From an uncultured Flavobacteriales bacterium (GTDB lineage: Bacteria > Bacteroidota > Bacteroidia > UBA10329), in assembly GCA_937900875.1 (NCBI GenBank), contig CALCGD010000083.1:1-48822 (forward strand): a DNA stretch of 48,822 nt. The letters run 5' to 3'. The first letter of the stretch is position 1; the number at the start of each line of letters is the position of its first letter. The position numbers and the translations under genes are program-made. Below are positions 1 through 48,822 of the stretch, piece after piece. Below the pieces are notes generated by a model, which had not been told where the DNA came from, did no database searches, and was given only the letters and a program-made list of their open reading frames with translations.

Positions 1-835
1 AAGACTTTTGGAATTTTTCGAACAATTGGTCAATCGTCAACATTGGTTTTAAATCTAAAAACACTGTTGCTTTTTCATTGGCAATTAGCTCTTCCCTAAT
101 TTGCGGACTCAACGCATAAATGGCATTGCCTTCTAGTCCAAATTTGGTAATTACCAGTTCTCCTTTTTGACTTTTATCTAAACAGCTAACCTCAATATTT
201 TTGAGTGGGTTTCCTTCGTGTTTGCTGATGAATTTTTCAGGCCAATTAATCTCGTATGCACAGTTTGAAGACTGAAAAGGAACGACATCCAAACCTTTTT
301 CTTTGAACTGGTCGAGCCACGTGCCATCAGACCCTGTCACTTTCCAACTTCCTCCTCCTAAGGCAAAAACTGTATAGTCAGATTTGACGTCTGTTTTACC
401 GTTAAAAACGAGATTGTTGTCTGCATTCCAACCTGTCCAATTGTGTTCGTATTGAATAGTTACTCCCTGATCTAAGAGCACTTTGGTAATGGCATTTAGC
501 ACTTCAATTGGCTTGATGTCTTTATCAGGATAAACCCGTTTACTACTTCCAACAAATGTTGGAATACCTATATCATTCAGCCACTTTTGAACCGCTTCAT
601 TGTCAAAACCCAGCAATGCTCTCTGCAAGAAATCAGGAGGAGAATAACGCTCAGTAAGTTGAGCGATTGGCTCAGAATGAGTAAGGTTGAAGCCGCCCTT
701 TCCAGCGACAAGAAACTTTCTTCCTAGCGACTTATTCTTCTCATAAATCGTGACTGAGAATTTCTCATTGTCGATGAATGCTGCAAGCATAAGTGCCGCT
801 GGCCCACCGCCAACAATTGAAACTGATTTCTTCAT
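1..835 (-). CDS. TIGR03862-type flavoprotein (NAD(P)/FAD-dependent oxidoreductase), 3' part outside window
   Basis: This ORF is absent from the supplied track because it runs off the left edge. Translating the reverse strand from the ATG at 835 gives an N-terminal dinucleotide-binding fold (SIVGGGPAALM), then a GRKFLVAGKGGFNLTHSEP segment. That segment is the signature of the HI0933-like flavoproteins, specifically the subfamily represented by PP_4765 (TIGR03862). About 278 codons are visible without a stop, out of roughly 400 expected, so the C-terminus is missing. The fold predicts a soluble FAD enzyme; its substrate is unknown. The start lies 2 bases after the stop of the upstream radical SAM gene, so the two are probably co-transcribed. 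The family call comes from recognised motifs, not a database search. Confidence 0.85.
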   Translation of the reverse strand, partial: MKKSVSIVGGGPAALMLAAFIDNEKFSVTIYEKNKSLGRKFLVAGKGGFNLTHSEPIAQLTERYSPPDFLQRALLGFDNEAVQKWLNDIGIPTFVGSSKRVYPDKDIKPIEVLNAITKVLLDQGVTIQYEHNWTGWNADNNLVFNGKTDVKSDYTVFALGGGSWKVTGSDGTWLDQFKEKGLDVVPFQSSNCAYEINWPEKFISKHEGNPLKNIEVSCLDKSQKGELVITKFGLEGNAIYALSPQIREELIANEKATVFLDLKPMLTIDQLFEKFQKS

Positions 836-837
836 AG

Positions 838-3030
838 TTATAAAGTAAGTAAGCCGATTTCTTGGAGTGTTTCTAGCAATTCGGATTCCCAAAATGCTTC
901 AAAATCGTCTAGATGATTATCTGAAAATCCGCCTTCAAAATCTCTCAAAGACATTGAATTTTCACTCGTTGGAGTTAGCTTGTTCAGTATTTCCAAAAGC
1001 CACTGACCTGCCGCAATTGGGCATTCCAAATGGATGGTTTCTTGCCTGGTTTCAATGGTCAGAACTCCCTCTGAAATATCATACGAAACAGGTCCGCCCA
1101 ACCAAATTAATCGGGCCGTTTGTTTGAGTGCTCTTTCATCTGGCTCAGCCAAAAACCCCTCTATCAGGTCGGGTGGAAGAGAGGTTTCTGGCACTTCGTC
1201 CTCAAACCAATCCTGCAGTGGTAATTCAAATCCAATTCCGTGCATGAAGTTGAAAAGAGATTTCTTCAACCCTTCGCCAAATTGGTCGTGATTTGCACCA
1301 GTGGGGTCTTCATGCTGAAGGTCATTATTGGCAAAAGCTCCAATCGTTGAATTAACAGCTTTAACCTTGAATTTCTCGGGGTTCAATCCAACAGGACTAT
1401 GTGCCGTCATGGCAAATCGATGCCAGAAAGCAGATTGCATCACATTCATTTCAAACATTTGCCGAACCACTTCCAGCGAGTCGATGGTTTCTTGCGCTGT
1501 CTGTGTTGGAAACCCGTACATCAAATACGCATGCACCATTATTCCAGCACGGTTAAAGTTGTCGTTCACTTTCGCTACTTGCTCAACACTTACGCCTTTA
1601 GCAATAAGCTCCAATAGACGGTCTGAGGCGACTTCTAAACCGCCTGACACCGCAATACACCCCGAAGCAGCCAATAAGCGACACAGGTCATGATTAAAGC
1701 TTTTTTCAAAGCGGATGTTGGCCCACCAAGTAACCACCAATTTCCGTTTGAGAATTTCCAAAGCGATGGCTTTCATCAACGCTGGTGGAGCCGCTTCATC
1801 CACAAAATGGAACCCGCGCTCGCCCGTTTGGGCAATCAATTGTTCCATACGGTCAACGGTCAACGTGGCCGATGAACCTTCATAGTTTTTGATGTAATCG
1901 AGCGAGACATCGCAGAACGTGCATTTCCCCCAATAGCATCCATGTGCCATGGTCAGCTTGTTCCAACGGCCATCGCTCCAAAGGCGGTGCATGGGGTTGG
2001 TCAACTGAATAACCGACAAGTATTTCTTCAATGGCAAACCGGTGTAATCAGGCGTACCGACTTTCTCTTGTTTGATGTCTGGGTTTAGGCTTCCGTTGAG
2101 GTATTTCACTTCTCCATCCACAAGTGTGAATGTGCGTTTCAGGTTTTCCTTTTCAAGGTCGCCATTGAGATGCGCAAGCAGTTCCATCAAGGGTGCTTCG
2201 CCATCATCCAATGTGATGAAATCCACGAACTTGAAAACGCGAGGATCAGACAACGACCGCAACTCCGTATTCGGGAAACCACCGCCCATTGCAACCGTGA
2301 TGTTCGGATGGTTCTTCTTCAACCATTGTCCGCACTTTAAAGCCGCCAAAAGATTGCCGGGAAACGGTACCGAAAGACAAACTAGTGTCGGTTTTTCTGC
2401 TTCAATTTTGTCTATTAGAAGCGCCAGCATCATTTCAGTAATGAGGCTCGATTCTAAGTACAGTTCTTTGTACAACTCATCAAACGAATTGGCCGAAATT
2501 CCCAATCGTTCAGCATACCTACTAAAGCCAAAATGCGGGTCAACCAACTCAACAATAAAATCGCTGATGTCTTCTAAATAAAGCGTGGCCAAATGACGCG
2601 CCTTGTCTCGAATTCCCATAGAACCAAAGGCCCATTCCAAGTCTTCCATTTGCTCAAATTTGGAAGCTTCTGGCAGGAAATTCCGTTCGCAAATGAAGTG
2701 CGAAAGTGTGGGGTCGTCATCTTGCAGAAAGCCGATAACGGCATCTATCGTGCTGATGTAGCTTTCTCTCAGACTATAAATTCGAAAAGCGTTCTCCGAA
2801 GCTTCATCCAAGTTTTCGCTGGCCTGAGCGAATAACTGAGTCAAACCATTCTTCGAAAACAATCGGAGAATGGTTTCCAACCCAAGGTCCATCTGAGAAC
2901 ACGAAACGTTCTGTGTATTCAGAAAACCCTTCAAATAAGCCGTAGCCGGATAAGGCGTATTCAGCTGCGTAAATGGCGGATTGATTAAGAGAATTTTCTG
3001 GCTCACGTTTTCGAGTTGGAACGACTTCAA
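838..3030 (-). CDS. B12-binding radical SAM protein, CX4CX2C variant
   Basis: This 730-residue protein has the layout of cobalamin-binding radical SAM enzymes. The N-terminus (KILLINPPF, then a PYPATAYLKGFL segment) looks like the start of a B12-binding domain. The middle has a cluster motif GCYWGKCTFCD near residue 367, followed by a radical SAM barrel (FVDEAAPP, SGGLEVASDRLL, MVHAYLMYGFPT). The cysteine spacing is CX4CX2C, not the usual CX3CX2C; I confirmed this on the nucleotide sequence. The track's start is a TTG at 3030 with an in-frame stop four codons upstream. A GTG at the V of ENVSQ is an alternative. It sits 2 bases upstream of the flavoprotein gene. The reaction is unknown; a methyltransferase or a RiPP-type role is possible. 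Confidence 0.85.
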   Translation of the reverse strand: MKSFQLENVSQKILLINPPFTQLNTPYPATAYLKGFLNTQNVSCSQMDLGLETILRLFSKNGLTQLFAQASENLDEASENAFRIYSLRESYISTIDAVIGFLQDDDPTLSHFICERNFLPEASKFEQMEDLEWAFGSMGIRDKARHLATLYLEDISDFIVELVDPHFGFSRYAERLGISANSFDELYKELYLESSLITEMMLALLIDKIEAEKPTLVCLSVPFPGNLLAALKCGQWLKKNHPNITVAMGGGFPNTELRSLSDPRVFKFVDFITLDDGEAPLMELLAHLNGDLEKENLKRTFTLVDGEVKYLNGSLNPDIKQEKVGTPDYTGLPLKKYLSVIQLTNPMHRLWSDGRWNKLTMAHGCYWGKCTFCDVSLDYIKNYEGSSATLTVDRMEQLIAQTGERGFHFVDEAAPPALMKAIALEILKRKLVVTWWANIRFEKSFNHDLCRLLAASGCIAVSGGLEVASDRLLELIAKGVSVEQVAKVNDNFNRAGIMVHAYLMYGFPTQTAQETIDSLEVVRQMFEMNVMQSAFWHRFAMTAHSPVGLNPEKFKVKAVNSTIGAFANNDLQHEDPTGANHDQFGEGLKKSLFNFMHGIGFELPLQDWFEDEVPETSLPPDLIEGFLAEPDERALKQTARLIWLGGPVSYDISEGVLTIETRQETIHLECPIAAGQWLLEILNKLTPTSENSMSLRDFEGGFSDNHLDDFEAFWESELLETLQEIGLLTL

Positions 3031-3062
3031 AGTAATGTTTTAGTTCTTGCTTATTCGTTTTC

Positions 3063-3144
3063 AACTCACCCATCCTGACCCTGTCGGGATTTCCCCTCTC
3101 TTGCAAGAGAGGGGTGTCCGAATGAAATGAGGGCGGGGTGAGTT
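3063..3144. repeat. Fold-back intergenic repeat (REP/MITE-like)
   Basis: Outer arms AACTCACCC (3063-3071) and GGGTGAGTT (3136-3144) are exact reverse complements. Between them lies a perfect 22-base palindrome, CCCCTCTCTTGCAAGAGAGGGG (3093-3114). The whole 82-base unit would fold into a long cruciform or RNA hairpin. It fills the gap between the helicase gene and the radical SAM gene, which are on the same strand, so it may also act as a terminator or mRNA stabiliser. Similar CCCCTCTC...GGGTGAG units recur between genes in many Bacteroidota genomes; that part is from memory. Confidence 0.7.
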
Positions 3145-3148
3145 TTTG

Positions 3149-4291
3149 TTAAAACCCCTTCAAATCCAAGTTTTCAGCATCAACCATGTCCACCACCTGT
3201 TTCATTTTCTTCTGAATAACCTTGAAGTGATGTGCGCTCTCCTCCGTCACAAATGTGATGGCTTCTCCAGGATTTTCCGCCCTACCCGTTCTTCCAATTC
3301 GATGCACAAAATCCTTTGGCGAACGCGGTAATTCGTAGTTGATTACATACGGCAGAAACTCAATATCAATCCCTCGCGAAAGCAGATCTGTAGCTACCAA
3401 AACCGTTATCTCTCCTTGCTTGAAAAAGTGCAACGTCTCGGTTCTGCTTCCCTGACTTTTCTTACTGTGAATGGCCCTTGCCGAAATGCCGTTTTTCTGA
3501 AGTTTATCCGCCACCAAATCAGCCTGATAGACCGAAGAAGTAAACACCAAAACCTGCTTCATTTCCTTCTGCTTTATCAAGTATCGGAGCAACGGCCCCT
3601 TCTTTTCGTCCTTCACGAAATACCCAACCTGATTAATGAGATCAGCGCGCTCAACTTCAGGTGCAATGCTTATGACCACAGGATCTGTCAATAAAACCTG
3701 CTCCATGCTCTTCACATCGGGGCTGAGCGTTGCGGAAAACAACAGGTTCTGACGTTTGCGCGGCAAAAGCGCAAAAATCCGATCCATTTCTGCCTTAAAA
3801 CCAAGGTTCAGCAACTTGTCTGCCTCATCCAGAATAAGTGTGCTTACCGAAGAAAAATGAAGGGCATTTGACTCCGATAATTCCAATAATCGACCGGGAG
3901 TTGCAACCAGCACATTCACGTTTTGCATCGATTTCATCTGCGGATTAATCGACACACCGCCAAACACCGCCATCGACTTGAAAGGGAACGGAACATCAGC
4001 GCCAAATGAGCTAAAAACAGCCTCCACCTGAACCGCCAATTCTCGAGTTGGCACCATCACCAAAACGTTGATGTGTCTATTCTTGATTGCCGTTTGCTTC
4101 TCCAAATTCATCAAAACAGGCAGCACATAACTCGCTGTTTTACCCGAACCCGTTTGGGCAAGCCCAAGTACATCCTTTCCGTCTAATATGGCTGGGATTG
4201 CCTGCTCCTGAATTGGATACGGCTTCTTAAACCCCCGTTTTTCAAGACTGTTTAACAGGTGAGAAGACAACTTCAGTGAAGCAAAAGACAT
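3149..4291 (-). CDS. DEAD-box ATP-dependent RNA helicase (RhlE/SrmB type)
   Basis: All core helicase motifs are present in order: Q motif (YPIQEQAIP), motif I AQTGSGKT, Ia PTRELA, Ib TPGR, II DEAD, III SAT, V ATDLLSRGID and VI HRIGRTGR. The protein is a compact two-domain core with almost no C-terminal extension. It would unwind short RNA duplexes in ribosome assembly or mRNA turnover. The track starts at a TTG at 4321, but the ATG at 4291 (MSFASLKLSSHLL) places the Q motif at the usual distance and is preferred. The gene is divergent from the CoA-transferase and is followed by the 3063-3144 fold-back repeat. Confidence 0.95.
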   Translation of the reverse strand: MSFASLKLSSHLLNSLEKRGFKKPYPIQEQAIPAILDGKDVLGLAQTGSGKTASYVLPVLMNLEKQTAIKNRHINVLVMVPTRELAVQVEAVFSSFGADVPFPFKSMAVFGGVSINPQMKSMQNVNVLVATPGRLLELSESNALHFSSVSTLILDEADKLLNLGFKAEMDRIFALLPRKRQNLLFSATLSPDVKSMEQVLLTDPVVISIAPEVERADLINQVGYFVKDEKKGPLLRYLIKQKEMKQVLVFTSSVYQADLVADKLQKNGISARAIHSKKSQGSRTETLHFFKQGEITVLVATDLLSRGIDIEFLPYVINYELPRSPKDFVHRIGRTGRAENPGEAITFVTEESAHHFKVIQKKMKQVVDMVDAENLDLKGF

Positions 4292-4387
4292 ACGGAAATA
4301 TGGATTTATTGAAGCCGCCAAGATAAGCAGGTCAAATACACTAGGCTACTTATGTGGTTGTAGTTCATCAACACGTAGTTTTGACCC

Positions 4388-5422
4388 ATGATTCAACCAC
4401 TCCAAGGCTACCGAATTCTCGATTTCACGAAGTTGCTTCCTGGTCCATTGGCAACACTTTGGATGGCACAGCAAGGCGCGGAGGTTATCAAAGTAGAAAG
4501 TCCAACATCTCCCGATCCTGTGCGGTTCTATCCACCCATGAAGGATGGTGTTTCGGTGTTTTACAACACATTGAATGCTGGCAAGAAAAGTCTCTCAATC
4601 GACTACCGTTCGGAAGAAGGAAAAGAAGCCATTCTGAAGCTGGTTGAAACCGCAGATGTGGTCATCGAACAGTTCCGCCCGGGCGTGATGAACGCTTTCG
4701 GCTTAGGTTATGAAACACTCAAAAAACGCAACCCGAAAATCATTCTTGTTTCCATAACGGGCTACGGACAAACAGGCGATATGGCCTCAAATCCTGGTCA
4801 CGATATCAACTACCTGAGTTATTCGGGAATGCTAGATGCACAACGAGATAGCAACGGAAACCCGATTATCTCTGCCGCTCAGTTGGCCGATGTTGCTGGT
4901 GGTTCTATGATGGCGTTGAACGCAACCGCTTCGGCTTTGCTTCATCGCGAAAGAAAAGGCGAAGGCCAGCATGTTGATGTTTCGATGACACACAACGTTT
5001 CTGTTTTGCAATCCATGCGCATTGCCGAGGAGCTGAATACGGGAACAAGCAACGGCTATTTATCAGGCAGATTGGCCTCCTACAATATCTACAAATGCGC
5101 TGATGGACGGCATGTTGCTTTGGGTGCTCTCGAACCCAAATTCTGGCAAAAGTTCTGTAACCTGATGGGACATCCCGAATGGGGAGGAAGGTTGATGGAA
5201 GTAGAACTGATTGCAGAAGTTCAAGAGATTTTCTCTTCACAATCCATGAAATATTGGACGGATAAACTCGAGAATGAAGGGGTTTGTCTTTCGCCCGTTT
5301 TGACTGTTCAAGAGTCGGCTAAACATTCACTTTTTAAGGCTGGCCTACCATCTCCTTTTGGATCAAGAGATCTCGGAACTGCACCAACGTTGGGAGCGGA
5401 TAATGATGAATTAGCCCCCTAA
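4388..5422 (+). CDS. CaiB/BaiF family CoA-transferase (alpha-methylacyl-CoA racemase type)
   Basis: The 344-residue protein opens with GYRILDFTKLLPGPLAT, typical of family III CoA-transferases. The three catalytic residues of the racemase branch can be placed: His138 in GHDINY, Asp168 in QLADVAGG and Glu249 in GALEPKF. This favours alpha-methylacyl-CoA racemase-like chemistry over formyl- or carnitine-CoA transfer. Family members are usually 360-390 residues. Here the last codons (LAP, stop) run into an intergenic repeat, so the C-terminus may have been shortened or replaced. It could supply the (S)-acyl-CoA form to beta-oxidation enzymes like those encoded at 16.5-20.6 kb; that link is inference. 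Confidence 0.9.
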   Translation: MIQPLQGYRILDFTKLLPGPLATLWMAQQGAEVIKVESPTSPDPVRFYPPMKDGVSVFYNTLNAGKKSLSIDYRSEEGKEAILKLVETADVVIEQFRPGVMNAFGLGYETLKKRNPKIILVSITGYGQTGDMASNPGHDINYLSYSGMLDAQRDSNGNPIISAAQLADVAGGSMMALNATASALLHRERKGEGQHVDVSMTHNVSVLQSMRIAEELNTGTSNGYLSGRLASYNIYKCADGRHVALGALEPKFWQKFCNLMGHPEWGGRLMEVELIAEVQEIFSSQSMKYWTDKLENEGVCLSPVLTVQESAKHSLFKAGLPSPFGSRDLGTAPTLGADNDELAP

Positions 5423-5470
5423 ATCCCCGAAGGGGGACTTTGCGCCCTCCGCGAAACCTTTGCGGTTAAC
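5413..5470. repeat. Composite Bacteroidota intergenic repeat overlapping two gene ends
   Basis: The left half has inverted arms CCCCCT (5415-5420) and AGGGGG (5431-5436) around AAATCCCCGA. The right half carries the CTTTGCG...CCTTTGCGGTTAA pattern. I recall both as widespread intergenic sequence families in Bacteroidota. The element supplies the TAA of the plus-strand CoA-transferase (5420-5422) and the TTA (stop on the minus strand) of the convergent lipoprotein gene at 5466-5468. Confidence 0.6.
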
Positions 5471-6767
5471 TTCCACACGGAGCAAACGTTATCAGCTGCA
5501 AATAGATTTTCGTTTCGCCTAATTGTCCCATCAACCAATCACGTTTTTGGTGATTGATAGGCGAAGTATAATTGGCAATGAGAAAACGATGTTTGTCTAA
5601 TCGAATAATGGAAGGGAAAGCCGTATCGCCCGCTCCGGGTAAATCCATTACCCATTCTACTTTGCGTGTTTCCTTGTTGATTTTGAAAAGTGCGGTTGTC
5701 TTTGGCGAAAGCGAATAGCCGACCCAATTCCATTTTCGTTGAGTGGACATTTTCTTGGTTCGTGTCACTTTTCCGAATGGCTTTTTACCTAATTGTCTTC
5801 TGCCAATCAGGTACAAATCATCGCCATGGCGGAACATTTTTGGCGACATGAAACATCTCACATCAGCGGTGTCAGGAAATTCCCAATTTCCAAGGTCTCC
5901 AGCTTTGGCAAATGCCACATGCGAACCAAATCCAGTTTTGTCTCCATCTTCCAATCGGGTAACTGCCCAGAGGTTTCCTTCTCTGTCAAATTCCCAAGCA
6001 GTTTCTGAAACGCCACCGAAGTAAACAGCACCTGTGTCATTTACACTTTTCCAATTCACGCCATCCTTCGTCTCCTTGAAGTACAGGCGAACTTCTGACG
6101 GGCCTTTCAATTCATAATGCGAACCTATGTAGCTTGTCATGAATGTTGAGCCGTTTCGGTTCTTGATGCTCCAATGCACTTCTCCCAATGTCAAAACCTT
6201 TTCAGGTTCAGTCCAAGTGCCATTTCCTTCCGAAGTGAAATGGTCAATAAATTCAGGTTCAAAAGCTGTCATTTTCGTTCCTGCTCCAAAAGTGTAGAAG
6301 TGTAGTTTTCCATCAATGGGAATTAGAAATGGTTCTCGAAAGTCTTGACCATTGAATATTTCCTTCTCCTTTCGCCATTCCTTGCCATCTGCAGAACTGA
6401 TTACGTAAATCCCCGTTTTCTTAGATGCAAAATGTGTTGGGCCTGTTCTAAAAGCCAAGTACAAGCGATGGTTGAAAATAGTGATTGAAACGTTGTTGTT
6501 AGATTTCTGTGGGTCAACGCCTTCGGGTAATTCCGTAGAAGGAATTAACCAATATGGATTACTCAACTGTGGACAATAGTCTTTGTTGAAATCGAAGCCT
6601 TCATCGTGAAATGAAGGGTCGTCTAGCGCAACTTCCAGCTTAGGTAAAAACTCTTTTAAAGCTGTTTGAACTTCTGATGGATATTCCGTTTCCATCGGCC
6701 ATTTTGGAGTGGTGCAACCAAATATGAAAACCAAGAAAATGTAGATGTAAAATGAATGGGATTTCAT
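5466..6767 (-). CDS. Predicted lipoprotein with sialidase/GH43-like beta-propeller
   Basis: The preferred start is the ATG at 6767 (residue 15 of the track ORF). It gives a short signal peptide ending in the lipobox FIFGC, hence a lipid-anchored protein of about 433 residues. The body is rich in repeated W/Y/F strand motifs typical of five-bladed propellers: RLYLAFRTGP, YVISSADGKEWRKE, DFREPFLIPIDGKLHFY, LYFKETKDGVNWKS, MFRHGDDLYLIGRR. Each looks like a sialidase or GH43/GH32 blade. I cannot assign catalytic acids with confidence, so activity and substrate are open. It is divergent from the DedA-type gene and convergent with the CoA-transferase; its last bases lie inside the repeat at 5413-5470. 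Confidence 0.7.
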   Translation of the reverse strand: MKSHSFYIYIFLVFIFGCTTPKWPMETEYPSEVQTALKEFLPKLEVALDDPSFHDEGFDFNKDYCPQLSNPYWLIPSTELPEGVDPQKSNNNVSITIFNHRLYLAFRTGPTHFASKKTGIYVISSADGKEWRKEKEIFNGQDFREPFLIPIDGKLHFYTFGAGTKMTAFEPEFIDHFTSEGNGTWTEPEKVLTLGEVHWSIKNRNGSTFMTSYIGSHYELKGPSEVRLYFKETKDGVNWKSVNDTGAVYFGGVSETAWEFDREGNLWAVTRLEDGDKTGFGSHVAFAKAGDLGNWEFPDTADVRCFMSPKMFRHGDDLYLIGRRQLGKKPFGKVTRTKKMSTQRKWNWVGYSLSPKTTALFKINKETRKVEWVMDLPGAGDTAFPSIIRLDKHRFLIANYTSPINHQKRDWLMGQLGETKIYLQLITFAPCGS

Positions 6768-6829
6768 CGCAAGATTAAGATGCTTTGCTAAAATAAGACA
6801 AACAGACATCGCGTGGCTAACTTGCGCTC

Positions 6830-7258
6830 ATGGATTGGCTCGAATACGGCTATTGGGGATTATTTTTCGCGGCATTTTTGTCGGGCACGGTTGTGCCGTT
6901 TTCTTCTGAGGTCGTTTTGGCCGCTGGACTTTACTCAGGGATGGACCCTTTGACATCGCTTATTGTAGCCACCATTGGCAATTGGATAGGCGGATACACC
7001 ACGTTTTGGATTGGCCACTTAGGAAAGCTCGATTGGATTGAAAAGTACTTCCGAGTTAAGCACGAAAAATTGTTGGAGTGGGAGGGAACAGTCAACAAGT
7101 ACGGTGCGTACTTCGCTATTCTTGGTTGGCTACCTATTCTCGGAAATGTGATTTTACTTGCACTTGGTTTTTTCCACGCTAGACCTATTCCTTCTGCATG
7201 GTGGATGTTTGTTGGAAAAACCGCCCGATATGCAGCTATTATTTGGCTGATGAACTAA
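6830..7258 (+). CDS. YqaA-like DedA/VTT-domain membrane protein
   Basis: A 142-residue hydrophobic protein with three to four membrane segments. The region SGTVVPFSSEVVLAAGL near the N-terminus and the GNWIGGYTTFWIGHLGK segment are typical of the small YqaA branch of the DedA/SNARE-associated (VTT) family. These inner-membrane proteins are linked to lipid flipping and membrane homeostasis. The start at 6830 is an ATG placing the first hydrophobic segment at residue 9. The gene converges on the alpha/beta hydrolase, and the two stop codons overlap (TAG on the minus strand at 7255-7257, TAA on the plus strand at 7256-7258). Confidence 0.85.
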   Translation: MDWLEYGYWGLFFAAFLSGTVVPFSSEVVLAAGLYSGMDPLTSLIVATIGNWIGGYTTFWIGHLGKLDWIEKYFRVKHEKLLEWEGTVNKYGAYFAILGWLPILGNVILLALGFFHARPIPSAWWMFVGKTARYAAIIWLMN

Positions 7259-8091
7259 TTAGTCAACCATTTTAAAACCTCTTTTTTAACCAGTTCAGTT
7301 TCTGACCAAGGTAGAAGGTGGTCTCCATTTTTGATGGAGATTATTTGTAGGAACTCACTAGGAATAACCGTCTTGGAAAACTTGATATTCTCGTAAGGGA
7401 CAAGGCCGTCTTTTGTTCCGTGTAAGTGAATAAAAGGAACGGATACATGCTCCCATTTCGGAAGTAGAATATTCAACTGCTCCACGTGGGCATTTTTCTC
7501 GTCTGTAGCCACCATAAACAGATCGGGAGCCATCCACTTTGTCGCCTTCCACTTGGTTAATTTGGCGATACCCAATATCTTCTCGTTTTCTGGGTCTAAA
7601 GCAGGCGCAAGTAAAAGCGCTGCTTTAACTTTTTCAGGGTTATCAATGGCGAAGTTTGAAACAATTGGCCCTCCATATGAATGCCCAACTACAATTAACC
7701 AAGGGTATTGATAATGGGATAAGATTTTTACCAGTGCATCGCTTTGTTTCTGAATGGAAACTACAGATTCTCCTTGGTCATAAGGGCTGTAACCTAATCG
7801 ATCTACCGAAATCAAACGGGCTTGATTTAGCAGCGATGTATCGGCTAAAAAGTCATAAAAATTATTGGCTGAGCCAGGTGCTCCGTGTACGAAAAGTACA
7901 ATAGGAAGCGTGTCTTTATTAAGCGTTGAAACTTCAACCCAACGCAAAGGATGGTCGTAAATGCTATCGAGTTGGATGTTGCATTCTAATCCTCGCTTTT
8001 TGAAATACCTAAGTGTAGAATTGTCCGTTGCAATCATGGGAGAGCAACCGTACATGGTGGCTAGCAATAAAGCCAGCCAAAGCCTAATCAT
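7255..8091 (-). CDS. Alpha/beta hydrolase lipoprotein
   Basis: The N-terminus IRLWLALLLATMYGCSP is a lipoprotein signal with Cys16 as the likely lipidated residue. The rest is a complete alpha/beta hydrolase: oxyanion-hole HGAPGS, nucleophile elbow GHSYGG, acid Asp in HGTKDGLVPY and catalytic His in NGDHLLPW. It could be an esterase or lipase; the substrate is unknown. Its start overlaps the end of the upstream lipoprotein gene by 8 bases, so translation is probably coupled. It is the last gene of the long minus-strand run that includes the cytochromes and the retinol-saturase-like enzyme. Confidence 0.88.
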   Translation of the reverse strand: MIRLWLALLLATMYGCSPMIATDNSTLRYFKKRGLECNIQLDSIYDHPLRWVEVSTLNKDTLPIVLFVHGAPGSANNFYDFLADTSLLNQARLISVDRLGYSPYDQGESVVSIQKQSDALVKILSHYQYPWLIVVGHSYGGPIVSNFAIDNPEKVKAALLLAPALDPENEKILGIAKLTKWKATKWMAPDLFMVATDEKNAHVEQLNILLPKWEHVSVPFIHLHGTKDGLVPYENIKFSKTVIPSEFLQIISIKNGDHLLPWSETELVKKEVLKWLTN

Positions 8092-8608
8092 ACTTCACCC
8101 AAAAGGCAGAAGTATAACCACGCAAATCTCCACCTTGGGATGAATAGACAGGAATTCTTGGAGCTAGGCCTAAAATTTTACGGTCCAAAATGGAACCATC
8201 GGCATTGTAAGTCCATTGCTCACTGAAAGTAAGTCCGTAGAAATTTTGGCTGTAATCGCGTTCAAGTATATCAATTGATTTATCGCCTGTTTCAGGTTCC
8301 TCGAACCAAATTGTATCCGTGAATTGGAGGATTGATTTCACTTGTTCAGCGGTCAATACCTCATCCGAAAAACGGTCATATGCCTTCAGTTTTCCTGCAA
8401 GCACATCTCCAATAAGCTGCTCGGCAATGGGAGCAACATCCGAAAAATCTTCATCGTTTAAATCCTGATGAAAAACGGAGTTTAAATCAACCGCATATTC
8501 CATGGTCTTTGTCCATGTTTGGGTTGAAATTGCTTCGGTTGGAGCCTCTGTTGGCTGCTGGTCGCAGGCCACAAAACCAATCAATAAAAGCGGGATTAAC
8601 TTTTTCAT
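8084..8608 (-). CDS. Small lipoprotein, weakly GldN-like
   Basis: A 174-residue protein with a clear lipoprotein signal (MKKLIPLLLIGFVACDQ, Cys15). The C-terminal half (FSEQWTYNADGSILDRKILG, then LAPRIPV and SAFWVKYD) is reminiscent of the C-terminal part of GldN/PorN, a T9SS core component. In GldN a strand-rich segment followed by ILGIAP and an FW(I/V) motif ends the domain. The similarity is by eye only and is weak. GldN itself is longer and normally sits in the gldKLMN operon, which is not here. The start ATG overlaps the stop of the upstream retinol-saturase-like gene by 4 bases, and its end overlaps the hydrolase start by 8, so it is firmly in this operon. Confidence 0.75.
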   Translation of the reverse strand: MKKLIPLLLIGFVACDQQPTEAPTEAISTQTWTKTMEYAVDLNSVFHQDLNDEDFSDVAPIAEQLIGDVLAGKLKAYDRFSDEVLTAEQVKSILQFTDTIWFEEPETGDKSIDILERDYSQNFYGLTFSEQWTYNADGSILDRKILGLAPRIPVYSSQGGDLRGYTSAFWVKYD

Positions 8609-10233
8609 GCTGTTTCTTTTTTCATCTTTTCTCGATCCTTCAAAACCTTGTCTACAATCTTATCTGTTAACCAGAAATTGGATGTGACATGTGCTGCAGT
8701 AAGCAGTCCGCTCATAAGCGCACCGCCAATTCCAACGGTAACGATATCCTGTCCTGTTAGGTAGAGATTTTTGATAGATGTTTTAGGCCGAAGATCTTTC
8801 ATTCTGAAACGGGCAGGGGAGTGGTCTAAACCGTAAATCTCGCCATGCTCATAATTCACGAAATGCTTGGTTGAAAGTGGCGTAGAAAGCTCATAATAAT
8901 CAATCTTCCCTTCCAATTGAGGGAACTGCTTGTAAAGTTCTTTTAGCAATCGCTGTGAGAATTCCTCTTTGTACGCTTCGTACTCTTCGCCACGGTGTTT
9001 CCAGCGCTCATCTTCCCACTTGGCAAACCATTCGTAAGGCGCCAGCGTAATCATTTCGATGGTGCTCTTTCCTGGATAACGCTCTTCCCATTCGGGGTCT
9101 TTAAGCGAAGGAAACGAGATGTAAGTAACTGGAAATGGCTTGCTTTTATCCGCCATGTATTCTTTTACGCCACGGTCGTGATCGTTATGCGGATACACCC
9201 AATAATTGGTGCTTCCAATGCCGAGTTCGCGCAAATCTTGCTTCAATCCGATATAAAGACAAACGTGCGACACGGATGGAGGAACGCCTTTTTCGGGTTT
9301 GAAGCCAATCGCATCCTGAACGTCTTGATCAAGCAGTCTTCCGAATGTGTTTAGATAACCAGCGCCACTTACAATCATTGGAGCATTAACTGTAGAACCG
9401 TCTTCCATCAGAACGCCAGTCGCTTTTCCGTTCTCAACAATAATCTTCTCAACTCCTGCACGAACGGCAACTGCGCCACCTGCTTTTTCAATTACAGGAA
9501 TAATGGTTTCTGCAATTCTTTGACAACCACCAACGGGAAATGCACCGCCTTTCCAATAGTGTTTGTTCACCACCGATTGAATGGCAAAACTGCTTTCTCC
9601 AGGAGGCATTCCGTGGTCGCCATACTGGCCAGCCAACACGCCTTTAAGTTCCTTGTTGTCCGTTATTTTGTCCAAAACCTCCGAAGTTGTTTTGTCAGAC
9701 CACTCGTAATATTTCTTGGTTAAAAGTCCACCAACAAGCTTGCTTAAAATGGTTGGCAACGCTCGTTCTTGAAAGAATTTTCTATTTGAAGAAGTTGCTT
9801 TATAAACGGTTTCAATGTATTTGTCAATAGCGGCTTCCTCACCAGGAAAACGCTCATAAAGCATTTCAATAAAGTTCTCTTTACCCGATTTGAAATCGTA
9901 CGAATTATCGCCAAGAATAACGCGGTCGTAAACCTCGTCCATTTCCTTCCATTTCAGCTTATAATCCGATATGTAGTCGAACAAAATAGACATGAAGGTG
10001 AACTCCTTGTGAACATCTCCAACGTAGTGAATTCCTACATCCCATTCGTATTCTTTACGCTTAAAAATGTGCGTAAATCCGCCTGGAACGTAGTGCTTTT
10101 CTAACAACAATACTTTCTTGCCTTGTTGCGCCATAATAGACCCAAAAGTCATGGCGCCAAGACCCGAACCGATAACGATGGCATCATAACCATCTTTCTT
10201 TTCAAGTCGTTTCCAAGGTGTTCCTACTGCCAT
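8605..10233 (-). CDS. Retinol-saturase-like FAD oxidoreductase (phytoene desaturase superfamily)
   Basis: A 542-residue FAD enzyme. The N-terminal ADP-binding fold (DAIVIGSGLGAM, residues 17-28) and the VPGGFTHIFKRKEYEWDVGI stretch match the all-trans-retinol 13,14-reductase/carotenoid isomerase branch, where GGCCHTF...FDVGIHY is usual. The C-terminus also follows that branch: GEIYGLDHSPARF, then KNLYLTGQDIVTVGIGGALM, where vertebrate RetSat has a TGQD motif before its last helix. Expected chemistry is saturation, desaturation or isomerisation of a polyene or isoprenoid. No signal peptide is seen; the GALMSGLLTA helix could rest on the membrane. It lies 15 bases downstream of an RDH-like dehydrogenase and is coupled to the next lipoprotein gene. 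Confidence 0.88.
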   Translation of the reverse strand: MAVGTPWKRLEKKDGYDAIVIGSGLGAMTFGSIMAQQGKKVLLLEKHYVPGGFTHIFKRKEYEWDVGIHYVGDVHKEFTFMSILFDYISDYKLKWKEMDEVYDRVILGDNSYDFKSGKENFIEMLYERFPGEEAAIDKYIETVYKATSSNRKFFQERALPTILSKLVGGLLTKKYYEWSDKTTSEVLDKITDNKELKGVLAGQYGDHGMPPGESSFAIQSVVNKHYWKGGAFPVGGCQRIAETIIPVIEKAGGAVAVRAGVEKIIVENGKATGVLMEDGSTVNAPMIVSGAGYLNTFGRLLDQDVQDAIGFKPEKGVPPSVSHVCLYIGLKQDLRELGIGSTNYWVYPHNDHDRGVKEYMADKSKPFPVTYISFPSLKDPEWEERYPGKSTIEMITLAPYEWFAKWEDERWKHRGEEYEAYKEEFSQRLLKELYKQFPQLEGKIDYYELSTPLSTKHFVNYEHGEIYGLDHSPARFRMKDLRPKTSIKNLYLTGQDIVTVGIGGALMSGLLTAAHVTSNFWLTDKIVDKVLKDREKMKKETA

Positions 10234-10248
10234 ATTATTCTGTGGTTT

Positions 10249-11106
10249 TTATGCTGGAAAAACTTGTCCAACCAATTCCTCGCTCTTTTTCCAAAGCGCC
10301 TTTGCATTTTCTGGGTCTTGAGATGGCTTATTACTCCATTCCTGCTTGCTTCTCACCCAATAATGCCCTGTTACACCTTCTGCTTCTGGCGATGAAGCCA
10401 AATGGATAGAAGTTGCGGCACCTTTCTCAACCGTAATCATGAACGGTTTCATTACAATCCAACCAAGCTTTGTAAACCAGTTGGCATTTTTCTCGGCTAT
10501 TTCGGTTCGTACTCCTCCAGGATGAACTGCGTTAACCGTAATGCCATCTTTTTCGAGTCGTTTTGCAAGCTCTTTTGTGAAGAGAATGTTGCAGTATTTG
10601 CTTCGCGAATAGGCTTTCCAGCCACCATATTCGTCTTTCTCGTAATTGATATCATCCAAGTTTAATTCACGCGTAGACTTGTGCGCAATAGAGGATAAAT
10701 TGACGATGCGAGCTTTTCCTGCTGCCTTGATGTTATCGAGGATCAAATTTGTCAAGAGAAAATGACCAATGTGATTGGTTCCGAATTGCATTTCCAGTCC
10801 ATCTCCGGTTAGTTGCAATTCTGAAACGTAGCAGCCAGCATTGTTCACCAACACATCGATTTGCGGACATTTAGACTTCAGTTCCTCAGCCGCTTTACGA
10901 ACGGACTTCTGAGAACTCAAATCCACAAGAACGTAGCTCACAGCCTCGTTTCCTGAAGCTGATTTTATTTCAGCAATCGCAGTTTTCGCCTTGTCTTCAG
11001 AACGTGAAGTGATTACTATCTCCGCTCCTTTTTTCGCTAATGCGATGGCTGTGGCCTTACCGATTCCAGCATTTCCGCCAGTAATTACAACTGTTTTTCC
11101 CTTCAT
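10249..11106 (-). CDS. Short-chain dehydrogenase, retinol dehydrogenase (RDH11-14)-like
   Basis: A 285-residue classical SDR. The cofactor motif is TGGNAGIG (residues 9-16), followed by NNAG (88-91), the catalytic serine in NLSSIAH (138-139) and YSRSK (Tyr166, Lys170). Arg36 after the second strand suggests NADP(H). The overall pattern (GLEMQFGTNHIGHFLLT, RIVNLSSIAH, LFTKELAKRL, VNAVHPGGVRTE, then a KGAATSIHLASSPE region) follows the vertebrate RDH11-14 and WWOX-like group. It would interconvert an alcohol and an aldehyde or ketone. Its ATG shares one base with the stop of the upstream beta-helix cytochrome gene, and a retinol-saturase-like gene follows. Retinoid is one possible substrate, but other lipids are equally open. 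Confidence 0.9.
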   Translation of the reverse strand: MKGKTVVITGGNAGIGKATAIALAKKGAEIVITSRSEDKAKTAIAEIKSASGNEAVSYVLVDLSSQKSVRKAAEELKSKCPQIDVLVNNAGCYVSELQLTGDGLEMQFGTNHIGHFLLTNLILDNIKAAGKARIVNLSSIAHKSTRELNLDDINYEKDEYGGWKAYSRSKYCNILFTKELAKRLEKDGITVNAVHPGGVRTEIAEKNANWFTKLGWIVMKPFMITVEKGAATSIHLASSPEAEGVTGHYWVRSKQEWSNKPSQDPENAKALWKKSEELVGQVFPA

Positions 11107-12593
11107 TATTTGTTAATCGAAAGCATGTATTCAGCAACGGCTAACCGGGTTTCTTCCGTCAGGTAATTCTGAGGAGGCATTTCTGGGAAATCCTCTCTTT
11201 TACGAATCGGTGCATTGATGTAGTCTGCAATTCCTTGCGGATTGTCTTTGTAAAGTGCTTGAATAATCTGTGTTGGAGGTCCAATCATACGAACATCATA
11301 AGCATGGCACCCAGAACAAACCCCGTAGAAAGCCAATTTCCCTTTCTCATCTTGTTCAATTACGCGTGGTGCAACTGGCTCGCTAAGTAGGTATGATTTT
11401 ACATCATCTGTGCTTTCCAATTCGCAGGAAGCATAACCGTCTAATCCCCAAGTACGATACATGTCTCGGTTGCGAATGCAGCTTCCAACTCCGCCACCGT
11501 TGGCTAAAATATCTGGCCCTTTGTCATCAAACTGAGTTGCCATTGCGGCTTTAATATCAGCTACAGGGTTATTTCCATTGTTGTACATCACGTTATCCAA
11601 GATTACAACGCGATCTGGGTTTGGTTCGGCATCTGGGTCTTTAGAAAGCTGAGAACCGAAACTGAGGTCGGTAATAGCGATGCCCGTATTGTCATTTCCT
11701 GTAATAATATTGTTCTCAATAATCACATCATCGGCAGCCATTACAATGATGCCTGTTCCAGCAGGTAGGAGAGAGATAATGGCTCCTGGTTTTCCGAAAT
11801 TTGGGAGGTTGTTGTCCACCACAAAATTGTCGCGAATAATTACGTCATAACAGGTTTTGATAGGAAGCCCTGGCGTGATGAATGCTAGAATTCCGCCTGT
11901 GTTATTGTGGGTGTAGTTATTCTCAACCAAGCAGTGACGCGAGTTTTCAATTTCAATTCCTGCTACGCTTTCAAACACCTCGTTGTGGCGCACATCAATG
12001 TTGTCGCACATACCAACGTAAATGGCAGCATCGGCAATTCCTTGAAGCACATTGTGTTCAATCAGGCCGTTTTTTCCAAACTCTGGGAAGATGCCGTAAA
12101 CTCCCGATTCAATAATCCAGTTGTTTCGAATCAGGAAGTTGTTTCCCGCTTGCCCCATGATACCGTTCCCTTTGTATTGAACGATTTTGAAGTTTTCAAT
12201 CAGAATGTTTGAACCTGAGTAAAGAATCGCATCGTTTAGGACAGGCTCACCATCCTTGCTGCCATCCATTGTTGGCCAATTCCCTTTCTGAATTACCCCT
12301 TGTAGACTGATGTTGTCTTTATCGATATAAACCGTTTCGTGATATGTGCCTGGGAACACCCGAATCAAATCGCCAGGATTAGCCTTACCCACTGCATCTT
12401 GAATGGATTCTCCATCCCTCACTTCTATCACTGTTTTTTCTGAAAGGTCAACCGCCATGGAACCATCGCCACCTTCAAAAAATGTTGGTGGCGGAGCTGC
12501 TGGACCCGAAGCAGAGAACTTCACCTTTCCAATATAAAGTCCAGCGGCAAAAACAATGGCGCTCACAATTATTAAGACTAGAAACTTTTTCAT
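11106..12593 (-). CDS. Parallel beta-helix protein (TIGR03805 type) fused to C-terminal cytochrome c
   Basis: A 495-residue exported protein. The N-terminus (KKFLVLIIVSAIVFAAGLYIG) is an uncleaved anchor or a signal peptide. Residues from about 60 to 350 form a right-handed beta-helix (DGESIQDAVGKANPGDLIRV, VAGIEIENSRHCLVENN, NNTGGILAFITPGLP, LLPAGTGIIVMAADDV). This matches the TIGR03805 family, which I recall as usually paired with a diheme cytochrome of the SO_2930/TIGR03806 family. After a linker, residues 426-430 read CSGCH and Met472 (EMPPQ) is the likely distal ligand: a monoheme cytochrome c domain in the same chain. It lies 33 bases after the MauG-like gene and overlaps the SDR start by one base. 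Confidence 0.88.
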   Translation of the reverse strand: MKKFLVLIIVSAIVFAAGLYIGKVKFSASGPAAPPPTFFEGGDGSMAVDLSEKTVIEVRDGESIQDAVGKANPGDLIRVFPGTYHETVYIDKDNISLQGVIQKGNWPTMDGSKDGEPVLNDAILYSGSNILIENFKIVQYKGNGIMGQAGNNFLIRNNWIIESGVYGIFPEFGKNGLIEHNVLQGIADAAIYVGMCDNIDVRHNEVFESVAGIEIENSRHCLVENNYTHNNTGGILAFITPGLPIKTCYDVIIRDNFVVDNNLPNFGKPGAIISLLPAGTGIIVMAADDVIIENNIITGNDNTGIAITDLSFGSQLSKDPDAEPNPDRVVILDNVMYNNGNNPVADIKAAMATQFDDKGPDILANGGGVGSCIRNRDMYRTWGLDGYASCELESTDDVKSYLLSEPVAPRVIEQDEKGKLAFYGVCSGCHAYDVRMIGPPTQIIQALYKDNPQGIADYINAPIRKREDFPEMPPQNYLTEETRLAVAEYMLSINK

Positions 12594-12626
12594 ACTAACG
12601 GAGTGGAATTAGGGGTTGAAAATTGA

Positions 12627-13823
12627 TTAAGGCTTTGAAGGTAATCGATCTGGACGTTTTGGCATAAAACTTTCGTCTGTCAATGTTTGCAGGAAATCTA
12701 CCAGTCTGTCAAGTTCAGTATCCGATAAATTTGGTTCCCAAATATGCCAATGCAAGTAGAGATTTTCACCTTCGGGAACAGCATGGCCGCGCCCTTTGGT
12801 ATAAAACTCAACGGTTTCTCTGAGCGTTTTGAATCTGCCCGAATGCATGTATGGTGCTGTGAGCGCTACATTTCGCAGACTCGGGATTTTGAATGCGCCA
12901 CGGAGTGAGCCATCCTTGTAAGGAACTTCGGCTCCAGGATCTAAAGGTCTTCCATCTGGTTCGGGTGTTCCCAGAACCGCTAACTGTTGATTGGTGAAAA
13001 GCGGAGGAGTGTGGCACTCAGCACATCGCGCCACAAACGAACGAAAAACATTCATCCCTTCGATCTCATCCTTGTTCAAGGCGCCATGAAAACCGTGTGC
13101 ATATTGGTCATAACGGCTGTTGAGCGAAATGAGCGAACTTTCAAATGCAGCCAACGCCAGATAGACCTGTTCGAGTTCAATTTCCGTTTTGTCCTTATTT
13201 GGAAACGCCTCTTGGAACATCTTCCTGTAGGCAGGAATAGAGTTTATGGTTTCGTGAAGTTGATCTGGAGTGGTTCCCATTTCATCTTCTGAGAAAAGCG
13301 GCCCTTGCATTTGCGACTCGAGTGTAGAATCTCGTCCATCCCAAAAGAAAAGCTGTAGAAACGCAACATTCCAAAGGCTTGGCGCTCCGCGTTTTATGGG
13401 TTCTCCCAAAATCCCAATACTTCTGTCTAAGCCATCGCCAAAACCTTTTTCGGGCTGATGGCAGGTGGCGCAACTAATGGTTCCGTCTTTAGATAGAATT
13501 GGATCGAAAAAGAGATAACGACCAAGGTCAATTTGTTGTGGTGTAAATCCATCTCTAACCCGTGGAAGCGCGGTTTTTAATCCGCCAACACCCTTGTCCG
13601 TTAACGAAGCATACTGCTGATAAAGAGAACGTAATTTGCAAACACCATCATCAGTCAATTCAAACCCGGGAGGACAGCTGTTACACAGTTCAAAATCTCC
13701 AGATGATTCGGAAATTACGTTTTGAAAACCGTCTTTATTGGTTGGTTCTAGTTCTTTTTCGCAGGAAATAAGGCCAGCAATAATGGCCAGGGTTATACTG
13801 ATTCCTGCAAACGTTTTTCTCAT
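12627..13823 (-). CDS. Diheme cytochrome c peroxidase / MauG-family lipoprotein
   Basis: A 398-residue lipoprotein (signal ending GLISC, Cys21) with the two-domain layout of the CCP/MauG family. The first heme is at CATCH (118-122) after LGRYLFFDPILSKDG, and the second at CAECH (267-271). SLWNVAFLQLFFWDGRD and SLRNVALTAPYMHSGRF are the usual conserved stretches. Members either reduce peroxide or carry out high-valent oxidations on a partner protein. I cannot tell which, because the residue ligating the second heme is not certain. An extra N-terminal CNSCPPGFELTDDGVC segment is cysteine-rich but not a heme site. It overlaps the upstream cytochrome gene by 4 bases. Confidence 0.92.
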   Translation of the reverse strand: MRKTFAGISITLAIIAGLISCEKELEPTNKDGFQNVISESSGDFELCNSCPPGFELTDDGVCKLRSLYQQYASLTDKGVGGLKTALPRVRDGFTPQQIDLGRYLFFDPILSKDGTISCATCHQPEKGFGDGLDRSIGILGEPIKRGAPSLWNVAFLQLFFWDGRDSTLESQMQGPLFSEDEMGTTPDQLHETINSIPAYRKMFQEAFPNKDKTEIELEQVYLALAAFESSLISLNSRYDQYAHGFHGALNKDEIEGMNVFRSFVARCAECHTPPLFTNQQLAVLGTPEPDGRPLDPGAEVPYKDGSLRGAFKIPSLRNVALTAPYMHSGRFKTLRETVEFYTKGRGHAVPEGENLYLHWHIWEPNLSDTELDRLVDFLQTLTDESFMPKRPDRLPSKP

Positions 13824-14512
13824 TCAGGCTGTAGCGAATTGATGTACGCAATAACGTCTTTTACGGTCTGGTCATCAGGAATTGCGGTAGCTATTTGTTG
13901 CATTTGCGCACCGTAAGTGTCGTCTTGTTCGGTACCTCGAATGCCTTTGCGGAAATTGTTGATTTGGCGCTCTAAATACCAGTCTTGCATGCCTGCTAAT
14001 CGAGGTGAGAAAAGGGCTTCAATTCCTATAGCTCCCGTTCCGTGACAAGCGCCACAAATCATGTTGTAATAATTCTTTCCATTCTCCACATTTCCACCTT
14101 CTAGGGTGATTTCTGGCTTTGTTGAAGGCATTGTTTTGATGTATGCGATTACATCATTAATGGCATCACTGTCTAGTGTTTTGGCAAACGTTGCCATTTG
14201 GGCACCGAAGGCATCTTCAGCATGAGCACCTCGCTTGTTGGTTCTGAAATTTTGAAGCTGTTGCTTCAGGTAATAAGGTTCTTGGTCAGCCAAAGCTGGT
14301 GCTCCTAAAGCAAGCATTCCCTCCGCTTTTTGTCCGTGGCAGGTAGCGCACGTGATGTAAAGCGATTTTCCTTTTGTTGCGTTGCCGGTAATTGCAGTTT
14401 TCTCGGCTACAACTGGTTCCTTTTCTCCAGTTTTCTCTTCAGGAGAGGAGCCGCAACCAATCGCCATCAATATTGAGGTTACAGCGGCAATTAATCGTAT
14501 GTGTTTGAGCAT
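13820..14512 (-). CDS. Diheme cytochrome c lipoprotein (c4-like)
   Basis: A 230-residue lipoprotein (MAIGC, Cys20) made of two cytochrome c domains of about 80 residues. Hemes attach at CATCH (55-59) and CGACH (153-157). Conserved Met residues follow in GAQMATFA and GAQMQQIA, giving His/Met ligation as in cytochrome c4. Each half ends with an IAYI helix. It is anchored outside the inner membrane, or on the periplasmic side of the outer membrane, and should pass electrons between the MauG-like protein and a terminal oxidase or bc1-type complex; that role is inferred. It is a tandem paralogue of the next upstream gene and overlaps the MauG-like gene by 4 bases. Confidence 0.92.
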   Translation of the reverse strand: MLKHIRLIAAVTSILMAIGCGSSPEEKTGEKEPVVAEKTAITGNATKGKSLYITCATCHGQKAEGMLALGAPALADQEPYYLKQQLQNFRTNKRGAHAEDAFGAQMATFAKTLDSDAINDVIAYIKTMPSTKPEITLEGGNVENGKNYYNMICGACHGTGAIGIEALFSPRLAGMQDWYLERQINNFRKGIRGTEQDDTYGAQMQQIATAIPDDQTVKDVIAYINSLQPE

Positions 14513-14571
14513 GGTTTGGTGTTGAACTGCGAAGATGAGGAATTGTTGCTACTATTCAAGACCAAGGGGTA

Positions 14572-15261
14572 TTAATAGTACGTAGGCTTTCTGGTTTGTA
14601 AGGTGTGTATGTAGGTAATCACATCATCAATGGCTTGATCATCCGGAATCTGCTTTAACATCTCTAGCATTTTAGCACCTGTTGTGTCGCCTTCTGAAAC
14701 TCCCCTTATACCATCACGGAAATGCCTAATCTGCGCAGTCATGTAGTAATCTTGAATGCCAAGAAGATTTGGAGATAGGTAAGCTTCAATTCCTTTAGCA
14801 TCTATACCGTGGCACGTAGCGCATACTTCATTGTAATAATGCTTGCCGTTCTCCACATCACCATAAATGGTTTGGTCGGTTTGCAAACGGGGCAAAAGTT
14901 TGATGTAGGCGATAATGATTTCTAGTTGCTCGTCCGTCTCAATCATCTTGGCTTGCAATGCCATAACAGACCCCAGCGTATCGTGAGGATGCGCCCCCCG
15001 TTTTCCAGAGAGAAAATTATTGAGTTGTTGGCGCAAGTACCATGTTTCTTGATTAGCCAACGCAGGAGCGTTAAATGCTTTTACTCCTTCGGCATTATGC
15101 CCGTGACATACCGCGCATTTTGTGAAAAGAACCTTTGCTTCTGCAAGCTTTTCTTGACTCAGTTGGATACTGTTGTTTACCGTCTTGGTTTCTTCGGGAT
15201 TAGAACAACTAGCGAAAATTAGAATGGAAAGAGCTACGAGAAGAATTGATTGGTATGACAT
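14572..15261 (-). CDS. Diheme cytochrome c lipoprotein (c4-like), paralogue
   Basis: A 229-residue lipoprotein (IFASC, Cys19) with two cytochrome c domains. Heme sites are CAVCH (49-53) and CATCH (147-151), with distal Met in GSVMALQ and GAKMLEM. Its order of motifs (APALANQETWYLRQQLNNF, then VENGKHYYNEVC) is nearly the same as in the next gene, so the two arose by tandem duplication. A 59-base gap separates them. It is the first cytochrome of the run, and a TAACTTTG -7-like box sits just upstream of its ATG, so the redox part of the cluster may have its own promoter. Confidence 0.92.
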   Translation of the reverse strand: MSYQSILLVALSILIFASCSNPEETKTVNNSIQLSQEKLAEAKVLFTKCAVCHGHNAEGVKAFNAPALANQETWYLRQQLNNFLSGKRGAHPHDTLGSVMALQAKMIETDEQLEIIIAYIKLLPRLQTDQTIYGDVENGKHYYNEVCATCHGIDAKGIEAYLSPNLLGIQDYYMTAQIRHFRDGIRGVSEGDTTGAKMLEMLKQIPDDQAIDDVITYIHTLQTRKPTYY

Positions 15262-15265
15262 AATG

Positions 15266-15273
15266 CAAAGTTA
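15266..15273 (-). promoter_or_regulatory. Possible -7 box (TAnnTTTG) for the cytochrome genes
   Basis: The minus strand reads TAACTTTG, matching the Bacteroidota -7 consensus TAnnTTTG. Only 4 bases separate it from the ATG at 15261, so the transcript would be leaderless or nearly so. No good -33 TTTG was found at the right distance, so this is tentative. Confidence 0.3.
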
Positions 15274-15290
15274 GCACGCAGCTTAAATAA

Positions 15291-16493
15291 TTAGTAGGTC
15301 ATACCAACTGGCAGCCCTTCAATTCTAAGCACGGTAACCCCATGTTTTGGAACTTCAAATGTCAAATTTTCCGAAGGAATATTCGTTTTTGTCCAAAGAT
15401 TACGCATCGTGAATGCCGCATTCGGGTCAATTCCTACGCTTTTCAAATCAAGTTCAATTGTTTTTGAACTACCTGATCGATTTAGCAATACGACTGCTAC
15501 GATTCCGCTTTTTAATGAACCTAGTGGCTTTGCCCAAATCTCTTGTTTGCCGTAAGTAGCCAGTTTTCGTGCTTGGTACGCCAAGGAATCTTGGTTCAAT
15601 GCAATCACCTCCTTGTTGGTAAGAATTTCTATTGTCTGCTGGCTCATCTCTCGTAGATCGTTTCCAGCCAAAAGCGGGGAGTTGAGCATGCACCACATGG
15701 TAAAATGAGTTTTGTCTTCGTCATACGTCATACCGCGCCCAACCTGCAACATGTCCATATCATTGAAATGACCTGCAGAACTGTATTCCCATAAATCCGT
15801 GTTCAAATCAAGAATGTGCATCACTGAAGAAAAAGTGGGGCGAATGTCTCCTGAAATCCGCCACGAATCTGCCACATCTAGTGCCCATTCTCCGGGAAAT
15901 TTCCAGCGGCAAATGTTGTAAAGAACATCAGGTCGAATGCTGCGAATGTGTTTTCCGATTTCGGTATATCGCTGTTGGTCGTCCAACTTCATGCCTCTAC
16001 CTCCACACCAGTCTATTTTGATGAAATCGTAGTCCCAATCTAGTAGTAGCAGCGTCAAATCGCTCGCGTCATAACCATACAGTCCAACACCTTTGCCAAA
16101 TTTATCATGCTGCGAAATGGACGCACAAGTGTTGTTGCCTGCATCCGAATAAATACCTGCTTTAAGACCTTTTGAATGAATGTATTCGGCTAAGATTTTC
16201 ATTCCAGTTGGAAACTTTTCTGGATGGGGCAAAAGGTTCCCGCTGCTATCCCTACCGCCAAAATAACCGTCATCAATATTGATGAAAGTGTACCCAGCGT
16301 CTTGCATGCCAGATGAGACCATGGCATCTGCTTGTCCACGAATCATCTGTTCGTCAATGTCAATATGGAAATGATTCCAACTGGACCAGCCCATAATTGG
16401 GACTTTTGGACGATTGTCCTCCTGTCCAAAAAGGGCTGTACTTGTTAATACCAGAACCGAAATGACAAAAATGTATGTGGTTCGGCTCATCAT
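15291..16493 (-). CDS. GH27 alpha-galactosidase-like exported protein
   Basis: The track starts inside the upstream fadJ-like gene. The ATG at 16493 (or 16490) gives a clean signal peptide (SRTTYIFVISVLVLTSTALFG) and begins 4 bases after the fadJ-like stop. GH27 signatures follow in order: MGWSSWNHF at the start of the barrel, INIDDGYF, AGIYSDAGNNTC, the nucleophile Asp in FIKIDWCGG, and the acid/base Asp in WRISGDI. A small C-terminal beta domain (WAKPLGSLKSGIVAVVLLNR) ends the protein, as in other members. It should hydrolyse alpha-galactosides, or a related sugar, outside the inner membrane. Its place behind beta-oxidation genes is unusual and its role there is not clear. Confidence 0.92.
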   Translation of the reverse strand: MMSRTTYIFVISVLVLTSTALFGQEDNRPKVPIMGWSSWNHFHIDIDEQMIRGQADAMVSSGMQDAGYTFINIDDGYFGGRDSSGNLLPHPEKFPTGMKILAEYIHSKGLKAGIYSDAGNNTCASISQHDKFGKGVGLYGYDASDLTLLLLDWDYDFIKIDWCGGRGMKLDDQQRYTEIGKHIRSIRPDVLYNICRWKFPGEWALDVADSWRISGDIRPTFSSVMHILDLNTDLWEYSSAGHFNDMDMLQVGRGMTYDEDKTHFTMWCMLNSPLLAGNDLREMSQQTIEILTNKEVIALNQDSLAYQARKLATYGKQEIWAKPLGSLKSGIVAVVLLNRSGSSKTIELDLKSVGIDPNAAFTMRNLWTKTNIPSENLTFEVPKHGVTVLRIEGLPVGMTY

Positions 16494-16497
16494 GGAT

Positions 16498-18627
16498 TTA
16501 CTGGTAGAATTTCTCTCCTGCTTTGGCCTTATCCACAATAATTTGCGGTGGTAAGAAACGCTCACCATGTTTCTCTGCCAGTCGGTTAAAGATGTCCACG
16601 GTTTCTTGCGCGCCTAGCGTGTCCATATAGCGGAATGGTCCACCACGGAAAGGAGGGAAGCCAAGTCCGAAAACGGCACCAACATCGCCATCCAACGGAT
16701 TGGCAATGATGCCTTCTTGAAGACAAAGAGCGGCTTCGCTTACCATGCTCATTCCGATGCGCTCATAGATTTCTTTGTCGTCAAACTTCTTGCGCGTTGA
16801 ACCGCCAAAGAAGTTGTAAACGTTATCATCGAGCTCACGCATGTTCTTGCCGTTCTCGTCATACTTGTAAAAGCCTTTCTTGTTCTTTCGACCGTAGTAT
16901 TCAGCTTCGTACATTTTGGTTATTCCATCCGAAGTTTTAACTCCCTTTCTGGTTGCGATAAAGTGCTCAATCAAATCTCCAGTCATGATGTGATAACCAA
17001 CATCAATTCCAACTTCATCCATTAGTGTAATTGGTCCAACAGGGAAACCGAATTTCTTCAATGCTTTATCGATTTGAAGTGCATCAGCACCTTCATCAAG
17101 CATATTCAATGCTTCGCCCATCAATGGTGCAAGAATTCTTGTGGTATAAAATCCAGGACCATCTTTTACAACAATCACTGTTTTTCCTTGTCGGACGCCT
17201 AAATCGTAGCATGTAGCTGTTACCCAATCAGCGGTTTGATCGGTAACCACAATTTCCAACAACGGCATTTTAGGAACTGGAGAGAAGTAGTGCATCCCAA
17301 TTACCTGCTCAGGTCGTTTGCTTGCTTTCGCGATTTCCGTAATCGGAAGAGCGGAGGTGTTAGAAGCGAAAATGGCATCCTTACTCAAGTGCTCTTCGCA
17401 CTCTTTCATCACCGTGTGCTTCACTTTCATGTCTTCAAAGACTGCTTCAATTAGCACATCAACCTTATCGAAATTATTGTAATCCAATTGTCCGTTTACA
17501 CGGTTCATCAAACGGTCGGCATCCAACTGGTTCATAGCTTTGCGCTGCACCTTTTTTCCGATGTCGCCCCAAATGGTTTTGCGGGCTTGAGTTAATGTTT
17601 CCTGCTTGATATCTTTCAGTAGAACACGCACATCTTTGGCGGCCGAAACCTGAGCAATTCCAGCGCCCATAAATCCTGCACCAACCATGGCCATTGTGTT
17701 GGTCTTTTTAGCCAACGCTGCCTGCGGGTTTTTCTTCTTATCTGTCATGGCGAAGAAAATGCCACGAAGTTGGAAGCTTTCAGGAGTAAGAATGAGTTTT
17801 TCGAAGCGTTTCACCTCTTCGGCATAGCCTTTTTTCTCGCCAGAACTCATTCCAATTCGGACACATTCCATAATCTCGTAAGGCGCAGGATAGTTGCCTT
17901 TTGTTTGGCGATCCACCATCTCTTTTGCCTTCTTGAAAATGATGTTCCGAGTAACCGGATTTCCTTCCAAGAACTTCTCCATTCCAGAGCGTTTATCTTC
18001 ACGCTTGAATGGTCGCTTAGCAATTTCATTTGCAAGAATAATGGCCGCATCTAGCAACGCTTCTTTGGTAGCAATACGATCAACCAATCCCATCTTTTTG
18101 GCAGGATAAGCGAACACATTCTTACCGGTAAGCATCATGTCCAATGCTTTCTGAATACCTACCAAACGTGGCAAACGCTGTGTACCGCCACCTCCAGGAA
18201 GCAGTCCAAGTTTAACCTCAGGCAAAGCCATGATTGTCTTTGGATTGTCGGAAGCCACACGCGCAGAACAGGCCAAAGCGATTTCTAACCCAGCACCCAT
18301 GCACGCACCGTTGATGGCGGCTACAATCGGCTTTTTGCTGTTTGCAATACGATCAAGAATTTGGTGGCCTTTTTCGGCAACTGGTTGCCAGTCGCCTTCT
18401 TTCTTCACATTGGCGAAAGCTTCGATATCAGCACCAGCAATAAAGTCCTTCTTGCGGCTAATCATTACCGCAGCACGCACTTCGCTGTCGTTCTCCAATT
18501 CATCCATCATTGGGTTGAACGTGTCAATCATATCAGGACCAATCTTGTTGATTTTTGAGTCTTGCTCGTCCATCCAAATGATGGCGATACCATCACGTTT
18601 TTCTATTTCAACGTACTTGTTCCTCAT
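16498..18627 (-). CDS. fadJ: Multifunctional enoyl-CoA hydratase / 3-hydroxyacyl-CoA dehydrogenase (FadJ/FadB-like)
   Basis: A 709-residue fusion. The N-terminal crotonase part has the CoA/oxyanion motifs GADIEAF and NGACMGAGLEIALAC and the catalytic Glu in LPEVKLGLLPGGGGTQRL. The C-terminal dehydrogenase part has the NAD fold VGAGFMGAGIAQ, the SNTSALPITEIA stretch and the catalytic His in GMHYFSPVPKMPLLE, then two HAD C-terminal domains ending FPPFRGGPFRYMD. It carries out the hydration and oxidation steps of fatty acid beta-oxidation. Only one base separates it from the upstream T9SS cargo gene, which in turn overlaps the thiolase gene, so all three form one transcript. The symbol is by homology; fadB is an alternative. 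Confidence 0.93.
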   Translation of the reverse strand: MRNKYVEIEKRDGIAIIWMDEQDSKINKIGPDMIDTFNPMMDELENDSEVRAAVMISRKKDFIAGADIEAFANVKKEGDWQPVAEKGHQILDRIANSKKPIVAAINGACMGAGLEIALACSARVASDNPKTIMALPEVKLGLLPGGGGTQRLPRLVGIQKALDMMLTGKNVFAYPAKKMGLVDRIATKEALLDAAIILANEIAKRPFKREDKRSGMEKFLEGNPVTRNIIFKKAKEMVDRQTKGNYPAPYEIMECVRIGMSSGEKKGYAEEVKRFEKLILTPESFQLRGIFFAMTDKKKNPQAALAKKTNTMAMVGAGFMGAGIAQVSAAKDVRVLLKDIKQETLTQARKTIWGDIGKKVQRKAMNQLDADRLMNRVNGQLDYNNFDKVDVLIEAVFEDMKVKHTVMKECEEHLSKDAIFASNTSALPITEIAKASKRPEQVIGMHYFSPVPKMPLLEIVVTDQTADWVTATCYDLGVRQGKTVIVVKDGPGFYTTRILAPLMGEALNMLDEGADALQIDKALKKFGFPVGPITLMDEVGIDVGYHIMTGDLIEHFIATRKGVKTSDGITKMYEAEYYGRKNKKGFYKYDENGKNMRELDDNVYNFFGGSTRKKFDDKEIYERIGMSMVSEAALCLQEGIIANPLDGDVGAVFGLGFPPFRGGPFRYMDTLGAQETVDIFNRLAEKHGERFLPPQIIVDKAKAGEKFYQ

Positions 18628-18628
18628 G

Positions 18629-19366
18629 TTATTGAAGTGCTATTTTTTGTGATTTCGTTCCGTTTGAATTTTCAAACCGGACGATATAATTGCCTTTTGC
18701 TAAGTGGCTTAATCCGTGGTGGGTAAAGCCTTCTTGAATTTCCTTTGTAAAGTGGATTCGCCCGTCCAATCCTAAAACTGTGAGGACTCCGTAATCTTGG
18801 GTTGTGATAGATATGCCTCTGAGGTTCACAGTTATTTCGATTGATGTTGCTTCCGTTTCTTCAATTCCGACTGATGGACTGACATAGCAAGGGACAAGTG
18901 TTGGAATTGGATAAAGCGCATACGTGTTTCCGCAGACAGCTTCAGTGGATGCTCCATCTATGCCACACGTGTACTCTTGCCCAGATGTTGTAGGTGTGCC
19001 GATGGCTCTAATATGGAAGTTAAGTATTGCGGCATTGCTTGCAGCCGAAATTCCTAATCCTGTGGTGCTTGGAGTAAATGAAGTTGAATCACCAACATTG
19101 ACCGTGGCCCATCCGTTCATCATAAATGTATTTGAAGGATAAGGTTCGTCTATAATTAGCACGAACTCTAATCCATCAGGTAAAAGAAGCTGAGCGAAGT
19201 CCAGTATAAAATCTGTTCCGTCATTGAATGTGCAAGTTCCTGGCGATTGGTAAGTTCCGACATAAACAATGTCATTTCTGAATACTCCTTGGACGTAAGG
19301 GTCAACAAGAATCTGAGCCTGCGACTCTACCGCAACCAATAAAAAGAAAGCGATTAAAAGTTTCAT
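18629..19366 (-). CDS. T9SS type A cargo protein of unknown function
   Basis: A 245-residue secreted protein: signal peptide (LLIAFFLLVAVESQAQ), a beta-rich central part of about 140 residues with four cysteines that I do not recognise, and a C-terminal type A sorting domain. In the latter, VGIEETEAT is followed by LTVLGLDGRIHFTKEI, LSHLAKGNYIVRF and GTKSQKIALQ. The protein should cross the outer membrane by the type IX system and be released or attached to A-LPS. Its ATG overlaps the thiolase stop by 4 bases and its stop is one base from the FadJ-like start. A cell-surface protein locked between two cytoplasmic beta-oxidation genes is odd; see findings. Confidence 0.85.
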   Translation of the reverse strand: MKLLIAFFLLVAVESQAQILVDPYVQGVFRNDIVYVGTYQSPGTCTFNDGTDFILDFAQLLLPDGLEFVLIIDEPYPSNTFMMNGWATVNVGDSTSFTPSTTGLGISAASNAAILNFHIRAIGTPTTSGQEYTCGIDGASTEAVCGNTYALYPIPTLVPCYVSPSVGIEETEATSIEITVNLRGISITTQDYGVLTVLGLDGRIHFTKEIQEGFTHHGLSHLAKGNYIVRFENSNGTKSQKIALQ

Positions 19367-20646
19367 GCTTCGTATCGTTCAAGTATGCAAGCATGTCCGT
19401 GAGCACCAGCAGCACAAGCGGCTAAAAGACCGTATTTACCACCTTCGGCAATTAGTCGGTTTGCAGTTGTTGTCATAATTCTAGCGCCAGTTGCTCCGAA
19501 TGGATGGCCGATAGAAAGCGATCCGCCCCAAAGGTTCATTTTGTCCATTGGAATTTGACCTACTGCTTTTTCAAGGCCGATGTTCTTTTGACAGAATTCA
19601 TCTGATGCCAAAGCCGCAATGTTTGCCAAAATCTGTCCGGCAAATGCCTCATGGAATTCAATTACGTCCATGTCGTCCATTTTCAAACCATTGCGTTCCA
19701 AGATTTTTCCCATCGCGTAAGCAGGTCCTAGAAGCAGTTCCTCACGAATATCTTGACCTGTGAAAATATAATCGTGGATGTACGCTTTTGGCGTATATCC
19801 AAGTTCCTTGGCTTTCTCTTCACTCATAATCAAAACTGCTGCAGCACCATCTGTAAGGAAAGATGAATTGGCAGCGGTTAAAGTCCCATGCGGTTTTACA
19901 AACGCTGGCTTTAGTTTAGCTAGTTTTTCAATAGGAGCAACGCGAATTCCGTTGTCTTTGTCAATCGGTTTGAAGTTTGGCGCTAACTCAACTGCAACAA
20001 TTTCTTTGGCTAGAATTCCATCATCTTGCGCTTTTTGAGCCATTGTGTGAGAGCGTAATGCAAATGCATCTTGGTCTTCGCGCTTAATGTTGAATTTAGC
20101 GGCAAGCATATCGCAATCCTGTCCCATCAATCGGTCCGTCAAAAACTCTGCAACTGCTGGTTTGTCTGGAAAGAAATCGGAGATTTTCAAGGTCATCGCG
20201 AACTTAATCATGTCGCCAGTTGTCTTCAGCTTTTGGGCGTTGAACAACTTCTTTCGCATGCTCTTTTTGTAACCGATAGGGGAGTCTGAAGTACAATCGG
20301 TACCTCCACAAATAATAACATCAGCTTGACCCAAGCGAATCATGTCTGCAGCTCTAGAAATGGCTTGGTTTGCAGAAATACAAGCTTGTGAAACTGTTTG
20401 ACAAGGCGTGCTCATATTCAAACCTGCGGTAAGTGCAGATTCTCGGGCAACATTTGGAGTCTTCACGTTATGAACCACCGTTCCCATCACCACCTGATCT
20501 ACATCATCAGGGTGAATTCCTGTTTTGTCCAAAACACCTTTAATGGCGAAGGCTCCCAATTGGTAGCTCATCAAATCCATGTAATCCGTTCCAGAACGGA
20601 GGAATGGAGTCCTTGCTCCATCAATTAAAACAACTCGTTTGCTCAT
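19363..20646 (-). CDS. fadI: Acetyl-CoA acyltransferase (FadI-like thiolase)
   Basis: A 427-residue thiolase. The acylated cysteine is Cys89 in SQACISANQA, the His is in GHPFGATGAR and the second Cys in LAACAAGAHGHACILE. Length and the MSKRVVLIDGARTPFLRSG start fit the FadI/mitochondrial trifunctional-beta branch rather than AtoB. It releases acetyl-CoA in the last step of beta-oxidation and is probably partner to the FadJ-like protein two genes downstream. It is the first gene of the run, with a TACATTTG -7 box and an inverted repeat upstream. Confidence 0.92.
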   Translation of the reverse strand: MSKRVVLIDGARTPFLRSGTDYMDLMSYQLGAFAIKGVLDKTGIHPDDVDQVVMGTVVHNVKTPNVARESALTAGLNMSTPCQTVSQACISANQAISRAADMIRLGQADVIICGGTDCTSDSPIGYKKSMRKKLFNAQKLKTTGDMIKFAMTLKISDFFPDKPAVAEFLTDRLMGQDCDMLAAKFNIKREDQDAFALRSHTMAQKAQDDGILAKEIVAVELAPNFKPIDKDNGIRVAPIEKLAKLKPAFVKPHGTLTAANSSFLTDGAAAVLIMSEEKAKELGYTPKAYIHDYIFTGQDIREELLLGPAYAMGKILERNGLKMDDMDVIEFHEAFAGQILANIAALASDEFCQKNIGLEKAVGQIPMDKMNLWGGSLSIGHPFGATGARIMTTTANRLIAEGGKYGLLAACAAGAHGHACILERYEA

Positions 20647-20658
20647 AGTTTAAATATT

Positions 20659-20672
20659 CAATGCGTGCATTG
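20659..20672. promoter_or_regulatory. Operator-like inverted repeat CAATGC-GT-GCATTG
   Basis: Six-base arms CAATGC and GCATTG around a 2-base centre form a near-perfect palindrome directly beside the -7 box of the thiolase gene, where transcription should begin. A repressor bound there would block the beta-oxidation operon. The binding protein is not known. Confidence 0.4.
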
Positions 20673-20680
20673 CAAATGTA
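20673..20680 (-). promoter_or_regulatory. Predicted -7 box of the beta-oxidation operon
   Basis: The minus strand reads TACATTTG, an exact fit to TAnnTTTG, 26 bases before the thiolase ATG. A -33 TTTG at the usual distance is not clear. It is the best promoter candidate for the run starting with the thiolase. Confidence 0.45.
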
Positions 20681-20876
20681 GAAATTTGAATCACATGTTC
20701 ATCGGCTGGTAAAAGTGTCTTCTTCTTGTCAAAATTAAGATTCGTCTATCAATTGTAGTGTGTAGATTATGTAATTAATTCATGCTATTATAGCGTAATA
20801 CAAATAACTAGTTCTTGTTATATTCGCGTGTTACATATATTGTGAACCCTATCCAATTTTTCACGTACAAACCCTT

Positions 20877-23800
20877 ATGAGCATACAAGTTCAAACCAAT
20901 CCAACCAATATGATTTTTCGCAGAACCAGTCAGGCCTTTGTTTCGGGCCTTCTTTGTTTCTTAATGCTACTGCCAAGTTTGGCTAGCGCAGAAGGGACCA
21001 AGCAGACAACTGCCACATCTTCGGATAGAACACACTTACTTACCAATTTTGGCGAGTACAATAATTTTGGTCGGTACAACGGTACGCTGGATCAAAGACT
21101 GTTTATCCATATTGAAAACCCTGAAACTGAAGTTGTTTACTTTGGATTTAGTCAGTTTTATGATGAACCTCACTGGCCAAACACTGGAAATTCCAGAACT
21201 GGCTATTTCCGTATTAAGGATCCAGCAGGAAACGTTGTTTGGCCTACCGCTGGAAACCCGAATGGACAGATAAACAATTCAGCAATAGCCAACTGGTCTC
21301 AGGCAGTTAACGGACCCAATCAGATAGTTGGAACGGGCGGTTACAATGCATTCACTTTTAATCCTGATGGATTGCCAGCTGGTGATTATTACATCGAGTT
21401 TAGTGCTTCTCAAGGGGCTTACAATTCTGATGATTTAATTATTCCATACTATGATATTACGGTGGCAACCGAAAGTGGAACACCAACAGCAATTGACGGT
21501 CGCGTTTTTTCTTACAACTGGGCTTTTATGTGTCCTTCTATCAACTATCCAAATGATTATTTCGATAGAGACTTTACTGGTCAGATGTATGTATATTCTG
21601 ATGATGGTTTTGTAAGTACAATCGATTTTAGCCAAGCTGAATTTCAAGGAGCTGCATTTAATATCGCTTTCAATAGTTCTGGTACTGGAAACTCTGGAGT
21701 TTTTGAAGATGACCGAGCTTCTGTTCAGGGTAGCAATGTTACGTTTGCGGAGTATCGTGTCTTTTTGAATGATCCTGACATAAGTGTATACCCCAATGGT
21801 ACGTTCGGAGAGTTTGTGGAGAATGCTGATTTCCCAAAGCTGTACGGGTGTCCAGACGACAATCAATGGTTCTTCCGATTTGCAGCCACCCAACCCGGTT
21901 TAGTAGAGGTATTGGTTGATATAGACGGCAATTTTGAGTTCGATCCAAATACAGCTGATTTGGTTTTCTCGTTAGATATAGTTCCCTATCCTGGAGAAAC
22001 TGCTCCATACGAAAGAGATATACCCTGGGATGGATTGGATGGATTGGGAAACCAAATTCCTTCAAGCACCCTCCTTTCAATTCAATATTCGTATTCACAA
22101 GGATTTTATCATTTGCCAGTTTACGATGTGGAGCATTTGCGAACGGGCCTATCTGTTACATCTGTTCGACCGGCCACTCCGCAGCCATACAACCCTGAAT
22201 TCTTTTATGATGATGAGGCTATTTCCGAAACGCTTCCTGGTGGCCAACCAGACTTGGAGCTGAATGGCTGTACGCCACCGTGCCATTATTGGACGAACAC
22301 CGATTACGGAAACGAAAACACGATTAACACTTTTTGGTACGCTTACCGTTCGGAAACCCAAGCCGTAATACCTTTCGAAACTCCTCCGCCTACATGTGCT
22401 GGTTGCCCATTTGTTCCTTTTGAAATTCTTGGAACCGTTTTTCATGATGCAAGTGAGAATGGTGCGTTGGATGGTTTAGAGCAAGGGTATCAGGGAGTTA
22501 CTGTTCGTGTTTACCGAGATGCCAACAGCAACGGAACATACGAGTCTGGAACAGATCCACTTATTGATACAGATGTAACTGACGCAAATGGAGATTACTC
22601 GCTCTTAGGTCAGATTGCAACAGAGCACTTGGTTATTGTTGATCAGAATACATTCCCTACAAACAGTGTATTAACCACTGCTGGACTTTATCCTGTGGAG
22701 TTCTTCTCTTTATATGATGCCGATTGTGATGGTCTGTTTGGATTTGTGACGTACCCGATTGCGAATACCGACTACGATACGATTGTAGATACTTCGATTC
22801 CTATAGTTGTTTGTGTTCAAGACAATGATGTTGATCCTCTCGGAGATGGATTGACAACAAGTATTGTTACTCCGCCAGTAAATGGAGGAACAGCTGTGCT
22901 TCAGGGCCTATGTGTTGAGTACACTGCAATTCCTAATTATATAGGAGTTGATTCTTTGGAGTATGTAATCTGCTCGCCAGAAGGATTATGCGACACAGCT
23001 TGGGTCGTTATTCAAATAGGAGATATATGTGGTGATGGAATTGATAATGATGGTGATGGTTTGATTGATAACTATTCACCTGAAATTGTAGTTACTGCTA
23101 ACGGTGTAAATCCTTATTGCGTTGGTTTCTCTGATGGCTCTTTAACAGGTAGCGGAATAGGTGGTCGTACAACTTATATATACACATGGTTAGAAAACGG
23201 CATACCATTCTCAAATTCTGGGATGGTTTTGAATGTTGATGCAGGGACCTATATTTTCTCTGTAGAAGATGCTAACGGATGTAAGGAAGAAGAGACAGTT
23301 GTACTGCAAGCAGGGAATTGCCCGCCTATTGCAAACAATGATTTCCACACTACCCTGGTAGACATTCCTGTTTCAGGAAATGTATTGACAAACGATATTG
23401 ACCTTAACGGAGACAACCTTATTGTATCGACTGCTCCAGTCACCGGGCCATCACATGGTTCTGTTGTGTTAAGTGCGAACGGCACTTTCATATATACACC
23501 CAACCCTGGTTTTGAGGGAGAAGATCAGTTTGTGTACAACGTTTGCGATGATGGAATTCCATCACTTTGCGATCAAGCAACGGTATACATTGAGGTAATT
23601 CCGATTACGACTGGTAACGAACCACCAATTGCAAATTCAGACAATGCACAGACTTTCCAAGGTATTCCGGTAACAGGTAATGTGCTTGTGAATGATAATG
23701 ACCCAGATGGAGACAACATTATTTTAAACATAACGCCACTTACTCCTCCATCTAACGGTACGGTGGTTATGCAACCAAATGGCACATTCCTTTATACACC

Positions 23801-26800
23801 AGACCCATCTTTTATTGGTACCGACACTTATACCTATAGAATATGTGACGATGGCGTTCCCGTTTTGTGTGATTCTACAGTTGTTACTATTAACGTATTG
23901 CCAGACTCTGACCCTAATAATCAGCCTCCACTAGCAGGAAACGATGGGGCTGTAACTCAAATTAATACACCAGTTAGTGGAGATTTGCTTGCCAACGATT
24001 CTGACCCAGATGGCGACAACATCGTAGTAAATACAACGCCAATTTCAAATCCATCAAACGGATCGGTAATAATTAATCCAAACGGAACATTTGACTACAC
24101 ACCAAACCCTGGTTTTACAGGAAGCGATGTGTTTAGCTACATGATTTGCGATGACGGAGTACCTAGCTTATGTGATATTGCTGATGTGACTATCATTATC
24201 ACAACAGATAACCCGGGTAATCAACCACCAATTGCTCAGAATGATGAAACTTCCACCAATCAAGATGTTCCTGTTTCTGGAAGTGTAATTCCAAATGATG
24301 GTGACCCGGATGGCGACCCAATCACAGTTAACCCAACTCCTGTGGCTGCGCCAACTAATGGTTCGGTTACGCTTCAGCCTAACGGAGACTTCACTTATAC
24401 ACCAAACCCAGGTTTTTCGGGAATGGACTCTTTTGTATATAGTTTATGTGATAATGGTTCACCACAATTGTGCGATGAAGCAACCGTTACTATAACAGTT
24501 ATTCCTCCATTCGACCCAGGAAACGATCCTCCTTACGCAGGCGATGATGGGGCGCTTACGCCACAAGACGTTCCGGTTTCTGGAAACTTGCTCACCAATG
24601 ATTTTGATCCAAATGGAGACAACATCATTATTAATACTACTCCAGTTGTTGGACCATCAAATGGTGGTGTTATTATAGATGGTTCTGGAAACTACACCTA
24701 TACGCCAAATCCAGGCTTTATTGGAACAGACCAATTCATCTACAGAATTTGTGATGATGGAACGCCAGTATTGTGTGCAACTGCCACATGCATTATTACC
24801 GTTTACCCAGACAACAATCCTCCGGTAGCCGTTAATGATATCAACGGTACGTTGGTAAACACGCCAGTTGATGGTGATGTAATTACCAACGACTATGATC
24901 CAGATGGAGATAACATTTCGGTGACTTTGCTTTCTGGTCCTCCAAACGGAAATGTAACGCTAAATCCAAATGGCACTTACACTTACACGCCAGACCCAGG
25001 TTTTGCTGGCGAGGATGTATTTACATATGTGCTTTGCGATGATGGAGCACCACAATTGTGCGATACTGCTGAAGTTTCTATTGAGGTGGTTCCAATCAGC
25101 ACAGGAAACGAACCGCCAGTCGCTCAAGACGATAATGCAATTACCTATGTAGATGTGCCAGTTTCTGGTAATGTGCTTACTAACGATGCCGATCCAGATG
25201 GTGACAACATCATTCTAAACCTGACTCCACTTTCTGGCCCAGACAATGGAACAGTAACTCTCTTAGGAGATGGTACATTCAACTATACTCCCGATTTAGG
25301 ATTTGAAGGTGTGGATGTGTTTACATATAGTATATGTGATGATCAGATTCCTAGTCTTTGCGATACAGCAACGGTTACTATTACTGTGTTACCAGATTAC
25401 AACGGTCCAGATAACGACCCACCATTTGCTGGTGATGATTTTGCACTTACACCGCAAGAAGTACCAGTTACCGATGTTCTTCTGTTGAACGATTACGATA
25501 TTAATGGAGACCCAATTACCTTAAACACCACTCCAATTTCGGGTCCTTCAAACGGTACAGTTTCAATTCTGCCAAACGGAACATACACTTACACTCCAGG
25601 ACCAGGGTTTATTGGCACGGATCAGTTTGTGTATGAGATTTGTGATGATGGAACTCCAAACTTGTGTGCTCAAGCCACTTGTTACATCACTGTTTATCCA
25701 GATAATAACCCTCCAGTAGCGGTTAACGATTTCAACAATACGCTGGTTGATACGCCAGTTCCTGGAAACGTGATTACAAACGATTATGATCCTGATGGAG
25801 ATAACATAACGGTTAATCCAACGCCAGTAAGTGGTCCTTCAAACGGAACATTGACTTTGCAACCAAATGGCAGCTATGTCTATACTCCAAACCCAGGTTT
25901 CGAAGGTGAAGATTCATTTACCTACACGCTTTGCGATGATGGAATTCCTCAATTGTGTGATAACGCTGTTGTGGTGATTACCGTAATTCCGGTAACGGAA
26001 GACAACGACCCACCGGTGGCTAATCCTGACAATTATGTAACTCAGGTAAACACACCTATTGGAGGGAACATTTTGGTGAACGATGACGACCCAGATGGAG
26101 ACAATATTATCCTCAACACATCGCCTCTTATAGGTCCTTCAAACGGAACTGTAACGGTTGCTTCTAACGGAACAATTGTTTACACACCAAACTTTGGCTT
26201 TACTGGAGTTGACCAATTCACTTATAGAATTTGTGATGATGGAACTCCAGTTCTTTGCGATGAAACTACGGTTACAGTTACGGTCCTTCCAGATTTTAAC
26301 GGTCCGAATAACGACCCTCCTTTTGCAGGAGACGATGCGGCACTTACGCCAATGAATGTTGCTGTTTCAGGTCAATTGTTAACCAATGATTTTGATCCTA
26401 ACGGAGATAATATCATTATAAATACCAACCAAATTTCTGGCCCATCAAATGGAACGGTTACCATTAACTCTAATGGTACTTACACATACACTCCAAATCC
26501 TGGCTACGTAGGTCCAGATCAGTTTGTGTATGAAATTTGTGATGATGGTTTCCCAGTACTGTGTGCGCAAGCAACTTGCTACATCACCGTATTCCCTGGT
26601 CCTGGAATTAGCTTTACGATTACTGAACCATTTTGTAATGGTCAGAGTAATGGTTCAATCAATATTACTGTAACAAATGCAACGCCTCCATTAACTTATT
26701 CTTGGAGCAATGGTGCTACCACAGAAGACTTGAATAATGTTCCTGCGGGAACTTATGTTGTTACTGTAACAGATGCTCAAGGAAGCGTTCTTCAGCAGAC

Positions 26801-29800
26801 TATTCAGCTTACACAACCAACTGTTTTGGGTGTAGTAGTTGACATTACTGATGAGACGACAGTGAATGGATGTAATGGGTCAGCAACTGCCAATCCAACA
26901 GGCGGCACACCTCCTTTTACATACCAATGGAGCGATGGACAAACCACTCAAACAGCAATCGATTTATGCGCAGGTATTTATCAAGTAACTGTTACCGATG
27001 CAAATGGATGTCCGGTTACAACAAGCAACGTTATCAACCCACCATCATGCGATCTTGATGTAAACGTAACAGGTCAACCAGTTGACTGTAACGGTGGTGC
27101 TGATGGGGCAGTTTTAGCAACACCAGTTACGGCACAGAATAATACTCCGTTTGAGTATCTATGGAATACTGGAGCAACAACTCAGCAACTTGCTGGAGTT
27201 GGTGCAGGTCCATATTCTGTAACAGTTACCGATTCTATTGGGTGTACTGCTTCAGGTAGTTTCACAGTTATCGAACCACCTTTGTTGGGAGTTAGTACAA
27301 CAGTGGTTGATGAGCAGACTTTCGGAGGTTGCGATGGTTCGGCTACGGCTACTGCATCTGGAGGTACACCACCATACTTGTATCAGTGGTCACCAGGAGG
27401 TCAGATTGGTCAAACTGCTTCTAATTTATGCCCTGGTAATTACACCGTTACAATTACTGATGCGAACGGATGTACCGTTCAGCGCACGGTTACGGTTAAC
27501 GTATTATCATGTACTGGATTTACGGTACAGGTTAACACTACAAGTCCAAGTTGTTTTGGACAAAGTAATGGTACGGCTACGGCAGTAGTTTCTGGTGGAA
27601 CAGCACCATTCACATATTTCTGGCCAACAGGAGGTTCGACTTCTAGCAGCCTTTCAGGAATTGGTGCAGGAACATTTACTGTTCAGGTAACTGATTCGGT
27701 CAACTGCCAGCAATCAGCAAGTGGAGTTGTTACTCAACCTGCGCTTCTTCAAGCGGCAACTGCTGTTGACAATGTAACATGTCATGGTTTAGCTAACGGA
27801 GCAATTGAACTTACCATAACGGGAGGGACAACTCCTTATGGATATACATGGTCTAATGGTGCAACAACCGAAGACTTAAACAATCTTGGACCTAGCACCT
27901 ATGGCGTCTCAATTGTTGATGCCAATGGATGTACCGCAAACACAAGTGGAGCGGTAACCGAACCAGATACATTAGGTGCATCAAGTGTTGATACCGATGT
28001 TACATGTTTTGGTGGTTCTGATGGAGCCATAGATTTAACTGCAACAGGCGGTCTTGCTCCATACCAATATTCTTGGTCTAATGGCCCAACTAGTGCAGAT
28101 ATTTCAGGATTGAGCGCTGGGAATTACACGGTAACATTTGTAGACCAAAATGCGTGTGTATTCGTTTACTCTACAACAGTAGATGAAGCACAATTATTTG
28201 TTCCGACAATCACCGCAGGTGGTACAACCACATTCTGTGCTGGAGATAGCGTAGTGCTTACCGCTACCACAGGCAACACGTACTTGTGGAGCAACGGAGC
28301 TACGACTCCTTCCATAACAGTATTTGCTTCTGGGGCGTATTCGGTTCATGTTGTAACCGATGATGGTTGCGAAGGTGATTCTGCACCAATTCAAGTCACA
28401 GTGAATGCAAATCCTACGCCAACGGTTAGTCCGGTTGGGCCAACCACTTTCTGTGATGGTGGAACTGTTACACTTACAACTGGCTCGTATGCTTCGTACT
28501 TATGGTCTACAGGAGCAACTACTCAATCAATAGTTGTTTCAACGAGCGGTACGTACACAGTGACTGTAACAGACGGGGACGGATGTGAAGGAACATCGGG
28601 ATCTGTTGGTGTAACAGTTAATGATTTACCTGAACCTACCGTTACAGCAGGTGGTCCAACTACTTTCTGTCAAGGAGATAACCTAATGCTTACCGCAAGC
28701 GCGGCTAGCTCGTATCTATGGAGCACTGGGGCAACTTCGCAATCAATTACAGTGTCAACTGCTGGTTCATTCACAGTTACTGTAACTGATGCAAACGGTT
28801 GTCAAGGAACATCAGACCCAGTAGTTACAACGGTAAACACGAATCCAACACCGACAATTACGCCTGATGGTCCGGTAATATTCTGCGCTGGTGATAGCGT
28901 AGTTCTTACCTCATCCGCTTCAGATTCTTACCTCTGGAATACGGGTGCTACAACACAATCTATCACAGTGTTTGCAACAGGAACATTTAGCGTAACTGTA
29001 ACAGATGCAAACGGATGTGTTGGAACATCATCTCCGATAAACGTGACAGTGAACAATAACCCGACACCTGTAATCAGTGCCGATGGCCCACTTGACTTCT
29101 GTGACGGAGATAGCGTAGTTCTTACCTCCAGTCTTGCCACTTCATATGTATGGAGCACAGGAGCAATAAGTCGGTCTATTACTGTATTTGCCGCAGGCGA
29201 ATATTATGTGACAGCGACAGTAGGAACGGGTTGTTCTGGAACATCTGATACTACAACGGTTATCATCTTTAATAACCCAACTCCAACATTGTTTGCTGAT
29301 GGGCCAACTACTTTCTGTAATGGACAGAATGTGAACTTAACAGTTACAGCTGGTGCCAATTACATGTGGAACACCGGTTCGCCAGGACAGACAATTACTG
29401 TCACTCAGTCTGGTTCGTATTGGGCTACGGTTACAATCATCAATGGTTGTTCAGGAATTTCTGATACAATTGATGTAATTGTAAACCCAAACCCAGTTCC
29501 AACCATTACACCGGATGGACCATTGGAATTCTGTGATGGAGATAGCGTTACATTAACCTCTTCTTCAGCTGATGCATATCTATGGTCGAATGGAGAAACC
29601 ACCCAATCTATTGTGGTTTATTCTTCAGGCATATTTTCAGTAACAGTAACAGATGCGAATGGTTGTTCTGGAGTTTCCGCGCCAATTACAGTAGTGGCCA
29701 ACGAACTGCCGTTCTCATTCATATTTGCAACAGGACCAACCGAGTTCTGTGAAGGTGATAGCGTTGATTTAGTTGCTCGTGAATCTGCAGGCTATCTGTG

Positions 29801-32800
29801 GAGTAATGGTGATACAACTCGTATCATCACAGTTACTACATCTGGTACTTACTCGGTAACTAATTATGACGAGAACGGATGTGCACAGCAATCTAACGAG
29901 ATTACGGTAACGGTTTATCTAAATCCAGATGCGCTAATTGTACCTGATGGTCCGCTTGCTTTCTGTGATGGAGATGACGTTTTACTTGATCTGGTAGTTA
30001 CACCGGGAGTAGTCACTTTCGCCTGGAACACTGGAGAGGCAACTCAATCAATTTCGGTTGAAGATGCTGGTTTGTATTGGGCAACGGTTGTTACCAACAA
30101 CGGCTGTATTGGAAGTTCTGACACGGTAGAGGTTAACGTTTGGGACTTACCAGAGCCAGAAGTTACAACTATCGGAACTCCTTCGTTCTGTTTGGGAGAC
30201 ACGATTTTCTTAACTACCACCGAAGAGTTTGTTTCTTACCTATGGACAAATACTGGAGATACAACTCGAAACACGTATGCGGTTGAAACTGGTTTCTATA
30301 CCGTGTTGGTGACAGATACCACTGGTTGTCAGGCGCTTTCGCCAGAAGGATTAATAACAGTAAATGCTAACCCTACGCCAACCACTACTCCTGACGGAAC
30401 TGTGGAGATATGTATGGGTGATACGATTAGCATTACTTCTGTGGAAGCAGTTAGTTATCTCTGGACGACTGGCGATACAACACAAGCAATTCAAGTATGG
30501 CAAGCTGGAACCTACAACATAACCGCTACCGATTCTAGTGGTTGTACAGGTACTAGTTCTGATGTGATTGTCATCGTGAATCCGCTGCCGACTCCAACAA
30601 TTATAGCAGACGATACACTCGACTTCTGTCTTGGAGGATTAGTAAATCTGTCTACTCAAGATTATGAGTCATATCAATGGTCAACTGGTGCTATTTCGCA
30701 AAGCATTCAAGTCACTCAATCAGGTACTTACACAGTAACTGTGACGGATAGTGTTGGATGTGCTTCAGCATCAGCTCAAGCAGATGTTACGGTATTCGTA
30801 CCGCCAACGGTAACGGTAACTACAACTGGACCTACACAGTTCTGCTTTGGAGATTCAGTGTTGCTTACTTCAAGTCTAGGATTGTCATATCTATGGTCAA
30901 ACGGAGCAACTACCCAGTCTATATGGGTATTCACTTCAGGTTCGTTTAACGTACAGGTGACGGATGAAAATGGTTGCACGGGAACGTCTCCTTTAGTTAC
31001 AATAGAGGTTTACTCTTTACCTAATGCAGACATTATAGCTAACGGACCAACGGAGTTCTGTTTAGGTGATTCGGTTATTCTTACCGCAACTGGTGGTCAG
31101 AGCTACCTTTGGAGCACAGGAAGCACTGGAAATTCCATCGTAGTTTATACTTCAGGTAGCTATTATGTAATTGCAGATAACCAGTTCGGTTGTACAGATA
31201 CATCATCGAGTGTTTCTGTACTAGTCAATCAGCCTCCAGTTGTAGCCATTTTCCCTGATGGACCAACAGAATTCTGTGATGGAGGAACGGTTGGCTTGGT
31301 TGCAAATGGGGCAGATAGTTACTTGTGGTCTACTGGAGAAACTGGACCTGTTATTACTGTTAGTACTTCTGGGTTGTACTCGGTGATAGGCACTGATGCA
31401 AATGGATGTAGCACTGAAACTTCAGATATTGAGGTGACCGTTTTCCAGAATCCAACCCCTACTATTACGGCAGGCGGACCGACAGAATTCTGCGATGGAG
31501 ACACGGTTGTCCTCACATCTAGCGTTGCTGATTCTTACCTGTGGTCAACGAGTGCAACTACCCAATCTATTATCGTTACAGCAACAGGTTCTTACACTGT
31601 TTCTGTGATTGATTCTAATGGATGTGCTGGAAGTTCTGATCCAATTAACGTGGAGGTATTTACAAATCCAACACCAACAATTACACTTTCTGGACCAGCT
31701 GAATTCTGCTCAGGAGATTCTGTGACATTGATGGCATCTGGAGCAACTACGTATCTATGGTCTACAGGAGATACAACACAATCAATCGTTGTGTTGGCAA
31801 GTGGAGATTACTCAGTGGAGGTAACTGATGAGAACGGTTGTAGCGGAGAGTCTGCTGATGTAGCAATAACGGTTTATGATAATCCAATTGTAGTTATTAC
31901 AGCATCAGATACTGATGTTTGCGATGGTCAGATTGTAACATTAACCTCTTCACCTGCAGACGTGTATTTGTGGAGTACCGGAGGTAATGACCAATCGATT
32001 GTTGTAACTCAGAATGGAGTTTACTCAATCACTGTCACAGATGGTAATGGATGTATGGCCTCTGACAGCATCGAGATTACCGTTAATCCTACACCAACAC
32101 CACTTCCGGTTATTACGCCAAATGGACCTACCACATTCTGTGATGGAGACAGCGTAAACCTTGAAGTTGATACTTGGGATAGTTACTTGTGGTCTACTGG
32201 AGACACAACCAATAATGTATGGGTTGATGAAACTGGATTGTACATAGTAACAGTTACCAACGAGTATGGGTGTGAAGCTGACGCTGCTGGAATCGTGGTG
32301 ACCGTGAATCCATTGCCAGTGCCCGTTATTCAGGCAACTGGAGACAGTGCAATTTGCGATGGCGAAACCATCATTCTTGCCACTGGAGTTTACAACACTT
32401 ACTTGTGGAGTACAGGAGATACGACCCAAACAATAGAGGTTGATAGTACCGGTTCTTACTGGGTGACTGTAACCAACAACTTCGGATGCGAAGGCACTTC
32501 AAATGCTTTCGATGTGGTAGCCAACCCACTACCTGAGGTTAGTGTTGAAGCAGATGGCCCAACTACTATTTGTAATGATGGTGAGGTTACGCTTTCCGCC
32601 ATTGGTGATGGACCATACCTATGGAGCAGTGGAGATACTACTCAGTCAATTCTTGTAACCGCGGAAGGAACGTACTTTGTTCAAGCAACGGATACTGTTA
32701 CTGGTTGTGTTGGGGTGTCAGAGGATGTTATTGTCACATTCTTCCCAGCGTTCATACCAGAAATAGTGGTTGATGGACCTACGGCTTTCTGTTCTGGAGA

Positions 32801-34145
32801 TTCGGCATTGCTCACTGTTGTAGAAGGAACATCATTCCTTTGGTCAACTGGAGATACAACACAGAGCATTTACGCTACTGTAACTGGAGTGTACACGGTT
32901 GAGGTATTTGATACCAACGGATGCACTGGAAATGCAGGTCAGACAATTACAATACTGCCAGCTCCTCAAACGGAGATAATTCCTGATTTGGAATTCCCTT
33001 ATTGCCAAGGCGATACAATTACGTTGACTGCGCTTGGAATTCCTTTTATTGACCAATTTGAATGGTCTCCAAACGGGGAAACTACTCAGAGTATAGAGGT
33101 TAGCACAAGCGGAGTCTACACAGTCACGGTAACCAACTTATTTGGTTGTTCAAGTACTGCTTCTCTTCCTGTTGGTTTCTTACCAACTCCTACGGCAGAA
33201 ATAACGTTGGATGGTTCTGCCAGTATTTGTGAGGGCGATGCAGTTACTCTAACGGTAGCAGGATTTCCTTTCGGAAACACATACGACTGGAGTAATGGAG
33301 AATCCACGCAAACAATCTCTGTAACCGAGGCTGGGACCTATTCTGTTACTGTAACCAACTTCGCAGGTTGTAGTGCAACTTCTGAAGAAGTTATGATAGA
33401 CGTGGTACCTGGTCCAACTGCAGATGCAGGACCAGATTATGTGATTTGTATCGGAGACACAGTTGTGTTGACTGGTGCAGCGGGTGACAATTATGTTTGG
33501 ACACCAGGCGGAACAACAGCTTCAATAACTGTTAGTCCAACGGATGATACCATGTACATTATGGAGGTAACGAATGATGGATGTGATCAAGTAGCTACAG
33601 ATACAGTTTGGGTTTATACACAGGCTTATCCAACAGCAAACTTCGGTTATGACCACACAAACCTTGGTGAGCCAATCCTGTTTACCGATTCGTCAACTGT
33701 ACAACCGTTGTTCAGTTGGAATTGGGACTTTGGAGACGGCAACACTTCATCTGTACAAAATCCAATTCATGATTATGAAGCGGCAGGTGAATACACCGTT
33801 ACCATGATTGTGGGTACATCTGCTGGTTGTACAGATACTGTAGAAGCAATCCTTCCTGTAGAAGAGTTCTTCATTATCTCAAACGTACTTACTCCTAATG
33901 GCGATGGCTTGAATGACTACATCTGGATTACGAGTAGCCTTGCCGAGCTTATTGAAGCCAAGGTTTACAACAGATGGGGTCTGTCAGTTTGGGAAGGTGT
34001 TGGAACCGACCTCAGATTTGCTGGTAAGACTAGTGCGGGTCTAGATTTGGAGGCAGGAACCTACTACTATGTAATTGAAATGAATTACAAAGACGGAAAC
34101 GTTAGCGAGCAAACTGGTTTCTTCACACTCATCAGAAACCAGTAA
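20877..34145 (+). CDS. Giant SprB-like surface adhesin with type B (CHU_C) T9SS sorting domain
   Basis: This 4422-residue protein has a signal peptide (to about residue 38, SLASAEG; an internal ATG at 20910 is an alternative start). An unassigned region follows to about 510, then an SdrD-B-like domain (ILGTVFHDASENGALDG...DANGDYSLLG, 515-596), a degenerate cadherin-like unit and a Ca-binding-like DNDGDGLIDN stretch. Then come 11 cadherin-like units (816-1910), 7 SprB units (to about 2440), about 25 Ig-like units with the FC.GDS...YLWSTG pattern, a PKD domain (WNWDFGDGNTSSVQNPIHDY) and the C-terminal sorting domain VLTPNGDGLNDYIWI...FFTLIRN. It should be exported by the T9SS and serve in adhesion or gliding. 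No PorP/SprF gene is next to it. It ends in a strong terminator. Confidence 0.93.
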   Translation: MSIQVQTNPTNMIFRRTSQAFVSGLLCFLMLLPSLASAEGTKQTTATSSDRTHLLTNFGEYNNFGRYNGTLDQRLFIHIENPETEVVYFGFSQFYDEPHWPNTGNSRTGYFRIKDPAGNVVWPTAGNPNGQINNSAIANWSQAVNGPNQIVGTGGYNAFTFNPDGLPAGDYYIEFSASQGAYNSDDLIIPYYDITVATESGTPTAIDGRVFSYNWAFMCPSINYPNDYFDRDFTGQMYVYSDDGFVSTIDFSQAEFQGAAFNIAFNSSGTGNSGVFEDDRASVQGSNVTFAEYRVFLNDPDISVYPNGTFGEFVENADFPKLYGCPDDNQWFFRFAATQPGLVEVLVDIDGNFEFDPNTADLVFSLDIVPYPGETAPYERDIPWDGLDGLGNQIPSSTLLSIQYSYSQGFYHLPVYDVEHLRTGLSVTSVRPATPQPYNPEFFYDDEAISETLPGGQPDLELNGCTPPCHYWTNTDYGNENTINTFWYAYRSETQAVIPFETPPPTCAGCPFVPFEILGTVFHDASENGALDGLEQGYQGVTVRVYRDANSNGTYESGTDPLIDTDVTDANGDYSLLGQIATEHLVIVDQNTFPTNSVLTTAGLYPVEFFSLYDADCDGLFGFVTYPIANTDYDTIVDTSIPIVVCVQDNDVDPLGDGLTTSIVTPPVNGGTAVLQGLCVEYTAIPNYIGVDSLEYVICSPEGLCDTAWVVIQIGDICGDGIDNDGDGLIDNYSPEIVVTANGVNPYCVGFSDGSLTGSGIGGRTTYIYTWLENGIPFSNSGMVLNVDAGTYIFSVEDANGCKEEETVVLQAGNCPPIANNDFHTTLVDIPVSGNVLTNDIDLNGDNLIVSTAPVTGPSHGSVVLSANGTFIYTPNPGFEGEDQFVYNVCDDGIPSLCDQATVYIEVIPITTGNEPPIANSDNAQTFQGIPVTGNVLVNDNDPDGDNIILNITPLTPPSNGTVVMQPNGTFLYTPDPSFIGTDTYTYRICDDGVPVLCDSTVVTINVLPDSDPNNQPPLAGNDGAVTQINTPVSGDLLANDSDPDGDNIVVNTTPISNPSNGSVIINPNGTFDYTPNPGFTGSDVFSYMICDDGVPSLCDIADVTIIITTDNPGNQPPIAQNDETSTNQDVPVSGSVIPNDGDPDGDPITVNPTPVAAPTNGSVTLQPNGDFTYTPNPGFSGMDSFVYSLCDNGSPQLCDEATVTITVIPPFDPGNDPPYAGDDGALTPQDVPVSGNLLTNDFDPNGDNIIINTTPVVGPSNGGVIIDGSGNYTYTPNPGFIGTDQFIYRICDDGTPVLCATATCIITVYPDNNPPVAVNDINGTLVNTPVDGDVITNDYDPDGDNISVTLLSGPPNGNVTLNPNGTYTYTPDPGFAGEDVFTYVLCDDGAPQLCDTAEVSIEVVPISTGNEPPVAQDDNAITYVDVPVSGNVLTNDADPDGDNIILNLTPLSGPDNGTVTLLGDGTFNYTPDLGFEGVDVFTYSICDDQIPSLCDTATVTITVLPDYNGPDNDPPFAGDDFALTPQEVPVTDVLLLNDYDINGDPITLNTTPISGPSNGTVSILPNGTYTYTPGPGFIGTDQFVYEICDDGTPNLCAQATCYITVYPDNNPPVAVNDFNNTLVDTPVPGNVITNDYDPDGDNITVNPTPVSGPSNGTLTLQPNGSYVYTPNPGFEGEDSFTYTLCDDGIPQLCDNAVVVITVIPVTEDNDPPVANPDNYVTQVNTPIGGNILVNDDDPDGDNIILNTSPLIGPSNGTVTVASNGTIVYTPNFGFTGVDQFTYRICDDGTPVLCDETTVTVTVLPDFNGPNNDPPFAGDDAALTPMNVAVSGQLLTNDFDPNGDNIIINTNQISGPSNGTVTINSNGTYTYTPNPGYVGPDQFVYEICDDGFPVLCAQATCYITVFPGPGISFTITEPFCNGQSNGSINITVTNATPPLTYSWSNGATTEDLNNVPAGTYVVTVTDAQGSVLQQTIQLTQPTVLGVVVDITDETTVNGCNGSATANPTGGTPPFTYQWSDGQTTQTAIDLCAGIYQVTVTDANGCPVTTSNVINPPSCDLDVNVTGQPVDCNGGADGAVLATPVTAQNNTPFEYLWNTGATTQQLAGVGAGPYSVTVTDSIGCTASGSFTVIEPPLLGVSTTVVDEQTFGGCDGSATATASGGTPPYLYQWSPGGQIGQTASNLCPGNYTVTITDANGCTVQRTVTVNVLSCTGFTVQVNTTSPSCFGQSNGTATAVVSGGTAPFTYFWPTGGSTSSSLSGIGAGTFTVQVTDSVNCQQSASGVVTQPALLQAATAVDNVTCHGLANGAIELTITGGTTPYGYTWSNGATTEDLNNLGPSTYGVSIVDANGCTANTSGAVTEPDTLGASSVDTDVTCFGGSDGAIDLTATGGLAPYQYSWSNGPTSADISGLSAGNYTVTFVDQNACVFVYSTTVDEAQLFVPTITAGGTTTFCAGDSVVLTATTGNTYLWSNGATTPSITVFASGAYSVHVVTDDGCEGDSAPIQVTVNANPTPTVSPVGPTTFCDGGTVTLTTGSYASYLWSTGATTQSIVVSTSGTYTVTVTDGDGCEGTSGSVGVTVNDLPEPTVTAGGPTTFCQGDNLMLTASAASSYLWSTGATSQSITVSTAGSFTVTVTDANGCQGTSDPVVTTVNTNPTPTITPDGPVIFCAGDSVVLTSSASDSYLWNTGATTQSITVFATGTFSVTVTDANGCVGTSSPINVTVNNNPTPVISADGPLDFCDGDSVVLTSSLATSYVWSTGAISRSITVFAAGEYYVTATVGTGCSGTSDTTTVIIFNNPTPTLFADGPTTFCNGQNVNLTVTAGANYMWNTGSPGQTITVTQSGSYWATVTIINGCSGISDTIDVIVNPNPVPTITPDGPLEFCDGDSVTLTSSSADAYLWSNGETTQSIVVYSSGIFSVTVTDANGCSGVSAPITVVANELPFSFIFATGPTEFCEGDSVDLVARESAGYLWSNGDTTRIITVTTSGTYSVTNYDENGCAQQSNEITVTVYLNPDALIVPDGPLAFCDGDDVLLDLVVTPGVVTFAWNTGEATQSISVEDAGLYWATVVTNNGCIGSSDTVEVNVWDLPEPEVTTIGTPSFCLGDTIFLTTTEEFVSYLWTNTGDTTRNTYAVETGFYTVLVTDTTGCQALSPEGLITVNANPTPTTTPDGTVEICMGDTISITSVEAVSYLWTTGDTTQAIQVWQAGTYNITATDSSGCTGTSSDVIVIVNPLPTPTIIADDTLDFCLGGLVNLSTQDYESYQWSTGAISQSIQVTQSGTYTVTVTDSVGCASASAQADVTVFVPPTVTVTTTGPTQFCFGDSVLLTSSLGLSYLWSNGATTQSIWVFTSGSFNVQVTDENGCTGTSPLVTIEVYSLPNADIIANGPTEFCLGDSVILTATGGQSYLWSTGSTGNSIVVYTSGSYYVIADNQFGCTDTSSSVSVLVNQPPVVAIFPDGPTEFCDGGTVGLVANGADSYLWSTGETGPVITVSTSGLYSVIGTDANGCSTETSDIEVTVFQNPTPTITAGGPTEFCDGDTVVLTSSVADSYLWSTSATTQSIIVTATGSYTVSVIDSNGCAGSSDPINVEVFTNPTPTITLSGPAEFCSGDSVTLMASGATTYLWSTGDTTQSIVVLASGDYSVEVTDENGCSGESADVAITVYDNPIVVITASDTDVCDGQIVTLTSSPADVYLWSTGGNDQSIVVTQNGVYSITVTDGNGCMASDSIEITVNPTPTPLPVITPNGPTTFCDGDSVNLEVDTWDSYLWSTGDTTNNVWVDETGLYIVTVTNEYGCEADAAGIVVTVNPLPVPVIQATGDSAICDGETIILATGVYNTYLWSTGDTTQTIEVDSTGSYWVTVTNNFGCEGTSNAFDVVANPLPEVSVEADGPTTICNDGEVTLSAIGDGPYLWSSGDTTQSILVTAEGTYFVQATDTVTGCVGVSEDVIVTFFPAFIPEIVVDGPTAFCSGDSALLTVVEGTSFLWSTGDTTQSIYATVTGVYTVEVFDTNGCTGNAGQTITILPAPQTEIIPDLEFPYCQGDTITLTALGIPFIDQFEWSPNGETTQSIEVSTSGVYTVTVTNLFGCSSTASLPVGFLPTPTAEITLDGSASICEGDAVTLTVAGFPFGNTYDWSNGESTQTISVTEAGTYSVTVTNFAGCSATSEEVMIDVVPGPTADAGPDYVICIGDTVVLTGAAGDNYVWTPGGTTASITVSPTDDTMYIMEVTNDGCDQVATDTVWVYTQAYPTANFGYDHTNLGEPILFTDSSTVQPLFSWNWDFGDGNTSSVQNPIHDYEAAGEYTVTMIVGTSAGCTDTVEAILPVEEFFIISNVLTPNGDGLNDYIWITSSLAELIEAKVYNRWGLSVWEGVGTDLRFAGKTSAGLDLEAGTYYYVIEMNYKDGNVSEQTGFFTLIRNQ
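23322..26601 (+). repeat. Eleven cadherin-like repeats with a three-unit higher-order period
   Basis: Each unit is about 100 residues and starts PPxAxxD, then has a calcium-type NDxDPDGDNI stretch, a YTPNPGFxGxDxFxY core and an (I/L)CDDGxPxLC pair of cysteines. Units 5, 8 and 11 begin DPP(Y/F)AGDDxALTP at 24528, 25419 and 26316, spacing 891 and 897 bases. Units 6 and 9 share NNPPVAVNDxN, and units 7 and 10 share the linker LPDxNGPxNDPP. The array therefore grew by copying blocks of three units. Confidence 0.85.
26602..28200 (+). repeat. Seven SprB repeats
   Basis: Seven units of about 75 residues follow the pattern C.G..NG.....GG..P(Y/F).Y.WS.G..T..L..L.AG.Y.VTVTD..GC. This is the SprB repeat (Pfam SprB) found in the gliding adhesin SprB of Flavobacterium johnsoniae and in many T9SS surface proteins. 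Boundaries are approximate. Confidence 0.8.
28201..33622 (+). repeat. About 25 Ig-like units (FC-GDS ... YLWSTG)
   Basis: Units of about 70-75 residues share PTIT.DGPTEFC.GDSV.LT, then SYLWSTG.TTQSI.V..SG.Y.VTVTD.NGC. The two cysteines per unit could form one disulfide. Neighbouring units sometimes share exact DNA, for example GATAGCGTAGTTCTTACCTC in both the fourth and fifth units, a sign of recent copying or gene conversion. Counts and edges are by eye. Confidence 0.8.
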
Positions 34146-34163
34146 AATCTAAGCCGATATTTT

Positions 34164-34199
34164 AAAAAAGCCCTGAGAATTTTCTCAGGGCTTTTTTTT
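34164..34199 (+). terminator. Rho-independent terminator after the giant adhesin gene
   Basis: Arms GCCCTGAGAA (34170-34179) and TTCTCAGGGC (34182-34191) with a 2-base centre are followed by eight T. It is placed 25 bases after the stop codon. Upstream A residues pair with the T tract, so it may work in both directions. Confidence 0.9.
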
Positions 34200-34287
34200 G
34201 AGTTGAGGTTTGGTCGTTAATTAGGCTCTGGTTCGATACAATGACTTTAGCCTTCGACCAACTGCAATTTTCGTAGGATATATTGTA

Positions 34288-34295
34288 TATTTTTG
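34288..34295 (+). promoter_or_regulatory. Predicted -7 box of the second adhesin gene
   Basis: TATTTTTG fits TAnnTTTG and lies about 55 bases before the ATG at 34351. The region between terminator and start (34200-34350) holds no ORF or RNA gene that I can recognise. The -33 element is not clear. Confidence 0.4.
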
Positions 34296-34350
34296 TTCCC
34301 CCTGCCAAATTTTAACTCGGCAATTAGAAACAACATCGACCGAAAGCGAC

Positions 34351-37300
34351 ATGAAACACTTTTTACAATTAGTAATAGCTGCATTCTTTTTAACCGCTAA
34401 TTCTGTCTTTGCGCAGCAGGTTACACTTCAATACACAGCCCCAAGCTCGGTTACCATTGATAATGTGGGTAACTATGGCTACACGCTTCCAAACCTAAAC
34501 TTCACTCCAGGTATGTTTAATCTGGGCTGTCAGATTTCTGATGTGGATGTAATTATCAACTGGGCTAAAACTGCTGGAAGTTGTAATTCTCCAACAGGAG
34601 GTAACTCTTATCATAATGAAACTAGTTTTCGGGTGAATGCCCCGAGTGGCAGCCAGATTCTCGCAGTACCAGGTACTTGGTCAGGGGCAGCTACAACCAC
34701 AAACGTAATTACCACTTTTAGTCAAGGCCCAGGCATACCATCTGGTACTCCAGTAACCGGTACTTTCGGTCCGAATAACGGAAACCTTACTGCTTACAAC
34801 GGTCTTACCCCGTTCGGAAACTGGAACCTATCTGCAGGAGACAACGCAGCAGGTGATCCACTTTGTCTTGTGTCCTATTCCGTTAGAATTTTTACCGCAA
34901 CTGACGCAACTCCACCAGCAATTACGGGAGCTCCGGGGAGTATAACGATTGCTGCGGCAAGTGGTCAGTGTTCGGCAGTACACACTTGGGCAACTCCAGG
35001 CACAACAGATGCTTGTGGTGCCACCATTGCTAGAACCGTTGGACCTCCAAGTGGAAGTACATTCCCTGTTGGCACAACTCCTGTTACGTACGTGGCTACC
35101 GATACCTACGGTAATACAACCACACATAATTTTTCTGTAACAGTTGTCGATGGACAGAGTCCAGGTCTCAACTGTCCAGCCAATGTAACAGCCATAGCGC
35201 CAACAGGTAGTTGCGCAGCTATTGTCTCTTTTACTACGCCAGTTGCTACAGATAACTGCCCTGGTCCAACTGTTGCTCAGTTAACTGGTCCAACTAGTGG
35301 GTCTAGCATGCCGGTAGGAACACAATCTGCCAGCTTCAGGGCAACAGACGGTTCAGGAAATACTACCGATTGCTCGTTCACATTAACCGTTGTGGATATT
35401 GAGGATCCAGTGCTAACATGTCCGGCAAACATTAATGTAGTTTCTACTACAGGAAATTGTGGTGCTGTAATTAATTACACAACTCCGGTAGGAACGGATA
35501 ACTGTCCTGGTGTTTTAACTGTTTTAACGGCTGGATTTGCAAGCGGTTCAACCTTCCCTTCAGGAACAACAACCGTTTCGTATTTGTCTACTGATGCTTC
35601 TAGCAATACTGAATCATGCTCATTCACGGTAACGGTAAGCCCAGTGCCTAACGGAAATATGTCTTTGTCGCCATCTCCTATTTGTCAAGGAGATCAGACT
35701 CTTATTACGTTTAATTTCACATCAGGAACACCGCCTTATAATGTGTCTTTTACAGACGGTATTTCAACCTTTAACGTTAACGGTGTTGTAACTGGCAGCA
35801 CTTACACTATAACGCCCCCTACATCAGTTACTTATAGCTACACAGCCATTCAAGATGCTACTGGTTGTGCTAGAACAACTGCATTTGGAGGGACGACTTC
35901 GGTTGTAGTTACTCCGCTTCCGCTTGTATCATTTACAGGATTGGATGCGGTGTATTGTGAATCAGACGCAAACATTTCGCTTTTTGGTAGCCAGGCTGGA
36001 GGAACTTTCTTTGGAACGGGTGTAACCAATTTAGGTGCAGGTTTAGGAACGTTTAGTCCGTCAGCGGCAGGACCAGTTGGCCCTCATGATGTTACTTACA
36101 CCTTCACAGATATTAATAGTTGTACCGATACAGATGTACAGCAGGTTCTTGTAGATGAGCAGCCCGTTGCCAATGCTGGTTCTGGTGGCAATGAGTGTGA
36201 TTTAGAATTCGCGTTTGCAGCTGTTCCTTCTGTTGGTATTGGCACTTGGACTATGGTTAGTGGTCCAGGAGTTCCTTTTTTCTCAAACATTAATATGGCT
36301 TCATCAATTGTTCAAGTTTCTGCTATTGGAGCATATGTTTTCCAATGGTCCGAAGTGAATGGTGAATGTTCGGATTCTGATCAAATTACAGTCAATTTCT
36401 ATGCAGTTCCAGTTGCAAATGCTGGTTTTGGAGGGTCGGAATGTGATTTTGATTTCACATTCGGTGCTATCGCAAGCGTTGGTACTGGCACATGGACAGC
36501 ATCAGGCCCCGGCACTGTAGTTAGCTACGTACCGAATGCCAACAGTCCGAATGCGGTTGTAACCGTGGACACGTATGGGACATACACGTTTACTTGGACT
36601 GAAAACAATAATGGCTGTACCGCTTCTGCCAATACATCCGTAACATTCGAACAACTGCCTGTAGCCGATGCTGGAGTTGGCTCCGATCAATGTGATCTTG
36701 ACTTTACGTTTGCGGCTGTTCCTTCTGTTGGAAATGGATTGTGGACTGCCGTTGGTCCTGGAATAGCAACATTTACCGCTGCAAATAGCGCTACTTCTAC
36801 CGTAACGGTTAGCAATTATGGTACATACGTTTTTACATGGACTGAAACAAACGGAAACTGCGTATCTGTAGATCAGCTTACTATCAACTTTTATCAGCAG
36901 CCTGTTGCAAACGCTGGTGATGGTGGAGATGTGTGTGACTTAGATTACGACTTTAACGGTACAGCAAGTGTTGGCGTTGGAGTTTGGACATACACAGGCC
37001 CAGGCACTGCAACATTTGACGATGATAGTGACCCAGCTACGAGTGTTACGGTATCTGTTTATGGTGCTTACAATTTCACCTGGACAGAAACAAACGGTAC
37101 GTGTTTTAACAGCGAATCTGTTTTAGTAAATTTCTTTGATCAGCCAGTTGCAAATGCTGGTATAGGCGGAGATGCTTGCGACTTAGATTTCAGTTTAACA
37201 GGTGTTGCTTCTGTAGGTGTTGGACTTTGGACAGCAAGCGGACCTGGTACAGCAACCTTCGATGATGATTTGTCTGCAGCAACGGATGTTACCGTTTCTA

Positions 37301-40300
37301 CTTACGGAACATACACATTTACCTGGACTGAGATTAGCGGTGTTTGTATAGACGCGGCTTCAGTAACCGTTAATTTCTACGAGCAGCCAGTTGGTGATGC
37401 AGGAACTGCTATTGACGAATGCGATTTGAACGCACTTCTATCTGCCAACACAAGTGTTGGAATAGGAGCATGGTCTCAAACAGGAGGTAGTGGAACTGCA
37501 AGTTTTAATAATCCTGCGTCTCCTACATCTCTAGTTACTGTTGACGCTTATGATACTTACGAGTTCACATGGACCGAAACAAATGGTTCTTGTACTGATG
37601 CGGCTACTGTATCTGTTAGTTTCTTTGAGCAACCAGTTGCTAATGCCGGTGCAGGAGGACAAGAATGTGATTTAGACTTTGATTTAGCAGCGGTTGTCAG
37701 CGTTGGTACTGGTCTTTGGACGGCTTCTGGCCCAGGTACGGCAATATATTCTGATGATACTGATGCAAACGCAACCGCCACGGTTTCTTTGCCTGGTGTT
37801 TACACCTTCACATGGACAGAAACAAACGGTTCTTGTTCGGATGATGCCACTGTTCAAGTGTCATTCTTTGACCAACCACTTGCAGATGCCGGAACTAGTG
37901 TGGATCAGTGCGATTTGAACTTCACTTTCAATGGTGTGGCAAGTTTCGGAACAGGAACTTGGGCCTACACTGGACCTGGGGTAGCTTTCTTCAGCAACCC
38001 TAATAGCGCAACGGCATCGGTTACGGTAGATACTTATGGCGCTTATGATTTCACTTGGACAGAAGTAAACGGACCATGTTCTGACAACGCCATGGTTTCG
38101 GTGAACTTCTACCAACAGCCGGTTGCTGATGCAGGAACTGGCGGAGCCGAATGTGATCTTGATTTCGACTTATCTGGAACTGCGAGTGTGGGAGTTGGTA
38201 CTTGGACCTACGTTGGACCAGGTAACGCAACCTTTGCACCAAACACAAACGATCCGGCTGCTACTGTTACAGTTGATGCCACTGGCCAGTACACATTTAC
38301 GTGGACAGAAGACAACAACGGATGTACAGATTCTGAGGATGTGTTAGTTGATTTCAATCCACTGCCAACAGTATCGTTTAGCGGTTTAGCTGCTTCATAT
38401 TGTATTGATCAGACTACACCAGTTCCACTTACCGGTTCTCCAAGTGGAGGTTCATACAGCGGTCTCGGTATTAGCGGCAATAGCTTCGTTCCATCAGTTG
38501 CTGGAGTCGGAACAATCTTTATCACCTACACATTTACAGATGGTAATGGTTGTACTAACAGCCAAGAGCAAACGGTTGATGTAAACGGTCTTCCAAACGT
38601 TTCTTTTACTGGTTTAAACTTGGAGTATTGTGAGGACGATGCTACAGTTTACTCCTTAGTTGGAGCGCCATCAGGAGGTGCGTTCTCAGGATTAGGAATT
38701 ACCGGAGATGATTTCATTCCAGTTAGTGCTGGAGATGGTGTCCACACCATTAGCTACACCTACACCGATCCTTTTGGATGTACAAGTTTTGATGAACAGG
38801 ATGTAACTGTAAACGAACTTCCAGTAGTAAGTTTCACAGGACTTTCTGCATCATACTGCGAGAATGCTTCTAGCGCAAACTTGGTAGGTAGCCCAACCGG
38901 AGGAACGTTCTCAGGTACAGGAATTATAGGAGCTCAGTTTAGCCCTGTTTCTGCGGGTGTGGGAATTCACACTATAACATACACGTATACAGACGGAAAT
39001 GGTTGTACGAATTCTACAACGTTGGACGTAACAGTTAACGATTCGCCACTTCCAGTAATAACTCCTATTGGAACGTCTGAAATCTGTGCTGGTCAAAACC
39101 TGACGTTGAATGCAGGATCAGGATATTCTGTATACAACTGGAGTAACGGTACAAATGGCCAGACTACGACTGTAAATACGGCAGGAACCTACAACGTTAT
39201 TGTAACTACCGCTCAAGGATGTTCTGGAACATCAGCTGCGGTTCAAGTAGTTGTTAATCAGCCACCTGTTGTTGCTCTCGGAAACGACACAACGATTTGT
39301 ACTGGTTCGGTTATTAACCTTGATGCTGGAAACCCGGGTTCAACCTACGCTTGGTCTACGTTTGAGATTACTCAAACCATTAATGTTACCACAACCGGTG
39401 CATATACTGTAACTGTAACCGATGGTAATGGATGTACTGGATCCGATAATATCGCTGTTTCAGTCAGTAATCTTCTCGACCCAGTAATCGTTGCTAGTGG
39501 CCCATTAACTTTCTGTAATGGCGATTCGGTAACTCTTACCACTGGCGCGTTTGATTCATACTTATGGAGTACTGGTAGTGCAAATCAATCGGTGACTATT
39601 CACCAATCTGGAGTTGTTGAACTTCAGGTTTGGGATCAATTTGGATGTAGCGGTAGCGATGATGCGATTGTATCGGTATTGCAATTGCCAAACGCGGCTA
39701 TTACTCCAAATGGCACAGTTGCCATTTGTGACGGTGATTCGGCTACACTTTCCTCAGTTGGAAGTTTTGCTAGCTACTCTTGGTCTCCAACCAATGAATC
39801 TTCATCCTCAATAGTTGTAAACAGCGCAGGCACTTACACACTTACGGTAGAGCATTTAACTAATGGATGTTTGGAGACATCAGATCCGGTTGAAGTTGTA
39901 GTTAACGTTACAATACAACCGACCATTGTGCCAAGCGGACCTATTGAGTTCTGCGATGGAGGAAGTGTTAGTTTGAGCGTTGCACCTGGGCCATACAATT
40001 CATATTTGTGGACAAGTGGTTCAACAACACCTTCAATTGTAGTTACAGAAACTGGCGATTACGGAATAACTGTGCTTGATGCCAACAACTGTATAGACAG
40101 CACACTTCTTGCCAACACAATTCATATCGAAGTTTGGGACCCACAGCCAATGGCTGCTCAGCAAGGAGATAGTGTGGTTGTTACAAACGGTCCGTTTTCA
40201 ACATACCAATGGTACTTGAATGGCGCCCCAATACCAGGCGCAACAAATGAGTTTTATTTACCATCAGTAAGCGGAAACTACCTCTGTGAAGTAACCGATG

Positions 40301-40620
40301 AAAATGGTTGTGTTGCTACCTCATTTAATGTTGAGTTCACATTCACCGGAATATTCGATGTAGTGTATGACTATGAAATAAGTCTATATCCAAACCCAAC
40401 AAACGGGCTGTTTACATTGGAAGCGGACCTAGGGTCTACGATGGATGTTGTGTTGAGCTTCAGCGATATTACAGGCAGAGAGATAATAGCTCCAGAAAGT
40501 CTGTCGAGTGTTTCTTCATTAAGAAGAGAATTCGATATTTCTCACTTGGATAAAGGGGTTTATTACATCCAGTTGTCAACCTCAGAGGGAATGGTGGTTA
40601 AACCAATCGTAAGAGATTGA
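34351..40620 (+). CDS. Large T9SS type A surface protein with P-domain-like start, HYR and CDL repeats
   Basis: A 2089-residue protein with a signal peptide (LQLVIAAFFLTANSVFAQ). Residues 20-180 resemble the P-domain of proprotein convertases (SSVTIDNVGNYGYTLP ... GTFGPNNGNL ... PFGNWNLSAGDNAAGD). Three HYR domains follow (CPANVTAIAPTGSCAAIV...GSGNTTDCSFTLTVVD), then a linker domain and nine 80-residue units with an ECDLDF...SVGxGxWT core. After them come three more SFTGL...YC units (four with the earlier one), five Ig-like FC.GDS units, and a type A sorting domain (ISLYPNPTNGLFTLEADLG ... KGVYYIQLSTSEGMVVKP). It is probably anchored at the surface through the T9SS. It shares its first 180 residues and HYR domains with the next gene. 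Confidence 0.92.
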   Translation: MKHFLQLVIAAFFLTANSVFAQQVTLQYTAPSSVTIDNVGNYGYTLPNLNFTPGMFNLGCQISDVDVIINWAKTAGSCNSPTGGNSYHNETSFRVNAPSGSQILAVPGTWSGAATTTNVITTFSQGPGIPSGTPVTGTFGPNNGNLTAYNGLTPFGNWNLSAGDNAAGDPLCLVSYSVRIFTATDATPPAITGAPGSITIAAASGQCSAVHTWATPGTTDACGATIARTVGPPSGSTFPVGTTPVTYVATDTYGNTTTHNFSVTVVDGQSPGLNCPANVTAIAPTGSCAAIVSFTTPVATDNCPGPTVAQLTGPTSGSSMPVGTQSASFRATDGSGNTTDCSFTLTVVDIEDPVLTCPANINVVSTTGNCGAVINYTTPVGTDNCPGVLTVLTAGFASGSTFPSGTTTVSYLSTDASSNTESCSFTVTVSPVPNGNMSLSPSPICQGDQTLITFNFTSGTPPYNVSFTDGISTFNVNGVVTGSTYTITPPTSVTYSYTAIQDATGCARTTAFGGTTSVVVTPLPLVSFTGLDAVYCESDANISLFGSQAGGTFFGTGVTNLGAGLGTFSPSAAGPVGPHDVTYTFTDINSCTDTDVQQVLVDEQPVANAGSGGNECDLEFAFAAVPSVGIGTWTMVSGPGVPFFSNINMASSIVQVSAIGAYVFQWSEVNGECSDSDQITVNFYAVPVANAGFGGSECDFDFTFGAIASVGTGTWTASGPGTVVSYVPNANSPNAVVTVDTYGTYTFTWTENNNGCTASANTSVTFEQLPVADAGVGSDQCDLDFTFAAVPSVGNGLWTAVGPGIATFTAANSATSTVTVSNYGTYVFTWTETNGNCVSVDQLTINFYQQPVANAGDGGDVCDLDYDFNGTASVGVGVWTYTGPGTATFDDDSDPATSVTVSVYGAYNFTWTETNGTCFNSESVLVNFFDQPVANAGIGGDACDLDFSLTGVASVGVGLWTASGPGTATFDDDLSAATDVTVSTYGTYTFTWTEISGVCIDAASVTVNFYEQPVGDAGTAIDECDLNALLSANTSVGIGAWSQTGGSGTASFNNPASPTSLVTVDAYDTYEFTWTETNGSCTDAATVSVSFFEQPVANAGAGGQECDLDFDLAAVVSVGTGLWTASGPGTAIYSDDTDANATATVSLPGVYTFTWTETNGSCSDDATVQVSFFDQPLADAGTSVDQCDLNFTFNGVASFGTGTWAYTGPGVAFFSNPNSATASVTVDTYGAYDFTWTEVNGPCSDNAMVSVNFYQQPVADAGTGGAECDLDFDLSGTASVGVGTWTYVGPGNATFAPNTNDPAATVTVDATGQYTFTWTEDNNGCTDSEDVLVDFNPLPTVSFSGLAASYCIDQTTPVPLTGSPSGGSYSGLGISGNSFVPSVAGVGTIFITYTFTDGNGCTNSQEQTVDVNGLPNVSFTGLNLEYCEDDATVYSLVGAPSGGAFSGLGITGDDFIPVSAGDGVHTISYTYTDPFGCTSFDEQDVTVNELPVVSFTGLSASYCENASSANLVGSPTGGTFSGTGIIGAQFSPVSAGVGIHTITYTYTDGNGCTNSTTLDVTVNDSPLPVITPIGTSEICAGQNLTLNAGSGYSVYNWSNGTNGQTTTVNTAGTYNVIVTTAQGCSGTSAAVQVVVNQPPVVALGNDTTICTGSVINLDAGNPGSTYAWSTFEITQTINVTTTGAYTVTVTDGNGCTGSDNIAVSVSNLLDPVIVASGPLTFCNGDSVTLTTGAFDSYLWSTGSANQSVTIHQSGVVELQVWDQFGCSGSDDAIVSVLQLPNAAITPNGTVAICDGDSATLSSVGSFASYSWSPTNESSSSIVVNSAGTYTLTVEHLTNGCLETSDPVEVVVNVTIQPTIVPSGPIEFCDGGSVSLSVAPGPYNSYLWTSGSTTPSIVVTETGDYGITVLDANNCIDSTLLANTIHIEVWDPQPMAAQQGDSVVVTNGPFSTYQWYLNGAPIPGATNEFYLPSVSGNYLCEVTDENGCVATSFNVEFTFTGIFDVVYDYEISLYPNPTNGLFTLEADLGSTMDVVLSFSDITGREIIAPESLSSVSSLRREFDISHLDKGVYYIQLSTSEGMVVKPIVRD
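36175..38360 (+). repeat. Nine 'CDL' repeats of about 80 residues
   Basis: Each unit starts PVANAGxGGxECDLDF, then SVGxGxWTxxGPGTATF, a VTVxxYGxYxFTWTExNG core, and xCxDxxxVxVNF. I do not know a named Pfam family that fits. The pattern of one strand pair, an exposed WT and a TWTE core suggests an Ig-like or fibronectin-like sandwich. All nine keep two cysteines. Confidence 0.75.
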
Positions 40621-40648
40621 TAGGATACGTGTTTTAACAAACAGTTAG

Positions 40649-40682
40649 CAAAGGCCCGATTTAGCATCGGGCCTTTGTTTTT
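40649..40682 (+). terminator. Rho-independent terminator after the second adhesin gene
   Basis: Arms CAAAGGCCCGAT (40649-40660) and ATCGGGCCTTTG (40666-40677), loop TTAGC, then five T. It lies 28 bases after the stop codon. Confidence 0.9.
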
Positions 40683-40752
40683 GCCATCATCTTCTGTAAT
40701 TATCATTGTTACAAAATGGTTTCCGCTTCAATTCCTCATTTTGTGGGTTGCA

Positions 40753-40780
40753 TTTGTCGAATGAAAAAATATTAATTTCG
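40753..40780 (+). promoter_or_regulatory. Possible promoter of the third adhesin gene
   Basis: A TTTG (40753-40756) and a TAATTTCG (40773-40780; one mismatch to TAnnTTTG) are 16 bases apart, close to the usual Bacteroidota -33/-7 spacing. They lie about 43 bases before the preferred ATG at 40823, which also argues against the earlier start given in the ORF track. Confidence 0.3.
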
Positions 40781-40822
40781 ATGGTTAGGTTTAATAGCTT
40801 GAAAAACTTACAACCCCCTCTC

Positions 40823-43800
40823 ATGAAAAGACTTTTACAATTCCTATTGTTATTGGTTCTAACCGCAGGCACAGCCTATGGTCAAACAGTTTCAAAACTC
40901 TACAATCCCCTTAATTCTGTCACCATCGATGGAGTTGGAAACTACGGCATGGCACTTACTGGTGTTTCATTCAGTGCTTCCGATTTTAGCCTTGGTTGTG
41001 CGGTTACAGACGTTGATGTAGTTATTTCTTGGGCAAAAACGGACGGAACATGTACTGCACCTGGTACGGGCAACTCGTTTCATGCTGAAACCAGTTTTAG
41101 AATTAACGGACCAACCAACTCAGAGATTCTAGCGTTGCCTGGAACTTGGTCTGGTTCTGCATCTACTAACTCTGTGATTACCACATTCAGTGATGGTAAC
41201 CCAATTCCTAGTGGCACCCCAGTTACTGGAACTTTTGGACCCAACAACGGGGTATTAGCAAATTATAATGGTCTTTCTCCATTCGGAACATGGAATTTGG
41301 ATGTGGGAGATAACGTTGCTGGTGATCCGGTTTGCTTTGATTATTACGAGGTTTTTGTAACCACAGCTGCAGATAATACCGCGCCAGTTTTAACAGTTCC
41401 TGCTAACATTACGGTAAATGCCAATGCAGGTCAGTGTGCTACAACAGTAAGCTATACTGCACCTACAGCCACTGACCTTTGTGGAGTTACCTTAACTCAA
41501 ACTGCAGGTTTGGCTAGTGGAGGTTCTTTCCCTGTTGGGGTTAATACGGTTACTTTTCAAGCGGCCGACCCTTATGGAAATGTTGGTACAGAAAGTTTTA
41601 CGGTAACTGTTGTTGATGCTCAATTGCCAGTAATTAGCTGTCCAGGTTCTGTTTTCGCAGGATGTAACCCAGTGGTGAATTATCCACTACCTACAGTAAC
41701 AGATAATTGCCCCGGAGCAACGGTTAATATAGTAAGTGGTCCAACAACTGGATCTACCTTCCCAACCGGAACCACAACCGTCTCGTACCAAGGCTTAGAT
41801 GCCTCAGGTAATACGGCAGCTTGTTCTTTTGATGTAATTGTAGATACCGAATCAGTTGAACCAACTTCAATCACTGCAAGCGCAACCACTGTTTGTGCTG
41901 GAGATGCTGTTGCATTGACGGTCAATGGTGGTTCTCTCGGAACTAACGCACAATGGTTGTGGTACATCGGTAGCTGTGGAGGTCAATTAGTTGGTGCAGG
42001 TACTACAATCTCTGTAAACCCATTATCTACAGCTAACTATTACGTACGAGCTTCTGGCCCATGTAATCAAACAGCATGTGTGGATGTACTTATAAACGTA
42101 ACTGCAGCACCGTCTGTCGGATTCAGTGGTATTACTAGCCCTAGCGCATGTGGCGCTGCAGATGGTACGATTACCGCAGTTACGAGTGGAGGTACTTTGC
42201 CTTATACCTATGCATGGAGTAATGGTGGCTTTAGTCCAACTATTTCTGGACTTCCTGCAGGACCGTATGAAGTTACCGTTACTGATGCAACTGGTTGTTC
42301 AGATAACTCTTCAGTATCACTTAATGACCCAGGAGCATCTATTGTATCTCTTGTAAGTGATGATTCTGATCAGTCAATTTGCGCTGGAGATGCTGTAACG
42401 TTTACTGCTTCTGGAGCTTTTCAATATCAGTACTACGTGGATGGTGTGCCGGTAACTACCCAGAATCCTTGGTTGACTACAGCATTGCAAGACGGAGAAA
42501 CGGTTTATGTGACTGGTACAGATTTTAACTTCTGTTCATTTACAACACCAGGAATCAGCTTCACGGTATTGGAAAACCCAATTATTGATGAAACCGTAAC
42601 AGATCCATCTGCCTGCGCAACAGCAGACGGTACAATCCTTACTTCAGTTTCAGCTGGTCTTCCGCCTTATACATACTCTTGGGCTACAGGACAAACGGAT
42701 CCTAATATTTCGGGATTAGCTGCCGGACCTTACGTGGTTACGATAACAGATGATAACGGATGTTCTAGTTCAGAAACCTATGCACTTAGCGATCCAGGAG
42801 CAGCGCCAGTTACTCTTACAAGTAGCGAAGATCCAACAAATGAAATTTGTGATGGCGAAAGCGTAACGTTCACAGCTTCTGGTTCGGTGGATTACCAATT
42901 CTTTGTTGCTGGCCTTTCAGTAGGAACTACCAATCCATATGTAACTGCTAACCTTGTCGATGGTGAATCTGTAGTTGCTACAGGAACCGATGCAAACAAC
43001 TGTACCGCTACAAGTAATATCATCATTCCAATTGTTAACCCAGGACCGATTATTACACTTATAGCAGACGATGCTGATACAACAATTTGTATCGGTCAGA
43101 GTATTTCATTTTTCGCCTCAGGTGCTCTTTCTTATGAGTTCTTTGTAGATGGAGTTTCTCAAGGGCCATCTAGTCCGACAACAGTATTTGTTACATCAAC
43201 GCTTACAAACGGACAGGTTGTAACGGTTGTAGGAACTGATGCTAACGCTTGCGATGTAGAAAGTGCTGGAATTCCAGTAACTGTAAATCCAAGTCCTACG
43301 GTTGCCATCACCAACACTTCAGACCCAACATCTTGCGGTGCTACAGATGGCGCAATTACAGCAGAAGCTTCCGGTGGAACACCAGCTTACACCTATACGT
43401 GGAGTAATGGTGGAGTAGGACCAACGCTAGCTTTCCTTAATGCTGGAAACTACTTTGTTCTTGTAACTGACGATGCTGGATGTACAGCGGCAACAAGCGC
43501 CTCACTTAGCGATGTTGGTTCTAGTCCGGTAACGCTTACCTCTAGCCCGGTAAATAATACGATTTGCGGTGGCGAGTCGGTAACATTTGAAGGTACTGGG
43601 GCATCTACATATGTGTTCTTTGTAAATGGTCAGCAGGTATCAACTACCAATCCGTTCATAACAGATACGTTGATGGATGGAGACATCATTGCTGTAATGG
43701 GACTTGACACACAGTTATGTGCTGCAACTAGCGCACCAGTTACATACACGGTTCATCCTGAAATTCAAATTGGTATTGTTTCTCAAATCAATCCATCAGC

Positions 43801-45607
43801 TTGTGGGCTTGCAGACGGTCAAGCAAATGCCATTGTGATTGGAGGAGTACCTGCTTACGGTTTCTTATGGACAGACGGACAAACAACTCAGAATGCAGTT
43901 GGATTAGCCGCTGGTGCTTACGCGGTAACCGTAACTGATGCAAACGGATGTCAGTCTACTGATGCGGTAGCATTGAGCGATCCAGGAGGCTTCAATGTCA
44001 GTTTAACGGCAAGTCCAACAGACCTGACCATTTGCGAAGGAACATCTATCGAATTCACGGCTTCAGGAGCAGATACATATGAGTTCTTTGTCGATGGAGT
44101 TTCTGCCGGTTCAACTAACCCGTATACAAACGCTATACTGACAGACGGTCAATCTGTTGTTGCAGCAGGAACAGATTTGAATAATTGTACTGTTACAAGC
44201 CCAAGTTTAACGTACACTGTTCTCTCTTTACCTTCTGTTTCATTCAGTCTAGGTGCTACTGCATGTTCGGATGATGAATTGGTTGTGTTGACAGGAGGTA
44301 CGCCACTTGACGGTTTTTACACCGTGGTTTATGATGGTTTCCCAATTGTTGGAGATTTATTCTTCCCAGATCTTGCAGGAGCAGGTTCTATCAATGTAGA
44401 CTACACTTACGAGGCGCAAAACGGATGTTCTGTGACCGTATCTGACGACTACGTAGTACTTATGTCGCCAGAACTGAATTTGGGTAACGATACAACTGTT
44501 TGTAGCGTCACCTTAGATGCTGGCCCTGGTTACAGTTCTTACGCTTGGAGCACGAGCGAAACGGACCAAACAATTGAGGTAATTATCACAGGAGTGTATG
44601 AGGTAATTGTTGAAGATGCCAATGGATGTACAGGAATGGATCAAATCGGAATTACCGTGAATCCAATCCCATCACCGAACGTTACACCAAACGGAATTGT
44701 TGAATTCTGTATTGGAGATTCGGCAGTACTTACTGCATTCCCTGGTTATTCATCTTACGCTTGGTCTACGGGTTCTACTACCAATGTAACGGCAGTTTAT
44801 ACTTCTGATACGGTTACTGTCACAGTAACAAACCAGTATGGTTGTGAAGCAATCTCAGAGGTAATTACTCAAATGAATGAGCCACAACCAGGAGCAGTGG
44901 TTACTTGGGATGGCCCACTAGAATTCTGTATCGGTGGTGATGTTCACTTAGATGCTGGACCAGGATATGCTTCTTATCTATGGAGTCATGGTTCTACAAC
45001 TCAGGTTGTTACCGTTATCGAATCTGGAGAATACACCGTAATCGTTCTAGACGGAAATGGCTGTATAGATAGCTCGATGGTTGCTGACCCTGTTTTAGTT
45101 ACTGTTTGGGATCCAAATCCACTGGTAGAGGAAGCTGGAGACATGCTTACAATTACAAATGCAACAGATTTCGTAGGATTCCAGTGGTTCTATAACGGAA
45201 ACCCTATTCCTGGAGCGACAGGTTCTACTTACGACATTTCTGGTTCAGGTAGTGGTAACTACATGGTTTGTGTAGTAGATGATCAAGGTTGTGAAGGTTG
45301 TTCATTCATTTACGAAATGACATGTTGTGTTGGAATTGAAGAAGCCAATTTTGATGGTGATGTCAATGTTTATCCAAACCCGAACAACGGACAGTTCACG
45401 GTTGAAGTGGAGCTTCTTCAATCTCGTAATTTGAGCATCGGTCTTTACGATATGGTTGGAAAGCAAGTATGGCTGGATGATGCAATTGGAACAACAAGCC
45501 AATTGCGCAAGCAGTACGACTTAACCGAGATGCCTGATGGAGTTTACTTCCTGCGCATTTTTGCAGACAATCAGATGACTGTAATGAAAGTGATTAAACA
45601 ACAATAA
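40823..45607 (+). CDS. Large T9SS type A surface protein, paralogue with alternating SprB/Ig units
   Basis: The track ORF starts at 40706, but the ATG at 40823 begins a standard signal peptide (KRLLQFLLLLVLTAGTAYGQ); the preferred product is 1594 residues. A P-domain-like module (NSVTIDGVGNYGMALTG ... GTFGPNNGVL) and two HYR domains match the previous gene. Then an Ig-like unit, and a region alternating SprB-like units (PSACGxADGTI...PYTYxW) with a YxFFVDG-type unit (ICxGxSVTFTASG). After this come FC.GDS Ig units and a type A sorting domain (NVYPNPNNGQFTVEVELLQ ... DGVYFLRIFADNQMTVMK). A CCVGIEE motif precedes the sorting domain. Likely a cell-surface adhesin or matrix protein. Confidence 0.92.
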   Translation: MKRLLQFLLLLVLTAGTAYGQTVSKLYNPLNSVTIDGVGNYGMALTGVSFSASDFSLGCAVTDVDVVISWAKTDGTCTAPGTGNSFHAETSFRINGPTNSEILALPGTWSGSASTNSVITTFSDGNPIPSGTPVTGTFGPNNGVLANYNGLSPFGTWNLDVGDNVAGDPVCFDYYEVFVTTAADNTAPVLTVPANITVNANAGQCATTVSYTAPTATDLCGVTLTQTAGLASGGSFPVGVNTVTFQAADPYGNVGTESFTVTVVDAQLPVISCPGSVFAGCNPVVNYPLPTVTDNCPGATVNIVSGPTTGSTFPTGTTTVSYQGLDASGNTAACSFDVIVDTESVEPTSITASATTVCAGDAVALTVNGGSLGTNAQWLWYIGSCGGQLVGAGTTISVNPLSTANYYVRASGPCNQTACVDVLINVTAAPSVGFSGITSPSACGAADGTITAVTSGGTLPYTYAWSNGGFSPTISGLPAGPYEVTVTDATGCSDNSSVSLNDPGASIVSLVSDDSDQSICAGDAVTFTASGAFQYQYYVDGVPVTTQNPWLTTALQDGETVYVTGTDFNFCSFTTPGISFTVLENPIIDETVTDPSACATADGTILTSVSAGLPPYTYSWATGQTDPNISGLAAGPYVVTITDDNGCSSSETYALSDPGAAPVTLTSSEDPTNEICDGESVTFTASGSVDYQFFVAGLSVGTTNPYVTANLVDGESVVATGTDANNCTATSNIIIPIVNPGPIITLIADDADTTICIGQSISFFASGALSYEFFVDGVSQGPSSPTTVFVTSTLTNGQVVTVVGTDANACDVESAGIPVTVNPSPTVAITNTSDPTSCGATDGAITAEASGGTPAYTYTWSNGGVGPTLAFLNAGNYFVLVTDDAGCTAATSASLSDVGSSPVTLTSSPVNNTICGGESVTFEGTGASTYVFFVNGQQVSTTNPFITDTLMDGDIIAVMGLDTQLCAATSAPVTYTVHPEIQIGIVSQINPSACGLADGQANAIVIGGVPAYGFLWTDGQTTQNAVGLAAGAYAVTVTDANGCQSTDAVALSDPGGFNVSLTASPTDLTICEGTSIEFTASGADTYEFFVDGVSAGSTNPYTNAILTDGQSVVAAGTDLNNCTVTSPSLTYTVLSLPSVSFSLGATACSDDELVVLTGGTPLDGFYTVVYDGFPIVGDLFFPDLAGAGSINVDYTYEAQNGCSVTVSDDYVVLMSPELNLGNDTTVCSVTLDAGPGYSSYAWSTSETDQTIEVIITGVYEVIVEDANGCTGMDQIGITVNPIPSPNVTPNGIVEFCIGDSAVLTAFPGYSSYAWSTGSTTNVTAVYTSDTVTVTVTNQYGCEAISEVITQMNEPQPGAVVTWDGPLEFCIGGDVHLDAGPGYASYLWSHGSTTQVVTVIESGEYTVIVLDGNGCIDSSMVADPVLVTVWDPNPLVEEAGDMLTITNATDFVGFQWFYNGNPIPGATGSTYDISGSGSGNYMVCVVDDQGCEGCSFIYEMTCCVGIEEANFDGDVNVYPNPNNGQFTVEVELLQSRNLSIGLYDMVGKQVWLDDAIGTTSQLRKQYDLTEMPDGVYFLRIFADNQMTVMKVIKQQ
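42115..44230 (+). repeat. Alternating SprB-like / Ig-like two-domain repeat
   Basis: Four SprB-like units (opening SACGAADG, SACATADG, TSCGATDG and SACGLADG) each end in LxDPG or LSDVG and are followed by one, once two, units of the form ICxGxSVTFTASGAxxYxFFVDG. The pair is about 155-160 residues long. Both partners have moved together as one duplicated block. Confidence 0.75.
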
Positions 45608-45610
45608 AAG

Positions 45611-45638
45611 AAAACGGCTCCGAAAGGAGCCGTTTTTG
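45611..45638 (+). terminator. Rho-independent terminator after the third adhesin gene
   Basis: Arms AAAACGGCTCC (45611-45621) and GGAGCCGTTTT (45626-45636) with a GAAA tetraloop and a T tract. It ends only a few bases before the ATG of the next gene, on the same strand. Confidence 0.9.
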
Positions 45639-45645
45639 TTTCAGC

Positions 45646-47484
45646 ATGTATCGTTTTTCTGTTCTCTGTGTCATTGCTCTGGTAATCTCGTGTAATCAAA
45701 TCGAAAATGGAAGCCAGGCTGATTCCAAAGAGAAGGAACCGATTGGTGGTCCGCTTGAGATGTTTCCCGCTGCAGTAACCTTTTCGGATGATTGGTCTCG
45801 GGAAAACACGATGGTTTATCATGTATTAGGAGAGCCAGATGATATGCATCCTACTAATGGAGGCTCTGCGCTTAAGTCGTTCATTTTTACGTTAACGCAA
45901 GCGCATCTGCTAGAGCCAGATTCTAAAAGTCCAACAGGAGTCAAACCAGGCTTAGTTCAATCCATGCCGGTTGTTTCTGGAGATGGTCTTGCGTACACCT
46001 ATAAACTACGTTCTGAACCGAAGTGGGACAATGGAACAGCCATAACTGTACGTGACGTAATCTTTAGTCTAATGGCTGCAAAATGCCCTTTGACGAACAA
46101 CCCACATCTGAAGCCGTACTTAGAGAACCTTAAATCAGTCAAAATCGACTCGTCAAATGAACTAAGCTTCACAATAATTATGAAGGAAAGAAATGTTCTT
46201 AATATGGCGTTTCTAACAGGTTTTCCATTGATGCAAGAAGCTTATTGGGATAGCGCTATGACGCTTCGCAAGTACACTTTTCAGTAGTTTGACGATGAAA
46301 AATTTAACCCCGATTCTGAACCAAAGTTGCAGTTATGGGCGACCGAATTCAATAGTGCCAAGTATTCAAGAAACCCCGAGTACCTAGTTGGTATAGGGCC
46401 GTACCGTTTTCACGAATGGAAACCAGGTCAATCCTTCACCTTAATCAGGAAAAAAGCACATTGGTCTTTCCAAAAACAATCAGAAGTTGGGCCGGACGAA
46501 ATAATATTTAAAATTAACGCTGATCCTAATTCTCATATGCTTGAGTTCAAAACTCAGGTTTACGATGGCTCTCAATATCTTGCTTCTAAAGACCTATACA
46601 CTCTTCAGAACAACGAAGGGTTTTCAAGTAATTACAATTCAGCGGTAATCCCAAGTTACAATTACACATACTTGGGATTAAATTGTAGACCCGATGGTAT
46701 CAAACATCAAAAACTGTTTAACGACCAACTTGTTAGAAGGGCCATTGCGCATGCAATTCCTTATGATGCAATTAATGAGATTGTGAATTTTGGTGTAGCC
46801 ATGCGAGTCGCTGGTCCGGTGTCGCCATTGAAAGAGGAGTGCAATTCAGAACTCTTACCAATTGCTTCTAACTTGGACGTTGCTGCTGTAATGTTGGATA
46901 AATCTGGTTGGATTGACACTGATGGCGACAACATTCGAGATAAGATTATTGTTGGTGTTCGTGTTCCGTTTAAGTTCGATTTACACTATATGAATGCACC
47001 AGCAAGCTGGGCTACGCAGGCAAGTTTAATAGCTGAATCTCTAAAAGAAATTGGAGTGGAGTGTAATCCTGTTGCAATGAGTTTTGCGGTGTTGAGACAG
47101 CGAAATAAGTTACACGATTTCGATGCCATGTTAAGTGCTTGGGCAGGTTCGTCATTACCAGAAGATTACACACAAATTTGGGGAACAGAATCTTGGGCCA
47201 ATCAAGGGTCAAATTACGTAGGATTTGGAAACCCAGCCGCTGACCAATTGATTGATTCCATCAAATACGAAGTGAATATTGACAAGAGAAATGCACTTTC
47301 GTTTCAATTACAAGAATTGATTTATAAAGAGCAGCCGTACGTGTTTCTATTCGCTTCAACCAAACGGATTGTTGCGCATAAAAGGTTTTCAAACGTTACG
47401 GTAAGCTCCGAACCACCGCATGTATTCCTCCATGATTGGTGGCTCGGTTCTAATGTTCTCATCAAAGATGAGCAGGTTCCGTAG
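45646..47484 (+). pseudogene. Peptide/nickel-type ABC substrate-binding lipoprotein, interrupted by in-frame TAG
   Basis: Two track ORFs (45646-46287 and 46327-47484) are in the same frame and form one 612-codon gene, split by a single TAG at 46285-46287 (CAG TAG TTT GAC). The first part has a lipoprotein signal (CVIALVISC) and the SBP_bac_5 start YHVLGEPDDMHPTNGG, then SGDGLAYTYKLR and KWDNGTAITVRDVIFS. The second part continues smoothly (FNSAKYSRNPEYLVGIGPYRFHEW, a GLNCRPDGIKH stretch, VRRAIAHAIPYDAI) to a normal end. There is no frameshift and no decay elsewhere, so the stop is recent, a read-through codon or a sequencing error. The second ORF has no ATG of its own near its start. Intact, it would bind oligopeptides or similar for import. 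Confidence 0.85.
46285..46287 (+). other. Premature in-frame TAG codon
   Basis: Reading frame is open for 213 codons before and 399 codons after this TAG. One base change from CAG, TTG, TCG, GAG, AAG or TGG would explain it. Confidence 0.9.
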
Positions 47485-47485
47485 T

Positions 47486-48822
47486 TTAAGCTCTTAAGTG
47501 GTAGCTCTTCGGCTGAACAAAGGTTCGTATACCAGCATGAGAAAGCGTTGAGCCTAGGCCAGAAGCGCCACGCCCGCTCCAAGGAAGATTTGGACTTACG
47601 CGATCACAACAATTCCAGTAAACAGTACCAGAATTGAGCTGACTCATTAATTCTAATGCTCGGTCTTCGGTAGTGGTGTAAACAGCAGATGTAAGCCCAT
47701 AAGGCGTGTCTAGCATCAATCCGATTGCTTCCGCATCATCTTTCACCTTCTGAATGCCGATAATTGGCCCAAAGCTCTCATCCATCATCACCTTCATGGA
47801 GTGGTCAACGTTAGATAGCACAGTAGGCTCGAAATAGAATCCGTTTCGGTCCAACCGCTTTCCTCCCAATAAAAGTGAAGCACCTTTTTCAATTGCGTCC
47901 TTCACTTGCTCCTCTAAAACAGCCATTTGCTGCGGACGTGTAAGCGAACCAAGGAACACACCTTCTTCTGTGGGATTGCCCACTTTCATTTGTTTAGCTT
48001 CTTCAAGGAATGCCGAAACGTAGTTGTCATAGATTTTCTCGCTCACGTAGATTCGTTCAACGGCACAGCAGCTTTGTCCGTTATTGTAAAACGCTCCTTC
48101 TACACCAGCTGCGGCAGCTGCTTTCACGTCCACATCCTCGCAAACGTACATTGGGTCTTTGCCTCCTAATTCCAATCCAACAGGAACGAGCTTGCTAGCT
48201 ACTCGCTCTGCAATGTATTTTCCAGTGGCGTAGGAGCCAGTAAAAAAGTATCCGTTTAGAGGTAATTCAAGAAGCGCTTCGCCAGCTTCTTTGTCTCCAA
48301 TTACCACTTGAAAAACATCCTTAGGAATGCCAGCTTTCCACAGCATTTCTGCCATGTTTATACCTGTTAATGTGCTGTATTCTGATGGCTTATAAAGCAC
48401 AGCATTTCCACCAATCAATGCAGGAATAAACACGTTCATCCCTACCAAAATCGGGTAGTTCCATGCAGAGATATTGGCAATTACGCCAAGAGGTTCGTAC
48501 GTAAGTTTTTCTCGTGTTGCTCCTTCGGAAACCATCCATTCTTCAGCCAAATAGTTCTCACTGTTCTCTACAAAATATTGGCTTCTACCAACCCCGCCAT
48601 TAATTTCTCCTTTAGCCTGACCAAGCGGTTTTCCAACTTCTGCAGTAAGGTCGGCCGCAATTTTATCTGCATTGGCCAACATCAATTCATTGAACTTGGC
48701 AACGCACGCAATACGCTCGTTTAGCGGAACCTTCGCCCATTGCTTTTGAGCTGTTTTAGCAGTTTCAAATTTGGTTTGAATGCTAGCTGCTGTATCAGCA
48801 GATACTTCTTTGATAACCGCTT
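47486..48822 (-). CDS. Aldehyde dehydrogenase (NAD(P)-dependent), 5' end outside window
   Basis: The track starts at a TTG at 48685, but the frame stays open to the window edge (for example AKVPLNERIACVAKFNELM upstream), so the true start lies beyond 48822. The C-terminal 445 codons hold the cofactor and catalytic motifs: ISAWNYPILVGMN, FTGSYATGKYIAERV, the general base Glu in VGLELGGKDP, the catalytic Cys in NNGQSCC, and ESFGPIIGI. About the first 20-40 residues are missing. The family includes succinate-semialdehyde and related dehydrogenases; the substrate cannot be set from this. It is convergent with the broken binding-protein gene, with one base between the stops. Confidence 0.92.
   Translation of the reverse strand, partial: AVIKEVSADTAASIQTKFETAKTAQKQWAKVPLNERIACVAKFNELMLANADKIAADLTAEVGKPLGQAKGEINGGVGRSQYFVENSENYLAEEWMVSEGATREKLTYEPLGVIANISAWNYPILVGMNVFIPALIGGNAVLYKPSEYSTLTGINMAEMLWKAGIPKDVFQVVIGDKEAGEALLELPLNGYFFTGSYATGKYIAERVASKLVPVGLELGGKDPMYVCEDVDVKAAAAAGVEGAFYNNGQSCCAVERIYVSEKIYDNYVSAFLEEAKQMKVGNPTEEGVFLGSLTRPQQMAVLEEQVKDAIEKGASLLLGGKRLDRNGFYFEPTVLSNVDHSMKVMMDESFGPIIGIQKVKDDAEAIGLMLDTPYGLTSAVYTTTEDRALELMSQLNSGTVYWNCCDRVSPNLPWSGRGASGLGSTLSHAGIRTFVQPKSYHLRA

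Follow-up and report, generated by a model that had tools for sequence, protein, structure and literature searches.

A candidate exported redox module of a c4-like cytochrome, a MauG-like diheme enzyme and a beta-helix cytochrome

A 48,822-nucleotide stretch of DNA from an uncultured Flavobacteriales bacterium (GCA_937900875.1 CALCGD010000083.1; the whole stretch is called the window) carries a compact run of genes in which heme proteins stand beside lipid-type redox enzymes. Do these genes form a single pathway, or is there a smaller unit among them, and what might that unit oxidise? The first-pass annotation described eight genes on one strand at 7255-15261, with seven heme sites in four proteins. 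Eight open reading frames were found at these coordinates, all on the minus strand (Table 1), and the CXXCH motifs gave the same count: two each in c4a, c4b and the MauG-like protein, and one in the beta-helix cytochrome, designated BHX. Overlaps of 1-8 bases had been noted at five junctions; the sizes were right, and the overlapping junctions number four (8, 4, 1 and 4 bases), with gaps of 15, 33 and 59 bases at the others. A lipobox-like Cys lies near the N-terminus of five products (c4a, c4b, MauG-like, GldN-like and hydrolase), of which only the MauG-like product fits the strict lipobox pattern and the other four were read by eye. The same-strand run goes on upstream of c4a with alpha-galactosidase-like, fadJ-like and thiolase-like genes, the first of them 29 bases from c4a. 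A promoter scan gave fewer sites than were found in shuffled sequence.

Table 1. Genes of the locus, with their positions in the window and the profile evidence for each.
Feature	Position	Strand	Evidence
c4a, diheme c-type cytochrome, lipobox-like FASC	14572..15261	-	PF00034 in two stretches, 4.8e-25; CXXCH at 49 and 147
c4b, diheme c-type cytochrome, lipobox-like AIGC, core member	13820..14512	-	PF00034 in two stretches, 3.5e-24
MauG-like diheme enzyme, lipobox LISC, core member	12627..13823	-	PF03150 2.7e-54
BHX, TIGR03805 beta-helix with C-terminal c-type heme domain, core member	11106..12593	-	TIGR03805 193.4 bits, curated cut-off 141.5
Short-chain dehydrogenase (SDR), genus-level neighbour, not core	10249..11106	-	PF00106 2.1e-40
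CrtI/CRTISO/RetSat-superfamily FAD oxidoreductase, genus-level neighbour	8605..10233	-	TIGR02730 152 bits, cut-off 586.9
Short GldN-domain protein, lipobox-like FVAC, genus-level neighbour	8084..8608	-	PF19841 44.5 bits, gathering score 23
Exported alpha/beta hydrolase, lipobox-like MYGC, genus-level neighbour	7255..8091	-	PF00561 3.7e-18
Alpha-galactosidase-like (GH27) gene, upstream of c4a	15291..16568	-	PF16499 1.5e-47
fadJ-like fatty-acid oxidation gene, bounds locus in genus	16498..18627	-	Named from sequence; homologues 87-92% identical

Conservation of the c4, MauG-like and BHX genes

The conserved unit is almost certainly smaller than the set first grouped together and consists of three genes, encoding a diheme c4-like cytochrome, a MauG-type diheme enzyme and BHX. 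This core was found in three groups of bacteria, namely Bacteroidota, Gammaproteobacteria and Ruegeria pomeroyi. After removal of duplicates, MauG was present at 26 of the 27 BHX loci, and the remaining locus, L080, stops at a contig end. It lay directly upstream of BHX on the same strand at 25 of the 27, and in R. pomeroyi one TPR gene stands between the two. A c4 homologue was found upstream of MauG at 18 of the 26 MauG-BHX loci. Since the other eight had no upstream c4, this cytochrome may be accessory to the MauG-BHX pair. A second c4 copy was present in the locus of the source genome and in L072.

Scanning genome contigs with BHX gave relatives from Bacteroidota and Gammaproteobacteria that were 55-84% identical, and a MauG homologue lay directly upstream in all the close ones (10/10). 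When gene neighbourhoods were compared (n = 15 loci), MauG adjoined BHX everywhere but at L080. Among 148 relatives, the BHX matches split cleanly into orthologues with the C-terminal heme domain (63-88% identity) and TIGR03805 paralogues without it (about 27-37%). The genomes with the MauG subfamily of at least 65% identity were those with BHX and, in addition, G001, where two c4-MauG contigs both end near the MauG gene; below it, the next MauG matches in the 148 relatives fell to about 40%. BHX orthologues were present in 3 of the 274 sampled genomes of HTCC2143's class, and MauG accompanied each of the three. On the megaplasmid of R. pomeroyi, genes for a c4-like protein, MauG (50%), a TPR protein and BHX (43%) are consecutive, and the complete module of strain DSS-3 comprises SPO_RS20595, RS20600, RS20605 and RS20610. 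A search for viral copies of the module found none. A literature search gave no paper on c4-MauG-BHX and neither experiments nor expression data for any of its members, so the module is apparently undescribed.

The MauG and BHX trees had 10 of 20 splits in common; over 2000 label shuffles the mean was 0.28, and no shuffle gave more than 3. Several strongly supported clades were common to both trees, and the distance correlation was 0.83. We also found a 764-aa protein, L052, in the Bacteroidota genome G383, in which a MauG domain (71-373) is fused to TIGR03805 (428-709). The fused protein lacks the extra heme of BHX, and therefore this heme is not essential in every version. These results demonstrate that the adjacency of MauG and BHX exceeds chance, as the two genes lie together in three bacterial groups and the match between their trees is far above that expected at random.

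The MauG-like enzyme, its beta-helix partner and their possible reaction

The MauG-like protein matched PF03150, of the bCCP_MauG superfamily, with 184.3 bits (threshold 25.6), and its two CXXCH motifs at 118 and 267 contain heme His122 and His271. Its axial Tyr341 aligns with Tyr294 of MauG in an invariant column, and the FY motif was kept in 23 of 23 sequences. The inter-heme Trp161 and the distal Glu181, which we take to be equivalent to MauG Trp93 and Glu113, are also kept in invariant columns. An equivalent of Trp199, the MauG surface residue for electron hopping, was absent; all 11 sequences examined have Ala two positions before the second heme Cys. An N-terminal CPPxF...C segment and a C-terminal HWH motif are additional conserved parts. 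The protein scored below the cut-offs of the MauG equivalog TIGR03791 (185.4 against 443.85) and of TIGR04039, the MbnH family (223.1 against 362.85), and TIGR03806 was absent among its profile matches. No mau operon or methylamine dehydrogenase was found within the window. In a PDB search, the best match of the C-terminal region was MauG itself; the AlphaFold2 model had a pLDDT of 45.5. It has been reported that Tyr-His ligation sets MauG and BthA apart from the Met-His bCCPs (PMC6405878). From this ligand set, the chemistry of the enzyme is probably of the MauG type rather than that of a plain peroxidase.

The module could instead serve in plain peroxide defence. The MauG-like enzyme would then be a cytochrome c peroxidase that draws electrons from c4 and from the heme of BHX, and the beta-helix would do no more than tether it to polysaccharide or the cell surface. 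The top-scoring PDB matches of the MauG-like protein were bacterial diheme peroxidases, and the distal Glu181 and two c-type donors exist. However, the Met axial ligand of classical bacterial cytochrome c peroxidase is absent, its column being occupied by Tyr in 23 of 23 sequences, and scavenging needs neither strict pairing with one beta-helix orthologue nor conserved non-heme residues in that beta-helix. We therefore consider this explanation unlikely.

BHX has an N-terminal membrane helix, a right-handed beta-helix at about 64-363 and CXXCH at 426. Its AlphaFold2 model was a right-handed beta-helix (pLDDT 77.2, pTM 0.79), and the nearest PDB folds were beta-helix polysaccharide epimerases and lyases, including AlgE4, AlgG, PL6 lyases and RbmB (TMt up to 0.60). 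Eight residues, D188, Y166, Y192, E214, E216, N217, N261 and N265, were found in BHX, in three fusions and in 90% or more of 33 TIGR03805 paralogues. No invariant Trp was found in BHX, and a Trp modification of the kind seen in MADH or MbnP was therefore rejected.

These folds raise the alternative that the beta-helix itself is the catalyst, acting like a lyase or epimerase on an exported polysaccharide, while the heme proteins act as sink or source of electrons in an oxidative reaction of the sugar. The acidic and Tyr residues common to TIGR03805 proteins are consistent with such a role, as are a TIGR03805 protein within a Burkholderia exopolysaccharide cluster (PMC3584217) and the SusC/SusD genes that follow MauG-BHX in L085. 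However, sequence identity to the fold matches was only 9-17% with no catalytic motif matched, and neighbour genes vary widely among loci. The distant loci have genes for a thioesterase, a flavin oxidoreductase and a dipeptidase (L017/L018), for a glycyl radical enzyme (L084) or for SusC/SusD, and a substrate could not be read from them, as no theme recurs. Catalysis by the beta-helix is thus improbable.

The reading that we prefer, although with slightly less than even confidence, is that of an exported redox module whose MauG-like enzyme would oxidise the beta-helix protein BHX itself or a ligand that BHX holds. Oxidation of the beta-helix or of its ligand is, taken separately, a tentative proposal. 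In this scheme, peroxide would bring the Tyr-His-ligated diheme enzyme into a high-valent state, and the enzyme may then oxidise either BHX or a carbohydrate-like ligand that sits on the beta-helix. Electron transfer between the MauG-BHX pair and the respiratory chain, in either direction, could run through the heme of BHX and the c4 cytochrome. Both c4a and c4b fit the cytochrome c4 pattern of two tandem class I c-type domains (PF00034) with two CXXCH each, and a function as respiratory electron carriers is predicted for them. The sequences themselves show the module and how far it is conserved, the set of MauG ligands, the fusion and the beta-helix residues held in common; a carbohydrate ligand of BHX is an idea taken purely from fold similarity. 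A bolder version, in which TIGR03805 beta-helices are a new class of redox partner whose Y166 or Y192 is oxidised by the MauG-type or TIGR03806 protein to a radical or cofactor that acts on exported polysaccharide, is in our view doubtful at best.

Flanking genes and the one-pathway model

The first-pass annotation had tentatively assigned all eight genes to the processing of one substrate, such as a polyene, an isoprenoid or a sterol-like compound; in its wider form the model is a single pathway of lipid oxidation. The gene order is not unique to the source genome: the whole arrangement was found in four close relatives (G002, G004, G005 and G008) and pieces of it in two (G003 and G001), and at the genus loci fadJ-like homologues lie beside the c4 region. 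Fatty-acid oxidation genes thus lie upstream of an order common to several congeners, and some diheme relatives are reported to oxygenate fatty acids (PMC4496055). However, of the co-occurrence expected from that model, only the pairing of MauG with TIGR03805 was conserved; SDR and RetSat-like genes adjoin them in the genus subclade alone. The deeper congeners G006 and G007 and all other families have only c4-MauG-BHX or MauG-BHX. The lipid-type genes were apart in these two congeners. In G007 the GldN-like gene and RetSat are on different contigs, and in G006 about 3.7 kb separates them. RetSat-like homologues outside the subclade stand alone, with varying neighbours and no link to MauG-BHX. 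Because the SDR, RetSat-like, GldN-like and hydrolase genes are found around the core in the subclade alone, a single polyene or lipid pathway is unsupported, and we rejected one eight-gene pathway as a general unit. We regard that model as very unlikely, and nothing specific pointed to a polyene, retinoid or sterol.

The four genes are a separate, genus-level neighbourhood, although they may be co-transcribed with the core in the source genome. The RDH-like and RetSat-like labels held as superfamily resemblances, and the retinoid names did not: the SDR scored 242.6 bits against a cut-off of 268 for PRK06197, and the FAD enzyme fell short of the carotenoid isomerase CRTISO profile (Table 1), so its predicted likeness to retinol saturase is at superfamily level only. 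The product first described as a small lipoprotein does have a lipobox-like Cys, and its GldN domain had been overlooked; it scored 25 against the cut-off of 85.9 for the GldN equivalog TIGR03523. Its gene was kept together with the hydrolase gene in five genus loci. A longer GldN-type match was observed elsewhere (G000:C67). In L073 and L075 the alpha-galactosidase position is taken by a 1084-aa protein, which in L073 has a T9SS sorting domain.

A chance neighbourhood of functionally unlinked MauG and BHX could explain the flanking genes alone and is hardly credible for the core, where co-location in three groups of bacteria, the fusion and the congruent trees contradict it.

Relation to known systems

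To our knowledge, partners are known for only a few MauG-type enzymes, and those enzymes act on Trp residues. If the proposal for c4-MauG-BHX is true, a widespread MauG-type enzyme strictly paired with a beta-helix cytochrome that has no conserved Trp would widen the roles of diheme enzymes. With its complete module, R. pomeroyi DSS-3 offers an environmental model bacterium in which to test this. The module also gives a handle on TIGR03805/TIGR03806, a pair for which we found no description of function.

A TIGR03805 protein without a heme usually has a diheme protein next after it or fused to it, and where this diheme protein was tested it was TIGR03806. Because ordinary members usually precede, or are fused to, TIGR03806, a diheme partner is the common plan for TIGR03805 proteins. 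In the congener G004, an ordinary TIGR03805/TIGR03806 pair sits between BHX and the RetSat-like gene. Homology of MauG and TIGR03806 was considered and rejected, as a profile comparison aligned the 11-residue heme motif alone. Since TIGR03805 usually pairs with a diheme protein and MauG and TIGR03806 are unrelated beyond that motif, the c4-MauG-BHX module is best read as a modified version of this plan that has another diheme partner and an extra heme. Like the pair with TIGR03806 (SO2930 family diheme cytochrome), it places an exported TIGR03805 beta-helix beside a diheme c-type protein or in one chain with it, but the partner here is MauG-type and BHX bears its own C-terminal heme.

The enzyme resembles MauG of methylamine dehydrogenase maturation in its PF03150 fold and in the equivalents of Tyr294, Trp93 and Glu113. 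It differs from MauG in lacking Trp199, in its CPPxF segment and HWH motif and in its score below the equivalog cut-off, and its partner is a beta-helix with no invariant Trp. In MbnH/MbnP and CorB/CorA, a MauG-like diheme enzyme stands beside an exported partner that is modified at Trp. The present pair shares this arrangement of enzyme and exported partner, whereas BHX has no invariant Trp and the enzyme falls below the MbnH cut-off. BthA of Burkholderia (PMC6405878) is likewise a Tyr-His-ligated diheme enzyme away from any mau operon. However, BthA adjoins a putative phosphatase and lacks a clear inter-heme transfer path, whereas the gene described here adjoins a beta-helix cytochrome and its product keeps the inter-heme Trp. 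In the mtoX-SCO1-mauG operon, a MauG-like gene is conserved beside methanethiol oxidase and is thought to mature that exported enzyme (PMC5739008). The module described here likewise has a MauG-like gene conserved beside an exported protein, but no SCO1 gene was noticed at this locus and the partner is a different one.

Variation around the core module in relatives

In congeners, the stretch between BHX (the heme-fused TIGR03805 protein) and SDR/RetSat carried variable insertions containing a heme-less TIGR03805 paralogue, which was accompanied by TIGR03806 in locus L073. By eye, small ORFs resembling toxin-antitoxin genes were also present in the L072 and L075 insertions. Elsewhere, TIGR03805 was fused to TIGR03806. 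Genome G001 contained c4-MauG twice (L213 and L214), both close to contig ends, and one copy was fragmented. The L010 record, titled Chryseobacterium gleum, appears to be contig C126 of G003, a congener of the window genome, and this species name may be wrong.

Coordinates of features in the window and in loci of relatives
Feature	Location	Description
GldN-domain protein	window 8084-8608	short, lipoprotein-like
Repeat protein	window 20877-34145	4422 aa
Two consecutive ORFs	window 45646-47484	SBP_bac_5
BHX-SDR/RetSat insertion	L072 7959-12326	
BHX-SDR/RetSat insertion	L073 9869-13040	
BHX-SDR/RetSat insertion	L075 7047-9005	
TIGR03805-TIGR03806 fusion	L215 4684-7752	~1020 aa
TIGR03805-TIGR03806 fusion	L216 2001-5072	~1020 aa

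Other genes of the window

No T9SS operon was visible around the GldN-domain gene, and weaker relatives of its product (31-37%) were found in G011, G053, G057, G093, and G125. Repeats of the Ig/cadherin-like and SprB types were numerous in the 4422-aa protein, which also had a T9SS tail of the CHU_C type. In the SBP_bac_5 profile, positions 2-95 were covered by one of the two consecutive ORFs and positions 102-358 by the other. Judged from sequence, this indicates a single gene for a solute-binding protein that either a frameshift or an error in assembly has divided.

Follow-up and report, generated by a model that had tools for sequence, protein, structure and literature searches.

In retinol, RETSAT reduces the 13,14 double bond. 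In the avian BCO2-RDH12-RETSAT pathway it acts downstream of BCO2 and RDH12 on galloxanthin, which derives from zeaxanthin (PMC4947394), so retinol is not the only substrate of the family. A comparable chemistry operates on the dolichol route, where DHRSX and SRD5A3 apply an oxidise-saturate-reduce logic to polyprenol (PMC11607601). Both systems pair a short-chain dehydrogenase/reductase (SDR) with a double-bond reductase acting on an isoprenoid alcohol or aldehyde, and the bacterial locus described here may present a similar pairing. A search of one literature collection for bacterial RetSat proteins found nothing.

The window, the whole 48,822-nucleotide stretch analysed, corresponds to one contig of a 3.6 Mb assembly comprising 355 contigs and estimated to be 96% complete (contig C83). 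An earlier note had described a retinol-dehydrogenase-like gene and a retinol-saturase-like gene lying 15 bases apart. Both open reading frames are intact, lie on the minus strand and are separated by that distance:

8605..10233, minus strand: RetSat-like FAD-dependent oxidoreductase, 542 aa (GSGLG dinucleotide site, Pfam, NCBIfam, alignment, tree and AlphaFold2 model)
10249..11106, minus strand: classical SDR of the RDH11-14/WWOX/PRK06197 group, 285 aa (motifs, Pfam, NCBIfam and alignment)

Family assignment of the two proteins

The RetSat-like protein matches Amino_oxidase/NAD_binding_8 in Pfam (E about 1e-8), contains an N-terminal FAD-binding GxGxxG motif and a full-length CrtI-like fold, and falls below every NCBIfam cut-off. 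Its top-scoring NCBIfam model is TIGR02730, the carotenoid isomerase model representing plant and cyanobacterial CRTISO, yet the score of 152 bits is far under the cut-off of 586.9. TIGR02730 gives the same score to a second CrtI-like protein encoded in this genome, so it cannot place the window protein and was dropped as a classifier. Among the CrtI-type models, the RetSat-like protein reaches only 93 bits with NF058655 (cut-off 640) and 91 bits with TIGR02734 (cut-off 238), whereas the genome's own CrtI exceeds both cut-offs, with 745 bits for NF058655. The window protein also lies outside the CrtI clade in the phylogenetic tree, although it shares superfamily and fold with the CrtI-type phytoene desaturases. 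A CrtI identity, and with it the alternative placement in a CrtI-like clade that the earlier note had considered, was thus ruled out.

Comparison with human RETSAT, using a reference sequence that was not drawn from a database, yielded 36% identity over 541 aa, end to end, at 329-347 bits. Against the same reference, the genome's CrtI and two other CrtI-like proteins gave 22-25% identity and 60-139 bits, and RetSat orthologues from other families and phyla gave 280-387 bits, except for a divergent subset. The motifs GIHYxG, FPSxKDPxWExRxPGxST, YEWFxxW, FPQLEGK and NLYLTGQDIxTxGxxGAL are common to the window protein and the RETSAT reference. In a maximum-likelihood tree with long outgroup branches, the RETSAT reference and the bacterial clade, which spans Bacteroidota, Acidobacteriota, Myxococcota and Chloroflexota, were joined with support of 96/87. 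The AlphaFold2 model (pLDDT 91.7) has as its nearest solved fold the gamma-carotene desaturase 4REP (TM 0.75/0.82), followed by plant and Pantoea phytoene desaturases. The description as retinol-saturase-like was borne out by identity and tree, and the sequence evidence is a strong lead for placing the protein in the RetSat branch of the CrtI-like superfamily, within a large bacterial clade that groups with vertebrate RETSAT. It differs from vertebrate RETSAT in lacking the N-terminal membrane/ER targeting segment (N-terminus MAVGTPWKRLEKKDGYDAIVIGSG), and its context is cytosolic.

The SDR matches adh_short in Pfam (E 2e-40) and carries the classical motifs TGxxxGxG, NNAG and YxxxK in the form TGGNAGIG, NNAG and YSRSK. 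An Arg residue following beta-strand 2 (TSR) suggests a preference for NADP(H). The best NCBIfam models are PRK06197 and PRK06196, the former at 243 bits, slightly under its cut-off of 268. Identities to reference sequences that likewise came from no database are 41% for RDH13, 38% for RDH11 and 36% for WWOX, and orthologues in other Bacteroidota families reach up to 58%. The N-terminal membrane anchor of the RDH11-14 type is absent (N-terminus MKGKTVVITGGNAGIG). The designation retinol-dehydrogenase-like consequently holds for the wide RDH/WWOX/PRK06197 group and no more narrowly, and the generic SDR placement that the earlier note had named as its counter-case applies to this protein. Because this group is wide, with varied substrates and many non-retinoid enzymes, no substrate can be deduced for the SDR from its family.

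Gene order and its conservation

The two genes belong to a run of 12 genes, all on the minus strand, extending from 20646 down to 7255, with gaps of no more than 59 bases and many overlaps of 1 to 8 bases. In the order of the run, its members are as follows:

19363..20646, minus strand: FadI-like thiolase (acetyl-CoA C-acyltransferase), the first gene (TIGR01930, 404 bits, over the cut-off of 240.55)
second in order, minus strand: secreted protein
16498..18627, minus strand: FadJ-like enoyl-CoA hydratase/3-hydroxyacyl-CoA dehydrogenase (PRK11154, 841 bits, cut-off 869)
15291..16568, minus strand: GH27-type alpha-galactosidase
14572..15261, minus strand: di-haem c4-like cytochrome c lipoprotein, the first of two in run order
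13820..14512, minus strand: di-haem c4-like cytochrome c lipoprotein
12627..13823, minus strand: di-haem CCP/MauG-family lipoprotein with two CxxCH sites
11106..12593, minus strand: right-handed beta-helix protein with a C-terminal c-type haem site, CSGCH (TIGR03805, over the cut-off)
the SDR and the RetSat-like gene, as listed above
8084..8608, minus strand: small lipoprotein with weak GldN similarity, overlapping the RetSat-like gene by 4 bases
7255..8091, minus strand: alpha/beta hydrolase with a lipobox

A terminator scan detected no terminator-like site in the gaps of the run; the scan does not capture Bacteroidota promoters. From the gene order, we infer that the run forms one long transcription unit. 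On the opposite strand, at 4388..5422 (plus), lies a gene for a CaiB-family protein that carries the motif GHDINYL and is similar to alpha-methylacyl-CoA racemase; this gene may or may not be part of the same system. Elsewhere in the window, positions 20877-45607 encode three consecutive giant repetitive secreted proteins (4422, 2089 and 1633 aa) that contain HYR/PKD-like repeats and have C-termini of a gliding/T9SS-like kind, and a peptide/oligopeptide-binding-protein gene at 45646-47484 is apparently split into ORFs 45646-46287 and 46327-47484.

Within the genus, the order of the SDR, RetSat and flanking genes is kept in G003, G005 and G006, and the genes are grouped in G002. The run of G003 comprises FadI, FadJ, cytochrome c, CCP, beta-helix, SDR, RetSat, lipoprotein and hydrolase; the alpha-galactosidase and the first of the two cytochromes are missing from it. 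The section from cytochrome to hydrolase is kept in G002, and also in G005 and G006, where one additional gene, for a beta-helix or another protein, is present. The contigs of two further congeners, G001 and G007, end within the run. The arrangement was not found in the congeners G004 and G008, nor in any other family examined; in G008, a GldN-like small lipoprotein is also encoded three genes away from RetSat. Within the genus, the arrangement is not due to chance. The earlier note's statement that the genes are adjacent in one operon is accurate in that the adjacency is real and its order conserved in several congeners, but that adjacency is confined to some members of a single genus.

Beyond this genus, RetSat generally stands by itself. 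Among 79 named loci, it has no close same-strand neighbour in 51 and variable neighbours otherwise; the SDR adjoins it in a single locus, L122, which comes from this genus, and no useful conserved neighbours were found in other taxa. Since G004 carries RetSat and no SDR orthologue was found there at E<=1e-50, the SDR is not an obligatory partner. Across genomes, RetSat accompanies the SDR (about 45% identity or more) in 22 of 29 cases (Fisher p 2e-17), with 10 shared families (p 3e-6), both match lists being biased towards relatives of the query. A hand count over the listed members of three families gave SDR frequencies in RetSat carriers versus non-carriers of 4/10 versus 3/5 (f28), 2/4 versus 2/4 (f2) and 0/5 versus 1/7 (f20). 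The co-occurrence arises from differences between families and was dropped as a sign of functional coupling.

These observations bear on a serious rival explanation, in which the cytochrome/CCP/beta-helix unit, the SDR and RetSat are unrelated modules placed in one operon, with regulation as their only common feature. All three occur apart elsewhere, on three separate contigs in both G008 and G053, and the haem-protein unit (window 11106-14512) is conserved as three genes in at least four families. The co-occurrence of SDR and RetSat between but not within the hand-checked families points in the same direction. Against co-location without a common substrate stand the very tight spacing, the 1- to 8-base overlaps and the order conserved in several species; we consider it improbable overall, while giving it real weight.

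Relation to retinal and carotenoid synthesis

A carotenoid cluster with crtI, crtB and a lycopene cyclase gene is present on another contig of the genome (C37), which excludes the possibility, considered previously, that the organism has no isoprenoid source. A CrtZ-looking gene was recognised by motif only, without a model match. The C37 cluster reaches the contig end and includes no rhodopsin or Blh gene. The genome's two other CrtI-like proteins, CrtI/CRTISO-like FAD enzymes, are encoded in a further cluster on contig C152 (L056:8857-17236), together with a 1290-aa MMPL/acyltransferase/methyltransferase fusion and a protein similar to tryptophan halogenases; this looks like an aryl-polyene/flexirubin-type lipid cluster.

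The earlier note had raised the idea of a retinoid-clearing pathway, in which the SDR would reduce retinal to retinol and RetSat would saturate retinol to dihydroretinol. The family resemblance of both proteins speaks for such a role, as does the adjoining pair of Blh and rhodopsin genes in the congener G001. However, searches of the 96% complete assembly, with positive controls from relatives such as G001, returned no match to Blh or bacterial rhodopsin. Class-wide, across 395 genomes including 47 carriers of a RetSat orthologue (39% identity or more), Blh occurs in 11 of the 47 carriers and in 59 of the 348 other genomes (Fisher p 0.31); RetSat presence is independent of Blh. Among 39 relatives, 12 of the 16 RetSat carriers show no rhodopsin match. 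The retinal/rhodopsin link was accordingly rejected through co-occurrence, and retinoid clearance appears very unlikely. In G001, the Blh and rhodopsin genes cluster on contig C308 (L057) with CrtI, CrtB, a second CrtI-like enzyme, a CruF-like protein and a lycopene cyclase. The genome of G008 has a rhodopsin (contig C21, L103/L121) and a lycopene cyclase domain match without a Blh or phytoene synthase match, possibly reflecting an assembly gap.

A carotenoid or apocarotenoid tailoring role would have the SDR reduce an apocarotenal and the RetSat-like enzyme saturate the product, just as avian RDH12 and RETSAT, exactly these two families, process zeaxanthin cleavage products (PMC4947394). The genome's CrtI, CrtB, lycopene cyclase and motif-based CrtZ-looking protein are compatible with this role, and RetSat co-occurs weakly with phytoene/squalene synthase (odds ratio 2.2, p 0.046, uncorrected for phylogeny). 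Nevertheless, 9 of the 47 carriers, from several families and including G002, have no match to the phytoene/squalene synthase family (PF00494), and no carotenoid-synthesis gene recurs beside RetSat in the loci examined. The congener G002, 98% complete, has no matches to PF00494, TIGR03462, Blh or rhodopsin, and no phytoene synthase or lycopene cyclase match, yet it keeps the complete operon with RetSat intact. The gene is under purifying selection, with dN/dS of 0.03-0.06 overall and 0.04-0.06 for G002, synonymous sites there being near saturation. Because G002 retains a constrained gene without those matches, carotenoid or retinal synthesis is unnecessary for keeping RetSat, and we regard tailoring as a rather unlikely function of the pair.

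Proposed function and significance of the RetSat family

We favour a reading, to which we give about an even chance, in which an FAD-dependent saturase or isomerase and an NADP(H)-dependent SDR act on an alcohol or aldehyde that is lipophilic and probably isoprenoid, for catabolism or detoxification. The RetSat-like protein would be membrane-peripheral and would saturate or isomerise one double bond of a long, hydrophobic substrate, while the SDR would serve as an oxidoreductase for the alcohol or carbonyl groups of lipophilic compounds. Both genes would, in this lineage, have been assembled into one transcription unit behind the beta-oxidation genes FadI and FadJ and the periplasmic cytochrome unit, with a role in processing an isoprenoid or other unsaturated lipid alcohol or aldehyde. 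Since FadI and FadJ head the run, such lipid processing would be the most economical reading, with a role in vitamin-A chemistry less likely. It may also be that FadI/FadJ and the alpha-galactosidase are just co-located.

A more specific and quite improbable version of this reading is an allylic-alcohol saturation module. The SDR would turn an isoprenoid allylic alcohol such as polyprenol, phytol or geranylgeraniol into the enal, whose alpha double bond the RetSat-like enzyme would then saturate; the saturated compound would either be re-reduced or enter beta-oxidation through FadI/FadJ, perhaps with the racemase-like protein. If true, the module would be a counterpart of the DHRSX-SRD5A3 dolichol route of eukaryotes that uses another saturase, SRD5A3 not being known to be homologous to RetSat.

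For these bacterial genes, the labels "all-trans-retinol 13,14-reductase" and "phytoene desaturase" would be misleading. The RetSat clade covers at least four phyla, usually occurs as a solo gene and is distributed independently of retinal genes, so the family's original substrate was probably not a retinoid. Once identified, that substrate would tell what RETSAT did before vertebrates.
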